NCBI RefSeq assembly: GCF_028200735.1
Contig: NZ_JAQKPV010000001.1
Location: forward strand, 372,001 to 436,000
Reading direction: 5' to 3'
DNA length: 64,000 bases
DNA from: Streptomyces sp. ACA25
GTDB taxonomy: Bacteria > Actinomycetota > Actinomycetes > Streptomycetales > Streptomycetaceae
Below, one piece after another: positions 1 to 64,000 of the stretch (position 1 is the first letter of the stretch; each line of letters begins with the position of its first letter). Below the pieces are notes generated by a model. It did no database searches. It worked only from the letters and a program-made list of their open reading frames with translations, and was not told where the DNA came from. The translations under genes and the position numbers were made by a program.

Positions 1-852
1 GCCGAGGGCCGCAACGGCGACGGCGAGATGACATACATCGACATCGACGGTCAGCGCGACACGTACAACTCCAGCAGTGCGGAGCTGGTCATGCCGGCCG
101 GCTCCCGGGTGACCTACGCCCGGCTGTACTGGGGCGCCAATCTCCGCGTCGGGGAGCAGAAGCCGGCCCGCGACAACGGACGCGTGCTGATCGCCGAGCC
201 CGGCGGGGCGTACAAGGAAGTGCTCGCGGACACCGTCATCGGACACCGCACCACCCCGCACACCGACGGCTTCTCGGCCTCCGCGGACGTCACCCGTCTG
301 GTGCGGGACAGCGGATCCGGCTACTGGACCGTGGCCCAGATCAACGTGGCACGCGGTCACTCGGCGGCCGGTGCATGGGGCGGATGGACGCTGGTCGTCG
401 CCTACGAGAACCCGGATGAGCCGCTGCGCCACCTGGTGATCCGGGACGGTTTCGAGACGGTCACCGCCAACCGCGAGCACCTCGACATGAGCGTGGCGGA
501 CCTGGCCATTCCGCGCGGCGCCTCCGGAAGCCTCGGCGTAGTGGCCTACAACGGCGACCGCGGCCTCCGGGGCGACTCCCTGAGCGTCCGCACCGGGGAC
601 AGCCGGGCCGTACGGCTCGGCGACGCCGCGAATCCGGTCGACGACGTGATGAACTCCACGATCGCCGACCACGGCCGGCACGTGGTCAACCGACGACCGG
701 CCTTCACCAACACCCTGGGGTACGACTCCGACGTTCTCGACCTCACCCCGGCCATGGCCGCGGGCGGTGACCGCCTCGCGCTGCGCTTCACCACCGGCAG
801 TGAGAGCTATCAGCTGGGCGTGGTGTTCCTGCAGATCACTACCCGCCGCTGA
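1..852 (+). CDS. Secreted/surface beta-sandwich protein, N terminus missing
   Basis: The reading frame is open from the first base of the window, so the N terminus and any signal peptide lie outside; 283 codons are visible before the stop. The visible part is rich in beta-strand, Gly and Asp, with an early motif ARLYWGANL and a later GGWTLVVAYENPDEPLRHL. I associate this pattern with the N-terminal beta-sandwich of large actinobacterial surface proteins that often continue into DUF11-type repeats, but here the protein ends after one such module. No catalytic residues are evident. The stop lies 22 nt before the first glycosyltransferase of a same-strand polysaccharide cluster, so co-transcription and a surface role are inferred, not shown. 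Confidence 0.6.
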   Translation, partial: AEGRNGDGEMTYIDIDGQRDTYNSSSAELVMPAGSRVTYARLYWGANLRVGEQKPARDNGRVLIAEPGGAYKEVLADTVIGHRTTPHTDGFSASADVTRLVRDSGSGYWTVAQINVARGHSAAGAWGGWTLVVAYENPDEPLRHLVIRDGFETVTANREHLDMSVADLAIPRGASGSLGVVAYNGDRGLRGDSLSVRTGDSRAVRLGDAANPVDDVMNSTIADHGRHVVNRRPAFTNTLGYDSDVLDLTPAMAAGGDRLALRFTTGSESYQLGVVFLQITTRR

Positions 853-874
853 GGCCGAAGGAGCCGGGAGCACC

Positions 875-2097
875 GTGCTGAAACAAGCCACACCGCATCC
901 CCCCGGGGACCATGGCCCGCTGACCGTGCTGCACGTCACGCAGCCGGTCGACGGCGGGGTCGCCAGGGTCGTCACCGACCTGGTCCGGGACCAGACCGCG
1001 GAGGGCCTCCGAGCCGTCGTGCTGTGTCCGCCCGAGGGCCCGCTGCCGCCGGCCGCCGCCGCGGCCGGGGCGGACGTACTGCCCTGGCCCGCGACCCGGG
1101 AACCCGGGGCCGGGCTCTCCCGGGAGACCGCGGGAATCGCCCGGGCTGTCCGGAACGTCCGGCCGGACCTGGTGCATCTGCACAGCGCCAAGGCCGGCCT
1201 GGCCGGCCGGCTGGCTCTCCGCGGACGGGTGCCCACGGTCTTCCAGCCGCACGCCTGGTCCTTCGAAGCGGTGAGCGGCCCCACCGCCGCGCTGGCCCTG
1301 CGGTGGGAACGGCACGCGGCCCGGTGGGCGCACCGGATCCTCTGCGTCAGTGACGACGAGCTGTGGCGCGGACGGGAGGAAGGGGTGTCCGCGCGCTTCC
1401 GGGTGATCCGCAACGGGGTCGACCTCGACCGCTTCCGTCCGGTGGGAAGCACCGTCCGGCGGCAGGCCCGTACCGGGCTGGCGACCCTCTACGGGCTGCC
1501 GCAGCGTGCGCCACTGGTGGTCTGTGTGGGCCGGCTGTGCCGGCAGAAGGGGCAGGACCTCCTGCTCAGGGCCTGGCCGGAGGTCACCGCCCGGGTGCCC
1601 GGGGCCCGTCTCGCGCTGGTCGGGGACGGCCCCTCCCAGGCCACCCTCCGCGCCGCGGCCCCCGCGGGCGTGGTGTTCGCCGGTGCCACCGGCGACCCGC
1701 TGCCCTGGTACGCGGCCGCGGATGTGGTGGTGCAGCCCTCCCGCTGGGAGGGCATGGCTCTGGCGCCGCTGGAGGCGATGGCCTGTGGCCGCCCGGTGCT
1801 GGTGACCGACGTCAGCGGGGCCAGGGAAAGCCTGCCGCCCGGCCGGGCGGACACCTGCCTGGTGCCGCCCGGGAATCTCCCGGCCCTGTCCGGAGCCCTG
1901 GCCGCGCTCCTGCTCGACCCGGGCCTCCGCGGAGCGCTGAGCAGGCAGGCCCGCGACCACGCGCAGGCCTTCTGCGACGTGCGGCGGACCGCTGCGGCCG
2001 TCCGTGGGCTGTACCGGGAGCTGCTGGGCGGCGAGCCGGGGGGCACGGTGACCGACACCCGCACCGCCGGTTGCGAAGCGAAGGAGCTCACGCGGCG

Positions 2098-2101
<4 letters not shown>
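875..2101 (+). CDS. GT4-family glycosyltransferase
   Basis: Predicted 408-residue retaining glycosyltransferase of the GT-B fold, probably adding a sugar to a lipid-linked glycan at the inner face of the membrane. The N-terminal half starts with VLHVTQPVDGGVARVV, the Gly-rich acceptor-side loop typical of GT4 enzymes. The C-terminal half has NGVDLDRFRP, the linker motif CVGRLCRQKGQDLLL and the nucleotide-sugar E-x7-E motif in EGMALAPLE (about residues 292-300). I chose GTG at 875 because AAGGAG lies at 858-863; an upstream ATG in frame at 767 would overlap the preceding gene by 86 nt. Its stop overlaps the next start (ATGA at 2098). The sugar and acceptor cannot be read from sequence. Confidence 0.85.
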
Positions 2102-3612
<1,511 letters not shown>

Positions 3613-3614
3613 CG

Positions 3615-5096
3615 GTGCGTCCGGCCCTGGCAGCGCCCACCCCACCCACCCGTGCGGCGCCGGCGCCCCCCGGCCCGAGCCGGGTCCGGCCGGCCGTGGC
3701 CTGGCCGGTGCTGCCGGTGGTGGCCACGGTCCTGCTGCTGTGCCTGCCCGGGGACCGCGGTCCGGCCGTCGGGGCGGCCGGCGGGCTGTCCGCCGCGGAC
3801 ATGGCCTCGGCGGTGCTGGTCGTGGTCTGCGCGGTGTGGCTGCTGCGCGGGCGCAGGCAGCCGCTGAGCGGAACGGCCGCCGTGGTGCCGGCCGCCCTCG
3901 CGGTCGCCCTCGCCGTGGTGACCGTCGCCTCCCACGATCCGGTGGCGAGCCTCAGCGGCTTTCTCCGCTTTCTCCAACTGTTCGTCCTGGTGCCGCTCGC
4001 CGTCCTGGTGGCGTTGCGCGGGCACCGGGACTTCCGCCTGGTGGCGGTCTCCGTGGTCCTGCTGGCCGCGGTGCAGGGCGCGGTCGGCACCCACCAGTAC
4101 GTCACCGGTACCGGTGCCTCGTACATGGGCCAGGACATCCGTGCGGTGGGCACCTTCGGGCCGCTGGACGTGATGGGGATGGCGACCGCCGTCTCCTACG
4201 GCCTCATCATCGCGCTCGGCCTGGCGCTCGCCCCGCCCGCCACCGCGCCCCGGTGGTGGCGGCCCGCCGCGCTGGGCTGTGCGGCGCTGCTGCTGGTGCC
4301 GCTCTGCGTGTCGTTCAGCCGGGGCGCCTGGATCGCCACCGCCGTCGCGGCCACCGCGGTGCTGCTGCTCGCCGGGCTGCGGCAGGCCGTGCGGACGCTG
4401 GTCCTGGTGGTCTGTGCGGGGGTGGTGCTGGTGGGCGGAGCCGGTATCGGCTCGGGGATGATCGCGGAACGGCTGAGCAGCATCACCCAGGTGACCGGGA
4501 CCCCCGACCAGTCGGTGACGGACCGGTACGCCATGTGGGCGGCGGCCCTCAGCATGTGGCGTGACGAGCCGTGGACCGGCGTGGGACCGCGGGGCTTCGC
4601 GGCGCACCGGGACGGGCACGCATCCGTCGCGCTCTCCTCGGCCAGCGACATCGCCGGGGCGGGGCGGGCGTTCACCCGGGAGCCGCTCCTCTCCCCGCAC
4701 AACATGTACCTCCTCGTGCTGAGCGAGCAGGGTCTGGCCGGGGCCACGGCGCTCGCCGGGGCCTGGGTGGCCCTGATGCTGGGGGCGCTGCGCCGGCTCG
4801 CGGACCGGCGCCGCGCCGGGGAGGCCCTGGACACCGGGCTGATCGCGGCCGGACTGCTGATCTGGCAGACCGTCAACTTCCTGTACTCCGACATCGGAGG
4901 TTCCTCGGCGGTCCTCACCGCCGTGATGTTCGGGCTCATCGCCTGGTGGGCGCTGGCCCCCGCCTCCCTCGGCCGGTCCGGCCCGCGGCCGGCGGCGGCG
5001 CCCCCGGTCCCCGTCTCGCGATCCGGGTCCGGGTCCGGGGGGCGTGTGCCGGTGCAGGCGGCCCGGCCCGGCGAAGCGAACGGGGGCGCCCGGTGA
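3615..5096 (+). CDS. O-antigen ligase/Wzy-like polymerase
   Basis: 493-residue polytopic membrane protein that starts at GTG 3615, two bases after the previous stop. Around ten hydrophobic segments run through the protein. Two conserved spots of the O-antigen ligase family (Wzy_C, PF04932) are visible: FSRGAWI in the middle and, after a large loop, GVGPRGFAAHR followed by SPHNMYLLVLSEQGLAG. In this family the loop Arg and His residues take part in moving glycan from lipid carrier to acceptor. In this cluster it would either polymerise repeat units outside the membrane or ligate the finished chain to an acceptor; sequence alone does not separate these. The Pro/Gly/Ser-rich tail after residue about 460 is probably disordered. 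Confidence 0.82.
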   Translation: MRPALAAPTPPTRAAPAPPGPSRVRPAVAWPVLPVVATVLLLCLPGDRGPAVGAAGGLSAADMASAVLVVVCAVWLLRGRRQPLSGTAAVVPAALAVALAVVTVASHDPVASLSGFLRFLQLFVLVPLAVLVALRGHRDFRLVAVSVVLLAAVQGAVGTHQYVTGTGASYMGQDIRAVGTFGPLDVMGMATAVSYGLIIALGLALAPPATAPRWWRPAALGCAALLLVPLCVSFSRGAWIATAVAATAVLLLAGLRQAVRTLVLVVCAGVVLVGGAGIGSGMIAERLSSITQVTGTPDQSVTDRYAMWAAALSMWRDEPWTGVGPRGFAAHRDGHASVALSSASDIAGAGRAFTREPLLSPHNMYLLVLSEQGLAGATALAGAWVALMLGALRRLADRRRAGEALDTGLIAAGLLIWQTVNFLYSDIGGSSAVLTAVMFGLIAWWALAPASLGRSGPRPAAAPPVPVSRSGSGSGGRVPVQAARPGEANGGAR

Positions 5097-6724
5097 GCGA
5101 GGTGACCAGCGGCACCCGGGCGGACGTCACGGCTGCCGCGTCCGAGCGGTTCATCGCCCGGGCGGCGGCGGTCACGGCGGCGCTCACCGCAGCCGGAGCC
5201 CTCTTCGGGCTGCTGCGCGACCAGACGCTCGCGCACCTCTTCGGGGCGGGCGGGGAAACCGACGCGTTCCTGGTGTCGTGGACCCTGCCCGAGGTCGCCG
5301 CGACGCTGCTCATCGAAGAAGGCATGGCCCTGGTGCTGATCCCGGCGTTCAGCCTCGCGCTGGCCCGGCGGGCGGCCGCCGGCTGCCCGGACCCCGATGA
5401 TCCGGTACGGGCTCTGCTGCGCGCGACGCTCCCCCGGCTGGCGCTCGCGCTGGCGGTGCTGGCCGCGGTGCTGGCCGTCTCCGCACCCGTGCTGGTCAAG
5501 GTCCTCGCACCGGGTCTGACGGAGCCGCGGCTGGCCATCGACTGCATGCGTCTGACCGCCGTCACCGTCCTCACCTTCGGCCTCGCCGGGTACTTCAGCG
5601 CGGCGCTACGGGCGCACCGCAGCTTCATCCCCCCGGCGGCGATCTACCTGGTCTACAACCTGGGGATCATCGCGACCTCACTTACCCTGCACACGGTGTG
5701 GGGGGTGCGGGCCGCCGCCGTCGGCGTGGCGGTGGGCAGCGTCCTGATGCTGCTCGTGCAGCTCCCGTTCTTCCTGCGGCGGCTCCGGCTCCGGCTGCGG
5801 CTGCGCGGGCGGAGCCCGTGGCGCTCCGGGCTCCGGCGCGTGGGGCGGGCCACGCCGGTCAGCGGGCTGGTGGGGTTCGGCGTGGTCGCCCCCGTCGCGC
5901 TGTTCGCGCTGAGCCGGCAGTCCCAGGTGCTGGTCGAGCGGTTCTTCGCCTCCTCCCTGCCGGCGGGCGCCATCTCCCACCTGAACTACGCGCAGAAGGT
6001 GGCGCAGGTGCCGATGGTGCTGTCGCTGATGATCTGCACCGTCACCTTCCCGCTGGTCGCCCGGGCGATGGCGGACGGGCAGGTCGACCGGGCCCGGCGC
6101 CGGGTGGAGCGAGACCTGGTGCTGGCGGGCGTGGTGGTGCTGCTCGGAGCGGCCTACGTGGTCGCGTACGCCCCGCAGATCATCGAACTGCTTTTCCAGC
6201 GCGGGGCCTTCGATGAGCAGGCCACCGCCGCGACAGCCTCCGTGATGCGGGTGTACGCCCTCGGCCTCCTGGGACACAGCCTGGTGGGGGCGCTGGTGCG
6301 GCCGTTCTTCTCCGGGGCGCGCCCCATGTGGTACCCGCTGGCCGCGATGGCCGTCGGGCTGCTCATCACGGTGGGCGCGACAGCCGCCGCAGTGCCCCTC
6401 TGGGGCGTGCACGGCATCGCGGCCGCGAACGCCGTCGGCATCTCCGTCACCGCGCTCCTGCTGCTGCGCGGGCTGGGCACCCGGATGATCCCGCTCGACG
6501 TCCGCCGGGTGCTGACAGGTCTCGGCCGCCTCGTGGTGGCCGCCGTGGCCGCGCTGGCCGCCGGCTGGGCGATGGCGCTGCTGCTCGATCCGCCGCTGCT
6601 GACAGCCGCCCTCGGGGCGCTGCTGGTGCCGGCCGTCTTTCTCCTTGCCGCCCGGGCCGTCCGGGTCCCGGAAGCCGCCCTGTTGCTCTCCACTCTGCGA
6701 GGGAAGTTCTGCCATGTCCGGTGA
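5093..6724 (+). CDS. MurJ/MviN-type lipid-linked oligosaccharide flippase
   Basis: 543-residue polytopic protein of the MOP superfamily, starting at GTG 5093 inside the previous stop (GTGA overlap). The N-terminal part has the MurJ-like sequence ALFGLLRDQTLAHLFGAGG followed by TDAFLVSWTLPE, where MurJ proteins have RE.LIA..FGAG..TDAFFVAF.IP. A second conserved stretch NYAQKVAQVPMVL lies near the middle, and 13-14 hydrophobic segments can be traced. Established MurJ proteins flip lipid II; a copy inside a polysaccharide operon is more likely to flip the cluster's own undecaprenyl-linked repeat unit to the outer face, in place of Wzx. It overlaps the deacetylase gene by 11 nt. Confidence 0.83.
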   Translation: MSEVTSGTRADVTAAASERFIARAAAVTAALTAAGALFGLLRDQTLAHLFGAGGETDAFLVSWTLPEVAATLLIEEGMALVLIPAFSLALARRAAAGCPDPDDPVRALLRATLPRLALALAVLAAVLAVSAPVLVKVLAPGLTEPRLAIDCMRLTAVTVLTFGLAGYFSAALRAHRSFIPPAAIYLVYNLGIIATSLTLHTVWGVRAAAVGVAVGSVLMLLVQLPFFLRRLRLRLRLRGRSPWRSGLRRVGRATPVSGLVGFGVVAPVALFALSRQSQVLVERFFASSLPAGAISHLNYAQKVAQVPMVLSLMICTVTFPLVARAMADGQVDRARRRVERDLVLAGVVVLLGAAYVVAYAPQIIELLFQRGAFDEQATAATASVMRVYALGLLGHSLVGALVRPFFSGARPMWYPLAAMAVGLLITVGATAAAVPLWGVHGIAAANAVGISVTALLLLRGLGTRMIPLDVRRVLTGLGRLVVAAVAALAAGWAMALLLDPPLLTAALGALLVPAVFLLAARAVRVPEAALLLSTLRGKFCHVR

Positions 6725-7565
6725 CGCGCCCGCTGCCATGCCGGCCGACCCGCCCGCCGACCCGCCCGCCGGGGAGCTTCGGGGGCCGGCCCGGTCCTCC
6801 CGCCGCCTCCCGCCGCCCTGGTTGCTGATGTACCACTCGGTGGCCGCACCCGAGCGGGACCCCTACCGGATCACCGTCTCCCCACAGCGCCTGCACCGGC
6901 AACTCGGCTGGCTGCGCGGGCGCGGTCTGCGCGGTGTCGCGGTGGCCGAGCTGCTGCGGGCGCGCGCCGCCGGGCAGGGCGCCGGCCTGGTGGGCCTGAC
7001 CTTCGACGACGGCTACCGGGACTTCGTAGAGGAGGCCGTGCCGCTGCTGCGCAGGCACGACTGCACGGCCACCGTGTTCGTGCTGGCCGGGCGGCTCGGT
7101 GGCGACAACGCCTGGGACCCGGAGGGACCGCGGCGACCCCTGCTGACCGCCGACGGCCTCCGGGCCGCCGCCGCGGCCGGTATGGAGATCGGCTCCCACG
7201 GTCTGCTGCACCGGGAGCTGCCGTCCCTGAATGACACGGCGCTGCGGGAGGAGACCCTCCGGAGCCGGGAGCTGCTGGGGGAAGTGCTGGGTGTTCCGGT
7301 CGACGGCTTCTGCTACCCCTACGGCACGGTCGACGCCCGGTCCGTGGCAGCCGTGCAGGCGGCCGGCTACGGGTACGCCTGTGCGATCGACCCCGGCCCG
7401 CTGACCGGCCGGCACGCGCTGCCGCGTGTCCATGTCGGCGAGCGGGACACGGCCGGCCGGTTGTGGCTGAAGCGGCTGCTGCACCCGGTGCGCCGCCGTG
7501 GCCTGCCGGCCGTGCCGACGGCCGGGGCGTCCGGAACGGACCGGAGCACAGGAGCCGTACGGTGA
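6714..7565 (+). CDS. Polysaccharide deacetylase (NodB homology domain)
   Basis: 283-residue predicted metal-dependent carbohydrate deacetylase. NodB motifs are clear: TFDDGY (Asp98-Asp99, the catalytic base and a metal ligand), GSHGLLH (metal ligands His162 and His166) and FCYPYG further on. The ATG at 6714 is preceded by GAGGGAAG and lies inside the end of the flippase gene; a longer reading is less likely because of overlap. No signal peptide or membrane segment is visible in the Pro/Ala-rich N terminus. The enzyme may therefore act on lipid-linked intermediates in the cytosol, or be exported in some other way, which is unusual for the family. Removal of acetyl groups from N-acetylhexosamine residues is the likely reaction. 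Confidence 0.85.
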   Translation: MSGDAPAAMPADPPADPPAGELRGPARSSRRLPPPWLLMYHSVAAPERDPYRITVSPQRLHRQLGWLRGRGLRGVAVAELLRARAAGQGAGLVGLTFDDGYRDFVEEAVPLLRRHDCTATVFVLAGRLGGDNAWDPEGPRRPLLTADGLRAAAAAGMEIGSHGLLHRELPSLNDTALREETLRSRELLGEVLGVPVDGFCYPYGTVDARSVAAVQAAGYGYACAIDPGPLTGRHALPRVHVGERDTAGRLWLKRLLHPVRRRGLPAVPTAGASGTDRSTGAVR

Positions 7566-8686
7566 GGGTGCTGCACGTCATCACGGGCCTCGGGGTCGGC
7601 GGGGCGGAACGGCAGCTGCGCGCCCTGCTGCGCCGGCTGCCGGTGACCTGCGAGGTGCTCACCCTCACCAACCCCGGCCCGGTGGCGGACGATCTCCGTG
7701 CGGACGGTATCCCCGTCACGCACCTGGGGATGGGCGGCAACCGGGACGTGGCGGCGCTGCCCCGGCTCACCCGGGTGATCCGCGAGGGCCGCTACGACGT
7801 GGTGCACACCCATCTGTACCGGGCCTGTGTCTACGGGCGGATCGCCGCCCGGACGGCAGGGGTGCGGGCGGTGCTGGCCACCGAGCACTCCCTCGGCGAG
7901 CACACCATCGAGGGTCGCCCGCTCAGCCGGGGCACCCGCGCGCTGTACCGGGCCACGGAGCGCTTCGGGTCGGCGACCGTGGCCGTCTCGGCCACCGTCG
8001 CGGAACGCCTGCGTGCCTGGGGGGTGCCCGCGGAGCGGATTCACCTGATCCCGAACGGCATCGAGGCCGAACGGTTCCGGTTCGACGCCGTCGCCCGGCA
8101 GGCGACGCGGGCCCGGCTCGGGCTGCCGGACGATGCCTTCGTGGTCGGCGGGATGGGGCGGCTGGTTCCGGACAAGCGCTTCGACGTCCTGCTGCGGGCG
8201 GTCGCCCGGCAGCCCGGTGCGCGGCTGCTGCTGGTCGGCGGCGGGCCCCAGCGCGCGGACCTGCACCTGCTGGCGGAGCGCCTGGGGATGTCCGGCCGGC
8301 TGGCCGATGTCGGCGAGTGCTCCGAGCCGGAGGTGCCCGGGTTGCTGGCCGCCATGGACGTTTTCGTGTCCGCCTCCGCCGAGGAGGCGTTCGGGCTGGC
8401 GGTGCTGGAGGCCCTGGCGGCCGGCCTGCCCGTGCTGCACGTCGCCTGTCCGGCCGTCGACGAACTGCCCGCGCACGAGGTTCCGGGAGCACGCCGGGTC
8501 GGCAGTGGGGTGCGGGAACTGGCGGACGCCCTGCGGGCAGAGCAGGCGTCCGGCGTCCGACGGCTGCCCGTGCCGCCCGCTGTGCACCGCTACGACATCT
8601 CCGGTGCCGCCGACCGGATCGCCGGTCTCTACGCACGCATCACCGGCGCCGTTCCAACCGGCGCCCGGTCCGATTCGAAGAGGTGA
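7562..8686 (+). CDS. GT4-family glycosyltransferase
   Basis: 374-residue GT-B glycosyltransferase, the second GT4 enzyme of the cluster. It opens with VLHVITGLGVGGAERQL, the acceptor-binding Gly loop. It then has VVHTHLYRA, the linker NGIEAERFRF, GMGRLVPDKRFDVLL and the E-x7-E nucleotide-sugar motif in EEAFGLAVLEALAAGLPVL. The GTG start overlaps the deacetylase stop (GTGA at 7562), so the two are translationally coupled. With the other GT4 enzyme and the priming transferase it suggests a repeat unit of about three sugars, though further transferases could lie to the left of the window. Donor and linkage are not predictable here. Confidence 0.85.
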   Translation: MRVLHVITGLGVGGAERQLRALLRRLPVTCEVLTLTNPGPVADDLRADGIPVTHLGMGGNRDVAALPRLTRVIREGRYDVVHTHLYRACVYGRIAARTAGVRAVLATEHSLGEHTIEGRPLSRGTRALYRATERFGSATVAVSATVAERLRAWGVPAERIHLIPNGIEAERFRFDAVARQATRARLGLPDDAFVVGGMGRLVPDKRFDVLLRAVARQPGARLLLVGGGPQRADLHLLAERLGMSGRLADVGECSEPEVPGLLAAMDVFVSASAEEAFGLAVLEALAAGLPVLHVACPAVDELPAHEVPGARRVGSGVRELADALRAEQASGVRRLPVPPAVHRYDISGAADRIAGLYARITGAVPTGARSDSKR

Positions 8687-8694
8687 ACACTGTC

Positions 8695-9591
8695 ATGACC
8701 GAGACTCTCGGGGACGAGTCCTCGCAACGGGCGCCCCGTGGCGGGGCCGGCCGGTGGCGCCGCCGGGCTGCCGGGCTGCGCGCGCGGCGCCGGCTGCCCG
8801 TCTGGTGGCCGGCCGTGCTGTGCGCACTGCTCGGGATGGCCGGCGGCGCGGCCTACGGCCTGCTGGCCACTCCGCAGTACGCCGCCACCAGCTACGTGGT
8901 GGTCGTCCCCACCGGGCGGGCGGACTCGGCGGTGGCGCTGGGCTTCGCGCAGGCGTACGGCCGGGTCAGTACCGAAGGCGTGGTGCTGGCCCGGGCGCAG
9001 GCCGAGGCAGGAGTGGACAGTGGCACGCTCCGTTCGGGTATCCGGTCCGCCACCTCTCCGGATGCGCCGATGATCGAGATCACCGGCGCGGCCACCCGCG
9101 CCGACCGGGCGGCGACCCGGGCCAACGCCGTGGCGCGGGCGCTGGCAGGCTACGGGAACGAGGCCACGGCCAAGACGGGTGTGGAGCTGTCCCTGCTGTC
9201 CGAGGCCATGCCCCCGACGGCGCCGGTGACCGCCGGCATGCCGCTTTCCCTGGCCGTGGGCGGCTGTGCGGGTGTGCTGGTGGGCTGCCTCGTGCTGCTC
9301 GTCCGGCCGTCGGGCCGTCGACCGTCCGCTCCGGAACCGGCCTCGGTCGCGCCGGGTGCGGCCCCGTCGGTGGCGACGCAACCCGGGGACGGCGGGGTGG
9401 ACGCCGGGGCAGCGGTGGCGGCTGCCGCCGCGGCCGGTGACGAGGGGGCCGACAGCTCCGGCAGCGCCCCGGTCGGCCGGGGCAGGGCCACCGGCGCCAA
9501 GTCCGGGGCGAAGTCACGGGCCAGGCCGGGTGCCAAAGCCGGCAGAACCCCTGCCCAGGGGGGCCGCCGGGACCGGGCGGGCACCCGGTGA
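8695..9591 (+). CDS. Wzz/YveK-like chain-length or export regulator
   Basis: 298-residue protein with two membrane segments, at about residues 36-57 and 184-204, flanking an extracytoplasmic loop of about 125 residues. The first is followed by the motif ATPQYAATSYVVVVP. This is the layout of polysaccharide co-polymerases (Wzz, YveK, CpsC), which set chain length and interact with the polymerase. Unlike fused actinobacterial versions it has no Walker-type tyrosine kinase; after the second segment there is only a Gly/Ala/Pro/Lys-rich basic tail of about 90 residues. A GTG at 8683 could add four residues; I prefer ATG 8695, 8 nt after the previous stop. It ends the same-strand run of the cluster. 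Confidence 0.72.
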   Translation: MTETLGDESSQRAPRGGAGRWRRRAAGLRARRRLPVWWPAVLCALLGMAGGAAYGLLATPQYAATSYVVVVPTGRADSAVALGFAQAYGRVSTEGVVLARAQAEAGVDSGTLRSGIRSATSPDAPMIEITGAATRADRAATRANAVARALAGYGNEATAKTGVELSLLSEAMPPTAPVTAGMPLSLAVGGCAGVLVGCLVLLVRPSGRRPSAPEPASVAPGAAPSVATQPGDGGVDAGAAVAAAAAAGDEGADSSGSAPVGRGRATGAKSGAKSRARPGAKAGRTPAQGGRRDRAGTR

Positions 9592-9626
9592 GCAGGTGCC
9601 CGCCCCGCCGGCTCGGCCGCGGATGG

Positions 9627-10844
9627 CTACCGGCGCCACCAGCCGGAGTCCAACCGGACGCAGACCTCACGCGGAGCGGTGTCCGGGGTGGTCCGGCGGG
9701 CCGTGTCGCCCGGATCGGACGGGAAGCAGACCTCCCGGGGTTCACCGGAGCCGGTGGGCGGCGGATCATCCGGAGGCGGGGGACCGCCGGGACGGGGGGC
9801 CGTGGCAGGCCTGGGACCCGGCGGCCGGGTCCGCCGGGAGAGGGCGGACCGGAATACCGCCGAGGACCGGGGATTCTCCTTGCACAGCCACACGCCGTGC
9901 GGGCAGTAATCACTGATGGTGTGATAGAGAGGTCGGTGCTGTGCGATCCATGCCAGCATGCGGCGCATGTAAACAGGATTGTCGCCGCTGCGGAACAGCC
10001 CCCATTCGGGGAAGGAGATGGGCTTTCCCCGGGCGGCGGCGAAATCCACGTGGAATTGCAGTCCGTAGGGCTGGTCGACGTGGTCGTCGAAACTGTTTCC
10101 GGGGGGTTGGTCGTAGGAATCCATGCCGATGATGTCCACCACGTCGTCACCGGGGTAGCACCGCGTCCAGCCGATCGCGTCCGTCCCCCGACTGGGCGTG
10201 AAATCGAAACGGAACTCCTGGCCGGGGACGCTGCGCATGGCGGCGACGATGCGCCGCCAGTACACCTTCCAGGCCCGGGGGTCGGGGGCACAGCGGTGGG
10301 TGTAGGTGGTGCCGTTCATCTCCCAGCCGAGCACGATGACCGTGTCGGGGGCGCCCAGGCCGACCAGCCGTTCCGCGAGTGTGCGGAAGTGCTTGTCGAA
10401 GCGCCCCTGGGCGCCCGACCGCAGCAGTTGCCGTACTTCACGGTCCGGCACCCCCTCCTCGTTGCGTTCCGCCATCGGTACGTTGAGGACGAGCATCCGG
10501 TCGGACTTTCCGCGCCGCCAATCCGTCCAGGGCCGCAGAAACTCGGGCTGTCCCTCGATGTTGGACCAGCGGTCGCCGGGGAGGTAGGTGTGCCCGGCCC
10601 GCAGCTCCGTACCGCCCAGCCACCGTTCCATCTCGGCGATCCGCCGCACGCCCTCCGGGCCGGAGCCGAGGAACGCACCGACATGGGTGCCGGCCGGTGC
10701 GGCCGGACCGGACCCGGGCGGGCGGCCGTCCTCCGTGGCCTGCCCGCGATCTGCGGGGAAGGAGCCCGCCAGAGCGGCGAGGAGGCCGGCGAGAGCGGCT
10801 CCGACCCATACACCGGTATATCGCCGGCGGCGTCCGTGACGCAT
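9627..10844 (-). CDS. Secreted glycoside hydrolase, GH26-like
   Basis: 405-residue predicted secreted glycosidase. Basic residues and a hydrophobic stretch (about residues 10-30, ending near ALAGS) form a signal peptide. The fold resembles a GH26 beta/alpha barrel, and the two expected carboxylates are present: Glu175 in LGWEMNG (acid/base) and Glu280 in ISFPEWGLF (nucleophile). A Pro-rich tail follows after residue about 335. AAGGAG lies six bases before the ATG on the minus strand. It is convergent with the Wzz-like gene and divergent from the ATP-grasp gene. GH26 members are mostly mannanases and related endo-glycanases, so in this context it may trim or release the cluster's polymer. Substrate is inferred from family only. 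Confidence 0.75.
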   Translation of the reverse strand: MRHGRRRRYTGVWVGAALAGLLAALAGSFPADRGQATEDGRPPGSGPAAPAGTHVGAFLGSGPEGVRRIAEMERWLGGTELRAGHTYLPGDRWSNIEGQPEFLRPWTDWRRGKSDRMLVLNVPMAERNEEGVPDREVRQLLRSGAQGRFDKHFRTLAERLVGLGAPDTVIVLGWEMNGTTYTHRCAPDPRAWKVYWRRIVAAMRSVPGQEFRFDFTPSRGTDAIGWTRCYPGDDVVDIIGMDSYDQPPGNSFDDHVDQPYGLQFHVDFAAARGKPISFPEWGLFRSGDNPVYMRRMLAWIAQHRPLYHTISDYCPHGVWLCKENPRSSAVFRSALSRRTRPPGPRPATAPRPGGPPPPDDPPPTGSGEPREVCFPSDPGDTARRTTPDTAPREVCVRLDSGWWRR

Positions 10845-11025
10845 GTCTGCTCCTTCGCAGGGCTTGATCGTTCCGTCGGGCTACCCCGACGTTAAGCGGA
10901 AAACCTCCGGCCCGAGTCACCAAAAGGCTTAGCGATAGCCCGATCGGGGACACCGCTGCCCGTACGGCGGAGCCCTCTCTCCGCTCGCTCCTCCCCCGCA
11001 CCCTTTCCTGGGAAGGTTCTTTTCC

Positions 11026-12333
11026 ATGTCCACCTTCGCTACCGAGGTCCCCGCGCTGCTGTTGCGCCTGGATCGGAATCCTTTTCACCACGGTTCTCTG
11101 GGGGCGGTCAGATCACTGGGCCGGGCGGGTATCGAAGTGCACGCCTTCGTGGAATCCCCGCGGAGCCCGGTGAGCCGCTCCCGCCATCTTTTCCGGGCGC
11201 ACGCGTTCCCCCGGGGTGTCGCGTCGGAGGACGGGTTGGAGCGGGTGCTGAGCCGGGTGGCGGAAGAGATCGGCAGACCTGCCGTGCTGATCCCGATGGA
11301 CGACCTGAGCGCGGTCGCGGCGGACCGGCTCGCGGACCGGCTCGCCGGGCGCTTCCTGCTGCCCGCACAGCCTTCCGGGCTCGCCCCGATGGTGGCGGAC
11401 AAGGCGGAGCTGGCCGGGCTCTGCGAGCGGCTGGGGGTGCCGCACCCGGCCACCGTCGTGCCGCGCAGCACGTCGCAGGCGGCCCGGGCGGTACGGGAGC
11501 TGGGGCTCCCCGTGGTGGCCAAGTGGAGCCGCCCGTGGGTGCTGCCGCGCGGTAGCGGGCTGCGCAGCACCACGCTCGTCACCAGCTGGGAGGAGGCGAG
11601 ACGGCTTTACGAGCGGAGTGCGGAAGCCGGCTGCCGGCTGCTGTTCCAGCGGCTGCTGCCCGGCGGGCGGGGCGATGACTGGTTCTTTCACGGCTGCTTC
11701 GGGGACGACGGCCGCTGCCTGGCCGGCGGGGCGGGCCGCAAGGAGCTGTCCTGGCCGGTGAACGCCGGGCTGACGGCCACCGGCAGCTGGCTGCCCAACC
11801 CGGCCGTGACGCTGCTCGCGCACCGCCTGGCGCAGCATGTGGGGTACCGGGGCATCCTCGACCTGGACTTCCGCCGGGACGCCGCCGGGGGCTATCACCT
11901 GCTGGATTTCAACCCCCGTCCCGGGGCGCAGTTCCGGCTGTTCACGGACCGGTCGGGGCTGGACGTCGTCCGTGCCCTGCACCTGGACCTCACCGGCCGG
12001 CCGGTTCCCGCGGCCCGCCCCCTGCCGGGCCGGGTCTTCGTCGCGGAGAACTACGCCCCGGTGTCCTGGCTGCTGTCGGCCGGCAGCAGGCCGCGCCCCG
12101 GCGGTGCGCCGGACGCCCGGCCGGTCCGGCAGCCCGGCCGGTGGGGCGGTCCGGGGTCCCGGCTGGAGACCGCCTGGTTCGCGGCCGACGACCCCGTGCC
12201 GTTCTTCGCCATGGCAGGCAACTGGCTGCGCCGGGCCGGGCACAAAGGGCTGGCGGCGGGCGGCAGGCCGCCGCGCGCTCCCCGGTTCCAGCGGCCGGAC
12301 GCCCGTCCCCTGACACCGACGACTACGCGGTGA
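11026..12333 (+). CDS. ATP-grasp ligase, substrate unknown
   Basis: 435-residue protein with the ATP-grasp arrangement. The N-terminal pre-grasp domain contains RNPFHHGSLGAVRSLGRAG and ends with the ALIPMDD-like VLIPMDDLSAV. The central lysine region has LPVVAKWSRP, and the C-terminal catalytic stretch has GYRGILDLDFRRD and LLDFNPRPGAQFRLF, with the Asp/Asn metal ligands of the family. ATP-grasp enzymes join a carboxylate to an amine or thiol through an acyl phosphate. GGGAAGG lies about 10 nt before ATG 11026. It faces the GH26 gene divergently across 181 bp and is followed by a FAD oxidoreductase. Attachment of an amino acid to the glycan, or modification of an amino-acid-containing surface compound, is possible but only a guess. 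Confidence 0.8.
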   Translation: MSTFATEVPALLLRLDRNPFHHGSLGAVRSLGRAGIEVHAFVESPRSPVSRSRHLFRAHAFPRGVASEDGLERVLSRVAEEIGRPAVLIPMDDLSAVAADRLADRLAGRFLLPAQPSGLAPMVADKAELAGLCERLGVPHPATVVPRSTSQAARAVRELGLPVVAKWSRPWVLPRGSGLRSTTLVTSWEEARRLYERSAEAGCRLLFQRLLPGGRGDDWFFHGCFGDDGRCLAGGAGRKELSWPVNAGLTATGSWLPNPAVTLLAHRLAQHVGYRGILDLDFRRDAAGGYHLLDFNPRPGAQFRLFTDRSGLDVVRALHLDLTGRPVPAARPLPGRVFVAENYAPVSWLLSAGSRPRPGGAPDARPVRQPGRWGGPGSRLETAWFAADDPVPFFAMAGNWLRRAGHKGLAAGGRPPRAPRFQRPDARPLTPTTTR

Positions 12334-12541
12334 GCCGGTCCGGCCGCACGGTGTGCGGGCCGGCCGGCCGACGAGTTTCGGCGCCTTCCGGGCCTTCCTC
12401 CCGGCGGCATCGCCGCTTCCCGCACCCCGGCTGCCCTTCGCTTCCCCCAATCCTCCAGGCCCGAGCCGGGCGGGCACCGAGCCCGGACCGACCGGGTCCG
12501 ACGAGTCCCACGTCTCCGACGAGAGAGAGCGGTAATCCCCG

Positions 12542-13822
12542 ATGCACGATCTGGTAGTGGTGGGCGCCGGCCCCTACGGTCTTTCGATCGCCGCGCATGC
12601 CGCGGCCGCCGGCCTGGACCTGCGGGTCCTCGGCCGCCCCATGGCCTCCTGGCGGGATCACATGCCCGAGGGCATGTTCCTCAAGTCGGAGCCGTGGTCC
12701 TCCAACCTGTCCGACGCCGAAGGGGAGCGGACGCTGGGCAGTTACTGCGCTGCCCGGGGGCTGCCGTCGGAGCACGGCAGGCCGCTGCCGATCGGGACGT
12801 TCACCGACTACGGCCTCTGGTTCGCCGGCCGGCTGGCCGCCCCGGTCGAGGAGCTGACGGTGACCGCGGTGGTGCCCTGCCCGGGCGGCTTCCGCGTCGA
12901 GACGGCGGAGGGGGAGACGCTCTACAGCAGAACGGTGGCACTGGCCGTGGGGGTGATGCCCTTCGTCCATCTGCCCGAGCCGCTGCGTGGGCTGCCGGAC
13001 GGGCTCGTCTCGCACAGCAGCCACCACCGTGATCTCTCCCGGTTCCGGGACACGGAGGTCACGGTGGTCGGCGGAGGGCAGGCGGCCCTGGAGACGGCTG
13101 CGCTGCTGGCCGAGCAGGGCGCCAGGCCCACGGTGGTGGTGCGCGCCGGGGCGGTCAACTGGAATGCGCCGCCGCAGCCGTTGCGGCGCGGCCTGCGGGC
13201 TTCCCTGCGTGACCCGCATTCCGGGCTGGGGACCGGCTGGCCCAGCTGGGTGTGGTCGGAGATCCCGTGGGCGGTCCGTCGCCTCCCCGGCCAGGTGCGG
13301 GCGCACATCGCGTCGACGGCGCTGGGTCCGGCGGGGGCCTGGTGGCTGCGGGAGAGGGTGGACGGGGTGGTGCCGGTCCGATTGGGGCTGCGTCCGGCGG
13401 CTGCCGCGCCGTCCGCCAGGGGAGTGCGGCTGGAGCTGGACTCCGCCGGCGGTGCGACGACCGTCCTGCAGAGCGATCACGTGATCGCGGCCACCGGGTT
13501 CGTGCCCGAGATGGACCGGCTGGAGCTGCTCGACCCGTCGCTGCGCGGGGGTCTGCGGACCGTGCCGGGTACCGGGGCGCCGGAGCTGGGGGCCCGGTTC
13601 GAGTCCTCGTGTCCCGGTCTGTTCTTCGCCGGTCTGCTGGCCGCGCCGTCGTTCGGCCCGTCGATGCGCTTCGTCCACGGGGCGACGTTCACCGCGGGGC
13701 GCCTGGTGCGCGGGGTGCGGCAGCGGCTGGGCGGGCGGCGGACGGTCCGTGTCCCCGCGCCCGCCGCGGAACGGGGGCGGGCGGGGACCCCGGCGGCCCG
13801 GAGGGTGCCCGCTCCTGAGTAG
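12542..13822 (+). CDS. FAD/NAD(P)-dependent oxidoreductase
   Basis: 426-residue flavoprotein. The dinucleotide motif VVGAGPYGLSIAAHA at the N terminus binds FAD. WRDHMPEGMFLKSEPWSSN is the conserved substrate-side stretch seen in N-hydroxylating and Baeyer-Villiger-type monooxygenases. VVGGGQAALETAALL (about residues 174-190) is the NAD(P)H site, and AATGFVPE near the C terminus matches the ATG motif of the same superfamily. It could be a hydroxylase of an amine or a simple oxidase. Spacing from the ATP-grasp gene is 208 bp, in which I see no gene. A strong hairpin follows downstream. The pairing with an ATP-grasp enzyme suggests a two-step modification pathway, which remains inference. Confidence 0.75.
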   Translation: MHDLVVVGAGPYGLSIAAHAAAAGLDLRVLGRPMASWRDHMPEGMFLKSEPWSSNLSDAEGERTLGSYCAARGLPSEHGRPLPIGTFTDYGLWFAGRLAAPVEELTVTAVVPCPGGFRVETAEGETLYSRTVALAVGVMPFVHLPEPLRGLPDGLVSHSSHHRDLSRFRDTEVTVVGGGQAALETAALLAEQGARPTVVVRAGAVNWNAPPQPLRRGLRASLRDPHSGLGTGWPSWVWSEIPWAVRRLPGQVRAHIASTALGPAGAWWLRERVDGVVPVRLGLRPAAAAPSARGVRLELDSAGGATTVLQSDHVIAATGFVPEMDRLELLDPSLRGGLRTVPGTGAPELGARFESSCPGLFFAGLLAAPSFGPSMRFVHGATFTAGRLVRGVRQRLGGRRTVRVPAPAAERGRAGTPAARRVPAPE

Positions 13823-13870
13823 ACCGGTCCGCCGCGGGGCATCAGGGGGTCCTGCTGGAGCCGGATCGGG

Positions 13871-13948
13871 CCGGGACGCGCGCTGCGTCCCGGCCCGGCC
13901 GCCGTGCCGCAGCGGCGGGCCCTTCGGCCCGCTGCTGCGGCACGGCGG
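13871..13948. terminator. Tandem hairpins, bidirectional terminator
   Basis: Two inverted repeats in series: a 9-bp stem with a 5-nt loop (13871-13893), and a 22-bp stem with one mismatch and a 6-nt loop CCTTCG (13899-13948). The second ends one base from the azoR stop codon, so it can serve both convergent genes. There is no U-tract, as is usual in high-GC actinobacteria. Confidence 0.8.
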
Positions 13949-13949
13949 G

Positions 13950-14600
13950 TCAGGCGGCGAGCCTGCGGGCGAGCTCCTGGGCGCTGTTCTCGGCCTCCTG
14001 GTGGGCCCTGGCCCGGGAGGCGTCGGACAGGTCGATCAGGTCGGCCATCGCGGGAACGGTCCGGGCCAGGGTCAGCTCGGGCACGATGAACCCCACTTCC
14101 AGGCCGAGGCAGGTGCCCAGGGTGTGCCGCAGGTAGTTCTGCGCGAAGTCGTTGCCCTCCTGCGGGGTACCGGGTGCGTACGAGCCCCCTCGGCTGGCCA
14201 CGACCGTCACCGGCGTGCCGGCGGCGGTCCGCTCTTCGGCGCCGGTGGTCCGGCCCATGATCATGACGTGGTCGAGCCAGGCCTTCAGCGTGGAGGGGAT
14301 GCCGTAGTTGTACAGCGGTGCGCCGAGCAGCACGGCATCGGCCCGCTCCAGCTCCTGGGCGAGCTGCTCGCGCAGCGCGAAGGCGGCCCGCTGCTCGGGC
14401 GTGCGCTCCTCGGGGGCGGTGAAGCTCGCGTAATAGGCCGGGGCGCTGAGGTGCGGGAGGGGGTCGGCGGCCAGGTCGCGGTGGAGCACGGTGCCGTCGG
14501 GGTGCTGCGCCTTCCAGGTGTCCCGGTAGGTCCGGGCCACCTCACGGGAGACGGAGGTGTCACCGTTGAGGGAGGAGTCGATGTGCAGCAGCGTGGCCAT
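13950..14600 (-). CDS. azoR: FMN-dependent NADH-azoreductase
   Basis: 216-residue flavodoxin-fold oxidoreductase of the AzoR/AcpD family, which uses FMN and NAD(P)H to reduce quinones, azo and nitro compounds in the cytosol. Diagnostic stretches are LLHIDSSLNGDTSVSREV (phosphate-binding loop for FMN), the central GAPLYNYGIPSTLKAWLDHV, and VVASRGGSYAPGT near the isoalloxazine site. Length is normal for the family. GGAG lies six bases before the ATG. It is divergent from an HxlR-type regulator with an inverted repeat between them, a common arrangement in which the regulator represses the oxidoreductase until an electrophile or quinone appears. Confidence 0.9.
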   Translation of the reverse strand: MATLLHIDSSLNGDTSVSREVARTYRDTWKAQHPDGTVLHRDLAADPLPHLSAPAYYASFTAPEERTPEQRAAFALREQLAQELERADAVLLGAPLYNYGIPSTLKAWLDHVMIMGRTTGAEERTAAGTPVTVVASRGGSYAPGTPQEGNDFAQNYLRHTLGTCLGLEVGFIVPELTLARTVPAMADLIDLSDASRARAHQEAENSAQELARRLAA

Positions 14601-14640
14601 GAGGTCTCCATCGGGATCCGGGCGGGACAGCGAGCCCCTT

Positions 14641-14658
14641 TAGTTGAGTATGCAACTA
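14641..14658. promoter_or_regulatory. Candidate HxlR operator
   Basis: Perfect inverted repeat TAGTTG-N6-CAACTA in the azoR/HxlR intergenic region, centred about 50 nt upstream of the azoR start and 70 nt upstream of the regulator start. HxlR proteins bind short palindromes of this kind. Its AT content stands out from the surroundings. Confidence 0.7.
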
Positions 14659-14718
14659 GTAGTAACACAGGTGCTTACTTTTTTTCACCTCCTTGGTTCC
14701 TTGCCCTACGCTGTGCGC

Positions 14719-15108
14719 ATGGCAGACGAGGTGGCGGACCCGGGGCAGGGCAGCGGTGAGGTGGGTGTGATCCGGCCCGGCAGCGGGCTGCTGCGCGTGT
14801 TCCAGCTGCTCGGCAAGCGGTGGACAGGACTCGTCGTCGCCTCCCTCATGCACGGCCCGCGGGGATTCGCCGAGCTGCGGCGGGGCGTCTCCGGCATCAG
14901 CGAGCGCATGCTGTCCGACCGGCTGACCGAGCTGGCCGAAGCCGGACTCCTGGTCCGGGAAGTCACCTGCGGCCCCCCGGTGCGCGTCACCTACCGGCTG
15001 ACGGAGGCCGGGCACGGGCTGCGTCCCGCAATGGTCGAGCTCACCCGGTGGGCGGAGCTGCACCTGCCGCAGGAGTCCGGCTTCTGCCCCGGTGAGTTCC
15101 GCGGCTGA
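14719..15108 (+). CDS. HxlR-family transcriptional regulator
   Basis: 129-residue winged-helix regulator. The HxlR signature is clear: LLGKRWTGLVVASLMHGPRGFAELRR, split here as LLGKRWTGLVVASLM and GPRGFAELRR, then GISERMLSDRLTELAEAGLL as the recognition part and VTYRLTEAGHGLRP as the wing. I chose ATG 14719 because a TACGCT box at 14707-14712 ends six bases upstream, which fits a leaderless transcript; a start farther upstream would run into the operator. It probably represses azoR, and itself, through the inverted repeat at 14641-14658. Many HxlR proteins sense quinones or aldehydes through a cysteine; Cys residues are present here in EVTCGPP and GFCPG. Confidence 0.85.
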   Translation: MADEVADPGQGSGEVGVIRPGSGLLRVFQLLGKRWTGLVVASLMHGPRGFAELRRGVSGISERMLSDRLTELAEAGLLVREVTCGPPVRVTYRLTEAGHGLRPAMVELTRWAELHLPQESGFCPGEFRG

Positions 15109-15133
15109 GCAGTCCCGGACGTACCCTGTCCCG

Positions 15134-15952
15134 GTGACCAACCCGGAAGACCCCCAGCCCGAGGACGCCGCGACCCAGCGGCTCGACCGCGCGGTCCGCG
15201 CCGCGGAGACCGCGCTGATCGAGTTCGAGATCGCCGTGGAAACCTTCCGGATCGAGGTCGAGAACTTCTCCCGGTTGCACGAGGAGCGCCTCGGCCCGCT
15301 GCACACCCGCCTCGAGGAGCTGGAGGCGGAGCTCGCCGAAGCCGTCGCGGCCCGCACCGGCGACCCCGCCGACCAGCGCCGGGCCCGGGAGGCGCGGTCC
15401 CTGGTCCTGCCGATGCCCCAGGTCTCGGAGCTGTTCAACGGCTGGCTGGAGGCCGACGGGTTCCAGGCCGATGCCGCCGCGATGCTCACCGAGCGGCCGG
15501 TGCAGCCGCCGCCCCGGGTCCGCCCCGGCGAGGAGGCCCGCAAGCTCTTCCGGGAGCTGATCCGCAAGGTGCACCCCGACCTGGCCTCCGACGAGGCGGA
15601 ACGTACCCGCCGCGGCGCCTTCGTCGCCCGGGTCAACCAGGCGTACGCCCTCGGTGACGCCGCGGCGCTGCGGAAGCTGGCCGAGGAGTGGGGGGCCGGG
15701 CCGGTCGCCGAACGCCCCGCCTACACCCGCGCCGAGGAGCTGTACGCCCGTCTGGAATGGCTGGCCCGCCGCAAGGAGCTGCTCTCCCGAGCCGCGGCGG
15801 CCCTGGAGGAGAGCGCGATCGGCTCGATGCTGAAGATGGCCCCGGACGACCCGGACGCACTGCTCGCGGAGATCGCCGAGGACCTGCGGCAGAAGGTCGC
15901 CGCCCGCGAGCGCGAGCTGGCCCAGGAGCGCGGCACCCACTCCGGCCCATGA
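15134..15952 (+). CDS. Coiled-coil protein with J-domain-like HPD motif
   Basis: 272-residue soluble protein. Residues about 15-80 are rich in Glu, Arg and Leu heptads and should form a coiled coil. A segment around residues 132-185 looks like a DnaJ J domain, with ARKLFRELIRKVHPDLASDE containing the HPD tripeptide (147-149) that stimulates DnaK, followed by a helix with VNQAYALGD. The C-terminal third is again charged and helical. No Gly/Phe or zinc-finger region is present, so it is not a DnaJ orthologue; a specialised co-chaperone is the best guess. GTG 15134 follows TACCCT (15122-15127) by six bases, typical of a leaderless mRNA. Confidence 0.7.
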   Translation: MTNPEDPQPEDAATQRLDRAVRAAETALIEFEIAVETFRIEVENFSRLHEERLGPLHTRLEELEAELAEAVAARTGDPADQRRAREARSLVLPMPQVSELFNGWLEADGFQADAAAMLTERPVQPPPRVRPGEEARKLFRELIRKVHPDLASDEAERTRRGAFVARVNQAYALGDAAALRKLAEEWGAGPVAERPAYTRAEELYARLEWLARRKELLSRAAAALEESAIGSMLKMAPDDPDALLAEIAEDLRQKVAARERELAQERGTHSGP

Positions 15953-15967
15953 CTTAGGCTCGGCAGC

Positions 15968-16306
15968 ATGACTTTCGCGCAGCTCCCCACCGTGACCGTT
16001 GACGCCGTCCCCGCCGACGGGCTCCTGCTCGACGTCCGTGAGCACGACGAGTGGGCGGCCGGGCACGCGGAAGGTGCCCTGCACATCCCCATGGGCGAGG
16101 TCGTCCAGCGTTTCGGTGAGGTCACCGAGCGGGTCGGCGACCGGAAGCTGTACGTCCTGTGCAAGGTCGGCGGGCGTTCCGCGCAGGTCACCGCCTACCT
16201 CGTGCAGCAAGGGATGGACGCGGTCAACGTGGACGGCGGCATGCTCGCCTGGCAGGCTGCCGGCCGCCCCCTCACCGGCACCCCCGAGAAGCCCTTCGTC
16301 CGCTGA
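15968..16306 (+). CDS. Rhodanese-like sulfurtransferase
   Basis: 112-residue single-domain rhodanese. LLLDVREHDEWAAGHAEGALHIP is the family pattern, seen here as LLLDVREHDEWAAGH then GALHIPMGEV. The active-site loop is LCKVGGRSAQ with Cys65 as the persulfide carrier, followed by the helix AYLVQQGMDAVNVDGG and AWQAAGRPL. It probably shuttles sulfane sulfur in the cytosol. The ATG lies 15 nt after the preceding stop, with TAGGCT at 15955-15960 seven bases upstream, so it can be transcribed separately as a leaderless mRNA. Acceptor and pathway are unknown. Confidence 0.88.
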   Translation: MTFAQLPTVTVDAVPADGLLLDVREHDEWAAGHAEGALHIPMGEVVQRFGEVTERVGDRKLYVLCKVGGRSAQVTAYLVQQGMDAVNVDGGMLAWQAAGRPLTGTPEKPFVR

Positions 16307-16606
16307 CCCGTCCGCCGGCACCCGCCGCTGCGACCCGTCACACCCGACGGAACCGGGCGGCGCCTTCTCACGTGTAGTAGGTGTACAGGGACGGCGCGTC
16401 CGGCGCGGCTGCGGGACAGGGCCGTGCCGTCCGGATCTGCCGGAGTGAGGCGGTTCGGTCACGGACTTGGGGGTTCAGCAGGTGTCGGGATGGGACAGCG
16501 GCGCTTCGGGGGCCGAGCGCGTGCCGGGGCAGACGGCGGAGGCGGCGGAGAGGCCCGGCGGCAGGGGTGAAGGCCACGCCGGACGGCCCGGGGGGCCGGT
16601 GTAGCC
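16307..16606. other. 300-bp region without a gene upstream of toxin 1
   Basis: I see no convincing coding frame. Apart from a GTGTAGTAGGTGTACA stretch near 16371-16386 that could contain promoter elements, the only notable item is the 21-bp block at 16532-16552 that recurs upstream of toxin 2. Confidence 0.4.
16532..16552 (+). repeat. 21-bp block shared by both toxin leaders, copy 1
   Basis: Identical over 21 bases to 22214-22234. It starts GACGGCGGAGG, is purine-rich, and ends 54 nt before the toxin 1 ATG. It may be a remnant of the duplication that produced the two modules, or a conserved leader element. Confidence 0.6.
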
Positions 16607-19600
16607 ATGTCGGACGACGTCGAGCGGGTCGATCCCTCAGGAGTGCCGGAGTTCACCGGGGATCTGGTGAAGCTGGACGAGGACCACGCGGATCTCTCCA
16701 CGGACGCCGAGACGATCCGGGGGATCGGATCGGCAGTGCACACCCGGTTCCAGGGGTTGTCGGCGTTCTACCAGGCTCCGGAGGCGGAGGAGCTGTTCGC
16801 CACCACCGGGCCGGTGAAGACGCGTGCGGACGACTTCGCCACGGATCTGGAGACGGTCAGCTCAGCGCTGAGTTCCTACGCCGGCGAGATCCGTCCCCTG
16901 GTGGCGAAGCTGCGGCGGCTCAAGACCGAGGCCACCACGTTCGTCGACGGACTCGACGACGACTGGCGCTACGACGGTGGCAAGGTCGAGCGCAACAACG
17001 AGCTGGTGCGCGAGATCTCCACCACGGTGGGTCAGTTCTGGGCGGCCGAGCGCACCGCCGCGAACAAGATCATCGCCATCTGGGGCGGGACGCGGTGGGC
17101 GGTGGACGACGGCTCCGGCGCCGACCACATGTACGGGGTCAGTACCGAGGAGCTGGCCCAGGCGGGCGAGACCCCCTGGGGCAAGGCGGTTGAGCAGAAG
17201 CGCCGCTGGTACGAGGTGCACCACCACGTGAAGAGCTTCGTGTGGGACGGCCTCGTCGTCGACGGCATCTGGGGCACGCTGACCGGGCTGGGAGGGCTCG
17301 TCGGCCTGCAGGGCTTCGAGGTGTTCAAGGAGTCCTGGAAGGGCCTGGGGCAGCTGGCCACCGGTCTGGCCCTGATCAGCTCTCCGGTGGGCCTGGCGAC
17401 GCATCAGCTGATGCCCGACGGTCCGGTCAAGGACTGGATGGACGACAGCCTGACCACCACCAAGGAGGTGGGTAAGTCCCTGCTGGCCTGGGACGAGTGG
17501 AGCGAGAACCCCGCCCGCGCGGCCGGCCTGGTCACCTTCAACGTGCTGACCACGGTGGCCACTCTGGGAGTGGGGACCGCGATCAAGACCACCAGCAGCG
17601 CCGGAACGGCCGCCCGCGTCGCCAACGCCGCCGGACGCGTCGGGATCGCCATCGACCCCATGACCTACCTCGGCCGGGGAGTGTCCGCAGGACTTGGCGC
17701 ACTGCCGAAGCTGGCCGATGTCACCAGTAGCCTGGGCAACCTCACCGGCATCAGGGGCTTCGAGCTTCCCGACGGGTCGCTGCGGCTGCCCGACGGCACC
17801 ACCGTCCCGCCCGGTGCGGCGCTGCCCGACCTGCCTCCCGGCGTGCACGCGGTGCACCTGCCCGACGGCACGGTACGGCTGCCCGACGGCAGCACTCTGC
17901 ACCCCAACGGTCAACTCGACGCCCCCACCGGGCAGACCGCCCAGACCCCCGACCAGGTACCCGCCGAGCTCTCCTCCGCGGACCGCGCGGCGCTGAGCGC
18001 CGACGACGCCGCACGCCTCGGCGACACGCCGGAACCCGCTCTTGTCGGCGCCGGCGCACGGGACGTTCCGGGCAGCCCCGTGGCCCAGGCGGGCGGCAGC
18101 GTGCCGCCGGGCGGCGGCGCCCGTGAGGTGCCCTCCGGCGGTTCCGGTTCCGGTTCCGGCGGTGACCTACCCGGCGGTTCCGGCCCCGGCGGTGACCTAC
18201 CCGGCGGCGCGAACCATGTCGACGACGCGGCCACCGGTGGGCACACCACCGAACCGGGCGGACCTGCCGGCGGTGACCGCGCGCCGTCGGAGCACGGACC
18301 GGCGGATGGTGGCGGTCCGCCCGCAGGCGGAGGCCCGGAAGTGCCCGGCGCGGCGGGGCCGGACACACCGAGGGGGAACCTGCCGGACGGCTCCTGGGCA
18401 GGCGAGAACGGTCTGCGGCTCGACCCCGAGGTCAACGCCGCCGCGGACGAGTTCATGCGCCGGTCCACCGAAGCCGAACCCCGCATCACCGAGACGATGC
18501 AGGACATCGCCCGGGGCGTGGACGACGGCAAGCTGAACGGCCTCGAATACCGGCTCAAGGGGGACGATTCACTCAAGCGCAAGCTGGCGACCGACCTCCT
18601 GGAGGACATCAACGTCACGCCCGGCCAGGCGCTCGGCGACATCAAGGATTCGATCCGCTACACGGTCGACATCCCCGGCAGCAACTACACCCAGGGTGTG
18701 CAGCAGGCGGTCAGCGACCTCCAGGCCCGCGGCTACGAGAACGTCACGTTCAAGAACACCTGGGACTCGGCCGGCTACAAGGGGATCAACTCCACGTGGC
18801 GGGATCCGGTCTCCGGCCAGATCTTCGAGGTGCAGTTCCACACCCCCGAGAGCTTCGCGGCCAAGATGGACGGCCACGCGCTCTACGAGGCCGAGCGCCT
18901 GCCCGGCGTCTCCCCCGACGACCTTGCCGCCATCAGGGCGCAGCAGCAGGACCTCTTCGGCCAGGTGCCCGTGCCGCACGACGCGGGATCCCTCAGCCTC
19001 GGCCCGCTGGCCGACGGCTCCGCGGGGCCGCCGGGCGGCTGGGGTGGTGCCGGCTGGGTCGACGAGCCGTCGCAGTACGCCGGCCAGTTCTACGAAAAGG
19101 TACGGGCCACCCCCAACAAAGTGGATCTGCCCGAGATCTCGCGGCACACCGGGGTTGACGAGTCGGTGCTCCGGCAGGTCAAGAGCCACTTGTTCCGGTC
19201 GCAGCACGAGGTGGCCGTCGGACCGGGAGAGACCAGGCGGGGCCTGTTCACTCCCCGGGACGACATCGCCGATCTGTGGCGGGACGCGCAGGCCGGCAAG
19301 CTCGACCCCGCGAGGCTCCAGGAGTTCAGGAGCCTCATGGCACACGAGTACATCGAGAGCCGCCTGATGGAGAGCGGCCTGCCGTACGTCGACGAGCATC
19401 CCAGTCTCTACCGTCTCGACGAGGACGGTACGTACAGCAGGCAGTTCCCGAGGACCCTGGACCATATCGGCGCGCACGAACTGGCGCCCCATTCGGTGGA
19501 GGGCCACTTCAACCACTGGAAGCGCGCACTGGGGATCGACCCTCCGGCGGTGGCCCTGGCCGATGACCTGTCCAACATCGGTGATGTGATGAAGGCTGTG

Positions 19601-19639
19601 ATGCAGCAGTTGCGAGCGGAAGGGCTGAACCTGACATGA
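16607..19639 (+). CDS. T7SS-type polymorphic toxin with RelA/SpoT-like synthetase domain
   Basis: 1010 residues. Residues 1-470 match the N terminus of the second toxin (22300): a helical T7SS-signal region with VPEFTGDLVKLDEDHADL and FQGLSAFYQAPEAEELFATT, hydrophobic helices around 200-330, and a repeat-like PDGSLRLPDGTTVPPG segment. A Gly/Pro-rich linker runs to about 600. Residues about 605-775 resemble a RelA/SpoT synthetase: YRLKGDDSLKRKL (648-660), DSIRYTVD (681-688), YKGIN (724-728), EVQFHT (741-746) and HALYE (757-761). A second conserved domain of unknown role follows (824-1010), with HEYIESRLMESGLPY (from His913) and GAHELAP. The likely action is synthesis of an alarmone such as (p)ppGpp or (p)ppApp in the target cell; the product is unproven. 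The stop overlaps the downstream immunity candidate (ATGA). Confidence 0.8.
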   Translation: MSDDVERVDPSGVPEFTGDLVKLDEDHADLSTDAETIRGIGSAVHTRFQGLSAFYQAPEAEELFATTGPVKTRADDFATDLETVSSALSSYAGEIRPLVAKLRRLKTEATTFVDGLDDDWRYDGGKVERNNELVREISTTVGQFWAAERTAANKIIAIWGGTRWAVDDGSGADHMYGVSTEELAQAGETPWGKAVEQKRRWYEVHHHVKSFVWDGLVVDGIWGTLTGLGGLVGLQGFEVFKESWKGLGQLATGLALISSPVGLATHQLMPDGPVKDWMDDSLTTTKEVGKSLLAWDEWSENPARAAGLVTFNVLTTVATLGVGTAIKTTSSAGTAARVANAAGRVGIAIDPMTYLGRGVSAGLGALPKLADVTSSLGNLTGIRGFELPDGSLRLPDGTTVPPGAALPDLPPGVHAVHLPDGTVRLPDGSTLHPNGQLDAPTGQTAQTPDQVPAELSSADRAALSADDAARLGDTPEPALVGAGARDVPGSPVAQAGGSVPPGGGAREVPSGGSGSGSGGDLPGGSGPGGDLPGGANHVDDAATGGHTTEPGGPAGGDRAPSEHGPADGGGPPAGGGPEVPGAAGPDTPRGNLPDGSWAGENGLRLDPEVNAAADEFMRRSTEAEPRITETMQDIARGVDDGKLNGLEYRLKGDDSLKRKLATDLLEDINVTPGQALGDIKDSIRYTVDIPGSNYTQGVQQAVSDLQARGYENVTFKNTWDSAGYKGINSTWRDPVSGQIFEVQFHTPESFAAKMDGHALYEAERLPGVSPDDLAAIRAQQQDLFGQVPVPHDAGSLSLGPLADGSAGPPGGWGGAGWVDEPSQYAGQFYEKVRATPNKVDLPEISRHTGVDESVLRQVKSHLFRSQHEVAVGPGETRRGLFTPRDDIADLWRDAQAGKLDPARLQEFRSLMAHEYIESRLMESGLPYVDEHPSLYRLDEDGTYSRQFPRTLDHIGAHELAPHSVEGHFNHWKRALGIDPPAVALADDLSNIGDVMKAVMQQLRAEGLNLT

Positions 19640-20400
19640 GCGGCGATCCGTCACGGCACGTTGTGGCACGGCTGCGTTCGGTGACCTGGGACGACTGGAG
19701 TGCCGCGTTCGACCACGCGAACTCGCGCGCGCTGCTGATGCGGGAGTATCTGCGTCGTGCCGCTCTCTGGGCCCGGGCGTACGGCGCCGAGGACGCCTGG
19801 CCGTTCCTCGACCTCGCGGAGTACGTCGACCCCGACGTGCGCCCGGCACCCGATGTCGAGGCCGAGGTGGAGGAGCTGCTGCGGAGCGGGGTGGGCCGGG
19901 ATTCGGTCAAGCGGACCTGCCGGGGCGCCGTGCGCTGGGCGGCGCTGAGAGCCAGCACGAGCACCGCTCTCCCCGACCTGCCCGAGCCGTACGAGCCGCT
20001 GCTCCTCATGTACGAGCGGGGCGGCGGCTTCTACCTCGAGGAGATGCTCGACCTGAACGGTGTGTCGATCCAGCTCGGAGACTTCGAGCACAACCTGGGC
20101 GCCACGCCATTCCTCACCCTGGAACCGGCCACGCTCGACGCCCTCGACGCCGAGGGGCAGATCACCTACCACGCGAAGATCGGTGCGGGTTTTCCGAAGG
20201 ACCGGCCGCGCGGGATCGTCCGGCGCCGCATCGCGGGCGACGGGACATACGACGAGGCATTCACCCGCAATCTGCGCTGGGAGCCGACCGAATACCTCCG
20301 GCGCCACGAACTGGGCCACAACGAGGTCGATCACGTGCGGATCACCGAGCGGGAAGCCGCCGCCTTCATCGAGGAAGCCATCCGAAAGCTGAGCCGGTAG
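19636..20400 (+). CDS. Putative immunity protein for toxin 1
   Basis: 254-residue soluble acidic protein with no signal peptide or membrane segment. I do not recognise the family. It has an all-helical looking N-terminal half (MREYLRRAALWARAYGAED) and a second half with LLLMYERGGGFYLEEML, FLTLEPATLDALD, and a charged C-terminal helix ending AAAFIEEAIRKLSR. The ATG overlaps the toxin stop (ATGA at 19636), exactly as the Imm49-like gene overlaps toxin 2, so a role in neutralising toxin 1 is inferred from position. If the RelA/SpoT-like domain is the active warhead, this could be either a direct binder or an alarmone hydrolase, but no HD-hydrolase motif is visible, which favours binding. Confidence 0.62.
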   Translation: MSGDPSRHVVARLRSVTWDDWSAAFDHANSRALLMREYLRRAALWARAYGAEDAWPFLDLAEYVDPDVRPAPDVEAEVEELLRSGVGRDSVKRTCRGAVRWAALRASTSTALPDLPEPYEPLLLMYERGGGFYLEEMLDLNGVSIQLGDFEHNLGATPFLTLEPATLDALDAEGQITYHAKIGAGFPKDRPRGIVRRRIAGDGTYDEAFTRNLRWEPTEYLRRHELGHNEVDHVRITEREAAAFIEEAIRKLSR

Positions 20401-20472
20401 CCACGGGCGGGGCGCCATCGCCGCGTCGGCGGATCCTTCGGAGGAGACGGGTGAGCGGCAGCGCGGAGGTGA

Positions 20473-20499
20473 TGTCACATCCGGGGAGGCTGTGCTGTC
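20473..20499 (+). promoter_or_regulatory. Candidate ECF41-dependent promoter
   Basis: TGTCACA (20473-20479), a 16-nt spacer, then TGTC (20496-20499) resembles the reported ECF41 promoter pattern of TGTCACA at -35 and CGTC at -10. It lies 51 nt upstream of the decarboxylase-like gene and would make the sigma gene autoregulated. A small hairpin (20513-20528) follows in the leader. Confidence 0.68.
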
Positions 20500-20549
20500 C
20501 AAGAGGGGTGAACGCCCCGCACGGGGCGGCACGACAAGGAGGCACCGCC

Positions 20550-21122
20550 ATGGCCCGCATCTCCCTCACCCCTCCCCGCACCCCGCTGCTGCGCCTGCTC
20601 GAGTGGTACTCGCGGCGCTCCTACGGGAAGGTCCTGGACGTCGGGCTGGTCCTGGGTCACCACCCGCGGATCCTGCGCGGCGTGTTCGGCTTCGAGAACA
20701 AGGTGTCACGGTGGAACGAGCTGGACCCCGAGCTGAAGCACCTGGCCGTGATGGCCACCGCGGCGAAGATCAACTGCTCCTGGTGCCTGGACTTCGGGCA
20801 CTGGACCGCCGACCAACTGGGGCTCTCCCCGGAAAAGGTCAGTAAGGTCCCCGTCTGGAGGAAACACCGGGAGTCCTTCACCGACATGGAGCAGCTGGTG
20901 ATGGAGTACGCCGAGGCGATGACCGAATCCGGCCCGACCGTCACCGACGAGCAGACCTCCCGGCTGATCCGGCACCTCGGTGAGCCGGCCTTCGTCGAGC
21001 TGACCGTGATGGTCGCCCTGGAGAACTTCCGCTCGCGGGTCAACAGTGCCGTCGGGCTCACCAGCCAGGGCTTCTCGGAGTCCTGCGCGGTCCGCCCGCC
21101 CGGTCAGGCCGTCGCGGAATGA
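20550..21122 (+). CDS. Carboxymuconolactone decarboxylase-family protein
   Basis: 190-residue AhpD/CMD-fold protein. The redox motif is CSWCLDFGH (Cys76, Cys79, His84), preceded by KHLAVMATAAKIN and followed by a C-terminal helix with VMVALENFRSRVNSAVG. In AhpD-like members the cysteine pair reduces peroxides or disulfides. I start at ATG 20550 because AAGGAGG sits seven bases upstream (20537-20543); a longer in-frame start at 20451 would include the promoter. The gene overlaps the ECF41 sigma gene (ATGA at 21119). A CMD-family gene beside the sigma gene is the hallmark context of ECF41, so it is very likely part of that sigma factor's regulon. Confidence 0.88.
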   Translation: MARISLTPPRTPLLRLLEWYSRRSYGKVLDVGLVLGHHPRILRGVFGFENKVSRWNELDPELKHLAVMATAAKINCSWCLDFGHWTADQLGLSPEKVSKVPVWRKHRESFTDMEQLVMEYAEAMTESGPTVTDEQTSRLIRHLGEPAFVELTVMVALENFRSRVNSAVGLTSQGFSESCAVRPPGQAVAE

Positions 21123-22015
21123 CCCGTGAGGAGAGGACGGCCCCGGTGCCGGACCGTACCGCCGTCTTCGAGGAGCACCGGGACCGTCTCTTCGGCATCG
21201 CCTACCGGATGCTGGGCAGCGTCGCGGACGCCGAGGACCTGGTCCAGGACGCCTGGCTGAAGTGGAGTCAGGCGTCCGGGACGGTGCACCACCCCGGCGC
21301 CTACCTGGCGCGGACCGTAACCAACCTGGCCCTCAACCGGCTGACCTCCGCCGCCGCCCAGCGTGAGCACTACGTGGGCACGTGGCTTCCCGAGCCGCTG
21401 GTCAGCGCCCCCGACGTGGCGGACGAGGTGGAGCGGGCCGACTCCGTCTCCCTCGCCATGCTGGTGGTGCTGGAGAGCCTGAGCCCGCTGGAGCGGGCGG
21501 TGTTCGTCCTCCGTGAGGTGTTCGGCTATCCGCACCGGGAGGTCGCCCGGGTGGTGGGCCGCTCCGAGGCCGCCGTCCGGCAGCTGGCACGCCGGGCGAA
21601 GGCGCATGTGGAGTCCCGCGCGCCCCGTTACGAGCCGTCGGCCGAGGAACAGCGCCGGGTCACCGGTGAGTTCGCCGCGGCCTGCCTCGGCGGTGACCTC
21701 AGCCGGCTGCTGGAGCTGCTCGCTCCGGACGTCACCGTCTGGTCGGACGGCGGTGGAAAGCGGTCCGCAGCCCTGCGCCCCATCCATGGCCCCGGAAAGG
21801 TGGCCCGCTGGCTGCTCGGTGTGACCGAAGGCGCCGGCGGCGACCTGACCCTCACCGCGGTGGATGTGAACGGCAGCCCTGGCTTCCTGGTCACCGTCGG
21901 GGGTGAGGTGGAGACCGTCGCCGCCCTGGAGGTCGGGAACGGCCGCATCACCGCGGTCCGGGTCGTCCGCAATCCCGACAAGCTCCGTCACCTCACCGCA
22001 CCGGGAGCTGACTGA
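21119..22015 (+). CDS. ECF41 (SigJ-like) RNA polymerase sigma factor
   Basis: 298 residues, longer than ordinary ECF sigma factors because of a C-terminal SnoaL-like domain. Region 2 contains HRDRLFGIAYRMLGS and DAEDLVQDAWLKW. Region 4 contains YPHREVARVVGRSEAAVRQL. The linker YVGTWLPEPL and the C-terminal NPDKL are diagnostic ECF41 motifs; in studied members the C-terminal extension controls sigma activity in place of a separate anti-sigma factor. It is coupled to the CMD gene and followed by a strong hairpin. The inducing signal is not known for most ECF41 members and cannot be read here. Confidence 0.9.
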   Translation: MTREERTAPVPDRTAVFEEHRDRLFGIAYRMLGSVADAEDLVQDAWLKWSQASGTVHHPGAYLARTVTNLALNRLTSAAAQREHYVGTWLPEPLVSAPDVADEVERADSVSLAMLVVLESLSPLERAVFVLREVFGYPHREVARVVGRSEAAVRQLARRAKAHVESRAPRYEPSAEEQRRVTGEFAAACLGGDLSRLLELLAPDVTVWSDGGGKRSAALRPIHGPGKVARWLLGVTEGAGGDLTLTAVDVNGSPGFLVTVGGEVETVAALEVGNGRITAVRVVRNPDKLRHLTAPGAD

Positions 22016-22091
22016 ACACCACCGGGCGCCGGAACCGGCGAACTTTACGGTGTCAGTGGCGTAGCGCACCATGTACGCAGCAACCGGCTTC

Positions 22092-22130
22092 CGCCGGGGC
22101 CCGGCGCGGAGGGGGCGCCGGGCCCCGGCG
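22092..22130. terminator. Strong hairpin downstream of ECF41 gene
   Basis: 16-bp perfect stem with a 7-nt loop GGAGGGG, all GC. It starts 77 nt after the sigma gene stop and isolates that operon from the second toxin module. Confidence 0.75.
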
Positions 22131-22213
22131 TGGGTTCGGACACGGAAAGGGACGGGGGGTCCGATGTCAGGCTGGTGCACGTTGGCTTCGGGTGTCGGCG
22201 GCGTGCGGAGCCG

Positions 22214-22234
22214 GACGGCGGAGGCGGCGGAGAG
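22214..22234 (+). repeat. 21-bp block shared by both toxin leaders, copy 2
   Basis: Identical to 16532-16552; here it ends 65 nt before the toxin 2 start. Confidence 0.6.
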
Positions 22235-22299
22235 ACGGGTGGGCCGGGGGGCGGGCTACGCCATCCCCCGGAGTCCGTCACCGGCGGGCCGGTGCGGCC

Positions 22300-25017
22300 G
22301 TGGCTGAGGACATCGAGCGGATACATCCGTCCGGCATACCTGAATTCACCGGCGACTTGGGGCAACTGGAGTCCGACCAGGCGGCTCTGCGGGCGGATGC
22401 GAGAGCGATCCGGGGGATCGGCGCGTCCGTCCACCGCCGTTTCCAGGGGCTGTCCGCGTTCTACCAGGCACCTGAGGCGGAGCAGCTGTTCGCCAGCACG
22501 CTGCCCGTCAAGACCCGGTCGGACGAATTCGCCACCGACCTGGAGACGGTCAGCTCGGCGGTGAAGACCTACGCCGCAGAGATCCGCCCCCTGGTCGCCA
22601 GGTTACGCCGCCTGAAGGCCGAGGCGCAGACGTTCGTCAGCACCCTGGGGGAAGGCGACGGCTGGAGAGAGGACACCGACAAGGTCGACCGCAACAACGA
22701 GTTGCTCCGGGAAATCTCCGTCACGGTGGCCGAGTTCTGGGCCGCTGAGCGCACCGCCGCGAACCGGATCACCGGGATCTGGAGCGGAACGCAGTGGGCC
22801 GTCGACGACGGTTCCGGCGGCGAGCACATGTACGGCCTGAGCACGGAGGACATGGCCGAGGCCGGGGAGACACCCTGGGGCAAGGCGGTCGAGAGGAAGC
22901 GCTCCCCCTGGGACGTCGGCCATCACTTCAAGAACTTCGTGTGGGACGGCTTCATCGTCGAAGGCATCTGGGGGACCCTGACCGGCCTCGGCGGTCTGGT
23001 CGGGCTCGAGGGTGCCGAGGCGTTCGAGGAGTCCTGGAAAGGGCTGGGCCAACTGGCCACCGGACTGGCCATCGTGGTCTCACCGGTCAACCACGCTCTG
23101 CACCGGGTGATGCCGGACGGCGCGGTCAAGGACTGGATGGACGACAGCCTTCACACCACCGTGGAAGTCGGCAAGGCGATGGTCGCCTGGGACGACTGGA
23201 GCGAGAACCCGGCCCGCGCCGCCGGCCTGGTCAGCTTCAACGTACTCACCACCGTTGCCACCGCCGGGACGGGCACCGCGATCAAGGGCGCCGGGGCGTC
23301 CGGAACCGCTGCCAGGGTCGCCCACACGGCCGGACGCGTCGGAGCGGCCGTCGACCCGATGACTTACATCGGCCGTGGCGTGGGCGCCGGACTCGGCGCG
23401 CTCCCCAAGGTCGGCAACCTCACCAGCAGTCTGGGAAACCTCGGCGCGGTCAAGGGCTTCGAACTCCCCGACGGGTCCCTGCGGCTTCCCGACGGGACCA
23501 CCGTGCCTCCCGGCGCCGCATTACCGGAGCTGCCTCCGGGTCGCCACGCCGTCGAGCTCCAGGACGGCACCGTCCGGCTTCCCGACGGCAGCACCCTGCA
23601 CCCCGACGGCCGGCTCGATGCCCCCGACGGCCGGACCGTACAGACCCCTGACCGGATACCCGCCGAACTCAATGCCGGTGACCGGGCGACCCTTTCCGCC
23701 GACGATGCCGCCCGGCACGCCGAGACCCCCGCGCCGGCCTTCGCCGCCCTCGGCGACATGCCCGGCTCCCCCACGGCCCGGGCGGGCGACAGCCTCCCCG
23801 GCGCCACCGCCCACCATCCCTCCACCGGCGGTACCGGCGGTACCGGCGGTACCGCCGGCGCCGGCTCGGCCGGTGACCTGACCGCCGGCGGGAGCCGCGT
23901 CGCGGAGAACGCCGTAGGAAGGGGCGGCAGCCCCGGCCCGTCGTCGCCGGGCCCCGCACATGACGGACCGGGCGGCGGCACCGCAACGCAGCCGGGTGGC
24001 TCCGGCTCCGCCGGGGCCGGTCATCTCCACGGAGACGGACCCGGCGGAGCCACGCCGGGTGGGGACCACATACCGGGCCAGCGCGGTGACACCGGCGCGG
24101 GTGGTGACACCCGGAGCGGCCAAGCCGCCCGGGTGACGCCGGAGGAGGGAAAGGAGATTGTCCGTCGACAGGTGGAGCGAGCCAATACGGACACCGAGTG
24201 GGCTCAAAAGTACTACCGGGAAGACGGACACCGTCACAGTGTCCTCCGCAGGGACGAGAATGGTGACCTGCTACCGCAACTTGTTGATGATCCGACAGGT
24301 CAGCAGCGATGGATAGCCAAGCATGACCTGCCGCCTGCCGTCCCGGAAGCGTACCTGTACACCGATCCGATCACCGGTCACCGGTCCATGGTGAGCGCGG
24401 AGAAGCTTGTCGAGCTCGACCACGCAGCACGTCAACGCCAGGACGCCATCACGGCCGACACCGCGGCAGGGGATCAGCTGAAGAGTGCGCAGCAGGCATA
24501 CGCGGAAGACCCCACTCCGGAGCTCCGGGGACTGCGGGATGAATACGACAGTGTTTACAAGTCGACACACACTCGGATGAGTAAGGCGGTTGAGGATTTC
24601 GGTGAAATGGTGGCTCGGCAGCACGCGATTCCGGAGCACTACCCGAACGCTCGCGAAATTTTAACTGAAGGAAAGCCTCGGAACAACAGCTTCGACCAGA
24701 TATGGAAGGATGAGGTCACTGGGCGCTATATCGTGGTGGAGGCAAAGGGATCACCGGAAGCACCTCTTGGTGAGCGCTACGGACTCACTGGGAAGCGCGT
24801 GAAGCAAGGTACTCGTTATTACTTCGATACCATCGTCGAGAAGATGAGGAGGCGTGGGTCAATGGGTAATGTGGATGAGCATGCGCTGAGTGCAGAGCTG
24901 CGCCAAGCCATTGATTCAGGGAATGTGGACTACGTCCTGGTGAAAGCGGAGGCTGACGGGGTTATGTATGCTGGGTATTCAATGGAGTATTTCGATGTGA
25001 GGAGTGCATTGGAGTGA
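22300..25017 (+). CDS. T7SS-type polymorphic toxin with PD-(D/E)XK nuclease tip
   Basis: 905 residues from GTG 22300, chosen because VAEDIERIHPSGIPEFTGDL aligns with the start of toxin 1. Residues 1-470 are closely similar to toxin 1 (T7SS signal with FQGLSAFYQAPEAEQLFAST, hydrophobic helices, PDGSLRLPDGTTVPPG). A Gly/Pro/Thr-rich linker follows, then an unrelated C terminus from about residue 620. The tip has FDQIW with Asp799 and IVVEAKGS with Glu814 and Lys816, the spacing expected for a PD-(D/E)XK nuclease, then KQGTRYYFDTIVEKM. It is predicted to cut nucleic acid in the target cell. Three in-frame TTA codons (22603, 23521, 24661) suggest bldA control. GC falls from about 24140 onward. 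The stop overlaps the immunity gene. Confidence 0.82.
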   Translation: MAEDIERIHPSGIPEFTGDLGQLESDQAALRADARAIRGIGASVHRRFQGLSAFYQAPEAEQLFASTLPVKTRSDEFATDLETVSSAVKTYAAEIRPLVARLRRLKAEAQTFVSTLGEGDGWREDTDKVDRNNELLREISVTVAEFWAAERTAANRITGIWSGTQWAVDDGSGGEHMYGLSTEDMAEAGETPWGKAVERKRSPWDVGHHFKNFVWDGFIVEGIWGTLTGLGGLVGLEGAEAFEESWKGLGQLATGLAIVVSPVNHALHRVMPDGAVKDWMDDSLHTTVEVGKAMVAWDDWSENPARAAGLVSFNVLTTVATAGTGTAIKGAGASGTAARVAHTAGRVGAAVDPMTYIGRGVGAGLGALPKVGNLTSSLGNLGAVKGFELPDGSLRLPDGTTVPPGAALPELPPGRHAVELQDGTVRLPDGSTLHPDGRLDAPDGRTVQTPDRIPAELNAGDRATLSADDAARHAETPAPAFAALGDMPGSPTARAGDSLPGATAHHPSTGGTGGTGGTAGAGSAGDLTAGGSRVAENAVGRGGSPGPSSPGPAHDGPGGGTATQPGGSGSAGAGHLHGDGPGGATPGGDHIPGQRGDTGAGGDTRSGQAARVTPEEGKEIVRRQVERANTDTEWAQKYYREDGHRHSVLRRDENGDLLPQLVDDPTGQQRWIAKHDLPPAVPEAYLYTDPITGHRSMVSAEKLVELDHAARQRQDAITADTAAGDQLKSAQQAYAEDPTPELRGLRDEYDSVYKSTHTRMSKAVEDFGEMVARQHAIPEHYPNAREILTEGKPRNNSFDQIWKDEVTGRYIVVEAKGSPEAPLGERYGLTGKRVKQGTRYYFDTIVEKMRRRGSMGNVDEHALSAELRQAIDSGNVDYVLVKAEADGVMYAGYSMEYFDVRSALE

Positions 25018-25877
25018 CAATCGAAATTGCCCGTCCTGTTTTCCCGTACGTGGCGAACTTGCCTCGCTTTCTGCAGGATATCGATGCGAGTATTGGTGGT
25101 GAAGTAGATGTCCTCGCGGAATCGCCCGGCATGTTCAATATGGCATTTCTTGGTACCTTGACGAGAGTATATGCGCACAGTATCGCAGACCCGGCGGCAG
25201 ATAAGTTTGAGACGTGGGACGCATGGGTTACTGCGATGCAAGTGGGTTCGGCCTTGTTCGCTGCGGCTGTTGCCCCGCTTGGTACGACAGTGGCATGTCG
25301 TATTAATCATGAGGTGCGGGCTATTCCAGCGACAGGAGCGCAGTATTTCACTGATGCGGGTAATTGGCTTACGGCATTCTGGTTGGCGGTTATTTGTCGT
25401 GATCAGGGGCGTATGAGTCAGTTGTGTCGCGTTCCTCTTTCTTTGCTGCGCGATTCGGGTGCGGAGTACGATGAGTACATCTATTCGTGGGTGGATGCGT
25501 TGCAAAGCTATTGGACTGGGCGTCCTGGCATGGCGGACAAGCTGATCGCTGCTTTCGAAGGTGCCGACCCTGCTGTGGCGCGAGCACCTCGGGATCTGCT
25601 TCTCATGATCCTTTCTGCGCCTATCGATCTCTTTTACCGCTTTGTGAGGCGGGATCCTGAGCAGATCAACAGTTCGCTTGTTCAGGCTCTTCAGCTGCAC
25701 AAGGAGTACTGGACCGCGGATGAGGACCGCCTCTCAGATGTTGATGGGTTCGTCGCCCTCGGGCCGCTTGCCATTGCCTGTCTGGCCTATGATGCCGGTC
25801 ACCCGATCAATGTGCAGTCCGAATATCTCCCCGAGCACCTGCTCAAGCGCAGTTGGCTGGGCGAGTTCCCGACGTAG
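25014..25877 (+). CDS. Imm49-family immunity protein
   Basis: 287-residue soluble helical protein. The C-terminal stretch ALQLHKEYWTADEDR, then LGPLAIACLAYDAGHPI and SEYLPEHLL, matches what I know of the Imm49 family of polymorphic-toxin immunity proteins. GTG 25014 overlaps the toxin stop (GTGA), giving one-to-one coupling with the nuclease tip. Base composition is strikingly lower in GC than the rest of the window (a hand count of 25081-25140 gives 31 of 60), and codon choice uses many A/T third positions, so toxin tip and immunity gene look acquired together. It should bind and block the nuclease domain in the producing cell. Confidence 0.82.
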   Translation: MTIEIARPVFPYVANLPRFLQDIDASIGGEVDVLAESPGMFNMAFLGTLTRVYAHSIADPAADKFETWDAWVTAMQVGSALFAAAVAPLGTTVACRINHEVRAIPATGAQYFTDAGNWLTAFWLAVICRDQGRMSQLCRVPLSLLRDSGAEYDEYIYSWVDALQSYWTGRPGMADKLIAAFEGADPAVARAPRDLLLMILSAPIDLFYRFVRRDPEQINSSLVQALQLHKEYWTADEDRLSDVDGFVALGPLAIACLAYDAGHPINVQSEYLPEHLLKRSWLGEFPT

Positions 25878-25911
25878 ACCTGTCCGGCCTCGACGGTTTT
25901 CTCGGTCCCCT

Positions 25912-25945
25912 GAGCAGCACGGTGCATCCGCACCATGTGGTGCTC
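25912..25945. terminator. Convergent hairpin between immunity gene and DUF2071 gene
   Basis: Inverted repeat with outer 9-bp arms (one mismatch), inner 5-bp arms GGTGC/GCACC, a 4-nt loop and a 2-nt bulge. It sits between two convergent genes. Confidence 0.6.
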
Positions 25946-25995
25946 CCGGTCCCGGCCCGGTCGCGCGGCCCGCACCGGCAGTCCTTGTCGGGCGT

Positions 25996-26781
25996 CTACC
26001 GGTGACGCCGCTCGGAGGGCAGGGCTTCCGGCAGGCCGAAGCGGGTCTGGACGCCCGGGGAGTACAGGACGCTCTCCGGGGCGGCCGGGTCCACCAGGCC
26101 GTCCGGCAGTCCGCTGCGGCGCAGCAGGTCCTGGTCGCAGACCAGCAGTTCCGCGGAGTGCAGGGGCCATGGCCGGTGCTGGTTCGGCAGGTACCAGGTG
26201 CGCCCCCGGGCCCGGACGTGCAGGCCCCAGCGCGCGGTCAGGAAGTGGTCGGCCGCCGAAGGCTGTGGCAGAGGGTCGCCGATGGCCACGCCGAACCGGG
26301 AGACCGGCCTGCGGCCGGGGGCGTAGGGGCGCACGGAGTAGCCGATCCGGCCGGCGGTGGTGTGCCGGGCGCAGGACGCCCATCGGTACGGCAGCCCGAA
26401 GACCGCGTTGGCGGTGAGCACCGGGAGCAGTCGCGGGCAGTCCAGGCTGAGGAAGACGATGCCGCGCCGGCCGAGCCGGTCAACGCTGTACAGCCGCACG
26501 TTGATTTCCGGGAAGCGCCCGAGGTACGGCACCGGTGGGCCGGCGCCGAGGCCGAGCGACTCCATGCCGAAGCCGATCAGGCCGACTGGCGTCGTCCCGT
26601 CCATGACGTCCGGACGGGTGCCGGCCGGCAGCAGGGGGGCGACTGCCTCCGGCGGTACCGACCAGTGCAGGAAGGCCGCGTCGCGCCAGAACTGCTGAAA
26701 GATCACCCGGCGGAGCGCGCGGGGTGCTTCCGGAGTGACGGGCTCCACGGGGTGCGGAAGGCCGCCGGAGTCACGGTCCAC
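25996..26781 (-). CDS. DUF2071 (YqjF-like) protein
   Basis: 261 residues from GTG. The sequence has the DUF2071 pattern: FQQFWRDAAFLHWSVPPEAV at the start, LLPAGTRPD, GLIGFGMESLG, EINVRLYS, GIVFLSLDC and the C-terminal LLVCDQDLLRRSGLP. The family belongs to the acetoacetate-decarboxylase-like fold but its biochemical role is not established; no Schiff-base lysine is obvious. It has no signal peptide. It stands alone, 118 nt downstream of the aminotransferase stop in the same direction, so it could be the last gene of that transcript. Nothing around it indicates its job. Confidence 0.8.
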   Translation of the reverse strand: MDRDSGGLPHPVEPVTPEAPRALRRVIFQQFWRDAAFLHWSVPPEAVAPLLPAGTRPDVMDGTTPVGLIGFGMESLGLGAGPPVPYLGRFPEINVRLYSVDRLGRRGIVFLSLDCPRLLPVLTANAVFGLPYRWASCARHTTAGRIGYSVRPYAPGRRPVSRFGVAIGDPLPQPSAADHFLTARWGLHVRARGRTWYLPNQHRPWPLHSAELLVCDQDLLRRSGLPDGLVDPAAPESVLYSPGVQTRFGLPEALPSERRHR

Positions 26782-26899
26782 GGTCGTGTCGCCTCCTGTC
26801 GCAGGGCCAGGGCCCGCCTGAGGGCCCGCCCATGGTCACTGTGTCACGGGTGTTCAGGCTTTCGGCTGCGGAGCGCGGAGGAGTGGTCAGAAGGGTGGG

Positions 26900-28138
26900 T
26901 CAGCCCGGGTGGGCGGCGGTCAGCTGGGTGACGGCCTGGCGAAGTGAGCCGGGGTGGCGGCAGAAGGAGAAGCGGACCAGCCAGGGCGCGGTGTCCGCAC
27001 CCTGCTGGAACGCGGAGGTGGGGATGGCCACCACCCCCGCCTTCTCCGGGAGCTCGCGGCAGAAGCGGGTGCCGTCCCGGTAGCCCCAGGGACGCACATC
27101 GGCCTGCAGGAAGTACCCGGCGTCCGCGCGGTACGTGTGCAGGCCGGCCCGGGTCAGGCCCTCGGTGAGCAGGTTCCGGTTGGCGGTCAGGATGCCGCGC
27201 AGTTCCTCGGCCCACGGCTCCACGTCGTCGAGCATCCGGGCCAGCGCCTCCTGGTACGGGGTGCCCGAGGCGTACGTCAGGAACTGCTTCACCGAGGACA
27301 CCGCTGCCACCAGCGGCGCCGGGCCGCTGACCCAGCCGACCTTCCAGCCGGTGACGTTGAAGGTCTTGCCCGCCGACGAGACGGTGAGCGTCCGTTCCCG
27401 CATGCCGGGCAGCGAGGCGAGCGGCACGTGCCGGGCGCCGTCGTAGACCAGGTGTTCGTACACCTCGTCGGTGACGGCGGTCAGGTCGTGGTCCCGGCAG
27501 ACCTCGGCGATCAGCTCCAGTTCGACGGGGGTGAACACCTTGCCCGTGGGATTGTGCGGGGAGTTGAGGAGCAGCACGCGGGTGCGGCCGGTCACGGCGG
27601 CGCGCAGGGCGTGGTCGTCCAGCGCGAAGCCGTCGCCGTCCATGGCCAGCGGTACGGGCACCAGGCGGGCGCCGCTGAGCCGGGCGCCCGCGGGGTAGGC
27701 GTCGTAGCAGGGGTCGAAGGCGATGACCTCGTCCCCGGGGCCGGTGAGGGCGAGCAACGCGGCGGCGAGCGCCTCGGTGGCCCCGGTGGTGACCAGCACC
27801 TCGCCGTCCGGCTCGTAGGTCAGGCCGTACCGCCGGTGCTGGTGGGCGGCGACCGCCTGGCGCAGCACCGGAAAGCCGAAGGCGGGCGGGTACTGGTTGT
27901 TCCCGGCGAGCACCGCGGCGGAGACGTCCCGCAGCAGCGACGGGGGGCTGTCCAGCTCGGGCACACCCTGTCCGAGGTTGACGGATCCGGTGCGACGGGC
28001 CAGCTCGGTCATCTCGGTGAAGATCGAGGTCCCGATCGCCGGGCCGGCCGGGGAGCCGGGCCCGCCGGTGGAGCCGGTGCTGTCGGTGCCGGTCCGGGGG
28101 CCGTCCCCGCCGGGGGTGTGCGTGTCCCGCGCCTGCAT
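26900..28138 (-). CDS. Fold-type I PLP aminotransferase
   Basis: 412-residue class I/II aminotransferase. After a Gly/Pro-rich N-terminal extension of about 35 residues it shows VNLGQGVPELDSPP, NQYPPAFGFPVLRQAV, LVTTGATEALAAALLAL, the LLNSPHNPTGKVF motif with the PLP-contacting Asn, TDEVYEHLVYDG (Asp binding the pyridine nitrogen, and Tyr) and the Schiff-base lysine in SSAGKTFNVTGWKVGW. This pattern is close to kynurenine/glutamine or methionine aminotransferases. It starts 27 nt after the paaE stop on the same strand and may be read through from the paa operon. A role in phenylalanine or related amino-acid turnover next to phenylacetate catabolism is attractive but unproven. Confidence 0.87.
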   Translation of the reverse strand: MQARDTHTPGGDGPRTGTDSTGSTGGPGSPAGPAIGTSIFTEMTELARRTGSVNLGQGVPELDSPPSLLRDVSAAVLAGNNQYPPAFGFPVLRQAVAAHQHRRYGLTYEPDGEVLVTTGATEALAAALLALTGPGDEVIAFDPCYDAYPAGARLSGARLVPVPLAMDGDGFALDDHALRAAVTGRTRVLLLNSPHNPTGKVFTPVELELIAEVCRDHDLTAVTDEVYEHLVYDGARHVPLASLPGMRERTLTVSSAGKTFNVTGWKVGWVSGPAPLVAAVSSVKQFLTYASGTPYQEALARMLDDVEPWAEELRGILTANRNLLTEGLTRAGLHTYRADAGYFLQADVRPWGYRDGTRFCRELPEKAGVVAIPTSAFQQGADTAPWLVRFSFCRHPGSLRQAVTQLTAAHPG

Positions 28139-28165
28139 GCGGCTCCCGTCACCGGTGGTCAGTGG

Positions 28166-29227
28166 TCAGCGGTCGAAGTCCAGCTCGACCTCGGGGGTCA
28201 AGGGACGCGACTGGCAGGCTAGTACGTAACCCGCGTCCAGTTCCTCCGGCTCGAGGGCGAAGTTGCGGTCCATCCGGACCTCGCCGCGCACCAGGCCTGC
28301 CCGGCAGGTGCCGCAGACGCCGCCCTTGCAGGCGTACGGCGCGTCGGAGCGGTTGCGGAGGACGGCCTCCAGCAGAGTCTCGCCCTCCGGCACCGGCCAG
28401 GTGCCCGACCGGCCGTCCAGGGTGGCGGTGACGGTGGCGTCGGTGGCGGCCGGCGTGAGGCGTTCCGGGGCGGGGGCCGGGGCGTCCTCGGCGTGGAACA
28501 GCTCGGTGTGGACGCGGTCCCGGGGAACACCGAGGTCGCGCAGCGCCTGCCGGGCGGCCTCGATCAGGCCCAGCGGGCCGCACAGGTACCAGCCCGCGAT
28601 GTCGCCGACCGGCAGCAGTGCGGGAAGGAGGGTGGTGAGCCGCGCGGTGTCGAGGCGGCCGGAGGACAGTCCGGCCTGCTGCTCCTCGCGGGACAGGGCG
28701 TGCAGCAGTTGCAGGCGGTCGGGGTAGCGGTCCTTGAGGTCGGCGAGCTCCTCCAGGAACATCGTGGACGCGGCGGAGCGGTCGCTGCGCAGCAGGGTGA
28801 AGCGGGATCGCGGCTCGGCCGCCAGTACGGTGGCGGCCATCGACAGCACCGGGGTGATGCCGCTGCCACCGACGAGGGCGGCGAACCGGCCCTCGCGCGG
28901 GGTGAGGGTGAACCGGCCGGTGGGCGGCATGACGTCCACCGTGTCGCCGACGGCGAGCTCCTTGAGGGCGTACGCGGAGAAGGTTCCGCCGTCGATGTGC
29001 CGCACGCCGACGGTCAGCTCGGCGGGGCCCTCGGGGTCGGTGGCCGGGGTGCAGATCGAGTAGTTGCGGCGCAGTTCGGTGCCGTCGCGGTCGTGGTGGC
29101 GGAACGTCAGGTGCTGGCCGGGGAGGAAGCGGAAGGCGGCGCGCAGCTCCGCCGGTACGGCGAAGCTGAGGGCGACCGCGTCGTCGGTGAGCCGGTCGAT
29201 CCGGGTCACCCGGAGCGGGTGGAACAT
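28166..29227 (-). CDS. paaE: Phenylacetyl-CoA epoxidase reductase subunit
   Basis: 353 residues. The N-terminal ferredoxin-NADP reductase module has RRNYSICTPA (flavin contact) and GGSGITPVLSM (NADPH). After about residue 260 comes a plant-type 2Fe-2S ferredoxin with CKGGVCGTCRAGL and a fourth cysteine in LACQSRPL. It passes electrons from NADPH to the di-iron oxygenase PaaA, which converts phenylacetyl-CoA to the 1,2-epoxide. The ATG directly abuts the paaD stop. It is the fifth gene of paaABCDE and its length is normal for PaaE. Confidence 0.95.
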   Translation of the reverse strand: MFHPLRVTRIDRLTDDAVALSFAVPAELRAAFRFLPGQHLTFRHHDRDGTELRRNYSICTPATDPEGPAELTVGVRHIDGGTFSAYALKELAVGDTVDVMPPTGRFTLTPREGRFAALVGGSGITPVLSMAATVLAAEPRSRFTLLRSDRSAASTMFLEELADLKDRYPDRLQLLHALSREEQQAGLSSGRLDTARLTTLLPALLPVGDIAGWYLCGPLGLIEAARQALRDLGVPRDRVHTELFHAEDAPAPAPERLTPAATDATVTATLDGRSGTWPVPEGETLLEAVLRNRSDAPYACKGGVCGTCRAGLVRGEVRMDRNFALEPEELDAGYVLACQSRPLTPEVELDFDR

Positions 29228-29857
29228 TCAGAGCTCCTTGACGTGGTCGAACGGTTCCCGGCAGCTCTCGCAGCGGCGCAGGGCCTTGCAGGCGGTGCCG
29301 GAGAACCTGCTCAGCAGGGTGGTGTCGGCGGAGCCGCACTGTGGGCAGCGGACGGGCTCGGCCGGGGCGTGGCGGGGTGGCCCGAGCTCCAGGGGGACCG
29401 GGCCGGCGGCGGTGGGCCGGCCGGTGGGCCGGGGCGGGGCGATGCCCGCTTCGGCGAGCTTGCGGCGGCCCTGCTCGGTGATGTCGTCGGTGCTCCAGGC
29501 AGGGCTGAGCACGGTACGGACCGTCACCTCGGCGACGCCGGCGGCGCGCAGCGCGCTCTCGATGTCGGTGGCCATCGTCTCGACGGCCGGGCAGCCGGTG
29601 TAGGTGGGGGTGAGGTCCACCTCGGCCACCTCGGCCACCTCGGCCGGACCGGCCACCTCGGACACCTGGTCCGTCCGGGGCGGGAGGAGGCGTACGTCCC
29701 GCAGGACGCCGAGGTCGGCGAGGCTGATGACCGGGAGCTCGGGGTCGGGGACGGCGCCGGCCACCTCCCGCAGTTCCGCTTCCCGGGCCGCCCGGGACGT
29801 CCGGGCGGTTCCCGGGGTCTGCGCGCCCGGCGGGCCGGGGTCGTCGGTGGTTCTCAC
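29228..29857 (-). CDS. paaD: Phenylacetyl-CoA epoxidase assembly protein
   Basis: 209 residues from GTG 29857, which overlaps the paaC stop. The core is a MIP18/DUF59 domain with VPDPELPVISLADLGVLRDV and TPTYTGCPAVETM. The C terminus is a zinc ribbon with CPQCGSADT and CESCREPFDHVKEL. PaaD is thought to help mature the iron-sulfur centre of PaaE. A short in-frame repeat encoding EVAEVAEV lies around 29615-29660, inside the beta-strand region; it is an insertion not expected in the family and may be a slippage product. Position between paaC and paaE supports the call. Confidence 0.93.
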   Translation of the reverse strand: MRTTDDPGPPGAQTPGTARTSRAAREAELREVAGAVPDPELPVISLADLGVLRDVRLLPPRTDQVSEVAGPAEVAEVAEVDLTPTYTGCPAVETMATDIESALRAAGVAEVTVRTVLSPAWSTDDITEQGRRKLAEAGIAPPRPTGRPTAAGPVPLELGPPRHAPAEPVRCPQCGSADTTLLSRFSGTACKALRRCESCREPFDHVKEL

Positions 29858-30591
29858 CAGGACGCTCCGGGGTGGCTGCGGTGCAGGTGCTGCATCTCTG
29901 CCAGCATCGGGCCGAAGGACTCGGTGTGGATGCCCTGGCGGCCCGCACCCGCGGTCCAGGCATCGGCGTCCGGGATGCCGTCGGGGACGGTGAGGGTGGC
30001 CCGGGTCAGCGTCTCGTTGATGCTGCCGAGCCAGTCGGTGCGCAGCCCGTCCCAGTCGAGTGACAGCCCTTCGACGGGAGAGAACAGCTCGCCGGTGAAG
30101 CGCCACAGGGCGTTGACGGCGTGCTGGGCGCGGTCGTGGCTCTCCTGGGTGCCGTCGCCCAGCCGGAGCGTCCAGTGGGTGGCGTGGTCGCGGTGGTAGG
30201 CGACCTCCTTGACCGCTTTGGCGGCCAGTTCGCGGAGGGGCTCGGGGCCGGTGCCGGGTCCGGCGGCCAGCGCGCCGAGGAGCAGTTCCTGGTAGGTGGA
30301 GAAGTACAGCTGGCGCACGATGGTGCGGGCGAAGTCGCCGTTCGGCTGCTCGACCAGCTGGACGTTGCGGAAGGCGCGTTCCTCGCGCAGGTATGCCAGC
30401 TCGTCCTCGTCGCCGGCCAGGGACAGCAGGACGCGGGCCTGGCCGAGGAGGTCGAGGGCGATGTTGGCCAGCGCGACCTCCTCCTCCAGGACCGGGGCGT
30501 GCCCGGCCCACTGGGCCAGCCGGTGCGAGAGCACCAGGGCGTCGTCGCCGAGCGTCAGGGCCGCGGACGGGGGGCTCACCGGTGCGCTCAC
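29854..30591 (-). CDS. paaC: Phenylacetyl-CoA epoxidase structural subunit
   Basis: 245 residues from GTG 30591, which overlaps the paaB stop (GTGA). It is a ferritin-like helical protein: LGDDALVLSHRLAQWAGHAP, EEEVALANIALDLLGQAR, FARTIVRQLYFSTYQELLL and VKEVAYHRDHATHWTLRLGDG, the last with part of a degenerate carboxylate set. PaaC pairs with PaaA as the non-catalytic partner of the (AC)2 core. Overlapping starts throughout paaA to paaE indicate a single translationally coupled operon. Confidence 0.95.
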   Translation of the reverse strand: MSAPVSPPSAALTLGDDALVLSHRLAQWAGHAPVLEEEVALANIALDLLGQARVLLSLAGDEDELAYLREERAFRNVQLVEQPNGDFARTIVRQLYFSTYQELLLGALAAGPGTGPEPLRELAAKAVKEVAYHRDHATHWTLRLGDGTQESHDRAQHAVNALWRFTGELFSPVEGLSLDWDGLRTDWLGSINETLTRATLTVPDGIPDADAWTAGAGRQGIHTESFGPMLAEMQHLHRSHPGASW

Positions 30592-30878
30592 AGGTGCCGC
30601 ACCCCTTCCGGGATCTCGTAGAAGGTGGGGTGCCGGTAGGGCTTGTCGCCGGCGGGCTCGAAGAAGGGGTCCTTCTCGTCGGGCGAGGAGGCGGTGATGG
30701 CGGTGGCCGGGACGACCCACAGGGAGATGCCCTCGGCGCGCCGGGTGTAGAGGTCGCGGGCGTTGCGCAGCGCCATCTCCGCGTCGGGGGCGTGCAGGCT
30801 CCCGGCGTGGGTGTGCGCCAGTCCGCGCCGGCTGCGGACGAAGACCTCCCACAGGGGCCAGTCCGGGGTGGTGGTCAT
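30588..30878 (-). CDS. paaB: Phenylacetyl-CoA epoxidase small subunit
   Basis: 96 residues. [20 protein letters not shown] and [12 protein letters not shown] are the PaaB signature, followed by ISLWVVPA and the C-terminal [16 protein letters not shown]. PaaB is a small structural subunit needed for the active epoxidase complex. The ATG overlaps the paaA stop (ATGA at 30878-30875). Length is typical. Confidence 0.95.
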
Positions 30879-31837
30879 GCTGCTGCCTCTTCTCGTCCGC
30901 TGTGCTTCGCGGCGTACGCGGCCGCTGCCTCGCGCACCCAGGCGCCGTTCTCGTGCGCCTGTCGGCGCCGGCTGATGCGCTGCTCGTTGCACGGGCCGTT
31001 GCCCTTCAGCACCTGCTGGAACTCGTTCCAGTCGATCGGGCCGAAGTCGTGGTGGCCGCGCTCCTCGTTCCAGCGCAGGTCGGGGTCCGGGAGGGTCAGT
31101 CCGAGCGACTCGGCCTGCGGGACGCAGATGTCGACGAAGCGCTGCCGCAGCTCGTCGTTCGAATGCCGCTTGATCTTCCAGGCCATGGACTGGGCCGAGT
31201 GGGCAGAGGCGTCGTCGGGCGGGCCGAACATCATGAGGGAGGGCCACCACCAGCGGTTCACGGCGTCCTGGGCCATCTCGTGCTGCGCCGCTGTGCCGCG
31301 GCTGAGGGCCAGCAGCGCCTCGTAGCCCTGGCGCTGGTGGAAGGACTCCTCCTTGCACACCCGGACCATGGCGCGGGCGTACGGGCCGTAGGAGCAGCGG
31401 CACAGCGGGACCTGGTTGGTGATGGCCGCGCCGTCCACCAGCCAGCCGATGGCACCGACGTCGGCCCAGGTCAGGGTGGGGTAGTTGAAGATGGAGGAGT
31501 ACTTCTGGCGGCCGGTGTGCAGCTTGTCGAGCAGCTCGTCGCGGCCGACGCCGAGGGTTTCGGCGGCGCTGTAGAGGTACAGCCCGTGCCCGGCCTCGTC
31601 CTGGACCTTGGCGATCAGGATGGCCTTGCGGCGCAGTGAGGGGGCGCGGGTGATCCAGTTCGCCTCCGGCTGCATGCCGATGATCTCGGAGTGCGCGTGC
31701 TGGGCGATCTGCCGGATCAGGGTGCTGCGGTAGGCGTCCGGCATCCAGTCCCGGGGTTCGATCCGCGCGTCGGCGGCCACCGTCCGTTCGAAATCGGCCG
31801 CACGTTGCTCTTCCTGCGGGTTGAGCACCGTCGTCAT
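30875..31837 (-). CDS. paaA: Phenylacetyl-CoA epoxidase catalytic di-iron subunit
   Basis: 320 residues. The di-iron ligands of PaaA are recognisable in [34 protein letters not shown] (E-x2-H) and [19 protein letters not shown] (second E-x2-H). [19 protein letters not shown] follows as in characterised PaaA. It uses O2 and electrons from PaaE to epoxidise ring-activated phenylacetyl-CoA. As the first gene of paaABCDE it follows a promoter with a consensus TTGACA box and the TetR operator at 31869-31882. No paaK ligase, paaG, paaJ or other lower-pathway gene lies nearby; only paaN is in the window. Confidence 0.96.
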
Positions 31838-31868
31838 CCCGAGCCCTGCCTCTCCACCGCCACTACCG

Positions 31869-31882
31869 ACCGATCGTTCGGT
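31869..31882. promoter_or_regulatory. PaaR-type operator 1 (paaABCDE)
   Basis: Near-palindrome ACCGATCGTTCGGT, the exact reverse complement of the operator upstream of paaN. It lies 32 nt before the paaA start, over the predicted transcription start that follows TTGACA (31915-31910) and CACCAT (31891-31886, 18-nt spacer) on the minus strand. The position fits repression. Confidence 0.8.
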
Positions 31883-31885
31883 TCA

Positions 31886-31915
31886 ATGGTGATCCCTGCC
31901 GCTGGAGCGTGTCAA
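31886..31915 (-). promoter_or_regulatory. paaA promoter
   Basis: Minus-strand TTGACA at 31915-31910, 18-nt spacer, CACCAT at 31891-31886. The -35 box is a perfect consensus; the -10 box is weak in its first base. The operator begins 3 nt further on. Confidence 0.6.
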
Positions 31916-31981
31916 GGGCAGGCCCGGACAGGTACCGTGCTCGGGTCACGACGAGAGCTGTTCCTGGGGGGACCGCCGAGC

Positions 31982-32686
31982 ATGCAGCCGATCGAACCGT
32001 CCGGAGATCCGGATCCCGCGCGCACGGCGTCCGCCCGGCTCGCTGCCCTGTCGGTCCCGGCGCGCCTGATCATCGCCCTGGCGGTGGGCGTGGTGACGGT
32101 GTTCACCGCCTGGCATCTGGCGGCCGTGTTCCTCTTCGTCGCACCGACGAACACGATCACCCAGGAGCACGGTCCGGCGATCCGTGGGTACGTCTACCCC
32201 GAGTTCGAGCAGAACTGGAAGCTGTTCGCTCCCAACCCGCTGCAGCGCAACGTCGCGGTGGAGGCGAGAGCCGAGATACGGACGGCGGACGGCTCCACGG
32301 AGATCACCGAGTGGATCGACCTGTCGGCGATGGACTTCGAGAACATCCGGCATCACCTCCTGCCCAGCCACACCGCACAGAACGAGCTGCGCCGGGCCTG
32401 GGACTTCTACACCAACTCGCACGACGACGACGGCGAGCCCACCGGGATGCGCGGTGAACTGTCCGAGCGGTACGTCCACCGGATAGCCCTGCTCCGGCTC
32501 AGTGAAGTGATGGACGTGCACGAGGCAACGCGCATCCAGCTCCGCTCGGCGAGCACCCGGGTCGCCCCGCCGCCCTGGAGCAACGAGGACATCGACACCA
32601 GCACCCACCACAGCGAGCTCGACTGGCGGACGGTCACCACCGCGGACCTGCCCGGCGGCGCCGCGGCCGGGCAGGGGGAGCGGTGA
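31982..32686 (+). CDS. DUF5819-family membrane-anchored protein
   Basis: 234 residues. One long hydrophobic segment (about residues 28-53, LIIALAVGVVTVFTAWHL and onward) is followed by a soluble domain with YPEFEQNWKLFAPNPLQRN, the hallmark of DUF5819, then acidic and Arg-rich helices. Topology is probably one N-terminal membrane anchor with the rest outside. GGGGGGA lies upstream of ATG 31982. The stop overlaps the HTTM gene start (GTGA at 32683). The two families are routinely neighbours and likely act as a pair, but no reaction is established. Confidence 0.8.
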   Translation: MQPIEPSGDPDPARTASARLAALSVPARLIIALAVGVVTVFTAWHLAAVFLFVAPTNTITQEHGPAIRGYVYPEFEQNWKLFAPNPLQRNVAVEARAEIRTADGSTEITEWIDLSAMDFENIRHHLLPSHTAQNELRRAWDFYTNSHDDDGEPTGMRGELSERYVHRIALLRLSEVMDVHEATRIQLRSASTRVAPPPWSNEDIDTSTHHSELDWRTVTTADLPGGAAAGQGER

Positions 32687-34122
32687 CCACCGCGGAACGG
32701 CCGGCGGGGCCGCCCACGCAGGCGGGCACCGAGCCGCCGAATCCCTTCGCCGGCCTGGGCCGGAAGTTCGACGCGGCCCTCGGCCGGGGCCTCGCCCACA
32801 TCACCGGGCGGGCACTGGGCCCCTACCAGACCGCGGTCGTCCGCATCGGGTTCGCGTTCACCTGGCTGTTCTTCCTGGTGCGGGAGATCCCGCACCGGCA
32901 CGAGCTGTACGGGCCGGACAGTCCGTGGGCCTGGGACATGGCCGAGCGGTTGCTGGCCGACAACAAGGCCTTCACGGTACTGATGTGGTCGGACTCCACG
33001 CTCTGGTTCGAGAGCGTCTACCTGCTGGCCATGGCCTCCTGCGTCGGGCTGCTGCTGGGGTGGCGCACCCGCTTCATGTCCGTGCTGTTCATGCTCGGAG
33101 TGCTGTCGCTGCAGAACCGCAGCGTGTTCATGGGGGACGGCGGGGACAACGTCATCCACCTGATGGCGATCTACCTGGTGCTCACCCGCTGCGGGCAGGT
33201 CTGGTCGCTGGACGCCCGCCGCCTGGCCCGGGCCGGACGTCATCCCGCCGATCCGGTGGGCATCGTGCTGTGGGTGCTCTCCGGCCTGGTACTGGCCCTG
33301 GGCACCGGCGCCGATCAGCTCGGCGGCTGGGTCTGGCTGCTGTGCCTGTGGGGCCTGTGGCTGGTGTACGGCCTGTGGTGGATGGTCGAGCGGTACGACG
33401 CGGGAGAGCCGCGGACCGTCCTCGACATCATGGGCAACCTGGCGCACAACGCGGCGCTGCTCGTGATCATGGTCGAGGTCTGCATCATCTACGCGACGGC
33501 CGGCTGGTACAAGATCCAGGGCTCGCGCTGGCAGGACGGCACCGCCGCCTACTACCCGATGAACCTCGACTACTTCACGCCGTTCCCGGAGATCTCGACG
33601 AAGCTGGCCGGCTTCGGGCTGCTGGTCATGCTGATGACCTACGGCACCGTGCTCGTCCAGGTCGCCTTCCCGTTCGCGCTGCTCAACCGCCGCGCGAAGA
33701 ACATCCTGCTGGCCATCATGATCGCGGAGCACCTGGGGATCGCGGTCCTGCTCGGGCTCCCCTTCTTCTCCCTGGCAATGATCGCCATGGACGTCGTGTT
33801 CCTGCCCACCGTGTTCCTGCTCTGGCTCGGCTCGCGCGTCCGGCGGCTGACCGATCCGGTGCGACGGCTGGGCCGAGGTGCCCGGCCGCGGGAGGGCGGC
33901 GCCCCGCCCGGCACCGCGAAGCCGGACGGGCCGGGGTCCGCGGGCGGGCCGGGCGGGCCGGAGGAGCCGGGCGGAACACCCGGCGGGGAGGCAGGAGGCG
34001 GCGGGTCCGGGGAGCCGGCGGCGGATCCCACGGCCGGTGCGGGCCCCACGGCGGATCCCGGGGTGGACCACACGACGGACTCCGCGCCCGGCACCCGCCC
34101 GACGTGGGCGCAGGCGCCGTGA
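32683..34122 (+). CDS. HTTM-domain membrane protein
   Basis: 479 residues. An N-terminal cytosolic stretch is followed by multiple membrane helices, with RIGFAFTWLFFLVREIPHR, LLLGWRTRFMSVLFM, FMGDGGDNVIHLMAIYLVL and YATAGWYKIQGSRWQDGTA. The last matches the SGWxKLxGxxWxxGxA core of HTTM proteins, which are related to vitamin K-dependent gamma-carboxylase. In this family a lysine and nearby His act as base; Lys is present in YKIQGS. Residues after about 385 form a Pro/Gly/Glu-rich tail with no fold. It is coupled to the DUF5819 gene. Substrate unknown. Confidence 0.85.
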   Translation: MTTAERPAGPPTQAGTEPPNPFAGLGRKFDAALGRGLAHITGRALGPYQTAVVRIGFAFTWLFFLVREIPHRHELYGPDSPWAWDMAERLLADNKAFTVLMWSDSTLWFESVYLLAMASCVGLLLGWRTRFMSVLFMLGVLSLQNRSVFMGDGGDNVIHLMAIYLVLTRCGQVWSLDARRLARAGRHPADPVGIVLWVLSGLVLALGTGADQLGGWVWLLCLWGLWLVYGLWWMVERYDAGEPRTVLDIMGNLAHNAALLVIMVEVCIIYATAGWYKIQGSRWQDGTAAYYPMNLDYFTPFPEISTKLAGFGLLVMLMTYGTVLVQVAFPFALLNRRAKNILLAIMIAEHLGIAVLLGLPFFSLAMIAMDVVFLPTVFLLWLGSRVRRLTDPVRRLGRGARPREGGAPPGTAKPDGPGSAGGPGGPEEPGGTPGGEAGGGGSGEPAADPTAGAGPTADPGVDHTTDSAPGTRPTWAQAP

Positions 34123-34243
34123 ACCGGCCGCCCGCGCGTCCGGGGCACCCGGCACGGCCGGCGTCGCGCCGCCGCACCGGCGGGTCCAAGCCGTAACGTC
34201 GCAGGAGCAGCCGCCGACCGGACAAGGAACGACACCACCACCG

Positions 34244-35029
34244 ATGACCGTCCCGCCCGCCCCCGCAGCCCTCTCCGGGCGCTGGCGGCAGCTCGCCGCC
34301 GACGCCGTACTGCTCGACGGCTTCCACGCGCTCAAGCACGCGCTGCGCTTCGGTGCCGAGGTGCCGCTGGCGGTCAGCACCGACAAGGACGCCACCCTGG
34401 TCCTCGCCCGGAAGCTGGCCCCCGACCTGACCACGGTGCTGGAAGGGCTGCTCACGGAGGTACCGGCCGCCGGCCTGGCCGCTCTGGTGCCCCGCCCGCA
34501 CCCCACGGGGGTGGCGGCCCTGGCCGTCCGGCCGCCCGTGCTGCCGGGCAGGGCCGACAGCCCGGCCGGTGCTTCCCGCACAGCGCCGCTGGTGGTGCTC
34601 GACGACCCCCGCCATCTGGGCAACATCGGCGCGGTGGTCCGGGTCGCGGCGGGCTGCGGGGCGTCCGGGGTCCTCACCACGGGGACCGTTGATCCCTGGC
34701 ACCCCGCAGTCCTCCGGGCCGCCGCCGGCCTGCACTTCGCCACCGTCGTGGACCGCTGTTCCGTCGCCGAACTGCCTCCGGGGCCGCTGTACGCGCTGGA
34801 CCCGGAGGGCACGGACCTGCGCGGCCTGACCCTGGAGGACGACGCGCTCCTCGCCTTCGGCTCCGAGCGCCACGGCCTCTCCGCCGAGCTGCGTGCCAGG
34901 GCCACCACTCTGGTGTCCCTGCCGATGCGCCCGCAGGTTTCCAGTTACAACCTTGCCACCAGCGTCGCCATGACCCTCTACCACTGGCTGGCCGGCCGGC
35001 CCCCGGCCGGTGTTCCGCCCGCAGGGTGA
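34244..35029 (+). CDS. SpoU/TrmH-family RNA 2'-O-methyltransferase
   Basis: 261 residues. The N-terminal part has the substrate-binding pattern LLDGFHALKHALRFGAEVPLAV. The C-terminal SPOUT knot has VVLDDPRHLGNIGAVVRVAAGCGASGV (motif 1, shown here in part), LLAFGSERHGLS (motif 2) and SLPMRPQVSSYNLATSVAM (motif 3, AdoMet loop). It should methylate a ribose in tRNA or rRNA; the target nucleotide cannot be deduced. ATG 34244 is chosen because upstream in-frame sequence has no start with a ribosome site close by; AAGGAA lies at a loose 14 nt. The stop codon falls inside a 17-bp tandem repeat. Confidence 0.85.
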   Translation: MTVPPAPAALSGRWRQLAADAVLLDGFHALKHALRFGAEVPLAVSTDKDATLVLARKLAPDLTTVLEGLLTEVPAAGLAALVPRPHPTGVAALAVRPPVLPGRADSPAGASRTAPLVVLDDPRHLGNIGAVVRVAAGCGASGVLTTGTVDPWHPAVLRAAAGLHFATVVDRCSVAELPPGPLYALDPEGTDLRGLTLEDDALLAFGSERHGLSAELRARATTLVSLPMRPQVSSYNLATSVAMTLYHWLAGRPPAGVPPAG

Positions 35030-35071
35030 ACCGCCCCGCAGGGTGAACCGCCCCGCAGGGTGAACCGCTCG
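35021..35071 (+). repeat. Three tandem 17-bp repeats at the methyltransferase 3' end
   Basis: Unit GCAGGGTGAACCGCCCC begins at 35021, 35038 and 35055; the third copy ends CGCTCG instead. The first copy includes the methyltransferase TGA, so each copy carries the same stop. It is probably a slippage product. Confidence 0.85.
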
Positions 35072-35104
35072 CGGGGTGCACCCGCTGTGCCACCTCCCAG
35101 GTCA

Positions 35105-35140
35105 GGGCCGGGCACGTTTCACGTGGAACGTGCCCGGCCC
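35105..35140. terminator. Convergent terminator hairpin
   Basis: 14-bp perfect stem (35105-35118 with 35127-35140) and an 8-nt loop that itself contains CACGTG. It lies between the methyltransferase and paaN, which converge. Confidence 0.8.
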
Positions 35141-35172
35141 GACCTGGTCCCGCTCAGTGGTCCGCGGCCTGC

Positions 35173-36867
35173 TCAGCGGACCTCGCGGCGGATCTCCACG
35201 GTGCGGAAGCGGTTCGCCACAAACGCGCCGTCGACCAGGGCGGCGTTGGCCGCCGGGTTGCCGCCGGAGCCGTGGAAGTCGGAGAACGCCGAGGTCTGGT
35301 TGACGTACACCCCGCCGGTGAGGTTCAGCGAGAGCTGCGCGCACTCGTCCAGGCAGGCGTCCGACAGCGCCTGCTCCACCTCGGCGGAGGTGGTGTATCC
35401 GCCGACGGTCATGGCGCCCTGCTCGCGGACGGTGCTGCGCAGCAAGGACACCGCCTCGGCGGTGGAGTCCACGGCCACCGCGAAGGACACCGGGCCGAAG
35501 CACTCGGCGCGGCAGGTCCGGGCCGCCTCCGGGTCCGCGCTGTCCAGCGCGATGACAACCGGGGTGCGGACGGTGGCCTCGGGGAACTCGGGGTGCTCGA
35601 CGGGGCGGGAGGCCAGCGCCACCCGGCCCAGCCCGGGGGCACCGTCGAGGCGCTCGCGTACCTGGGGGCTGACGAGTGCGCCGAGCAGGGCGGTCGCCCG
35701 GGCGTCGTCACCGAGCAGTTTGTCCACGGCGGCGGCCAGGTCCGCGACCAGCTCGTCGTAGCTCTTGTGGCCGTCGTCCGTGGCGACGCCGCCGCGAGGG
35801 ATGAGCAGGTTCTGCGGGGTCGTGCACATCTGGCCGCTGTACAGCGAGAGCGAGAAGGCCAGGTTGGCGAGCATGCCGCGGTAGTTGTCGGTGGAGTCGA
35901 TGACGACGGTGTTGACGCCGGCCTTCTCCGTGTACACCTGCGCCTGCCGCGCGTGGGTCTCCAGCCAGTCCCCGAACGCGGTGGAGCCGGTGTAGTCGAT
36001 GATGCGGATCTCCGGGCGCAGCGCCAGGTCCTTGGCGATGCCCTCGCCGTCCCGCTCGGCGGCCAGCGCGACCAGGTTCGGGTCGAAGCCCGCCTCGGCG
36101 AGCACCTCGCGGGCGACCCGCACGGTCAGGGCAAGCGGCAGCACGGCGCGCGGGTGCGGCTTGACGAGCACGGGGTTGCCGGTGGCCAGCGAGGCGAAGA
36201 GGCCCGGGTAGCCGTTCCAGGTGGGGAAGGTGTTGCAGCCGATGAGCAGCGAGATGCCGCGCGGCACCGCGGTGAACTCCTTCGCCAGCTCCAGCGGGTC
36301 CCGCTTGCCCTGCGGCTTGCTCCACCGGGCGCGCTGCGGGGTCCGGACCTGCTCGGCGTAGGCGTAGGTGACCGCCTCCAGGCCGCGGTCCTGCGCGTGC
36401 GGGCCACCTGCCTGCATCGCCATCAGGTACGCCTGCCCCGAGGTGTGCATGACGGCGTGCGCGAACTCGTGCGTGCGGGCGTTGATCCGGGAGAGGATCT
36501 CCAGGCACACCAGGGCCCGGGTCTCGGGGCCGGCGTCCCGCCAGGCGGGCATCGCCTCGCGCATCGCGGGCAGCAGCACCTCGGGGTCCGGGTGCGGATA
36601 GGTGACGCCGAGCGGGAAGCCGTACGGTGAGACCTCGCCGCCCGTCCGGCCGTCGGTGCCCGGCTGGTCCAGCTCGAACGGGGTGTCGCGGAGCGCGTCG
36701 AACGCGGCCCGGCCGGCGCCGGCGTCGAGTGTGCCGTTCTCCCCGTAGGCCTTGGGATGCTCCGGGTACGGGGACCAGTAGGCTCGGCTCCGGATGGTCT
36801 CCAGCGCCGTGTCCAGCGTGTCACGGTGCTTCTCCGTCAGGTGCGCCACGGTGAGCGAAGGGGTCAT
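35173..36867 (-). CDS. paaN: PaaN-type aldehyde dehydrogenase
   Basis: 564 residues from ATG 36867, with GAGGAG nine bases upstream. It is an aldehyde-dehydrogenase-fold enzyme with VPRGISLLIGCNTFPTWNGY, NPVLVKPHPRAVLPL (the cofactor-binding lysine region), DYTGSTAFGDWLE, the catalytic cysteine in LYSGQMCTTPQNLLIP and AECFGPVSFAV near the end. This fits the PaaN family of actinobacteria. It lacks the C-terminal hydratase domain of E. coli PaaZ. It probably oxidises the ring-opened aldehyde of the phenylacetate pathway. It is divergent from the TetR gene, with an operator over its promoter. Confidence 0.88.
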   Translation of the reverse strand: MTPSLTVAHLTEKHRDTLDTALETIRSRAYWSPYPEHPKAYGENGTLDAGAGRAAFDALRDTPFELDQPGTDGRTGGEVSPYGFPLGVTYPHPDPEVLLPAMREAMPAWRDAGPETRALVCLEILSRINARTHEFAHAVMHTSGQAYLMAMQAGGPHAQDRGLEAVTYAYAEQVRTPQRARWSKPQGKRDPLELAKEFTAVPRGISLLIGCNTFPTWNGYPGLFASLATGNPVLVKPHPRAVLPLALTVRVAREVLAEAGFDPNLVALAAERDGEGIAKDLALRPEIRIIDYTGSTAFGDWLETHARQAQVYTEKAGVNTVVIDSTDNYRGMLANLAFSLSLYSGQMCTTPQNLLIPRGGVATDDGHKSYDELVADLAAAVDKLLGDDARATALLGALVSPQVRERLDGAPGLGRVALASRPVEHPEFPEATVRTPVVIALDSADPEAARTCRAECFGPVSFAVAVDSTAEAVSLLRSTVREQGAMTVGGYTTSAEVEQALSDACLDECAQLSLNLTGGVYVNQTSAFSDFHGSGGNPAANAALVDGAFVANRFRTVEIRREVR

Positions 36868-36922
36868 GGCCGGCGATCTCCTCGTTGAGCTGGAATTCGG
36901 GCGGGGCATGGACGATACTGCT

Positions 36923-36936
36923 ACCGAACGATCGGT
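36923..36936. promoter_or_regulatory. PaaR-type operator 2 (paaN / tetR)
   Basis: ACCGAACGATCGGT. With its flank, ACCGAACGATCGGTCGG is identical over 17 bases to the minus strand at the paaA operator. It lies between TTGCCC (36944-36939) and CAGTAT (18-nt spacer) of a plausible minus-strand paaN promoter, so bound repressor would block polymerase. Confidence 0.8.
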
Positions 36937-37063
36937 CGGGGCAAGGGGGGCCGGCCACGGGGCCGGTTTCCTCCGAGTGCTTCCCGCCCTCCGGGCGCCG
37001 CACAGCCGGCCGTCACCGCGCCCTTCCCGCAGGGGCGTCCCGATCAAGGATGGTGTCTCCCCC

Positions 37064-37666
37064 GTGACCACGGCGGCGAAGCGCGACACATACACCCCGC
37101 AGACGCTCCTCGCGGTGGCCGTCGAGGTGTTCAACGAGCGCGGCTACGACGGCACCTCCATGGAGCACCTGTCCAAGGCAGCCGGTATCTCCAAGTCCTC
37201 CATCTATCACCACGTCCGTGGCAAGGAGGAGCTGCTGCGCCGCTCCGTCAGTCATGCCCTGGACGGGCTCTTCGCCGTCCTGGAGGAGCCTGCCGCCCGC
37301 GAGGGCCGGGCCGTGGACCGCCTGGAGCACGTCACGCGGCGCACCGCGCTGGTCCTGATGGAGCGGCTGCCCTACGTCACCCTGCTGCTGCGGGTGCGCG
37401 GCAACACCGACGCCGAGCGGTGGGCGCTGGAGCGGCGGCGCGAGTTCGACCAGCGGGTCGCCGAGCTGCTCCGGCAGGCCGTGGCGGAGGGTGACCTGCG
37501 GGCCGACATCGATGTCCGGCTGGCGACCCGGCTGCTGTTCGGGATGATCAACTCGATCGCCGAGTGGTACCGGCCGCAACGCCGGGACACGGCGGCGGCC
37601 GAGGACGTCGCCGAGGCCGTGGTCCGCACGGCCTTCGCCGGCCTGCGGCTGCCGCCCACGAGCTGA
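37064..37666 (+). CDS. paaR: TetR-family regulator of phenylacetate genes
   Basis: 200 residues from GTG 37064. The N-terminal DNA-binding domain is standard TetR: LAVAVEVFNERGYDGTSMEHL then AAGISKSSIYHHVRGKEELL. The C-terminal ligand domain is helical, with RLPYVTLLLRVRGNTDAERW and TRLLFGMINSIAEWYRP. Close actinobacterial relatives (PaaR) repress paa genes and release DNA on binding phenylacetyl-CoA. It is divergent from paaN, with one operator in the 196-bp gap; two further copies sit at paaA and at the first bkd operon. Autoregulation is likely. Confidence 0.82.
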   Translation: MTTAAKRDTYTPQTLLAVAVEVFNERGYDGTSMEHLSKAAGISKSSIYHHVRGKEELLRRSVSHALDGLFAVLEEPAAREGRAVDRLEHVTRRTALVLMERLPYVTLLLRVRGNTDAERWALERRREFDQRVAELLRQAVAEGDLRADIDVRLATRLLFGMINSIAEWYRPQRRDTAAAEDVAEAVVRTAFAGLRLPPTS

Positions 37667-37676
37667 GGCCCGTTCC

Positions 37677-37712
37677 GCGCTCCCGTCCCGTTCGGCGCTC
37701 CCGTCCCGATCG
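37677..37712 (+). repeat. Two 18-bp direct repeats
   Basis: GCGCTCCCGTCCCGTTCG (37677-37694) is repeated with one change (37695-37712) in the gap between the convergent TetR and Lrp genes. No hairpin was seen. Confidence 0.7.
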
Positions 37713-37765
37713 GCGTCGGCTGCGGGGACCGGGCCGGGCGCCGGAGGTCACTTCCGGTGCGCCGG

Positions 37766-38260
37766 TCAGCCGGGTTCGCCGCCGGGCAGCAGATCGGTCT
37801 CCTCGAACACCAGCAGGGTCCGGGTGCTGAGCACCTCGGGGATCGCCTGCAGCCGGGTGAGGACCAGCTCGCGCAGCGCCCGGTTGTCCGCCGTGTGCAC
37901 CAGCAGCAGCACATCGAAGTCCCCGCTGACCAGGGCGATGTGCGCCGCCCCGGGAAGCTGTTCGAGCTTCGCGCGGACCGTGCGCCAGGTGTCCTGGACG
38001 ATCTTCAGGGTGATGTAGGCCGAGGCCCCCTGCCCGGCCCGCTCATGGTCCACCCGGGCGCTGAAGCCGCGGATCACCCCGTCCTCCAGCAGCCGGTTGA
38101 TCCGGCCGTAGGCGTTGGCGCGGGAGATGTGCACCTGCTCGGCGACCGAGCGCACGGACGCCCTTCCGTCGAGTCTGAGCAGACGGACGATCGCGGTGTC
38201 AATGGAATCGAGAGGTCGCACCGGCGAGTGCGCGGGTGTGGTCATCTGGTCGTCCGGCAC
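37766..38260 (-). CDS. Lrp/AsnC-family regulator of the bkd operon
   Basis: 164 residues from GTG 38260, supported by GAGGGGAGG nine bases upstream; ATG 38245 is the alternative. The helix-turn-helix is LDSIDTAIVRLLRLDGRASV with VRSVAEQVHISRANAYGRI. The C-terminal RAM domain has AYITLKIVQDTWRTVRAKL and GDFDVLLLVHT. Lrp-type BkdR proteins control branched-chain ketoacid dehydrogenase genes in several bacteria and sense branched-chain amino acids. It is divergent from the first bkd operon across 184 bp that also hold a PaaR-type operator. Confidence 0.85.
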   Translation of the reverse strand: MPDDQMTTPAHSPVRPLDSIDTAIVRLLRLDGRASVRSVAEQVHISRANAYGRINRLLEDGVIRGFSARVDHERAGQGASAYITLKIVQDTWRTVRAKLEQLPGAAHIALVSGDFDVLLLVHTADNRALRELVLTRLQAIPEVLSTRTLLVFEETDLLPGGEPG

Positions 38261-38318
38261 GGTGTGCGGCCTCCCCTCTCTGGACGTTCTGCATTCATGA
38301 CACGGCACCCTCGGCCAG

Positions 38319-38348
38319 TTGTCCAGATGCTCACCCCAGCTGTAGCCA
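38319..38348 (+). promoter_or_regulatory. Candidate bkd operon promoter
   Basis: TTGTCC (38319-38324), 18-nt spacer, TAGCCA (38343-38348). The predicted start site near 38355 lies just before the operator at 38362-38375. The boxes are imperfect, so this is tentative. Confidence 0.45.
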
Positions 38349-38361
38349 AACTGCGTCGGCG

Positions 38362-38375
38362 ACCGAACAATCGGT
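38362..38375. promoter_or_regulatory. PaaR-type operator 3 (bkd operon)
   Basis: ACCGAACAATCGGT differs from operator 2 at one base. It lies 69 nt upstream of the bkdA start and 101 nt upstream of the Lrp gene start, just downstream of the predicted bkd transcription start. Confidence 0.75.
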
Positions 38376-38444
38376 AGGCAGAGGGCTGGGTCACCCATGC
38401 TCAGCCCTGCCCCGCCCGCAGCCCCCTATCAGGAGGTGCTCGCC

Positions 38445-39590
38445 ATGTCGGTGCTGGAGCAGACCCCAGACCGCGAGACCACCGGGACCCGCCCCGCACC
38501 GCCCCCCTGGCAGCCGCGCACGGACCCCGGTCCGCTGCTGCCCGACCCCGAGCCCTACCGGCTGCTCGGCAGCAGGACCCGGCTGGACCCGGCCGCCAAG
38601 GAGCTGTGGCTGGAGCTGTACCGCCGGCTGGTCCTCGGCCGCCGCTACAACCAGCAGGCCACGGCCCTCACCAAGCAGGGCCGGCTCGCCGTGTACCCCT
38701 CCTCCACCGGCCAGGAGGCCTGCCAGGTCGCCGCCGCGATGGCCCTGGAGGAACGCGACTGGCTCTTCCCCAGCTACCGCGACACCCTCGCCGCCGTCAG
38801 CCGCGGCCTCGACCCGGTCCAGGCCCTCACCCTGCTGCGCGGCGACTGGCACACCGGCTACGACCCGCGCGAGCACCGCATCGCCCCGCTGAGCACCCCG
38901 CTCGCCACCCAGCTGCCGCACGCCGTCGGCCTCGCCCACGCCGCCAGGCTCCTCGGTGACGACGTGGTCGCGATGGCCCTGGTGGGCGACGGCGGCACCT
39001 CCGAGGGCGACTTCCACGAGGCGCTGAACTTCGCCGCCGTCCAGCAGGCGCCCGTGGTCTTCCTGGTCCAGAACAACGGCTTCGCGATCTCCGTGCCGCT
39101 CGCCAAGCAGACCGCCGCTCCGAGCATCGCCCACAAGGCGGTCGGCTACGGCATGCCCGGCCGCCTGGTCGACGGCAACGACGCCCCCGCCGTGCACCAG
39201 GTCCTCTCCGAGGCGGTGCACCGCGCCCGGAACGGAGGCGGCCCCACCCTGGTGGAGGCCATCACCTACCGCATCGACGCGCACACCAACGCCGACGACG
39301 CCACCCGGTACCGGCCGGGCGAGGAGGTCGAGGCATGGCGGGCCCACGACCCGGTCGTGCTCCTGGAGCGCGAGCTCCGGCAACGCCGGCAGCTCACCGA
39401 CCGCGGCGCCCGGCAGGCCGCTGACGCGGCCGAGGAGATGGCGGCCGGCCTGCGGGCCCGGATGAACGCGGACCCGCAGCTCGCACCGGACGACCTGTTC
39501 GCCCACGTGTACGCCGGGCCCACCCCGCAACTGCGCGAACAGGCAGCCCTGCTGCGCGCCGAACTCACCGCCGAGGAGGACGCCGTATGA
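38445..39590 (+). CDS. bkdA: Branched-chain 2-oxoacid dehydrogenase E1 alpha (cluster 1)
   Basis: 381 residues from ATG 38445, with AGGAGGT eight bases upstream. It is the thiamine-diphosphate-binding half of E1: GRRYNQQATALTKQGRLAVY, PSSTGQEACQVAAAMAL, FPSYRDTLAAVSRGLD, the ThDP motif LVGDGGTSEGDFHEALNFAA ending at QNNGFAISVP, and EAITYRIDAHTNADD, the loop that carries phosphorylation sites in mammals. With E1 beta and E2 it decarboxylates keto acids of Val, Leu and Ile to acyl-CoA, which in streptomycetes also prime branched fatty acids and some polyketides. The stop overlaps the next start (ATGA). Confidence 0.93.
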   Translation: MSVLEQTPDRETTGTRPAPPPWQPRTDPGPLLPDPEPYRLLGSRTRLDPAAKELWLELYRRLVLGRRYNQQATALTKQGRLAVYPSSTGQEACQVAAAMALEERDWLFPSYRDTLAAVSRGLDPVQALTLLRGDWHTGYDPREHRIAPLSTPLATQLPHAVGLAHAARLLGDDVVAMALVGDGGTSEGDFHEALNFAAVQQAPVVFLVQNNGFAISVPLAKQTAAPSIAHKAVGYGMPGRLVDGNDAPAVHQVLSEAVHRARNGGGPTLVEAITYRIDAHTNADDATRYRPGEEVEAWRAHDPVVLLERELRQRRQLTDRGARQAADAAEEMAAGLRARMNADPQLAPDDLFAHVYAGPTPQLREQAALLRAELTAEEDAV

Positions 39591-40684
39591 CCACCGTCAC
39601 GGCAGGCCGCGCTGCCGGAACGACCACGTCCGCCGCAGCGCCCGGAACCACCGGGGCGGACGCCGCGCCGGGCCCCGGCAGACCCGCGGCCAAGCCCGCG
39701 ACCATGGCCCAGGCACTGAACCGGGCCCTGCGCGACGCGATGGCCGAAGACCCCGCCGTGCACGTCATGGGCGAGGACGTGGGCGCCCTCGGCGGCGTCT
39801 TCCGGATCACCGACGGGCTGGCCGCGGAGTTCGGCGAGGACCGCTGCGCGGACACCCCGCTGGCCGAGGCCGGCATTCTCGGCACGGCGGTGGGCATGGC
39901 GATGTACGGGCTGCGGCCGGTCGTCGAGATGCAGTTCGACGCCTTCGCCTACCCGGCCTTCGAACAGCTGATCTCGCACGTCTCCCGGATGCGGAACCGC
40001 ACCCGGGGGGCGCTGCCGATGCCGATCACCCTCCGCATCCCCTACGGCGGCGGGATCGGCGGAGTCGAGCACCACAGCGACTCCTCCGAGGCCTACTACA
40101 TGGCCACCCCCGGCCTGCACGTCGTCACCCCGGCGACCGTCGGGGACGCCTACGGGCTGCTGCGGCAGTCCATCGCCTCCGACGACCCGGTCGTCTTCCT
40201 GGAGCCCAAACGGCTGTACTGGGCGAAGGACGCCGTGGACCTGGAAGCCCCGCCGCACAGCGAGCCGTTCGGCCGGGCGGTGGTGCGGCGCCCCGGCACC
40301 TCGGCGACCCTGATCACCTACGGCCCCTCGCTGCCGGTCTGCCTGGAGGCCGCGGAGGCCGCCCGGGAGGACGGCCTCGACCTGGAGGTCATCGACCTGC
40401 GCACCCTGGTCCCCTTCGACGACGAGACGGTCTGTGCGGCGGTGCGCCGCACCGGGCGGGCCGTGGTCGTGCACGAGGCCACCGGCTTCGCCGGCCCGGG
40501 CGCGGAGATCGCCGCCCGCCTCACCGAGCGCTGCTTCCACCACCTGCACGCCCCGGTGCTGCGGGTGGCCGGCTTCGACATCCCCTATCCGCCGCCGATG
40601 CTGGAGAAGCATCACCTGCCCGGCGTCGACCGGATCCTCGACGCGGTGGACCGCCTGCAGTGGGAAAGCGAGTGGACGGCATGA
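39587..40684 (+). CDS. bkdB: Branched-chain 2-oxoacid dehydrogenase E1 beta (cluster 1)
   Basis: 365 residues. After an Ala/Gly/Pro-rich extension of about 38 residues it shows TMAQALNRALRDAMAEDP, VMGEDVGALGGVFRITDGL (the Glu that activates ThDP), DTPLAEAGILGTAVGMAM, IPYGGGIGGVEHHSDSSEAY and EATGFAGPGAEIAARLTERC. The N-terminal extension is about 40 residues longer than the E1 beta of cluster 2, whose start aligns with TMAQAL; an internal start is therefore possible, but the ATGA overlap with bkdA favours 39587. The stop overlaps the E2 start. Confidence 0.93.
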   Translation: MTTVTAGRAAGTTTSAAAPGTTGADAAPGPGRPAAKPATMAQALNRALRDAMAEDPAVHVMGEDVGALGGVFRITDGLAAEFGEDRCADTPLAEAGILGTAVGMAMYGLRPVVEMQFDAFAYPAFEQLISHVSRMRNRTRGALPMPITLRIPYGGGIGGVEHHSDSSEAYYMATPGLHVVTPATVGDAYGLLRQSIASDDPVVFLEPKRLYWAKDAVDLEAPPHSEPFGRAVVRRPGTSATLITYGPSLPVCLEAAEAAREDGLDLEVIDLRTLVPFDDETVCAAVRRTGRAVVVHEATGFAGPGAEIAARLTERCFHHLHAPVLRVAGFDIPYPPPMLEKHHLPGVDRILDAVDRLQWESEWTA

Positions 40685-42012
40685 CCGAAGTACGCGAGTT
40701 CGCCCTGCCGGACCTCGGGGAAGGACTGACCGGGGCCGAGATCGTCCGGTGGCTCGTCGAGGTCGGGGACGTCGTCGTCGTGGACCAGCCGGTCGTCGAG
40801 GTGGAAACGGCGAAGGCCCAGGTCGAGGTGCCCTGCCCGTACGGCGGTGTGGTCACCGCCCGCCACGGCGAGACCGGCGAGGAGGTGCCCGTCGGGTCGA
40901 CCCTGGTCACCGTCGCCGCAGAGGGGGCCGCCTCCGGGCCTGCGCCCTCCGGCACCGCCGACGGGACGCCGGGCGCCGGCCGCCCGGCCCAGCCGTCCCC
41001 CTCGGAGAAACCGGCCGCCGGAGCGGCCGACGAGGGCTCGGGCAACGTCCTGGTCGGCTACGGCACAAGCGCTGCCTCCGGGCGCCGCCGCCGCCGTACC
41101 CGTCCGCCCGGCGGGCCGACCGTGCACCCCGCACCCACCGGGCCGCGCCGGGTGGCCGTGATCTCCCCGCTCGTGCGGCGGATCGCCCGCGAGCAGGGCA
41201 TCAACCTGACCGACCTGCGCGGCTCCGGCCCCGACGGCCTCATCCTGCGGGCGGACGTCGAACGGGCCGCCCGCCCGGCGCCCGCACCGAACGCTCCGCC
41301 CGCCGCGGTGCCGCCGGTCGCCGGAGAGCAGCGCATCCCGCTGCGCGGCATCGCCGGAGCGATGGCCGAGAAGCTGTCCCGGAGCCGGACCGAGATCCCC
41401 GACGCCACCTGCTGGGTGGACGCCGACGCCACCGAGCTGCTGGCCGCCCGTCGTGCGATGAACACGGCCGGCGCCCCCAAGGTGTCGCTGCTCGCCCTCC
41501 TGGCGCGCATCTGCACCGCCGCACTGGCCCGGCACCCCGAGCTCAACGCCACGGTCGACACCCGGGCGCGGGAGATCGTCCGGCTGCCCGCCGTGCACCT
41601 CGGGTTCGCCGCGCAGACCGCGCGCGGCCTGATGGTGCCCGTGGTGCGCGACGCACAGCGCCGCAGCGCCACCGGGCTGACCGAGGAGATGACCCGGCTC
41701 ACCGAGGCCGCCAGGGCCGGCAAGCTGCCGCCCGGCGACCTGACCGGCGGCACCTTCACCCTCAACAACTACGGGGTGTTCGGCGTCGACGGCTCGACCC
41801 CGATCATCAACCACCCCGAGGCCGCCATGCTGGGCGTCGGCCGCATCATCGAGAAGCCCTGGGCGCACCAGGGACAGATCGCGCTCCGGCACGTCGTCCA
41901 GCTGTCCCTGACCTTCGACCACCGGGTCTGCGACGGTGGCGTGGCCGGCGGCTTCCTCCGGTACGTCGCAGACTGCGTCGAACAGCCCGCTCTCCTCCTC
42001 CGCGAGCTGTGA
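40681..42012 (+). CDS. bkdC: Branched-chain 2-oxoacid dehydrogenase E2 (cluster 1)
   Basis: 443-residue dihydrolipoyl acyltransferase. Residues 1-80 form one lipoyl domain with the lipoylated lysine in VEVETAKAQVEVP. A Pro/Ala/Gly linker is followed by a peripheral-subunit-binding domain (VISPLVRRIAREQGINLTDL) and the catalytic domain, which contains NNYGVFGVDGSTPIINHPEA and the active-site LTFDHRVCDGG with its His and Asp. No E3 gene is present in the window, so a shared dihydrolipoamide dehydrogenase elsewhere must complete the complex. It is the last gene of the coupled bkdABC unit. Confidence 0.93.
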   Translation: MTEVREFALPDLGEGLTGAEIVRWLVEVGDVVVVDQPVVEVETAKAQVEVPCPYGGVVTARHGETGEEVPVGSTLVTVAAEGAASGPAPSGTADGTPGAGRPAQPSPSEKPAAGAADEGSGNVLVGYGTSAASGRRRRRTRPPGGPTVHPAPTGPRRVAVISPLVRRIAREQGINLTDLRGSGPDGLILRADVERAARPAPAPNAPPAAVPPVAGEQRIPLRGIAGAMAEKLSRSRTEIPDATCWVDADATELLAARRAMNTAGAPKVSLLALLARICTAALARHPELNATVDTRAREIVRLPAVHLGFAAQTARGLMVPVVRDAQRRSATGLTEEMTRLTEAARAGKLPPGDLTGGTFTLNNYGVFGVDGSTPIINHPEAAMLGVGRIIEKPWAHQGQIALRHVVQLSLTFDHRVCDGGVAGGFLRYVADCVEQPALLLREL

Positions 42013-42179
42013 GACCTCAGGCCCGGCTGCGGCACGTCATGCTGACGGCCAAGAGGACGGATCACTTCACCGGCTGACGACAGCAGGTGCCAGGGCCCGC
42101 GCAAGCTTGCTCGCCGGGCCGATGTCTCCGGCAGGGGAGTGGCGGAGGCAGCTCGGTCGCCCGGCACTATTCTTCTGGC

Positions 42180-43082
42180 ATGAGCCCTGCCGTGGACCCC
42201 TCGCCGGCCTCCGGGGAGCCCTGGTACGACGCGGTCGTGCTGGCGGGCGGCGGGGCCCGGCGGCTCGGCGGAGCCGACAAGCCGGCCGTCCGGATCGGCG
42301 GGCGCACCTTGCTGGACCGGGTGCTGGCCGCCTGCCCGGGCGCCGGACGCACGGTGGTGGTCGGCCCGCGCCGGACCACCGGCCGGCCCGTCACCTGGAC
42401 CCGGGAGACGCCGCCCGGCGGCGGTCCGCTCGCCGCCCTCGACGCCGGGCTGCGGCCCGTCACCCGCCCGTACGTACTGGTCCTCGCCGCCGACCTGCCC
42501 TTTCTCGACACCGGTCTGACCGGGCGGCTGCTGCGGGTGCCGCCCGGCCGGGACGGCGTGCTTCTCACCGACCCCTCGGGCCGGGACCAGCCGCTGACCG
42601 CCGCCTACCGCACGGAGGCCCTGCGCCGGGAGCTTGCCGCGCTCGCCTCCGGACACGGGAGCCTGCGCGACCTGCCGCTCCGGCTGCTGCTGCCCGGCCT
42701 CCGCCTGCACCGCGTGCCGGCCGCCGACTCCCTGGACTGCGACACCTGGGCGGACGTGGACCGGGCCCGCTCCCGCATCAGGGAACATGGGGCTGTGCTG
42801 AACGAATGGATTGCCGCAGTGAAGGCCGAACTCGACATCGACCCGCAGGTGGACACCACCGCGCTGCTGGACGCCGCCCGGGACGCCGCGCACGGGGTGA
42901 CCCGCCCGGCCGCGCCGCTCACCACCTTCCTGATGGGCTACGCGCTGGCCAGCAAGGGCACCGACGCGGCCGAGGCCGCCCGCAAGGTCGGTGAGCTCGC
43001 TGCCCGCTGGGAGCAGGAACAGCAGGACGCGCAGGACCGGGACCCGGCCCGGGAACAGACACCGGCCCGGGAAGAGACATGA
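42180..43082 (+). CDS. mobA: MobA-like nucleotidyltransferase fused to DUF6457
   Basis: 300 residues. The first 200 form a MobA-type molybdenum-cofactor guanylyltransferase: VVLAGGGARRLGGADKPAV (nucleotide loop), LAALDAGL and LAADLPFLDTGL (Mg-binding Asp), DQPLTAAYR and DCDTWADVD. From about residue 200 comes a DUF6457 domain (VLNEWIAAVKAELDID, then PLTTFLMGYALASKG). DUF6457 usually occurs as a small protein encoded beside Mo-cofactor genes, so the fusion supports a shared role. ATG 42180 follows TATTCT (42168-42173) by six bases, suggesting a leaderless message. The stop overlaps moeA (ATGA). Confidence 0.87.
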   Translation: MSPAVDPSPASGEPWYDAVVLAGGGARRLGGADKPAVRIGGRTLLDRVLAACPGAGRTVVVGPRRTTGRPVTWTRETPPGGGPLAALDAGLRPVTRPYVLVLAADLPFLDTGLTGRLLRVPPGRDGVLLTDPSGRDQPLTAAYRTEALRRELAALASGHGSLRDLPLRLLLPGLRLHRVPAADSLDCDTWADVDRARSRIREHGAVLNEWIAAVKAELDIDPQVDTTALLDAARDAAHGVTRPAAPLTTFLMGYALASKGTDAAEAARKVGELAARWEQEQQDAQDRDPAREQTPAREET

Positions 43083-44401
43083 GCGACGCGTTCGACGAGG
43101 CGCTGGCCCTCGCCAACGAGGCGCCCCGCGACACGTCCACGCCGGGCGGATCGGCGCCGTCGGTCTCCGCCCCGGGGCGGACGCCGGCCGCCCGGAAGAA
43201 GCCGGACGCCGCACACCGTCACCTCGGCTGGGACGCGGCCCGCCGCGTCGCGCACCGCACCGCCGGCCGCCCCCTGGCCCCCGTCGGCCGGCCGCTCGAC
43301 GAACGCGCACTGGGCCACACGCTCGCCGAGCCGCTCGAGGCGCTCACCGACCTTCCCGCGTTCGACGCCTCCGCCATGGACGGCTGGGCCGTGTCCGGGC
43401 CCGGCCCCTGGCACCTCGCCCCCGGCACCGGGGTGCTGGCCGGCCATGCCGCCCCGAGCCCGCTGACCGACGGTGACGCCGTGCCGGTCGCCACCGGCGC
43501 ACGGGTGCCGGCCGGAGCCACCGCCGTGCTGCGCAGCGAACGCGGCACCGTGACCGGCGGACAGTTGCGCGGCCCCAACCCGCAGCCCGGCGCCGACATC
43601 CGTACCCGAGGCCAGGAATGCCGCTCCGGCACCGCGCTCCTGCCCGCCGGCACCCCGATCACCCCCGTGGTGCTGGGCCTCGCCGCCGCGGCCGGCTACG
43701 ACGAACTGACGGTGCGGCCCCGTCCGCGCGTGGACATCCTCGTCCTCGGTGACGAGCTGCTGGTCAGCGGACGGCCGCAGGAGGGACGGATCCGGGACGC
43801 GATCGGGCCCATGGCCGGCCCCTGGCTGACAGCGCTCGGCGCCGACGTGATCGCCACCCGCCACCTCGGGGACGACGCCGAAGCCCTGCACCGGGCGCTC
43901 GTCACGAGCCGTGCCGACCTGATCATCACCACCGGGGGGACCGCCGCCGGACCCGTCGACCACGTCCACCCCACACTGCGCCGGCTCGGAGCCCGGCTGA
44001 CCGTCAACGGCGTCGCGGTCCGGCCCGGCCATCCGATGCTCCTGGCCGAACTGCCCGACGGCCCGCCGCTGATCGGCCTGCCCGGCAACCCGCTGGCCGC
44101 CGTCTCCGGCCTCCTGACCCTCGCCGCGCCCCTGCTGCGCGCACTGACCGGCCGGAGCGCTCCGGAGGAGCCCCAGGCCACCCTCACCGGGCCCGTGCGC
44201 CGCCACCCCGCGGACACCCGGCTGGTGCCCGTGACCTGCCCGGCACCGGGCCGGGCCGAACCCCTGCGCTACGCCGGCCCGGCCATGCTGCGCGGCATCG
44301 CCGCCGCCACCGCGCTCGCGGTCGTTCCACCCGGTCCGGAGCCCTCCGGGGAAGCCCTTTCCGCCGGTCACGTCCGTCTCCTGGAGCTTCCCCGGTCATG
44401 A
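43079..44401 (+). CDS. moeA: Molybdopterin molybdenumtransferase
   Basis: 440 residues. MoeA motifs are present: FDASAMDGWAV near residue 100, VPVATGARVPAGATAV, the molybdopterin-binding GDELL (residues about 223-227), ITTGGTAAGPVDHV and LPGNPLAAVSGLLTL. The Ala/Pro-rich N-terminal 50 residues are not part of the family. TTGGTAAG replaces the more usual TTGGVSVG, a small deviation in the binding loop. MoeA inserts molybdate into adenylylated molybdopterin in the cytosol. It is coupled upstream to mobA-DUF6457 and downstream to the ion-channel gene (ATGA at 44398). Confidence 0.9.
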   Translation: MSDAFDEALALANEAPRDTSTPGGSAPSVSAPGRTPAARKKPDAAHRHLGWDAARRVAHRTAGRPLAPVGRPLDERALGHTLAEPLEALTDLPAFDASAMDGWAVSGPGPWHLAPGTGVLAGHAAPSPLTDGDAVPVATGARVPAGATAVLRSERGTVTGGQLRGPNPQPGADIRTRGQECRSGTALLPAGTPITPVVLGLAAAAGYDELTVRPRPRVDILVLGDELLVSGRPQEGRIRDAIGPMAGPWLTALGADVIATRHLGDDAEALHRALVTSRADLIITTGGTAAGPVDHVHPTLRRLGARLTVNGVAVRPGHPMLLAELPDGPPLIGLPGNPLAAVSGLLTLAAPLLRALTGRSAPEEPQATLTGPVRRHPADTRLVPVTCPAPGRAEPLRYAGPAMLRGIAAATALAVVPPGPEPSGEALSAGHVRLLELPRS

Positions 44402-45531
44402 GATTCTCCACCCCTGTCAAGGACATCGAGGACCAGTCGCACGCGGTCTACCTGCCCCGGTTCGTCTCGGGGCCGCTGATCCAGGTGCTCAAGCGGCTGG
44501 TCATCGCGTCCGCGGTCATGCTTCTCGCGTTCCTCATCGTCTACTTCGACCGGCACAACTACACGGACTCCGTGGACGGCGAGGTCAGCGCGCTCGACGC
44601 GTTCTACTACGTCACCGTGTCGCTCTCGACGACCGGATACGGCGACGTGGTCCCGGTCACCGACCTGGCCCGGGCGATCACGGCCTTCGTCATCACACCG
44701 CTGCGCGTACTCTTCCTGATCATCCTGGTCGGCACGACACTGGAAGTGCTCACCGAACGCACCCGTGAGCAGTGGCGGATCGCCCACTGGAGGCAAGCCT
44801 TGCGTGACCACACCGTCATCGTCGGATTCGGCACCAAGGGCCGCTCCGCCGCCGAGACCCTGATGCGGACCGGCGTCACTCAGGACCAGCTGGTGATCGT
44901 CGACCCCAGCGCCACCGTCGTGGAACAGGCCAACGCCGACGGATACGCGGGCGTGGTCGGGGACGCCACCCGCAGCCACGTGCTGCTGCGGGCCCGCGCG
45001 GACCGCGCCAAGCAGGTCGTCATCTCCACCCAGCGCGACGACACCGCCGTCCTGGTCGCGCTCACGGTGCGCCAGCTGAGCAAGACGGTGAAGATCGTCG
45101 CCTCGGTCCGGGAGGAGGAGAACGTCCCGCTGCTGCGGCAGTCGGGCGCGGACTCCGTCATCACCAGCGCCTCGGCCGTCGGCCGGCTGCTGGGCCTGTC
45201 GATGATCAGCCCCAGTTCGGGCGCGGTGATGGAGGACCTGATCCAGCAGGGCACCGGACTGACCCTCAAGGAGCGTCCGGTCACCAAGGCGGAGGCGGGC
45301 CGCTCCCCGCGCGAGTGCGAGGACCTCGTCGTCTCGGTCATACGCGGGCACCGGCTGCTCGGCTACGACGACCCGGAAGCTGCGGTCCTGGAGCTCCAGG
45401 ACCGGGTGGTGGTCATCCGCCGCACCCCGAAGGGTGAGGAACCCAAGAAGGGCGCATCCAAGGGCGGCTTCCCGGGAACCACCGGCAAGCCCGAGCGCGG
45501 TCCGGGCTCCTGGCGCATCCCCCGCCGCTAG
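44398..45531 (+). CDS. Potassium channel with RCK/TrkA-N domain
   Basis: 377 residues. Two membrane helices (about residues 34-51 and 93-113) flank a pore loop with the selectivity filter STTGYGDVVP. After the second helix an RCK domain starts with HTVIVGFGTKGRSAAETL, the Rossmann motif that binds nucleotide, and continues with GVVGDATRSHVLLRARAD and a TrkA-C-like region. A basic tail follows after about residue 345. This is the two-helix, MthK-like layout in which cytosolic ligand binding gates K+ flow. It is the third gene of an ATGA-coupled unit with mobA and moeA, an unexpected partner for Mo-cofactor enzymes. Confidence 0.9.
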   Translation: MRFSTPVKDIEDQSHAVYLPRFVSGPLIQVLKRLVIASAVMLLAFLIVYFDRHNYTDSVDGEVSALDAFYYVTVSLSTTGYGDVVPVTDLARAITAFVITPLRVLFLIILVGTTLEVLTERTREQWRIAHWRQALRDHTVIVGFGTKGRSAAETLMRTGVTQDQLVIVDPSATVVEQANADGYAGVVGDATRSHVLLRARADRAKQVVISTQRDDTAVLVALTVRQLSKTVKIVASVREEENVPLLRQSGADSVITSASAVGRLLGLSMISPSSGAVMEDLIQQGTGLTLKERPVTKAEAGRSPRECEDLVVSVIRGHRLLGYDDPEAAVLELQDRVVVIRRTPKGEEPKKGASKGGFPGTTGKPERGPGSWRIPRR

Positions 45532-45540
45532 CGGGAAGGT

Positions 45541-46428
45541 TCAGCGGCGCTGCCGACGCTGCAGCTGGACCTGGCCCACTCCGCGCAGGAGGGGCCGTAC
45601 GTGGTGCTCGTGGGCGTACTCCTCCATCGCGAGGCGGATGAACGCGAGCGAGTCGTCGGGGGAGAGCGCGTCGGCACGCAACCGCTCGTAGGTCGCGGTC
45701 GCCTCGGCGACCTTGGCCGAGGAGTCGATCACCCGGCCGCCGGAGAGGGATTCCTCGTACAGGATTCCCGGCTCGTCGGCGAAGGTCAGCAGGCCGAACG
45801 AGGTGTGCGAGGCGGGAGCACCGCTGCCGAACGGCAGCACCTGGAGGGTGACATGCGGAGATTCGGCCTCCCGCATCAGGTGGCCGAGCTGCTCGCGCAT
45901 CACCAGGGGCCCGCCCACCGGGCGCCGCAGACAGCTCTCGTCCAGGATGGCCCAGAGCAACGGAGGGTCCCGCTTCTTGAGCACCTCGCGGCGCTGCATG
46001 CGGGCCTGCACCTTTTCCTTGATCAGCTCCTCCTCCGCCCTCGGCAGGGCAGCCCGCAGGACCGCCTGGGCGTAGGCCGGGGTCTGCAGCGCCCCCATGA
46101 TCAGGCCGGCGCTGTAGTTCTGGATGGACACGGCCTGGGCCTCCAGCCACAGATACGGCACGAACCAGTCGGGGTGCCCGCGGCGGCTCACCCGGCCCCG
46201 CAGCCGGGAGAAGAAGCCGCTGGTCGCGAAGACCTGGTCGCAGCCGGCGGCGAACTCCGCGGTGGCGAGCTGCTCGCCACTTTCGAACAGGCCCACCGCC
46301 GAGGCGGAGTACTGGGTTCTCTCGCCCAGCTCCCCCTGGGTCATGCCGAGGTGCTCGCGCGCATGCCGCACCTCGGACCCGAAGTAAGCGGCTCCGTCCG
46401 CGGGCAGCTCTTCCACTCGGTCCTTCAC
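45541..46428 (-). CDS. XRE-family regulator with DUF5753
   Basis: 295 residues from GTG 46428, with GGGGG four to nine bases upstream. The N-terminal helix-turn-helix is VRHAREHLGMTQGELGERTQ with YSASAVGLFESGEQLA. The rest is a DUF5753 domain: YLWLEAQAVSIQNYSAGLIM, GALQTPAYAQAVLRA, RREVLKKRDPPLLWAILDES and VTLQVLPFGSGA, ending AFIRLAMEEYAHEH. Such regulators are abundant in Streptomyces, often beside a small DUF397 gene, but no DUF397 partner is visible on either side. It converges on the channel gene with only 9 nt between stops. Confidence 0.88.
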   Translation of the reverse strand: MKDRVEELPADGAAYFGSEVRHAREHLGMTQGELGERTQYSASAVGLFESGEQLATAEFAAGCDQVFATSGFFSRLRGRVSRRGHPDWFVPYLWLEAQAVSIQNYSAGLIMGALQTPAYAQAVLRAALPRAEEELIKEKVQARMQRREVLKKRDPPLLWAILDESCLRRPVGGPLVMREQLGHLMREAESPHVTLQVLPFGSGAPASHTSFGLLTFADEPGILYEESLSGGRVIDSSAKVAEATATYERLRADALSPDDSLAFIRLAMEEYAHEHHVRPLLRGVGQVQLQRRQRR

Positions 46429-46623
46429 GTTCAACCCCCGTCGTAGCGGCGCCTCGCCGGAGCTTTCCGGCCCTGGCAATCTACCGGCGGTGACCGCGAA
46501 CGGTGAGCGGATCATCACGCAGCGGCATGGGAAAGGGTGTTGGACCTGTCCGCCTCCCGGGGAGGACACCTGCCGGTGCGGCGCGGGTGAGGTGCCGGCG
46601 GAGCGGGCAGTAGCGTCGGCGGC

Positions 46624-47601
46624 ATGTATGCGATCACGATTCCTGAGCCCGGCGGCCCCGAAGCACTGGTGTGGACCGAGGTGCCGGACGCGGTGCCCGG
46701 CGACGGCGAGGTGCTGGTGGAGGTGGCAGCCAGTGCGGTGAACCGGGCTGACGTGCTGCAGCGGCAGGGGTTCTACGACCCCCCGCCCGGCGCCTCTCCG
46801 TACCCCGGCCTGGAGTGCTCCGGGCGGATCGCGGCGCTCGGGCCGGGCGTCGTCGGCTGGGAGGTCGGCGATGCGGTGTGCGCGCTGCTCAGCGGCGGTG
46901 GTTACGCCGAGCGGGTGAGCGTGCCGTTCGGTCAACTGCTGCCGGTACCGCAGGGCATGGACCTGGTGACGGCCGCCGCGCTCCCCGAGGTGACCTGCAC
47001 GGTGTGGTCCAACGTCTTCATGGTCGCGTCACTGCGGCCGGGCGAGACGGTGCTGATTCACGGCGGCGGCAGCGGCATCGGCACGATGGCCATCCAGCTG
47101 GCCAAGGCGGTGGGGGCCACGGTGGCCGTCACGGCGGGCAGTGCGGCGAAGCTGGAGCGGTGCCGGGAACTGGGCGCCGACATCTGTGTCAACTACCGAG
47201 AGCAGGACTTCGTCGCCGAGCTGAAGAAGGCCACCGGCGGGACGGGAGCCGACGTCATTCTCGACATCATCGGGGCCAAGTACCTCGCGCCCAACATCAA
47301 GGCGCTGGCGACCGGGGGACGGATCGTGGTCATCGGGCTCCAGGGCGGGGTGAAGGGTGAGCTCAACCTGGGCACCCTGCTGACCAAGCGGGGCTCGGTC
47401 AGCGCCACCTCGCTGCGCGGCCGTCCGCCGGAGCAGAAGGCGGGCATCGTGGCGGCGGTGCGGGAGCATGTCTGGCCGCTGCTCGCCGACGGCCGGCTGC
47501 GTCCGGTGGTGGACCGCAGGGTGCCGCTGGCGGAGGCGGCCGAGGCGCACCGGGCACTGGAGGCCGGCGAGCACGTGGGGAAGATCCTGCTGGTCCGCTG
47601 A
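46624..47601 (+). CDS. NAD(P)H quinone oxidoreductase, PIG3-like MDR protein
   Basis: 325 residues of the medium-chain dehydrogenase/reductase superfamily. The N-terminal GroES-like domain has VLVEVAASAVNRADVLQRQG and YPGLECSGRIAALGPGV. The Rossmann domain has VLIHGGGSGIGTMAIQLAK. There is no zinc-binding Cys cluster, so it belongs to the quinone-oxidoreductase/PIG3 branch that reduces quinones with NADPH. ATG 46624 lies seven bases after TAGCGT (46611-46616), a leaderless arrangement. It is monocistronic as far as the sequence shows, divergent from the XRE regulator across 195 bp. Confidence 0.9.
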   Translation: MYAITIPEPGGPEALVWTEVPDAVPGDGEVLVEVAASAVNRADVLQRQGFYDPPPGASPYPGLECSGRIAALGPGVVGWEVGDAVCALLSGGGYAERVSVPFGQLLPVPQGMDLVTAAALPEVTCTVWSNVFMVASLRPGETVLIHGGGSGIGTMAIQLAKAVGATVAVTAGSAAKLERCRELGADICVNYREQDFVAELKKATGGTGADVILDIIGAKYLAPNIKALATGGRIVVIGLQGGVKGELNLGTLLTKRGSVSATSLRGRPPEQKAGIVAAVREHVWPLLADGRLRPVVDRRVPLAEAAEAHRALEAGEHVGKILLVR

Positions 47602-47699
47602 GCTGATCGGCGCGTTGCGCTTGACCAGCCCGAGATGCCGCTTCTTTGCCGGTATGTGACGCTGGTTACGTTGTCGGGAGACCTGCGAAGGGCGTCGGT

Positions 47700-48215
47700 G
47701 TGAGAGTGCGGATGGGCATCGCGGTGGCCGTGGCGGCGGTAGCCGCCGCCGTGGTGCCCCCCTCCGCTTCCGCCGCCGACCCCCACCCCTATGGTCACCC
47801 CGGGCACGAGGTCCCGGGGACCGCCGACTGGCCCGGGGCGTACGACGACGCGGAGGGCTTCCCCGAAGGCCACCCGCCGCACGGGTCCGATGGCCAGGAC
47901 GGCCCGGATGAATGGGACCCCTTCGGTACGGAGGAGCCACCGCTGTCCGGCGGCCACTTCGAGGATCAGTCCGACGGCACCTGGTACGAGCACGGCGCCG
48001 GTGAGCCGACGCCCGGTGAGTCCGTGGAGCCTCAGCGGCCGGCCGGCCCGGACGCCGGCCCGCGTGACCTCGCCGGCGGGGACCTTCCGGTGACCGCCCG
48101 GGAGCGCCAGGCCCAGCAGGGCGGTGAGGTGCTGGGCGTTCTTCCCTTCGGTGCCGGGCTCGCCTGCCTCGGGCTGGGTCTCGGCATCATCGCCGTCCGG
48201 CTCCGTCAGGGCTGA
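47700..48215 (+). CDS. Small secreted or membrane-anchored acidic protein
   Basis: 171 residues from GTG 47700 (GAAGGG seven bases upstream); ATG 47712 is an alternative. A signal peptide is obvious (MGIAVAVAAVAAAVVPPSAS with an ASA-A cleavage site). The mature part is rich in Asp, Glu, Gly, Pro and His (DPHPYGHPGHEVPG, DGQDGPDEWDPFG) with no recognisable domain. A C-terminal hydrophobic segment (VLPFGAGLACLGLGLGIIAV) followed by RLRQG should anchor it in the membrane. LPVTA before the anchor resembles, but is not, a sortase LPXTG motif. Function unknown; nothing in the neighbours explains it. Confidence 0.72.
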   Translation: MRVRMGIAVAVAAVAAAVVPPSASAADPHPYGHPGHEVPGTADWPGAYDDAEGFPEGHPPHGSDGQDGPDEWDPFGTEEPPLSGGHFEDQSDGTWYEHGAGEPTPGESVEPQRPAGPDAGPRDLAGGDLPVTARERQAQQGGEVLGVLPFGAGLACLGLGLGIIAVRLRQG

Positions 48216-48308
48216 CCCCGCGCCCCGGCTCCCTGCGTGGGCCGCGCGCCGCAGCGTCGCCGTTCCGTGACCCCGGTGAGTTGCGAGAGCGGTAACCTAC
48301 TCGGTATA

Positions 48309-48321
48309 CATACTCAGTATG
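48309..48321. promoter_or_regulatory. Candidate PadR operator over the padR start codon
   Basis: Perfect inverted repeat CATACT-C-AGTATG whose last three bases are the padR ATG. TATACA at 48305-48310 could be the -10 box of a leaderless transcript, so a bound repressor would cover the start site. Confidence 0.72.
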
Positions 48322-48948
48322 TCGATCAAATACGGTCTCCTCGCCCTGCTCGAGCGCGGCCCTCGTTACGGCTCTCAGCTGCGCTCCGAATTCGAGTCAC
48401 GGACCGGATCGACCTGGCCGCTCAACATCGGCCAGGTGTACACCACGCTGGGCCGCCTGGAGCGGGACGGACTGATCGTGCCGGAGGGGGACCGGGACGC
48501 GAAGCAGCAGAGCTACGCCCTCACCGAGGCCGGCCGGCAGGACCTGACCGAGTGGTACGCACGCCCGGTCGACCGCACCCAGCCGTCCCGGGACGAGCTC
48601 GCCATCAAGCTGGCCATGGCCGTCGGAGCACCCGGGATCGATGTGCAGAGCATCATCCAGACCCAGCGGCGGCACACGCTGAAGGCCATGCAGGACTACA
48701 CCCGGCTCAAGGCCCGGGCGCTCGCCACGGGCGCCGAGCAGCGCGACGACATCGCCTGGCTGCTCGTCCTGGAACAGCTGATCTTCCACGCCGAGGCGGA
48801 AAGCCGATGGCTGGACCACTGCGAGTCACGCCTGGTACGGCTCGCCGCCACCCTGGCCGAGAACGAGCCGCCTCCCGGCCAGGGGCCCGGTGCCGGTCCC
48901 GGGCAGGCGCGTGCCGTGGCCGAACACATCCAACGGGGGACCTCATGA
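48319..48948 (+). CDS. PadR-family transcriptional regulator
   Basis: 209 residues. The winged helix is LLALLERGPRYGSQLRSEFE, with LNIGQVYTTLGRLERDGLI as the recognition helix and QQSYALTEAGRQDLTEWY as the wing, followed by a C-terminal helical dimerisation part (PF10400 type) and a Gly/Pro-rich tail. It is the first gene of an apparent padR-ATPase-permease operon; the ATG of the ATPase overlaps its stop. PadR proteins next to ABC exporters usually repress them and respond to the exported compound or to cell-envelope stress. A palindrome over its own start codon suggests autoregulation. Confidence 0.9.
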   Translation: MSIKYGLLALLERGPRYGSQLRSEFESRTGSTWPLNIGQVYTTLGRLERDGLIVPEGDRDAKQQSYALTEAGRQDLTEWYARPVDRTQPSRDELAIKLAMAVGAPGIDVQSIIQTQRRHTLKAMQDYTRLKARALATGAEQRDDIAWLLVLEQLIFHAEAESRWLDHCESRLVRLAATLAENEPPPGQGPGAGPGQARAVAEHIQRGTS

Positions 48949-49679
48949 CCCACACCCACCCACCTGTTCTCGAGCTGCGCGAGCTCACCCGGACCCATGG
49001 GAGCGGGGTCACGGCCGTGCAGGCGCTGCGCGGCATCAACCTCACCGTCCGCACCGGCGAGCTGGTCGCGGTGATGGGCCAGTCCGGCTCCGGGAAGTCC
49101 ACCCTGCTCACCATTGCTGGCGGTCTGGACACCGCCAGCAGCGGTCAGGTCCTCATCGAGGGGAGGGACCTCAGCACGCTGACCCGGGCCGAACAGGCCA
49201 AGGTGCGCCGTACCAGCGTCGGCTACGTCTTCCAGGACTACAACCTCATCCCGGCCCTCACCGCGGCGGAGAACGTCTCCCTGCCCCGGGAGCTGGACGG
49301 CGTGTCCGCCCGGCAGGCCCGCAAGGAGGCCCTCGCGGCGCTGGCGGAGATCGCCCTCACCGAGGTTGCCGACCGCTTCCCCGACGAGATGTCCGGTGGT
49401 CAGCAGCAGCGCGTGGCGATCGCCCGCGCTCTCGTCGGTGACCGCCGGCTGGTGCTCGCCGACGAACCGACCGGCGCCCTGGACTCCGAGACCGGCGACA
49501 GCGTCCTGGCGCTGCTCCGTAACCGCTGCGACCAGGGGGCGGCCGGCGTGATGGTCACGCACGAACCACGGTTCGCCGCCTGGGCGGACCGGGTGATCTT
49601 TCTTCGGGACGGCGTTGTCGTCGACGAATCGGCCTCCTCCTCCGCGGACTCGCTGCTGTTGGAGGAGGGCTCCCAGTGA
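48945..49679 (+). CDS. MacB/LolD-type ABC transporter ATPase
   Basis: 244 residues. Walker A is GQSGSGKST, the Q-loop region is VFQDYNLIPALTAAENVSLP, the signature is MSGGQQQRVAIARAL, Walker B is LVLADEPTGALD and the switch His is in VMVTHEPR. The LIPALTAAENV stretch is typical of ATPases that pair with FtsX-like permeases and drive mechanotransmission rather than classical transport. The start overlaps the padR stop, and its own stop overlaps the permease GTG, so all three are coupled. Confidence 0.93.
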   Translation: MTHTHPPVLELRELTRTHGSGVTAVQALRGINLTVRTGELVAVMGQSGSGKSTLLTIAGGLDTASSGQVLIEGRDLSTLTRAEQAKVRRTSVGYVFQDYNLIPALTAAENVSLPRELDGVSARQARKEALAALAEIALTEVADRFPDEMSGGQQQRVAIARALVGDRRLVLADEPTGALDSETGDSVLALLRNRCDQGAAGVMVTHEPRFAAWADRVIFLRDGVVVDESASSSADSLLLEEGSQ

Positions 49680-52465
49680 AGAAGTGGAACAGCTGGCGGG
49701 CCGCCCTGCGCATAGCCCGCCGGGACGCGCTGCGGGCCAAGGGCCGCAGCCTCCTGGTCATCGCGATGATCGCGCTGCCGATCGTCGGAGTCAGCGCCGC
49801 CGCCCTGACGCTGCGCAGCGCCGAGCTCAGCACACAGGAGGAGCTGACCCGCACGCTCGGTCAGGCCGACGCCCGGTTCGCGTACTGGGGTGGTGGGGAA
49901 CCGATCCTCCAGGAGCCCACCGGCGGTTCCGTGTACATGGAGGACGGTGGCGGCCCGGAGGCGGAGCCGGTGTCTCCGGCGGACCTCTTCGCCGGCAGCG
50001 GCGTCGAGCTGCTGGTGGACGTCCAGGGCTGGAAGCAGGTGCAGTCCCGGCACGGTGTGCTGGAAGCCGAGATCCGGGAAACCGACACCGGCCACCCCCT
50101 GACGGAGGGCCTCTTCACCCTGAAGCGGGGCGAATTCCCGGCCGGGCCGCGTGAGGTGGCCGCGACGGACGCGTTCCTGAAGGAGAGCGGCCTGAAGGTC
50201 GGCTCCCGGCTGAGTCTGCCCGACCGGGACGGCAGCTTCCGGATCACCGGTGCCTACGAGCTGCCGAGCAACCTGGACCGCTGGCAACTGCTGGTCCAGC
50301 CGGGGGCGGTGTGGGGCGCGGAGGAGGACGACCGGGTCAGCCGGGATCACCTCCTGGCCGTTGACGGGGGAGTCAGCTGGGAGAAGGTCGTCGAGGCCAA
50401 TACTCACGGCTGGTTCGTGACCTCCCGTTCGGTGTACGAGCAGCCGCCGCCGGACAGCGAGGTGCCCGCCTATGCCGACGCCGGCATGGGGAGTCAGCAG
50501 GATCTGATCGATGGTGAGGTCGCCGCGGTGCTGGGCGCCGTGCTCGTTCTGGTGATCATGGAAGTCTGTCTGCTGGCCGGGCCGGCCTTCGCGGTCGGGG
50601 CCCGGCGGTCACGGCGGATGCTCGGGCTGGTGGGCGCGAACGGGGGCGACCGCCGTCACATCCGGGCCATCATGCTGTCCAGCGGGCTTGTCCTCGGCAT
50701 TGCCGCGGCCGTGGTCGGTACGGTCCTCGGCATCCTCCTGATGATCGCCTTCCAGCCCTGGCTGGAGAGTCTCGCGGGCAGCCGCTTCGGCGTACTGGAC
50801 TTCCGTCCGCTCGAACTGACCGCGATCGCCCTGCTGGGTGTGGTCACCGGCCTGCTGGCCGCGATGGTCCCGGCGATCACCTCCGCCAGGGCCCCGGTCC
50901 TGGAATCGCTGACCGGACGCCGGGGAATCCGCAGGACGGGCCGGACCCTGCCGATGTGGGGGGCCGCAGGGTTCGTCCTGGGCAGTGCCACGGCGCTGCT
51001 GGGCTCTCTGTTCCTGCGCAACATCTACCTGGTGGCCGGGGGCGCGGTGGTGGCGCAGCTCGGGCTGGTCGCCATGACCCCGTTGCTGGTCGGTGTCTTC
51101 GGGCGGATCGGCGGCCTGCTGCCGCTGTCCGGCCGGCTCGCGTTGCGGGACGCCGTCCGCAACCGGTCCAGGACTGCTCCCGCCGTGGCGGCGGTGCTCG
51201 CTGCCGTCGCAGGCACCATGACGGTCGCGACGTACACGGCCGGAGCCGACACCCAGCAGCGTGCGGAGTACCGGGCCTCGCTGCCGCACGGCGGAGTCTC
51301 CATCTGGGCCGACGAGCCGGGGCAGACGGCCGCACTCACCGCTGTCCGGCAGGCGGCCGAGCTGGAGCTGGCAACCGCGGAACGGGCCGATGTGGCGCGG
51401 CTCCTGGGCGGGGACGAGGACTGCGGGGTGTGGGGGTGGGAGGACCACTGCAGCACCATGCACGTCCGGATCCCGCCGGAGAACGAGTGCGACTGGGAGG
51501 CGTACGAGGAGGCGTGGGCCGCTCGGGACGGAGCGTCCCCCGACGCGGTCGGGGACTGGCGGTGCGCACCGGGCGCCGGTGGGAGGCACGTCCCCGGCGC
51601 GGAGGTACTCGTCGGCGGGCCCGAGGTGCTGCGCGCGCTGGGCATCGAGGACGACAACGCGGTGCGTGCGCTGGAATCCGGAGAGGCGGTGGTCACGAGC
51701 CGGTCCAGGGTCGATGACGACGGTGTGCTCACGCTGGAGTTCTTCGGACCGGCGGATCGGGCGGAGGAGCTCGCGGACGGCCGTGAGCGGGAGCCGGATC
51801 GCGAGGTTGCCTTTCCCGCGGTGCTCGCCGAGCTGGACGAGGAGGCGAGAGACTACGGCCTGCACGTACTGCTGCCGCCCGCCGCCGTTGCGGAGGCGGG
51901 TCTGAACACGGTGGACTACGGCACGGTGTACCGCACCAGCGAGGTCCCGGACAGCGCCCAGCGGCAGGCGTTCGACGGCGCGATCAAGGACCTGAGCCCG
52001 GTGCCCGACACCTACATCGAGTACGGCCACCGGGAGAGCATGGGCCTCGTGCTGCTGGTACTGGCCCTGTTCGCGGGTCTGGTCACGCTCGGGGCGGCGG
52101 GGATCGCCACGGGTCTGGCACAGGCCGATTCCGAGCGCGACCTGGCCACCCTGTCCGCGGTGGGTGCGCCGCCGAGGGTGCGGCGGACGCTGTCCGGGCT
52201 GCAGTGCGCGGTGATCGCCGCGATGGGGACGGGGCTGGGGGTGCTCTCCGGGCTGATCCCGGGGGTCGGCCTCAGGCTGGTGCAGTACCGCGAGGACATG
52301 CACTGGTGGGAGCGCAGCGGGGGGCACGGAAGCATGCCGGAGCTGTTCATTTCCGTGCCCTGGGGCACGATGCTGCAGCTCGTCGTGGTGGTGCCGGTGG
52401 TGGCCGGGCTGCTGGCGGCGCTGCTGACCCGTTCGCGTATCGGGCTCGCCCGCCGGGAGGGGTGA
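49676..52465 (+). CDS. FtsX-like ABC transporter permease
   Basis: 929 residues from GTG 49676. An N-terminal membrane helix (SLLVIAMIALPIVGVSAAAL) is followed by an extracytoplasmic domain of about 230 residues, then a first FtsX bundle (around 285-415, with RRMLGLVGANGGDRRHIRAI), further helices, a second large extracytoplasmic domain (about 525-785) and a last FtsX bundle at the C terminus with RDLATLSAVGAPPRVRRTL. This double-FtsX layout is common in Streptomyces peptide or lipoprotein exporters and antibiotic-resistance transporters. The second external domain carries a Cys pair region (DEDCGVWGWEDHCSTMH). Substrate unknown. Confidence 0.88.
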   Translation: MKKWNSWRAALRIARRDALRAKGRSLLVIAMIALPIVGVSAAALTLRSAELSTQEELTRTLGQADARFAYWGGGEPILQEPTGGSVYMEDGGGPEAEPVSPADLFAGSGVELLVDVQGWKQVQSRHGVLEAEIRETDTGHPLTEGLFTLKRGEFPAGPREVAATDAFLKESGLKVGSRLSLPDRDGSFRITGAYELPSNLDRWQLLVQPGAVWGAEEDDRVSRDHLLAVDGGVSWEKVVEANTHGWFVTSRSVYEQPPPDSEVPAYADAGMGSQQDLIDGEVAAVLGAVLVLVIMEVCLLAGPAFAVGARRSRRMLGLVGANGGDRRHIRAIMLSSGLVLGIAAAVVGTVLGILLMIAFQPWLESLAGSRFGVLDFRPLELTAIALLGVVTGLLAAMVPAITSARAPVLESLTGRRGIRRTGRTLPMWGAAGFVLGSATALLGSLFLRNIYLVAGGAVVAQLGLVAMTPLLVGVFGRIGGLLPLSGRLALRDAVRNRSRTAPAVAAVLAAVAGTMTVATYTAGADTQQRAEYRASLPHGGVSIWADEPGQTAALTAVRQAAELELATAERADVARLLGGDEDCGVWGWEDHCSTMHVRIPPENECDWEAYEEAWAARDGASPDAVGDWRCAPGAGGRHVPGAEVLVGGPEVLRALGIEDDNAVRALESGEAVVTSRSRVDDDGVLTLEFFGPADRAEELADGREREPDREVAFPAVLAELDEEARDYGLHVLLPPAAVAEAGLNTVDYGTVYRTSEVPDSAQRQAFDGAIKDLSPVPDTYIEYGHRESMGLVLLVLALFAGLVTLGAAGIATGLAQADSERDLATLSAVGAPPRVRRTLSGLQCAVIAAMGTGLGVLSGLIPGVGLRLVQYREDMHWWERSGGHGSMPELFISVPWGTMLQLVVVVPVVAGLLAALLTRSRIGLARREG

Positions 52466-52486
52466 GGCGCCGTGCATCATGGAGTC

Positions 52487-53062
52487 ATGACGCAGTCGAG
52501 TAGTGAACCGCCGCAGGAGAGCCCGCAGGTACTGGTCGTCGGACCGGACGGGATGGCTCTCGGCAGTGCCGCTCCGAAAGGGAGCGGTGAAGGTGGCGAG
52601 AAGGAGCGGGGTGAGCTCCCGGTGACGGAGATGGTGGAGCAGCCCGCGAAGGTCATGCGGATCGGGAGCATGATCAAGCAGCTGCTGGAGGAGGTCAAGG
52701 CCGCCCCGCTCGACGAGGCGAGCCGCGCCAGGCTCAAGGAGATCCACTCCAGTTCCGTCAAGGAGCTGGAGGAGGGCCTGGCGCCCGAGCTGATCGAGGA
52801 ACTGGAGCGGATCTCGCTTCCGTTCACCGAGGACACGCTGCCCAGCGAGGCGGAGCTCCGGATCGCCCAGGCGCAGCTGGTCGGCTGGCTGGAAGGGCTG
52901 TTCCACGGCATTCAGACGGCGCTGTTCGCGCAGCAGATGGCGGCCCGGGCGCAGCTGGAGCAGATGCGTCGGGCGCTGCCTCCGGGCGCGTCGCTGGGCA
53001 CCGAGGAGGGCGGCATCGGCATGGAGCCGCGCGGTGACACCCGGTCCGGCCCTTATCTGTGA
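52487..53062 (+). CDS. bpa: Bacterial proteasome activator
   Basis: 191 residues. The DUF2587/Bpa core has VMRIGSMIKQLLEEVKAAPL, RLKEIHSSSVKELEEGLAPE and ELRIAQAQLVGWLEGLFHGI, and a methionine/alanine-rich helix follows. The C terminus is SGPYL, comparable to the GQYL-type tail with which mycobacterial Bpa (PafE) docks into the 20S proteasome and opens its gate without ATP. I start at ATG 52487; an in-frame ATG at 52472 would add five residues and is closer to the permease stop. It supports the presence of an actinobacterial proteasome. Confidence 0.9.
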   Translation: MTQSSSEPPQESPQVLVVGPDGMALGSAAPKGSGEGGEKERGELPVTEMVEQPAKVMRIGSMIKQLLEEVKAAPLDEASRARLKEIHSSSVKELEEGLAPELIEELERISLPFTEDTLPSEAELRIAQAQLVGWLEGLFHGIQTALFAQQMAARAQLEQMRRALPPGASLGTEEGGIGMEPRGDTRSGPYL

Positions 53063-53067
53063 CTGCC

Positions 53068-53117
53068 GTGCGCTGAGCCGGCCCGGCCGGGGCACCGGTC
53101 GGGCCGGCTCGGCGCAC
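53068..53117. terminator. Hairpin after bpa
   Basis: 18-bp stem with one mismatch (53068-53085 with 53100-53117) and a 14-nt loop, starting 6 nt after the bpa stop. Confidence 0.8.
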
Positions 53118-53146
53118 GTGCCCTTTCCTGCCCTGCTGAACCGGAC

Positions 53147-53194
53147 GGCCCCCGGGGTGCCGCGGCCGTACGTGGCCGCGGCGCCCCGGGGGCC
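53147..53194. terminator. Hairpin serving the second bkd operon
   Basis: 21-bp stem with one mismatch (53147-53167 with 53174-53194) and a GTACGT loop, 60 nt beyond the E2 stop on the minus strand. With the hairpin at 53068 it insulates convergent operons. Confidence 0.82.
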
Positions 53195-53254
53195 GCTTAC
53201 CGAGCTGTGCGACTGCCGACCGGCCCGCTGTCCGCCGGCCGGTCGGCCTCCGCC

Positions 53255-54679
53255 CTACGCCCAGGTGATGAGCCGCTTGGGGCGCTCCAGGACGGCGGCC
53301 GTGTCGGCCAGCACCTTGGAGCCCAGCTCGCCGTCGACCAGCCGGTGGTCGAAGGAGAGCGCCAGGGTGGTGACCTGCCGCGGCTTGACCTTGCCCTTGT
53401 GCACCCACGGCTGGAGCTTGACCGCGCCGAAGGCGAGGATGGCGCTCTCCCCGCGGTTGAGGATCGGGGTGCCGGTGTCGACGCCGAACACTCCGACATT
53501 GGTGATCGTCACCGTGCCGCCCTGCATGTCGGCCGGGGACGTCCTGCCGTCGCGTGCCGTGCTGATCAGGGAGCTGAGCGCTTCGGAAAGCTGAGGCAGC
53601 GTCTTGGTGCCCGCGTCCTTGATGTTCGGCACGATCAGGCCGCGGGGGGTCGCCGCGGCGATGCCCAGGTTGATGTAGTCCTTGTAGACGATCTCCTGGT
53701 TCTCCTCGTCCCAGGTCGCGTTGACGTCCGGATTGCGGCGGACGGCGACCAGCAGGGCCCTGGCCACCAGCAGCAGCGGGTTGACCCGCAGTCCGGCCAT
53801 CGACGGGTCCTGCTTCAGCTCCTGGACGAGCTTCATGGTGCGGGTGACGTCCACGGTCACGAACTCCGTGACGTGCGGTGCGGTGAAGGCGCTGCCGACC
53901 ATCGCCTGGGCGGTGGCTTTGCGGACGCCCTTGATCGGCACCCGTCGTTCCCGGATGGCGGTCAGCGACTGCGGCTCGATAGCCGGAACTTCCTCCGGGG
54001 GTGCCGCCGGGGCACCGGTCGGGGCGATCTCGGCCTCCGCCGGGGCTGCCGCCGCGTGGACGTCCTCGCGGGTGATGATCCCGTCGGTACCGCTCGGGGT
54101 GACCGTGGCGAGATCGATCCCGAGGTCCTTGGCGAGCTTCCGGACCGGCGGCTTGGCCAGCGGCCGGGCGGCGGCGGGTTCGGCCGTCGCACCGGCGCGG
54201 CCGTTCAGTTCGGTCTGGACGGCGGCCCGGGCCGCGGTGGGTCCGCCGGCTGTCCCGGCGGGCGCTTTGCGCGCTCGGCGCTTCGTCGAGGCGGCGGAGA
54301 CGCCGTAGCCGACGAGAACCGGCTTACGGCCCTTGTCCTCGCCCTGGCTCTCGCCGTCCTCGTCCGGGGCCGGCCGGGAAGGCTCGGCGGGCTTCTCGAC
54401 CGTGGCCGGTGCTCCGGCGGCCGAGGGTTCGGTGTCGACGGTGATGATCACCGTGCCGACATCGACGGTGGTGCCCTCGTCGAAGAAGAGCTCGCTCACC
54501 ACCCCGTCGTAGGGGATGGGCAGCTCGACGGCGGCCTTGGCGGTCTCCACCTCGACGACCGTCTGGCCGTCGGTCACGGTGTCACCGGGCTTGACGTGCC
54601 AGGTGAGGATCTCCGCCTCGGTGAGCCCTTCGCCCACATCGGGCATCTTGAACTCGCGGAAGCGCTGTGCAGCAGCCAT
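53255..54679 (-). CDS. bkdC: Branched-chain 2-oxoacid dehydrogenase E2 (cluster 2)
   Basis: 474-residue dihydrolipoyl acyltransferase. One lipoyl domain carries the lysine in VEVETAKAAVELP. After an acidic/Ala-rich linker come the subunit-binding domain (KPPVRKLAKDLGIDLATV) and the catalytic domain, with TITNVGVFGVDTGTPILN and LALSFDHRLVDGELG (His and Asp of the acyltransferase site). ATG 54679 is used; GTG 54685 is two codons upstream and nearer to GAGGAG, so it may be the true start. It is the third gene of the minus-strand operon and is closely related to the E2 of cluster 1 in layout, though the linker differs. Confidence 0.93.
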   Translation of the reverse strand: MAAAQRFREFKMPDVGEGLTEAEILTWHVKPGDTVTDGQTVVEVETAKAAVELPIPYDGVVSELFFDEGTTVDVGTVIITVDTEPSAAGAPATVEKPAEPSRPAPDEDGESQGEDKGRKPVLVGYGVSAASTKRRARKAPAGTAGGPTAARAAVQTELNGRAGATAEPAAARPLAKPPVRKLAKDLGIDLATVTPSGTDGIITREDVHAAAAPAEAEIAPTGAPAAPPEEVPAIEPQSLTAIRERRVPIKGVRKATAQAMVGSAFTAPHVTEFVTVDVTRTMKLVQELKQDPSMAGLRVNPLLLVARALLVAVRRNPDVNATWDEENQEIVYKDYINLGIAAATPRGLIVPNIKDAGTKTLPQLSEALSSLISTARDGRTSPADMQGGTVTITNVGVFGVDTGTPILNRGESAILAFGAVKLQPWVHKGKVKPRQVTTLALSFDHRLVDGELGSKVLADTAAVLERPKRLITWA

Positions 54680-54702
54680 TGTCACGACTCTCCTCAGCCT
54701 TC

Positions 54703-55683
54703 TCAGTACGCCAGCGCACGGTCGACGCTGTCCAGCACCCGGTCGAGACCGGGGAGGTACTCCTCCTCCAGCCGGGCCGGCGGGTAGGGGGCGTGGAAAC
54801 CGCCCACCCGCAGCACCGGTGCCTCCAGATGGTAGAAGCACCGCTCGGTGATGCGGGCGGCAACCTCCGCACCGGACCCGAAGAACACCGGGGCCTCGTG
54901 CACGATGACGAGCCGGCCGGTCTTCTCCACCGACTGCTGCACGGTGTCGAAGTCGATCGGGGAGATCGACCGCAGGTCGACGACCTCCAGCGAACGGCCC
55001 TCCTCGGCGGACGTGGCGGCGACCTGCAGGCAGGTCTTCACGGTCGGTCCGTAACAGGCCAGCGTGAGGTCGGTGCCCTCCTGCAGGACCCGGGCCCCGT
55101 GCAGCGGGAACGGGAGGGCGGAGGTGTCGACCTCGCCCTTGTCCCAGTACCGGGACTTCGGCTCGAAGAAGATCACCGGGTCGTCGCACTCGATGGCCTG
55201 CTGGAGCATCCAGTAGGCGTCCGAGGGAGTCGCGGGTGAGACGATCTTCAGGCCGGCCACGTGCGCGAAGAGGGCCTCGGGGGACTCGCTGTGGTGTTCC
55301 ACCGCCCCGATGCCGCCGGCGTAGGGGATGCGGATGACGACCGGCAGCCTGACCTTGCCCAGCGACCGGGCGTGCATCTTGGCCAGCTGGGTGACGATCT
55401 GGTCGTAACCGGGAAAGACGAAGCCGTCGAACTGGATCTCCGCGACCGGCCGGTAACCGCGCAGGGCCAGACCGATCGCGGTGCCGATGATGCCGGACTC
55501 GGCGAGCGGGGTGTCGATGACCCGTTCCTCGCCGAAGTCCTTCTGCAGCCCGTCGGTGATCCGGAAGACGCCGCCGAGCTTGCCGACGTCCTCTCCCATG
55601 ATCAGAACCTTGGGGTCGGACTCCAGAGCCTTCCGCAGGGAGGTGTTCAAGGCCTTGGCGATGGACATCTTCTGGGCACTCAT
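54703..55683 (-). CDS. bkdB: Branched-chain 2-oxoacid dehydrogenase E1 beta (cluster 2)
   Basis: 326 residues, the standard E1 beta length with no N-terminal extension. It contains MSIAKALNTSLRKALESDPK, IMGEDVGKLGGVFRITDGL with the ThDP-activating Glu, DTPLAESGIIGTAIGLALRG, IPYAGGIGAVEHHSESPEAL and EAPVFFGSGAEVAARITERC. The start lies one base after the E1 alpha stop. It forms the heterotetrameric E1 with the gene upstream. Residue-level agreement with cluster 1 E1 beta is high across all motifs, so the clusters are probably partly redundant. Confidence 0.94.
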   Translation of the reverse strand: MSAQKMSIAKALNTSLRKALESDPKVLIMGEDVGKLGGVFRITDGLQKDFGEERVIDTPLAESGIIGTAIGLALRGYRPVAEIQFDGFVFPGYDQIVTQLAKMHARSLGKVRLPVVIRIPYAGGIGAVEHHSESPEALFAHVAGLKIVSPATPSDAYWMLQQAIECDDPVIFFEPKSRYWDKGEVDTSALPFPLHGARVLQEGTDLTLACYGPTVKTCLQVAATSAEEGRSLEVVDLRSISPIDFDTVQQSVEKTGRLVIVHEAPVFFGSGAEVAARITERCFYHLEAPVLRVGGFHAPYPPARLEEEYLPGLDRVLDSVDRALAY

Positions 55684-55684
55684 G

Positions 55685-56857
55685 TCAGTTGCCCTCCTGG
55701 TGGGCGGAGTCCTCGAAGGAGGCGCTGTACTCGGCGTACCGGGCGCGCTCCTCGTCGACCAGTGCGTGCCCGTCCGCGTAGATGTTCTCGAACATCGCCA
55801 TGTTGTCGGGGTTCGGCATCGTGCGGATGCCCTCCCGGACGCGCTTGGCCATCACGTCGCTCTCCTCCTCCAGTGAGGAGAAGAACTCCGCATCGGCCAT
55901 CTTCTCCTTCTCCAGGTAGGTGCGCAGCCGCAGGATCGGGTCCTTGGCCTCCCACGCCTCGCGCTCCTCGTCGCGGCGGTACCGCGTCGGGTCGTCGGAG
56001 GTGGTGTGCGCGCCCATGCGGTAGGTGAAGGCCTCCACGAGCATGGGGCCCTGGCCGGTGCGGGTGCGCTCGACCGCCGCCCGGGTGACGGCCAGCACGG
56101 CGAGCACGTCGTTGCCGTCCACACGTACGCCGGGGAAGCCGAAGCCCTGGGCGCGCTGGTACAGCGGCACCCGGGTCTGGCGCTCGGTGGGCTCGGAGAT
56201 CGCCCACTGGTTGTTCTGGCAGAAGAACACCACAGGGGCGTTGTAGACGGCTGCGAAGGTGAAGGCCTCCGACACGTCGCCCTGGCTGGAGGCGCCGTCC
56301 CCGAAGTAGGCGATGACCGAGGAGTCGGCGCCGTCCTTCGCCACGCCCATCGCGTAGCCGGTGGCGTGCAGCGCCTGGGAGCCGATCACGATGGTGTAGA
56401 GGTGGAAGTTGTTGAGGTTGGGGTCCCAGCCGCCGTGGTTCACGCCGCGGAACATCCCGAGCAGCATCGTCGGGTCCACTCCGCGGCACCAGGCGACGCC
56501 GTGCTCGCGGTAGGTGGGGAAGACGTAGTCGTCCTCCCGCAGGGCCCGTGCCGAGCCGATCTGGGCAGCCTCCTGGCCGAGGAGCGAGGGCCAGAGCCCC
56601 AGCTCGCCCTGCCGCTGCAGGTTGGTCGCCTCGGCGTCGAAACGCCTGGTCAGCACCATGTCCCGGTACAGACCGCGCAGCTCGTCCGCGCTGAGGTCGA
56701 TCGCATAGTCCGGGTGCTCGACGCGTTCCCCTTCCGGGGTCAGCAGTTGCACCATCTCCGGCCGCTGCGCGTCGGGCGCGCTCTGCGCCTTCTTGGTCGC
56801 GCGCTTTCCGCTGCTGCGGCGCGGCTTGCCGCGCGCGGCAGTGCTCTCCACGGTCAC
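55685..56857 (-). CDS. bkdA: Branched-chain 2-oxoacid dehydrogenase E1 alpha (cluster 2)
   Basis: 390 residues from GTG 56857, with GGAGGAG five bases upstream. A Lys/Arg/Ser-rich start of about 30 residues precedes the enzyme: VLTRRFDAEATNLQRQGELG, PSLLGQEAAQIGSARAL, FPTYREHGVAWCRGVDPTML, the ThDP motif FGDGASSQGDVSEAFTFAA ending at CQNNQWAISEP, and EAFTYRMGAHTTSDDPTRY. It is the first gene of the minus-strand operon and divergent from a DosR-like response regulator. Streptomyces species studied earlier carry two such BCKDH loci about 10-12 kb apart, which matches the 11.2 kb between the operons here. Confidence 0.94.
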   Translation of the reverse strand: MTVESTAARGKPRRSSGKRATKKAQSAPDAQRPEMVQLLTPEGERVEHPDYAIDLSADELRGLYRDMVLTRRFDAEATNLQRQGELGLWPSLLGQEAAQIGSARALREDDYVFPTYREHGVAWCRGVDPTMLLGMFRGVNHGGWDPNLNNFHLYTIVIGSQALHATGYAMGVAKDGADSSVIAYFGDGASSQGDVSEAFTFAAVYNAPVVFFCQNNQWAISEPTERQTRVPLYQRAQGFGFPGVRVDGNDVLAVLAVTRAAVERTRTGQGPMLVEAFTYRMGAHTTSDDPTRYRRDEEREAWEAKDPILRLRTYLEKEKMADAEFFSSLEEESDVMAKRVREGIRTMPNPDNMAMFENIYADGHALVDEERARYAEYSASFEDSAHQEGN

Positions 56858-57181
56858 GTGTGCTCCTCCGTCGGTCCGGCCCCCGGGGTCCTCCGGGGGG
56901 CCAGTGCGGCTCGCCCGGTGCCGTACGACGCACGGGGTGGGTGCGCAGCGGACAGCTCCGAGCGTGACAGTGTCCCGTTCGACGGTCCGCTACCAGCACC
57001 GTACCCAGTGAACGACTCCGGGGCGAAACACACTTGACCTGCGGATATACCTGGAAATCCAAGTACTTCCGCTTGCGGTTGCCGCCGGCCCGGAACGTCA
57101 CTGGTCACGGCTCGCGAGCCGAGGGGACACTCGCACCGTAACCCGGCGGGCCACGGTACGGGAAGAGCGCTGGAGAACACC
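56858..57181. other. 324-bp divergent promoter region
   Basis: No gene is visible. The region must hold promoters for the second bkd operon (minus) and the response regulator (plus). TTGACC at 57034-57039 is a possible -35 box but no good -10 lies at the right distance. A half-site resembling a DosR box (GTGACAGTGTCCC, 56964-56976) has only one conserved arm. Confidence 0.4.
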
Positions 57182-57862
57182 TTGTGTGACACTGGCGAGG
57201 TGGGAGAAAACGGAAAAATTACTGTATTTCTGCTCGATGATCACGAAGTGGTGCGCCGAGGCGTGCACGAGATGCTGTCCATGGAGCCGGACATCGAGGT
57301 CGTCGGCGAGGCCGGCACGGCCGCCGAGGCCCTGGTCCGGATCCCGGCCACGCACCCGGATGTGGCGCTGCTCGACGTCCGGCTGCCGGACGGCAGCGGG
57401 GTCGAAGTGTGCCGGGAGATCCGCTCCCGGGACGAGTCGCTCAAGTGCCTCATGCTGACCTCCTTCGCGGATGACGAGGCGCTGTTCGACGCGATCATGG
57501 CCGGGGCGTCCGGCTACGTCCTCAAAGCCATCCGGGGGAACGACCTGCTGAGCGCGGTCCGTGACGTCGCCGCCGGCAAGTCCCTGCTCGACCCGGTGAC
57601 CACCCAGCAGGTGCTGGAACGCCTGCGGCACGGTGGCGGCCGGCCGGACGACCGGCTGGCCCACCTCACCGACCAGGAGCGCCGGATTCTCGACCTGATC
57701 GGTGAAGGGCTCACCAACCGGGCCATCGGGGAGCGGCTGCACCTCGCGGAGAAAACCATCAAGAACTACGTCTCCAGCCTGCTCGCCAAGCTGGGCATGG
57801 AACGGCGCTCCCAGGCCGCCGCCTACGTGGCGCGCTTGCAGGCGGAAAAGCCGCAGCGCTGA
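57182..57862 (+). CDS. DosR/DevR-like NarL-family response regulator
   Basis: 226 residues. The receiver domain has VFLLDDHEVVRRGVHEML (acidic pair), the phosphoacceptor Asp in ALLDVRLPDGSGVEV, and KAIRGNDLL after the conserved Lys. The LuxR-type output domain is LTDQERRILDLIGEGLTNRA with LAEKTIKNYVSSLLAKLGME, then RRSQAAAYVARLQ. This tail is strikingly similar to mycobacterial DosR. TTG 57182 has GGAG six bases upstream; GTG 57200 is an in-frame alternative that removes six residues. No histidine kinase lies in the window, so it is an orphan here. DosR-type boxes lie 42 nt after its stop, before the next gene. Confidence 0.87.
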   Translation: MCDTGEVGENGKITVFLLDDHEVVRRGVHEMLSMEPDIEVVGEAGTAAEALVRIPATHPDVALLDVRLPDGSGVEVCREIRSRDESLKCLMLTSFADDEALFDAIMAGASGYVLKAIRGNDLLSAVRDVAAGKSLLDPVTTQQVLERLRHGGGRPDDRLAHLTDQERRILDLIGEGLTNRAIGERLHLAEKTIKNYVSSLLAKLGMERRSQAAAYVARLQAEKPQR

Positions 57863-57903
57863 CGACCGGGCCGGCCGCGGCCGCCCCCGCCCCCCGCGCA
57901 ATC

Positions 57904-57937
57904 GGGACCATTGTCCCCTGATCCGGGACCTTTCCCC
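57904..57937. promoter_or_regulatory. Two phased DosR-type boxes
   Basis: GGGACCATTGTCCC (57904-57917) matches the core of the DosR consensus GGGAC-N4-GTCCC. A second, imperfect site GGGACCTTTCCCC starts at 57925, exactly 21 bp (two helical turns) later. They end 37 nt upstream of the next ATG. Confidence 0.78.
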
Positions 57938-57974
57938 GGGGCGCGGACGCGCGCTGCCGAGGCAGCCTTGACGC

Positions 57975-58403
57975 ATGCCCGTCACGATGAGCACCTCCGA
58001 GGACCGCCTGGCCGACGCGCTGCGCGTCCTGCCGTCGCTCAGCCACGGCCACGCCGCGGTGACCCGGTACGCCCTGCCGTACGTGCTGCCCGCCCGGCAT
58101 CTGGTGACGGGGGAAACCGTGCTGCTGCGCGTCACCGCCGGTGAGGCCGACAGCCGGTACCTGGACGGGACCGTGCTGGCCTACCGGGCCCAGGCCTGCT
58201 GCGGCCGTGTGGGCAGCGCGGGCACCGGGCCGGAGGAGGAAGCGGCGGCGTCCGGCCGCCCGGCGGGTGTCCACCTCGTCGGTACGGTCAGCGTCTGTGA
58301 CCCGGCGCCGGACGAGCGTGCTCTGCTGGTGCCCGGGGACGAGGAAGGCCCGGACACCGGGTTCTACCTGCGCTTCTCCCCCGGATTCGCCGACCTCTCC
58401 TGA
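57975..58403 (+). CDS. PPOX-like (pyridoxamine oxidase fold) protein
   Basis: 142 residues; ATG 57987 is an alternative start. It appears to be a short flavin-binding split-barrel protein: LPYVLPARHLVTGETVLLRV followed by YLDGTVLAYRAQ fits the pattern seen in PNPOX-like proteins of this size, where flavin or F420 is bound at dimer interfaces. The middle (CCGRVGSAGTGPEEE) and the C terminus (VHLVGTVSVCDPAP) are less typical, so the family call is moderate. Two DosR-type boxes upstream and the adjacent DosR-like regulator suggest it is induced under low oxygen or NO. It converges with the APH-like gene. Confidence 0.55.
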   Translation: MPVTMSTSEDRLADALRVLPSLSHGHAAVTRYALPYVLPARHLVTGETVLLRVTAGEADSRYLDGTVLAYRAQACCGRVGSAGTGPEEEAAASGRPAGVHLVGTVSVCDPAPDERALLVPGDEEGPDTGFYLRFSPGFADLS

Positions 58404-58431
58404 CCGGCCCGTGGGGCCTCCCCCGGCGGGC

Positions 58432-59496
58432 TCAGTCGCAGAAGGCGCTCCGCACGGCGGCGGCGTACCGGGTCCACCAGACGATCAGGGCGGCCGCGGC
58501 GGGGAACTGCGGATCGGCCCGGGTGTCCCGCAGCTCATAGTGCCAGCGCAGCATCCAGAAGTCGTTGAGGCGTTCCCACCACACCCGGTGCACGGCCGCT
58601 GACAGCTCGTCCCCGGGGGCTCCGGTGGCCTGCCGGTAGGCCCGGGCGTAGGCCCGGACCCTGGTCAGGTCGAGGCTGCCGTCCGGCCGGAGGAAGAAGA
58701 TCGCGGCGGCCCGCACCGCCTCCTCGGCACGCGGCCGTATGCCGAGCCGGTCCCAGTCGATGATGGCCACCGGTTCGGCAGGGCCCTCGCGGCGGTAGAG
58801 CAGATTGAGCGGGTGGAAGTCGCCGTGCACCCACCCTGAGGCGGGCATCTGGGCGCGGTGCGGCCTGCGGTGCGCGTGCCGGAGCAGCAGCTCCCGGCGT
58901 TCCAGCAGCCGGTGCTCGGCCAGCTCGTCGAAGCCCGTGCGGCGTGACCGGAGCCGGATCCGGGCCAGCAGTATCTCGATCAGCTCCCGGGTGGACGCGG
59001 CGTCGGCCGCCTCCGCGCAGCGCACCCCGGCGGCCCGGTCCTCGGCACCGGTGATGACATGCTCCAGCCCGCGGTGCACCCGGCCGAGCAGCGCGCCGAG
59101 CCGCCGGCACTCGTCCGGAGTCAGCTCCCCGCCGCCGCGGTGCCGCCCCTCCACCCACGGGTACAGGGCGTAACTCCCGCCGCGGCCAAGCACCGCCACG
59201 GTGCGTCCCTCCCGGTCGGCGACCGGGGGTACCACCGGCAGTCCCAGCGCGGCGAGCGCGGTGGTGATCCCGTGCCGCCGCGCCAGCGGCACGACGGCCT
59301 CGGGATCACCGTCCAGATGGTGCTTGAGAAAGAACCGGCCCCGGGTGGTGACCACCCGGTAGCCCCGGTTGAGCAGACCTTCGGTGAGCGGTCGGCAGGC
59401 GAGCGGTTCGCCGGCCCCGAAGCGCTGGAACAAGGTGGTGAGGGTGCGCTCAGGAGGCGGCGCGAGGGTGGACAACACCGCCGCATCGTAGATCAC
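58432..59496 (-). CDS. APH-fold phosphotransferase
   Basis: 354 residues from GTG 59496. The kinase-like fold is shown by GRFFLKHHLDGD (ATP-binding Lys), the Brenner motif SGWVHGDFHPLNLLYR (catalytic Asp and Asn) and VAIIDWDRLGIRP (Mg-binding Asp). Members phosphorylate small molecules such as aminoglycosides, homoserine, choline or thiamine; the substrate here is not evident. A second GTG at 59478 lies six bases after minus-strand TACGAT (59490-59485) and may be the true, leaderless start, which would remove six residues. It is 51 nt downstream of the first Ser/Thr kinase and in the same direction. Confidence 0.83.
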   Translation of the reverse strand: MIYDAAVLSTLAPPPERTLTTLFQRFGAGEPLACRPLTEGLLNRGYRVVTTRGRFFLKHHLDGDPEAVVPLARRHGITTALAALGLPVVPPVADREGRTVAVLGRGGSYALYPWVEGRHRGGGELTPDECRRLGALLGRVHRGLEHVITGAEDRAAGVRCAEAADAASTRELIEILLARIRLRSRRTGFDELAEHRLLERRELLLRHAHRRPHRAQMPASGWVHGDFHPLNLLYRREGPAEPVAIIDWDRLGIRPRAEEAVRAAAIFFLRPDGSLDLTRVRAYARAYRQATGAPGDELSAAVHRVWWERLNDFWMLRWHYELRDTRADPQFPAAAALIVWWTRYAAAVRSAFCD

Positions 59497-59547
59497 TTCA
59501 GGGCATCGGACGGACGCGGAGAGTGTTGAGGGCTGCCGCCTGCGGGG

Positions 59548-61212
59548 TCAGGGGGTGGCGTTGCCGGCGGTGGCGCCGAGGTCCGCGGTTCCACCGGATG
59601 TCGGGCCTCCGCTGCCCTCGGTGCCACCGGGGTTGGCGCCGCCGGTGGGGTTGCCCTCGGTGGTGCCGCCGTCCCCGGGGTCGCCAGGGGTGCCTTCGTC
59701 CGCGCCCTCGTCGGCGCCGTCGTCGGCGCCGTCGTCCGTGCCCTCGTCGGTGTTGCCGTCGGTGTCGCCCTCGGTGCTGCCACCGTTGTCACCGCCGGTC
59801 GAGCCGTCGGAGGTGCCACCTCCGCTGCCCGTGCCGTAGCCCGGGTCGGACGGAGGTTCGTGTGTAGGTTCCCGGGTGCTCGGGTCGAAGAGATCGTCGG
59901 ACGGACCGGTGTTGTTGTCGTCCGGCTCCTCCGGCTCCTCCTCCGGCTCCTCCTCGCCCTCCTCGGGAGCGGTCTCCGTGGGCACGGGGTCCTCCACCGG
60001 CGTGGTGTCGCCGTCGTCGCCGGTGCCGTTGGCCCAGAGGACGCCGGCGCCGATCGCGAACAGCGCGAGGACCGCCACCAGCAGGTAGCGGAGGCGGTTG
60101 TCGTTCTTCCAGCCGGGGCGGCCGTCGTCACCGTCACCGACCGGATTGCCCATCAGCATCGGGCGGAGCTCGTCGGTGGTCGCGTTCGGCCCCGGTCCGA
60201 CGGCGGGCGTCCCCATCGCCGGGGTGTCCGCGGTGACCGAGCCGGTGTTCCACAGGCCGTGGGTGTGCGAGCCGTGCTCGGCGAGCATGCGCAGCGCGTA
60301 CTGCACGACCCCGCGCATCTCCTCGGCGGACTGGAACCGGTCGTCCGGGTCCTTCGCCAGGGACCGCATGGCCAGGCCGTCAAGCTCCGGCGGTGCGTTA
60401 CGGCTCATCTCGGACGGCAGCCGCGGGGTGTCCTGGACGTGCTGGTAGACCACGGAGAGCGGTGTCTCACCGGTGAACGGCGGCCGCTGGGCCAGCAGCT
60501 CGTAGAGCAGGCAGCCGACCGCGTAGAGGTCGGAACGCGCGTCCACCGCCTTGCCCAGGGCCTGTTCGGGCGAGAGGTACTGCGGCGTCCCCATGACCAT
60601 GCCGGTCTGTGTCATGGTGCTCTGCGCGCCGTGCAGGGCACGGGCGATGCCGAAGTCCATGACCTTGACGTTGCCGGTGTCGGTGATGATGACATTGGCC
60701 GGCTTGATGTCCCGGTGGACGATGCCGTGCTGGTGGCTGTAGGCGAGGGCTTCCAGCACTCCGGAGACGATGACCAGCGCCTGGTCGACCGGGGTGTCCT
60801 CGGCTTCGTGCAGCAGCTCCCGGATGGTGCGGCCGTCGACCAGCTCCATCACGATGTAGGGCACGACGTTGCCCGCGAACCGTTCCTCGCCGGAGTCGTA
60901 GACCGCGACGACCGCGTGGTGGTTCAGGCCGGCCACGGACTGTGCCTCGCGGGTGAACCGTGCCTTGGAGACCGGGTCCTCCGCCAGGTCGGACCGCAGC
61001 AGCTTCACCGCGACGACGCGGCCCAGCCGTACGTCCTCGGCAGCGAAGACCTCGGCCATGCCGCCACGTCCGAGCCGGTACGTCAGCCGGTACCGTCCGT
61101 CACCGACGAGACCGTTGTTTCCCCAGTACTCGGGCGAGTCCGGCACCTCGGTGCCGGTCGCCTCGGGCTCGTCCGCGCCGGAGCCCGGAGCGCCTCGCTC
61201 CTGTGCCATCAT
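59548..61212 (-). CDS. Membrane Ser/Thr protein kinase, no PASTA domain
   Basis: 554 residues (Met2 is an equally good start). The Hanks-type kinase has LGRGGMAEVFAAEDVRLGR, VAVKLLR (ATP Lys), HGIVHRDIKPANVIIT (catalytic Asp), VMDFGIARAL and GTPQYLSPEQALG. A membrane helix at about residues 373-393 (LLVAVLALFAIGAGVLW) leads to an extracellular region made of Glu/Asp and then Gly/Thr/Asp-rich low-complexity sequence with no folded domain. It resembles PknB-type kinases but senses nothing obvious outside. It is divergent from the second kinase; the two catalytic domains are near-paralogues (both have GIV/GLVHRDIKP and TMTQTGMV). Confidence 0.92.
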   Translation of the reverse strand: MMAQERGAPGSGADEPEATGTEVPDSPEYWGNNGLVGDGRYRLTYRLGRGGMAEVFAAEDVRLGRVVAVKLLRSDLAEDPVSKARFTREAQSVAGLNHHAVVAVYDSGEERFAGNVVPYIVMELVDGRTIRELLHEAEDTPVDQALVIVSGVLEALAYSHQHGIVHRDIKPANVIITDTGNVKVMDFGIARALHGAQSTMTQTGMVMGTPQYLSPEQALGKAVDARSDLYAVGCLLYELLAQRPPFTGETPLSVVYQHVQDTPRLPSEMSRNAPPELDGLAMRSLAKDPDDRFQSAEEMRGVVQYALRMLAEHGSHTHGLWNTGSVTADTPAMGTPAVGPGPNATTDELRPMLMGNPVGDGDDGRPGWKNDNRLRYLLVAVLALFAIGAGVLWANGTGDDGDTTPVEDPVPTETAPEEGEEEPEEEPEEPDDNNTGPSDDLFDPSTREPTHEPPSDPGYGTGSGGGTSDGSTGGDNGGSTEGDTDGNTDEGTDDGADDGADEGADEGTPGDPGDGGTTEGNPTGGANPGGTEGSGGPTSGGTADLGATAGNATP

Positions 61213-61395
61213 TCCTCGCCATGCTCGCCGTATCGCTCAGCCATCAAACCCGGTTGGGTACCACCCTGCCAAGTCGAGTATGACGGTCCCGTCACGGTGC
61301 TCGGTGCAACCGGTCACGGAACGGACAACAAGCTTGACGCGTCCTACCGCTGAGGCAGACTTGGCGCCGACGCATGCCGCACAGGGGGAGCACAG

Positions 61396-63060
61396 ATGAG
61401 TGATCAGGCCGCGCAACAGCCGGCGGACCACACGGGACGTGCCGTGGGCGGCGGGCGTTACCAGCTCAGGAGCCTGCTCGGCAGGGGCGGGATGGCCTCG
61501 GTGCACCTCGCGTACGACACCGTCCTGGACCGGCAGATCGCCGTCAAGACGATGCACGGTGAGCTGGGGCAGGAGGACTCCTTCCGTGAGCGGTTCCGGC
61601 GGGAGGCGCAGTCGGTCGCGAAACTGACGCACCCCAACATCGTGTCGGTGTTCGACACCGGTGAGGACATCCTCGACGGGGTCCCGGTCCCCTACATCGT
61701 GATGGAGTTCGTCGACGGCCGGCCGCTGCGGGATGTTCTCGACGAGGACATCGCGCGGCACGGTGCGATGCCGGCCGACAAGGCGCTGAAGATCATCAAG
61801 GATGTGTGCGCGGCGCTGGACATGTCGCACGAGATGGGTCTGGTGCACCGCGACATCAAGCCCGGCAACGTCATGCTGACCAAGCGCGGCGAGGTCAAGG
61901 TCATGGACTTCGGTATCGCGCGGGCGATGCAGTCCGGCGTCACCTCCATGACCCAGACCGGCATGGTCGTCGGCACCCCGCAGTACCTCTCCCCGGAGCA
62001 GGCCCTGGGACGCGGTGTCGACGCCCGCTCCGACCTGTACTCCGTGGGCATCATGCTGTTCGAACTGCTCACCGGCCGGCTGCCGTTCGAGGCCGACTCG
62101 CCGCTCGCCATCGCCTACGCGCACGTGCAGGAGGAGCCGCCGACTCCCTCCCACTTCAATTCCGCGGTGCCGCCCGCCGTGGACGGGCTGGTGGCCCGGA
62201 TGCTGCGGAAGAACCCCAACGAGCGCTTCGCGGACGCCGCCACCCTGCGCACCGAGTGCGAGCGGGTCAGCGGGTCGCTCACCGGTACCGCACCGCAGAT
62301 CACCGGTGCGGCGCCCGCGGCCAGCGGGGCTGCCGTCTCCCAGACCGTCTTCCCGCAGTACGGTGCCGCCACCCCGCCGCCGGGAGCCCACGTGCAGTCC
62401 CCGTACGCCCTGGGCTCCCCGCCGCCCGGGGCGGGGGCCTACGGCTACCCGCACCCTCCCACCGCCGTGCAGCAGGGCGTGCACACCCCGCCGCCCTACC
62501 ACCTGAACCCCGCCGCTGCCCCCGCGGTGGCGGGCGGCGGAAAGGGCGGCGGCAACCGGAGCATGACGCTGCTGGTGGCCGCGGGCGTGCTGGCGCTCGT
62601 TCTGATCGCGGGCACCGCCATGGCCTACCTGCTGTCCGGTGGTTCCGACGACAGCCCGGAGGCCAAGGGGGACACCAGTGGCCAGAGTGGCGGCGCGGAG
62701 GACGTGGACGACGATCCGGAGCCGACGGACGACGACAAGCAGGAACGGGAGCCGCGCTTCAAGGAGGGCGACCCGGAGAAGACCATCGACCCCAAGGAAT
62801 GCGTCAACGCCCGGGATCACTACAACGAGGACGAGCACCCGGACGCCATCGTCATGCCCGACTTCTACGACAAGCACTTCGCTTCGGTGAAGGAGTGCAT
62901 CCGGCAGGCGAAGTGGATAGCCGAGTCCCCCGACCTGTACGAGGACGAGGTCCTCAAGGGCAAGGGCATGGTGGTGGATCAGTCCCCGAAGAAGTACGAG
63001 CCGTTCAACCCCGAAGAGGACAAGATCCAGCTCACCATCTCCACCGGCAACGAGCGCTGA
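61396..63060 (+). CDS. Membrane Ser/Thr protein kinase with PASTA-like domain
   Basis: 554 residues. The kinase domain has LLGRGGMASVHLAYDTVLDR, IAVKTMH, GLVHRDIKPGNVMLT, VMDFGIARAM and GTPQYLSPEQALG. A Pro/Gly/Ala-rich juxtamembrane segment (about 295-385) precedes the membrane helix (about 390-413). The outside part has an acidic stretch and one PASTA-like domain (about 470-552) with IVMPDFYDKHFASVKECIRQ and VVDQSPKKYEPFNPEEDK. PASTA domains bind peptidoglycan fragments or beta-lactams; most PknB proteins have three or four copies, so a single divergent copy with an inserted Cys pair is unusual. Divergent from the other kinase across 183 bp. Confidence 0.92.
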   Translation: MSDQAAQQPADHTGRAVGGGRYQLRSLLGRGGMASVHLAYDTVLDRQIAVKTMHGELGQEDSFRERFRREAQSVAKLTHPNIVSVFDTGEDILDGVPVPYIVMEFVDGRPLRDVLDEDIARHGAMPADKALKIIKDVCAALDMSHEMGLVHRDIKPGNVMLTKRGEVKVMDFGIARAMQSGVTSMTQTGMVVGTPQYLSPEQALGRGVDARSDLYSVGIMLFELLTGRLPFEADSPLAIAYAHVQEEPPTPSHFNSAVPPAVDGLVARMLRKNPNERFADAATLRTECERVSGSLTGTAPQITGAAPAASGAAVSQTVFPQYGAATPPPGAHVQSPYALGSPPPGAGAYGYPHPPTAVQQGVHTPPPYHLNPAAAPAVAGGGKGGGNRSMTLLVAAGVLALVLIAGTAMAYLLSGGSDDSPEAKGDTSGQSGGAEDVDDDPEPTDDDKQEREPRFKEGDPEKTIDPKECVNARDHYNEDEHPDAIVMPDFYDKHFASVKECIRQAKWIAESPDLYEDEVLKGKGMVVDQSPKKYEPFNPEEDKIQLTISTGNER

Positions 63061-63069
63061 GCCCTCGCG

Positions 63070-63123
63070 CCACGGCGCCCGCGGCCGCCGTGGCCCCCAG
63101 GGGCCGGCGCCGGGCCCGGCGCC
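63070..63123. terminator. Convergent terminator region
   Basis: Two elements: an 8-bp stem CCACGGCG/CGCCGTGG with an 8-nt loop (63070-63093), and an 18-bp perfect palindrome of GC only (63106-63123). They lie between the convergent kinase and MDMPI-like genes. Confidence 0.65.
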
Positions 63124-63145
63124 CCGCACGCGGCGGTGCCGGGGA

Positions 63146-63970
63146 TCAGGGTGTGACGGCGAAGTTCCCCAGAATGCGGCCGGCCAGCTCGGCGTCGCCC
63201 TCGATCTTGACCCGGTCGGCGACCTTCCGCGGCCGGACCCGTCCGCAGGCCAGCCGCACGTAGGTCTCCCAGTCGAGGGTCAGGGTGACCACCGGTCCGA
63301 GTGACGGGCTCTTGCTGACCGACCCCCTGCCCTCCTCGTCCACGCGGACCGTGCGGAGGAACTCCAACGGGCCGCTGACGTCGAACACGACGGCGGACTT
63401 CTTCGGCGCCCCCGCGTCCTTGGCGACCACCTTCGGCAGCCGGCTGAGCAGGATGTCGCGGGCGAGCTGCGCTCCCGGGGAGTCCAGGTTGCCCGGCTTG
63501 CCGAGGGCCCGCCGGATGTCCTGCTCGTGGACCCAGACGTCGAACGCCCGCAGGCGCATGAAGTCGGTGGCCGACATCTGCCCGAACACCGGGTTCGAGA
63601 CGGTGCGCTCGGGGTCCCGCTTGTCGTTGCGGAGCTGCCGGGAGCGCCGAATGATCGTGTACTCGAGCTCGCTGGTCATCTCCGGAGCGGTGTGGTGCCG
63701 ACGGACGTCGACCTGCACCTCCATGTACCGGCTGGTCTCGTCGGTGACGTGGTAGAGATCACGGGGCAGTGTGTGGATCGGGCGGGGGTCCCCGAGCGCC
63801 TCGCACTCACCGCCGATGACGTGCGAGACGAGGTCGCGTACGGACCAGCCGGGGCAGTCGGTCGGGCGGTTCCATTCACCTTCGACGAGGGGTGAGACGA
63901 GCTCGGATATCGCCTCGATGGACTGGGTCCAGGCCTCGATGGACGGCTGCAGGCTCGGGTGTTCGGTCAC
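63146..63970 (-). CDS. MDMPI/DinB-fold maleylpyruvate isomerase-family protein
   Basis: 274 residues from GTG 63970. The N-terminal helical bundle has the mycothiol-dependent isomerase pattern: EWNRPTDCPGWSVRDLVSHV, with a metal-ligand His, and later LRAFDVWVHEQDIRRALGKP with two further ligands expected (His in VWVHEQD). The C-terminal MDMPI-C part has VTLTLDWETYVRLACGRVR and KIEGDAELAGRILGNFAVTP. Enzymes of this family use mycothiol as a cofactor, but most paralogues in streptomycetes have unknown substrates. It converges with the PASTA kinase and its promoter lies at the very end of the window. Confidence 0.85.
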   Translation of the reverse strand: MTEHPSLQPSIEAWTQSIEAISELVSPLVEGEWNRPTDCPGWSVRDLVSHVIGGECEALGDPRPIHTLPRDLYHVTDETSRYMEVQVDVRRHHTAPEMTSELEYTIIRRSRQLRNDKRDPERTVSNPVFGQMSATDFMRLRAFDVWVHEQDIRRALGKPGNLDSPGAQLARDILLSRLPKVVAKDAGAPKKSAVVFDVSGPLEFLRTVRVDEEGRGSVSKSPSLGPVVTLTLDWETYVRLACGRVRPRKVADRVKIEGDAELAGRILGNFAVTP

Positions 63971-64000
63971 TGGACCCCTCGGGCGGTTCGTCGCTGGCTG

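Follow-up and report, generated by a model that had tools for sequence, protein, structure and literature searches.

Genes of the paa and bkd locus

The window (the whole stretch of DNA analysed, 64,000 nucleotides of Streptomyces sp. ACA25) contains phenylacetate (paa) genes and a bkd-type 2-oxo acid dehydrogenase operon, with two regulator genes between them.

26900–28138, minus strand: class I/II aminotransferase gene, 27 bp after paaE (gene calls)
28166–29227, minus strand: paaE (TIGR02160, 416.3 bits, just below the cut-off of 420.8)
29228–29857, minus strand: paaD (TIGR02159, above cut-off)
29854–30579, minus strand: paaC (TIGR02158, above cut-off)
30588–30878, minus strand: paaB (TIGR02157, above cut-off)
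30875–31837, minus strand: paaA (TIGR02156, 522.9 bits, cut-off 280)
35173–36867, minus strand: paaN (TIGR02288, 941.6 bits, cut-off 578.75)
37064–37666, plus strand: paaR, TetR-family repressor gene (closest solved chain 2IAI, SCO3833, E 2.3e-83)
37766–38245, minus strand: bkdR, Lrp/AsnC-type regulator gene (Lrp models, below cut-off)
38397–39590, plus strand: bkdA, 2-oxo acid dehydrogenase E1 alpha (profile search, solved-chain comparison and tree)
39587–40684, plus strand: bkdB, E1 beta (profile search)
40672–42012, plus strand: bkdC, E2 acyltransferase (profile search, scanned from 40660)

The product of the TetR-family gene matches 20 models of TetR-type regulators, none above its own cut-off. 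The gene sits among paa genes, and by this context and the operator described below its product is most plausibly PaaR; a PaaR match at E ≤ 1e-40 is present in 289 of 295 Streptomyces genomes, and SCO3833 is probably the PaaR of S. coelicolor. The bkdR gene was named from its position and from SCO3832 of S. coelicolor. Streptomyces carry two bkd operons, and bkdFGH lies at 53255–56857 of the window. NCBIfam gives the bkdABC products pyruvate dehydrogenase-like names, and the BkdA1 group is separate from bkdF in the tree. The aminotransferase gene is probably in the same operon as paaE; no homolog of it was seen after paaE in loci L086, L087, L088 and L225.

One operator motif at three promoters

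A scan of the window with ACCGAnCrnTCGGT gave exact matches at three promoters, where we predict PaaR operators.

31865–31882 (core 31869–31882), no strand: predicted PaaR operator at paaA (motif scan)
36923–36940 (core 36923–36936), no strand: predicted PaaR operator between paaN and paaR (motif scan)
38362–38375, no strand: predicted PaaR operator before bkdABC, ACCGAACAATCGGT (motif scan and conservation)

These are the positions at which the first-pass annotation had placed a 14-bp near-palindrome, and its description of the copies was accurate as well: the first two are identical on opposite strands, with the 17 bases ACCGAACGATCGGTCGG common to the minus strand at paaA and the plus strand at paaN/paaR, and the bkdABC site differs from both by one base, matching at 13 of 14. 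The paa promoters, including that of paaR itself, thus carry an inverted-repeat operator, as far as the sequence alone can tell. With up to two mismatches allowed, and palindromic hits counted on both strands, 38 matches were found in the window; shuffled sequences averaged 17.1, and none of 100 reached 38. No such match lies between 56330 and the end of the window, and an operator at bkdFGH was rejected on this ground.

Over the whole 5.43 Mb genome the exact motif occurs at only five places (seven strand-wise hits; reversed control, none). It is not scattered over unrelated genes, the outcome that the first-pass annotation had named as speaking against its proposal. The fourth match, on another contig (L020), lies ~42 bp upstream of a 3-hydroxyacyl-CoA dehydrogenase gene whose start codon was read by eye; its product is paaH-like, with 38% to a PaaH. 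The fifth, ACCGACCAGTCGGT, is of a different class and stands upstream of a curA-like oxidoreductase gene (L006).

The bkd site is close to invariant across the genus. ACCGAACAATCGGT is found exactly in 288 of 295 Streptomyces genomes, compared with one of 295 for the reversed control, and ~0.014 chance copies are expected per 8.5 Mb genome at an assumed 72% G+C. It precedes bkdA in 34 of the 35 relatives read, the remaining one (G010) having an assembly gap; G256 carries one changed base. At paaA the operator core is without mismatch in all 25 same-genus relatives whose locus holds the gene, and at paaN/paaR in 34 of 35 (G022 has two mismatches). Among 80 named Streptomyces loci the exact bkd site lies in the stretch in 68; five of the 12 without it are incomplete. 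Genes of the relatives were predicted with a simple caller based on codon usage, which may miss genes or misplace starts.

A chance match without function could be argued from the shortness of the motif and from nothing else. The copy number expected by chance and the gap between 288 genomes and the single one of the reversed control contradict this; we attach a negligible probability to the idea, which the sequence evidence refutes as far as such evidence can. The genome scan and the conservation together rule out chance or base composition as the source of the bkd site; the operator at the bkdABC promoter is conserved beyond chance.

Promoter context of the sites

31910–31915, minus strand: putative -35-like TTGACA of paaA (by eye)
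31886–31891, minus strand: putative -10-like CACCAT of paaA, separated by 18 nt from the -35-like box and 3 nt ahead of the operator (by eye)
38319–38324, plus strand: -35-like TTGTCC of bkdA, conserved (flank profiles, rows picked for holding the operator)
38343–38348, plus strand: -10-like TAGCCA of bkdA, part of the conserved TGTAGCCAAA and 13 nt ahead of the operator (flank profiles, rows picked likewise)

The bkdA boxes are 18 nt apart; as the rows of the flank profiles were selected for the exact site, the profiles are informative on the flanks and uninformative on the site itself. For paaR a -10-like GATACT alone was seen by eye, 3 nt before the operator. A sigma-70 scan of the bkd region, the one region scanned, gave no promoter. 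The earlier statement that all sites lie over or next to predicted promoter boxes therefore fits paaA best and applies loosely to the other two.

The bkd site adjoins bkdR, and its one-base difference from the paa sites is kept in 288 of 295 genomes. Both observations would suit an operator bound by BkdR or a different TetR protein, with no more than a resemblance to a PaaR site. However, 13 of 14 bases agree with the paa sites, and four genomes (G113, G040, G045 and G047) keep a site before bkdA with no bkdR detected beside it. A separate conserved near-palindrome, CTGTGGA...TCCACAG, may be the better candidate for BkdR. We therefore consider such an operator unlikely. In G113 the site is kept although bkdA lies ~15 kb from paaR. 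Since the bkd site is near-invariant, stays with the moved operon and belongs to a motif that is not spread over unrelated genes, shared control of the paa genes and bkdABC by one predicted operator is well supported by comparison.

Predicted regulon content and links between bkd and paa genes

In 24 genomes 89 AW-type sites were found (reversed control, two), and 87 of them lie at paaA, paaN/paaH-paaR, bkdA or paaK, as assigned from read loci apart from paaK of G015 and G034, placed by coordinates, and two G226 sites, placed by distance from paaR only. The paaK site, present in 17 of the 24, pairs bkdA with the other phenylacetyl-CoA-forming gene; G029 has PaaK and no exact site at paaK. The first-pass annotation had no view of the paaH-like and paaK sites, found beyond the window or in other genomes. 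In L198 the paaK site overlaps the called start. On our reading, the regulon members would be makers and users of phenylacetyl-CoA.

The genome itself holds no PaaK match at E ≤ 1e-60. Such a match is present in 265 of 295 Streptomyces (255 above cut-off), so most of them could make phenylacetyl-CoA without BkdABC. G061 and G180, Streptomyces without a PaaR match, carry bkdA-bkdB-bkdC-paaG-like-paaA-paaB-paaC in one direction (G295 is fragmentary), and the stretches read of G316 and G554 contain aminotransferase, bkdABC and paa genes and no PaaK match. Outside Streptomyces, a bkd/paa gene pair lies within 30 kb in 5 of the 48 genomes having both, with 0.55 expected if kinship is ignored. Even with one mismatch allowed, no site was found at bkdA in the loci read from genus g3 (L178–L181, L189); the same holds for the bkd genes linked to paa in G539, G514, G336, G316, G554, G061 and G180.

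Loss of the site goes with loss of PaaR (Fisher P 7e-9). We dropped this as independent support, because the close bkdABC is itself mainly missing or replaced in PaaR-less genomes: in G061, G180 and G295 bkdA is diverged (61–63%), and a close one is lacking in G145 and G001. G145 has no PaaA, PaaR or BkdA1-type match; completeness is 79% for the G001 assembly and 81% for that of G222.

BkdA1-type genes (best match 57–71%, E ≤ 1e-100) were found in 19 genomes of family f20, all of them outside the set of 136 genomes positive for PaaA. The enzyme type is thus not dedicated to phenylacetate, and BkdA1 as a paa-dedicated gene is weakened by this family, in a class-wide presence/absence comparison that ignores kinship.

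The same observation suits a reading in which PaaR represses bkdABC while BkdABC acts mainly on branched-chain 2-oxo acids, the operator coordinating two catabolic routes, for example by sparing CoA or signalling amino acid plenty. The operator evidence from genome scan, conservation and regulon serves it equally, among solved E1 alpha chains the nearest belong to pyruvate and branched-chain enzymes, and bkdR, the neighbouring gene, is tied to control of a branched-chain dehydrogenase in the literature, as far as its accessible parts go. Yet the remaining members of the regulon form or consume phenylacetyl-CoA or products derived from it, a separate bkdFGH exists without an upstream motif match, and other genomes have bkdABC next to paa genes or aligned with them in one direction. 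We regard this account as possible but rather doubtful.

Comparison with known systems

PaaR of Streptomyces pristinaespiralis is likewise a TetR regulator, suppresses paa genes and has a similar putative site, AACGA-N4-TCGGT (Zhao 2015, via the review PMC10933834); the accessible part of the review describes no bkd target. The PaaR proteins of Burkholderia cenocepacia and Thermus thermophilus are TetR repressors with an inverted repeat operator at paa promoters and phenylacetyl-CoA as inducer; in the sections available, and unlike in the regulon proposed here, no bkd operon is among the targets described (PMC9493321, PMC6651687). The B. cenocepacia operator is ACCGACCGGTCGGTT, the Thermus consensus CNAACGNNCGTTNG differs from the Streptomyces motif, and in Thermus a phenylacetyl-CoA ligase gene rises without PaaR (same sources).

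By description only, two further systems can be set beside the locus. The TetR-type PccD of Saccharopolyspora erythraea reportedly controls a branched-chain dehydrogenase operon directly, but is likened to AccR, and not to a phenylacetate regulator, in the part of that paper available (PMC8176718). PglB/PglC of S. pristinaespiralis, a pyruvate dehydrogenase-like pair, has been suggested to convert phenylpyruvate to phenylacetyl-CoA; unlike bkdABC, it belongs to a biosynthetic cluster, that of L-phenylglycine (PMC7089894, accessible part). Synteny of paaN with bkdA1/A2 has been noted and a linkage suggested (PMC13118837, accessible part). No publication on PaaR control of bkd was found in the literature searched, whose coverage mostly excludes subscription journals; control of paa genes by PaaR is already published, and what is new is bkdABC as a predicted regulon member.

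Proposed role of BkdABC

We lean slightly towards an explanation in which PaaR represses paaABCDE, paaN/paaR and bkdABC, and BkdABC makes phenylacetyl-CoA from phenylpyruvate. By analogy with PaaR proteins elsewhere, the protein would bind a single class of operator, placed immediately downstream of the -10 boxes in the three operons, repress all three and be released by phenylacetyl-CoA. BkdABC would act by oxidative decarboxylation, and phenylacetyl-CoA could thereby be reached from phenylalanine without the PaaK ligase; bkdFGH, an operon lacking the operator, would encode the ordinary enzyme for branched-chain substrates. In this proposal bkdABC is under PaaR because its product is phenylacetyl-CoA, an activity to which the regulon content and the bkdABC–paa gene clusters point; they suggest that BkdABC feeds aromatic amino acid breakdown. 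The earlier claim that a TetR operator links phenylacetate and branched-chain acid oxidation thus stands, by conservation and specificity, as regards the shared control, while the same regulon content and clusters indicate that 'branched-chain' may misname the reason.

The fuller statement, that bkdABC is an aromatic 2-oxo acid dehydrogenase (phenylpyruvate to phenylacetyl-CoA), a genus-wide PaaR regulon member and the main entry to the phenylacetyl-CoA pathway in PaaK-less species, we consider evenly balanced. Products of bkd-type enzymes supply the starter units from which antibiotics and branched fatty acids are built. The near-invariant operator provides a clean probe set for PaaR. If bkdABC answers to PaaR and feeds phenylacetyl-CoA, the operon would have to be annotated differently and used differently in strain engineering. 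It would also be explained how phenylalanine can lead to phenylacetyl-CoA without PaaK, and the role of the second Bkd complex would become directly testable.

Predicted PaaR sites in the genome of Streptomyces sp. ACA25

In agreement with the first-pass annotation, which had placed one TetR-type operator at three promoters, the motif ACCGAnCrnTCGGT is present in the window at 31869, 36923 and 38362.

Features of the window
26900-28138: aminotransferase gene, 27 bp after paaE
31869: site 1, before paaABCDE
36923: site 2, between paaN and the TetR gene
37064-37666, + strand: paaR, the TetR gene
38362: site 3, before bkdABC, with an Lrp-type gene (bkdR by position) on its other side

A scan of the 5.43 Mb genome with this exact pattern found five places, namely sites 1 to 3, a paaH-like gene on a different contig (locus L020) and a curA-like gene. 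The last belongs to a different motif class, ACCGACCAGTCGGT, located before the curA-like oxidoreductase (about 1501-1515 of locus L006). As the looser pattern ACCGNNCRNNCGGT gives 207 strand-wise matches in the same genome, specificity is carried by the inner letters. Two small predicted proteins (L006, 287-484 and 956-1138) adjoin the curA-like gene; they have a common VLATPAA stretch near the end and are possible peptide precursors.

The product of the TetR gene scores against 20 TetR-type regulator models, each time below the model's own cut-off. Its closest solved chain is SCO3833, which by gene number adjoins SCO3832, named as bkdR of S. coelicolor in published work. A PaaR match (E≤1e-40) is found in 289 of the 295 genomes of the genus. 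A PaaR with the putative site AACGA-N4-TCGGT has been published for S. pristinaespiralis (PMC10933834); that of B. cenocepacia has a validated operator, ACCGACCGGTCGGTT, and its inducer is phenylacetyl-CoA (PMC9493321). Given these published regulators, sites 1 and 2 are, judged by sequence, ordinary PaaR sites.

Conservation of the bkd site

ACCGAACAATCGGT is found unchanged before bkdA in 34 of the 35 same-genus relatives with the locus read; in the remaining one, G010, this position is a run of N. The exact 14-mer occurs in 288 of the 295 genus genomes, nearly always as a single copy (reversed pattern, 1). Of the seven others, G010 is the genome with the run of N, G256 has one base altered, and a close bkdA is lacking in G001, G061, G145, G180 and G295 (best match 63% or less). 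Among other genera of the order, the site before bkdA is identical in G037, reads ACCGAACCTTCGGT on one strand in G040, G045 and G047, and is weak in G044; no site was seen before bkdA in the five loci read from genus g3. In G113, bkdA lies ~15 kb from paaR and keeps the site, with no bkdR detected beside it.

Read by eye, the bkd site lies 13 nt after a conserved TAGCCA, which follows TTGTCC at 18 nt; a repressor bound here would be placed to block the transcription start. A sigma-70 scan of the region found no promoter. Upstream of bkdA, at 38260-38335, the near-palindrome CTGTGGA...AACCGTTTGTCCACAG is kept in most relatives read, which makes it a candidate for the BkdR box; in ACA25 and G113 the left half has degraded.

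In 24 genomes, ACCGAWCRWTCGGT occurs at 89 places (reversed control, 2), 87 of which are at paaA, paaN/paaH-paaR, bkdA or paaK. Genes were assigned from the loci read, by paaK coordinates in G015 and G034, and by distance from paaR for two sites of G226. The remaining two places are in G013 (L192, G013:C1:9157114) and G019 (L203, G019:C1:7875368), the latter inside a predicted ORF. A bkdA-type site is present in 24/24 genomes (23 seen before bkdA, that of G226 placed by distance only), and 17 have a site at paaK, mostly ACCGATCATTCGGT, also the form at the paaH-like gene of ACA25. G029 has PaaK without an exact site there. A family scan of L082 and L115 identified a 3-hydroxyacyl-CoA dehydrogenase gene between paaN and paaR. 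On comparative evidence, control of bkdABC by PaaR is predicted with high confidence. In the literature searched, neither this operator nor regulation of bkd by PaaR was reported; a 2026 synteny paper notes paaN beside bkdA1/A2 (PMC13118837).

Possible role of BkdABC

Published work treats the operon as branched-chain. Against a role in phenylacetyl-CoA formation, 19 genomes of family f20 carry BkdA1-type genes but lack a PaaA match, hence this enzyme type also exists without the phenylacetate pathway; furthermore, no PaaR-type operator was found at paa-linked bkd operons elsewhere, and PaaK is also present in most Streptomyces.

Gene order and gene losses point the other way. In G061 and G180 (L175, L176), which have no PaaR match, bkdABC is followed in the same direction by a PaaG-like gene and paaABC; in L176 the gene ahead of them encodes an MmyB-like ligand-binding domain. 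In G316 and G554 (L217, L218), bkdABC is clustered with a HisC-like aminotransferase gene, a PaaH-like gene, two PaaN-like genes and paaABCDE; in G554 paaE is cut off, and only in G316 was a thiolase identified. The stretch read contains no PaaK match, and the cluster looks like a self-contained phenylalanine route. In G539 and G514, bkdABC sits with paa genes and PaaK. Outside Streptomyces, PaaA (E≤1e-60) and BkdA1-type (E≤1e-100) genes are both found in 48 genomes and lie ≤30 kb apart in 5, with 0.55 expected from a statistic that ignores phylogeny. In a tree of 24 selected rows the BkdA1 group, paa-linked copies included, is separated from bkdF with full support.

G145 has no match for PaaA, PaaR or BkdA1-type. 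ACA25 and 29 others of the 295 genomes have no PaaK match (E≤1e-60), and ACA25 retains paaABCDE, paaN, paaR and bkdABC. A homolog of its aminotransferase was not seen after paaE in L086, L087, L088 or L225.

bkdABC is the sole member of the predicted regulon so far uncounted among the phenylacetate genes. Its company with paaK in the regulon, the gene order, the losses and the genomes without PaaK point to phenylacetyl-CoA formation. Overall, we consider it an even question whether BkdABC makes phenylacetyl-CoA.
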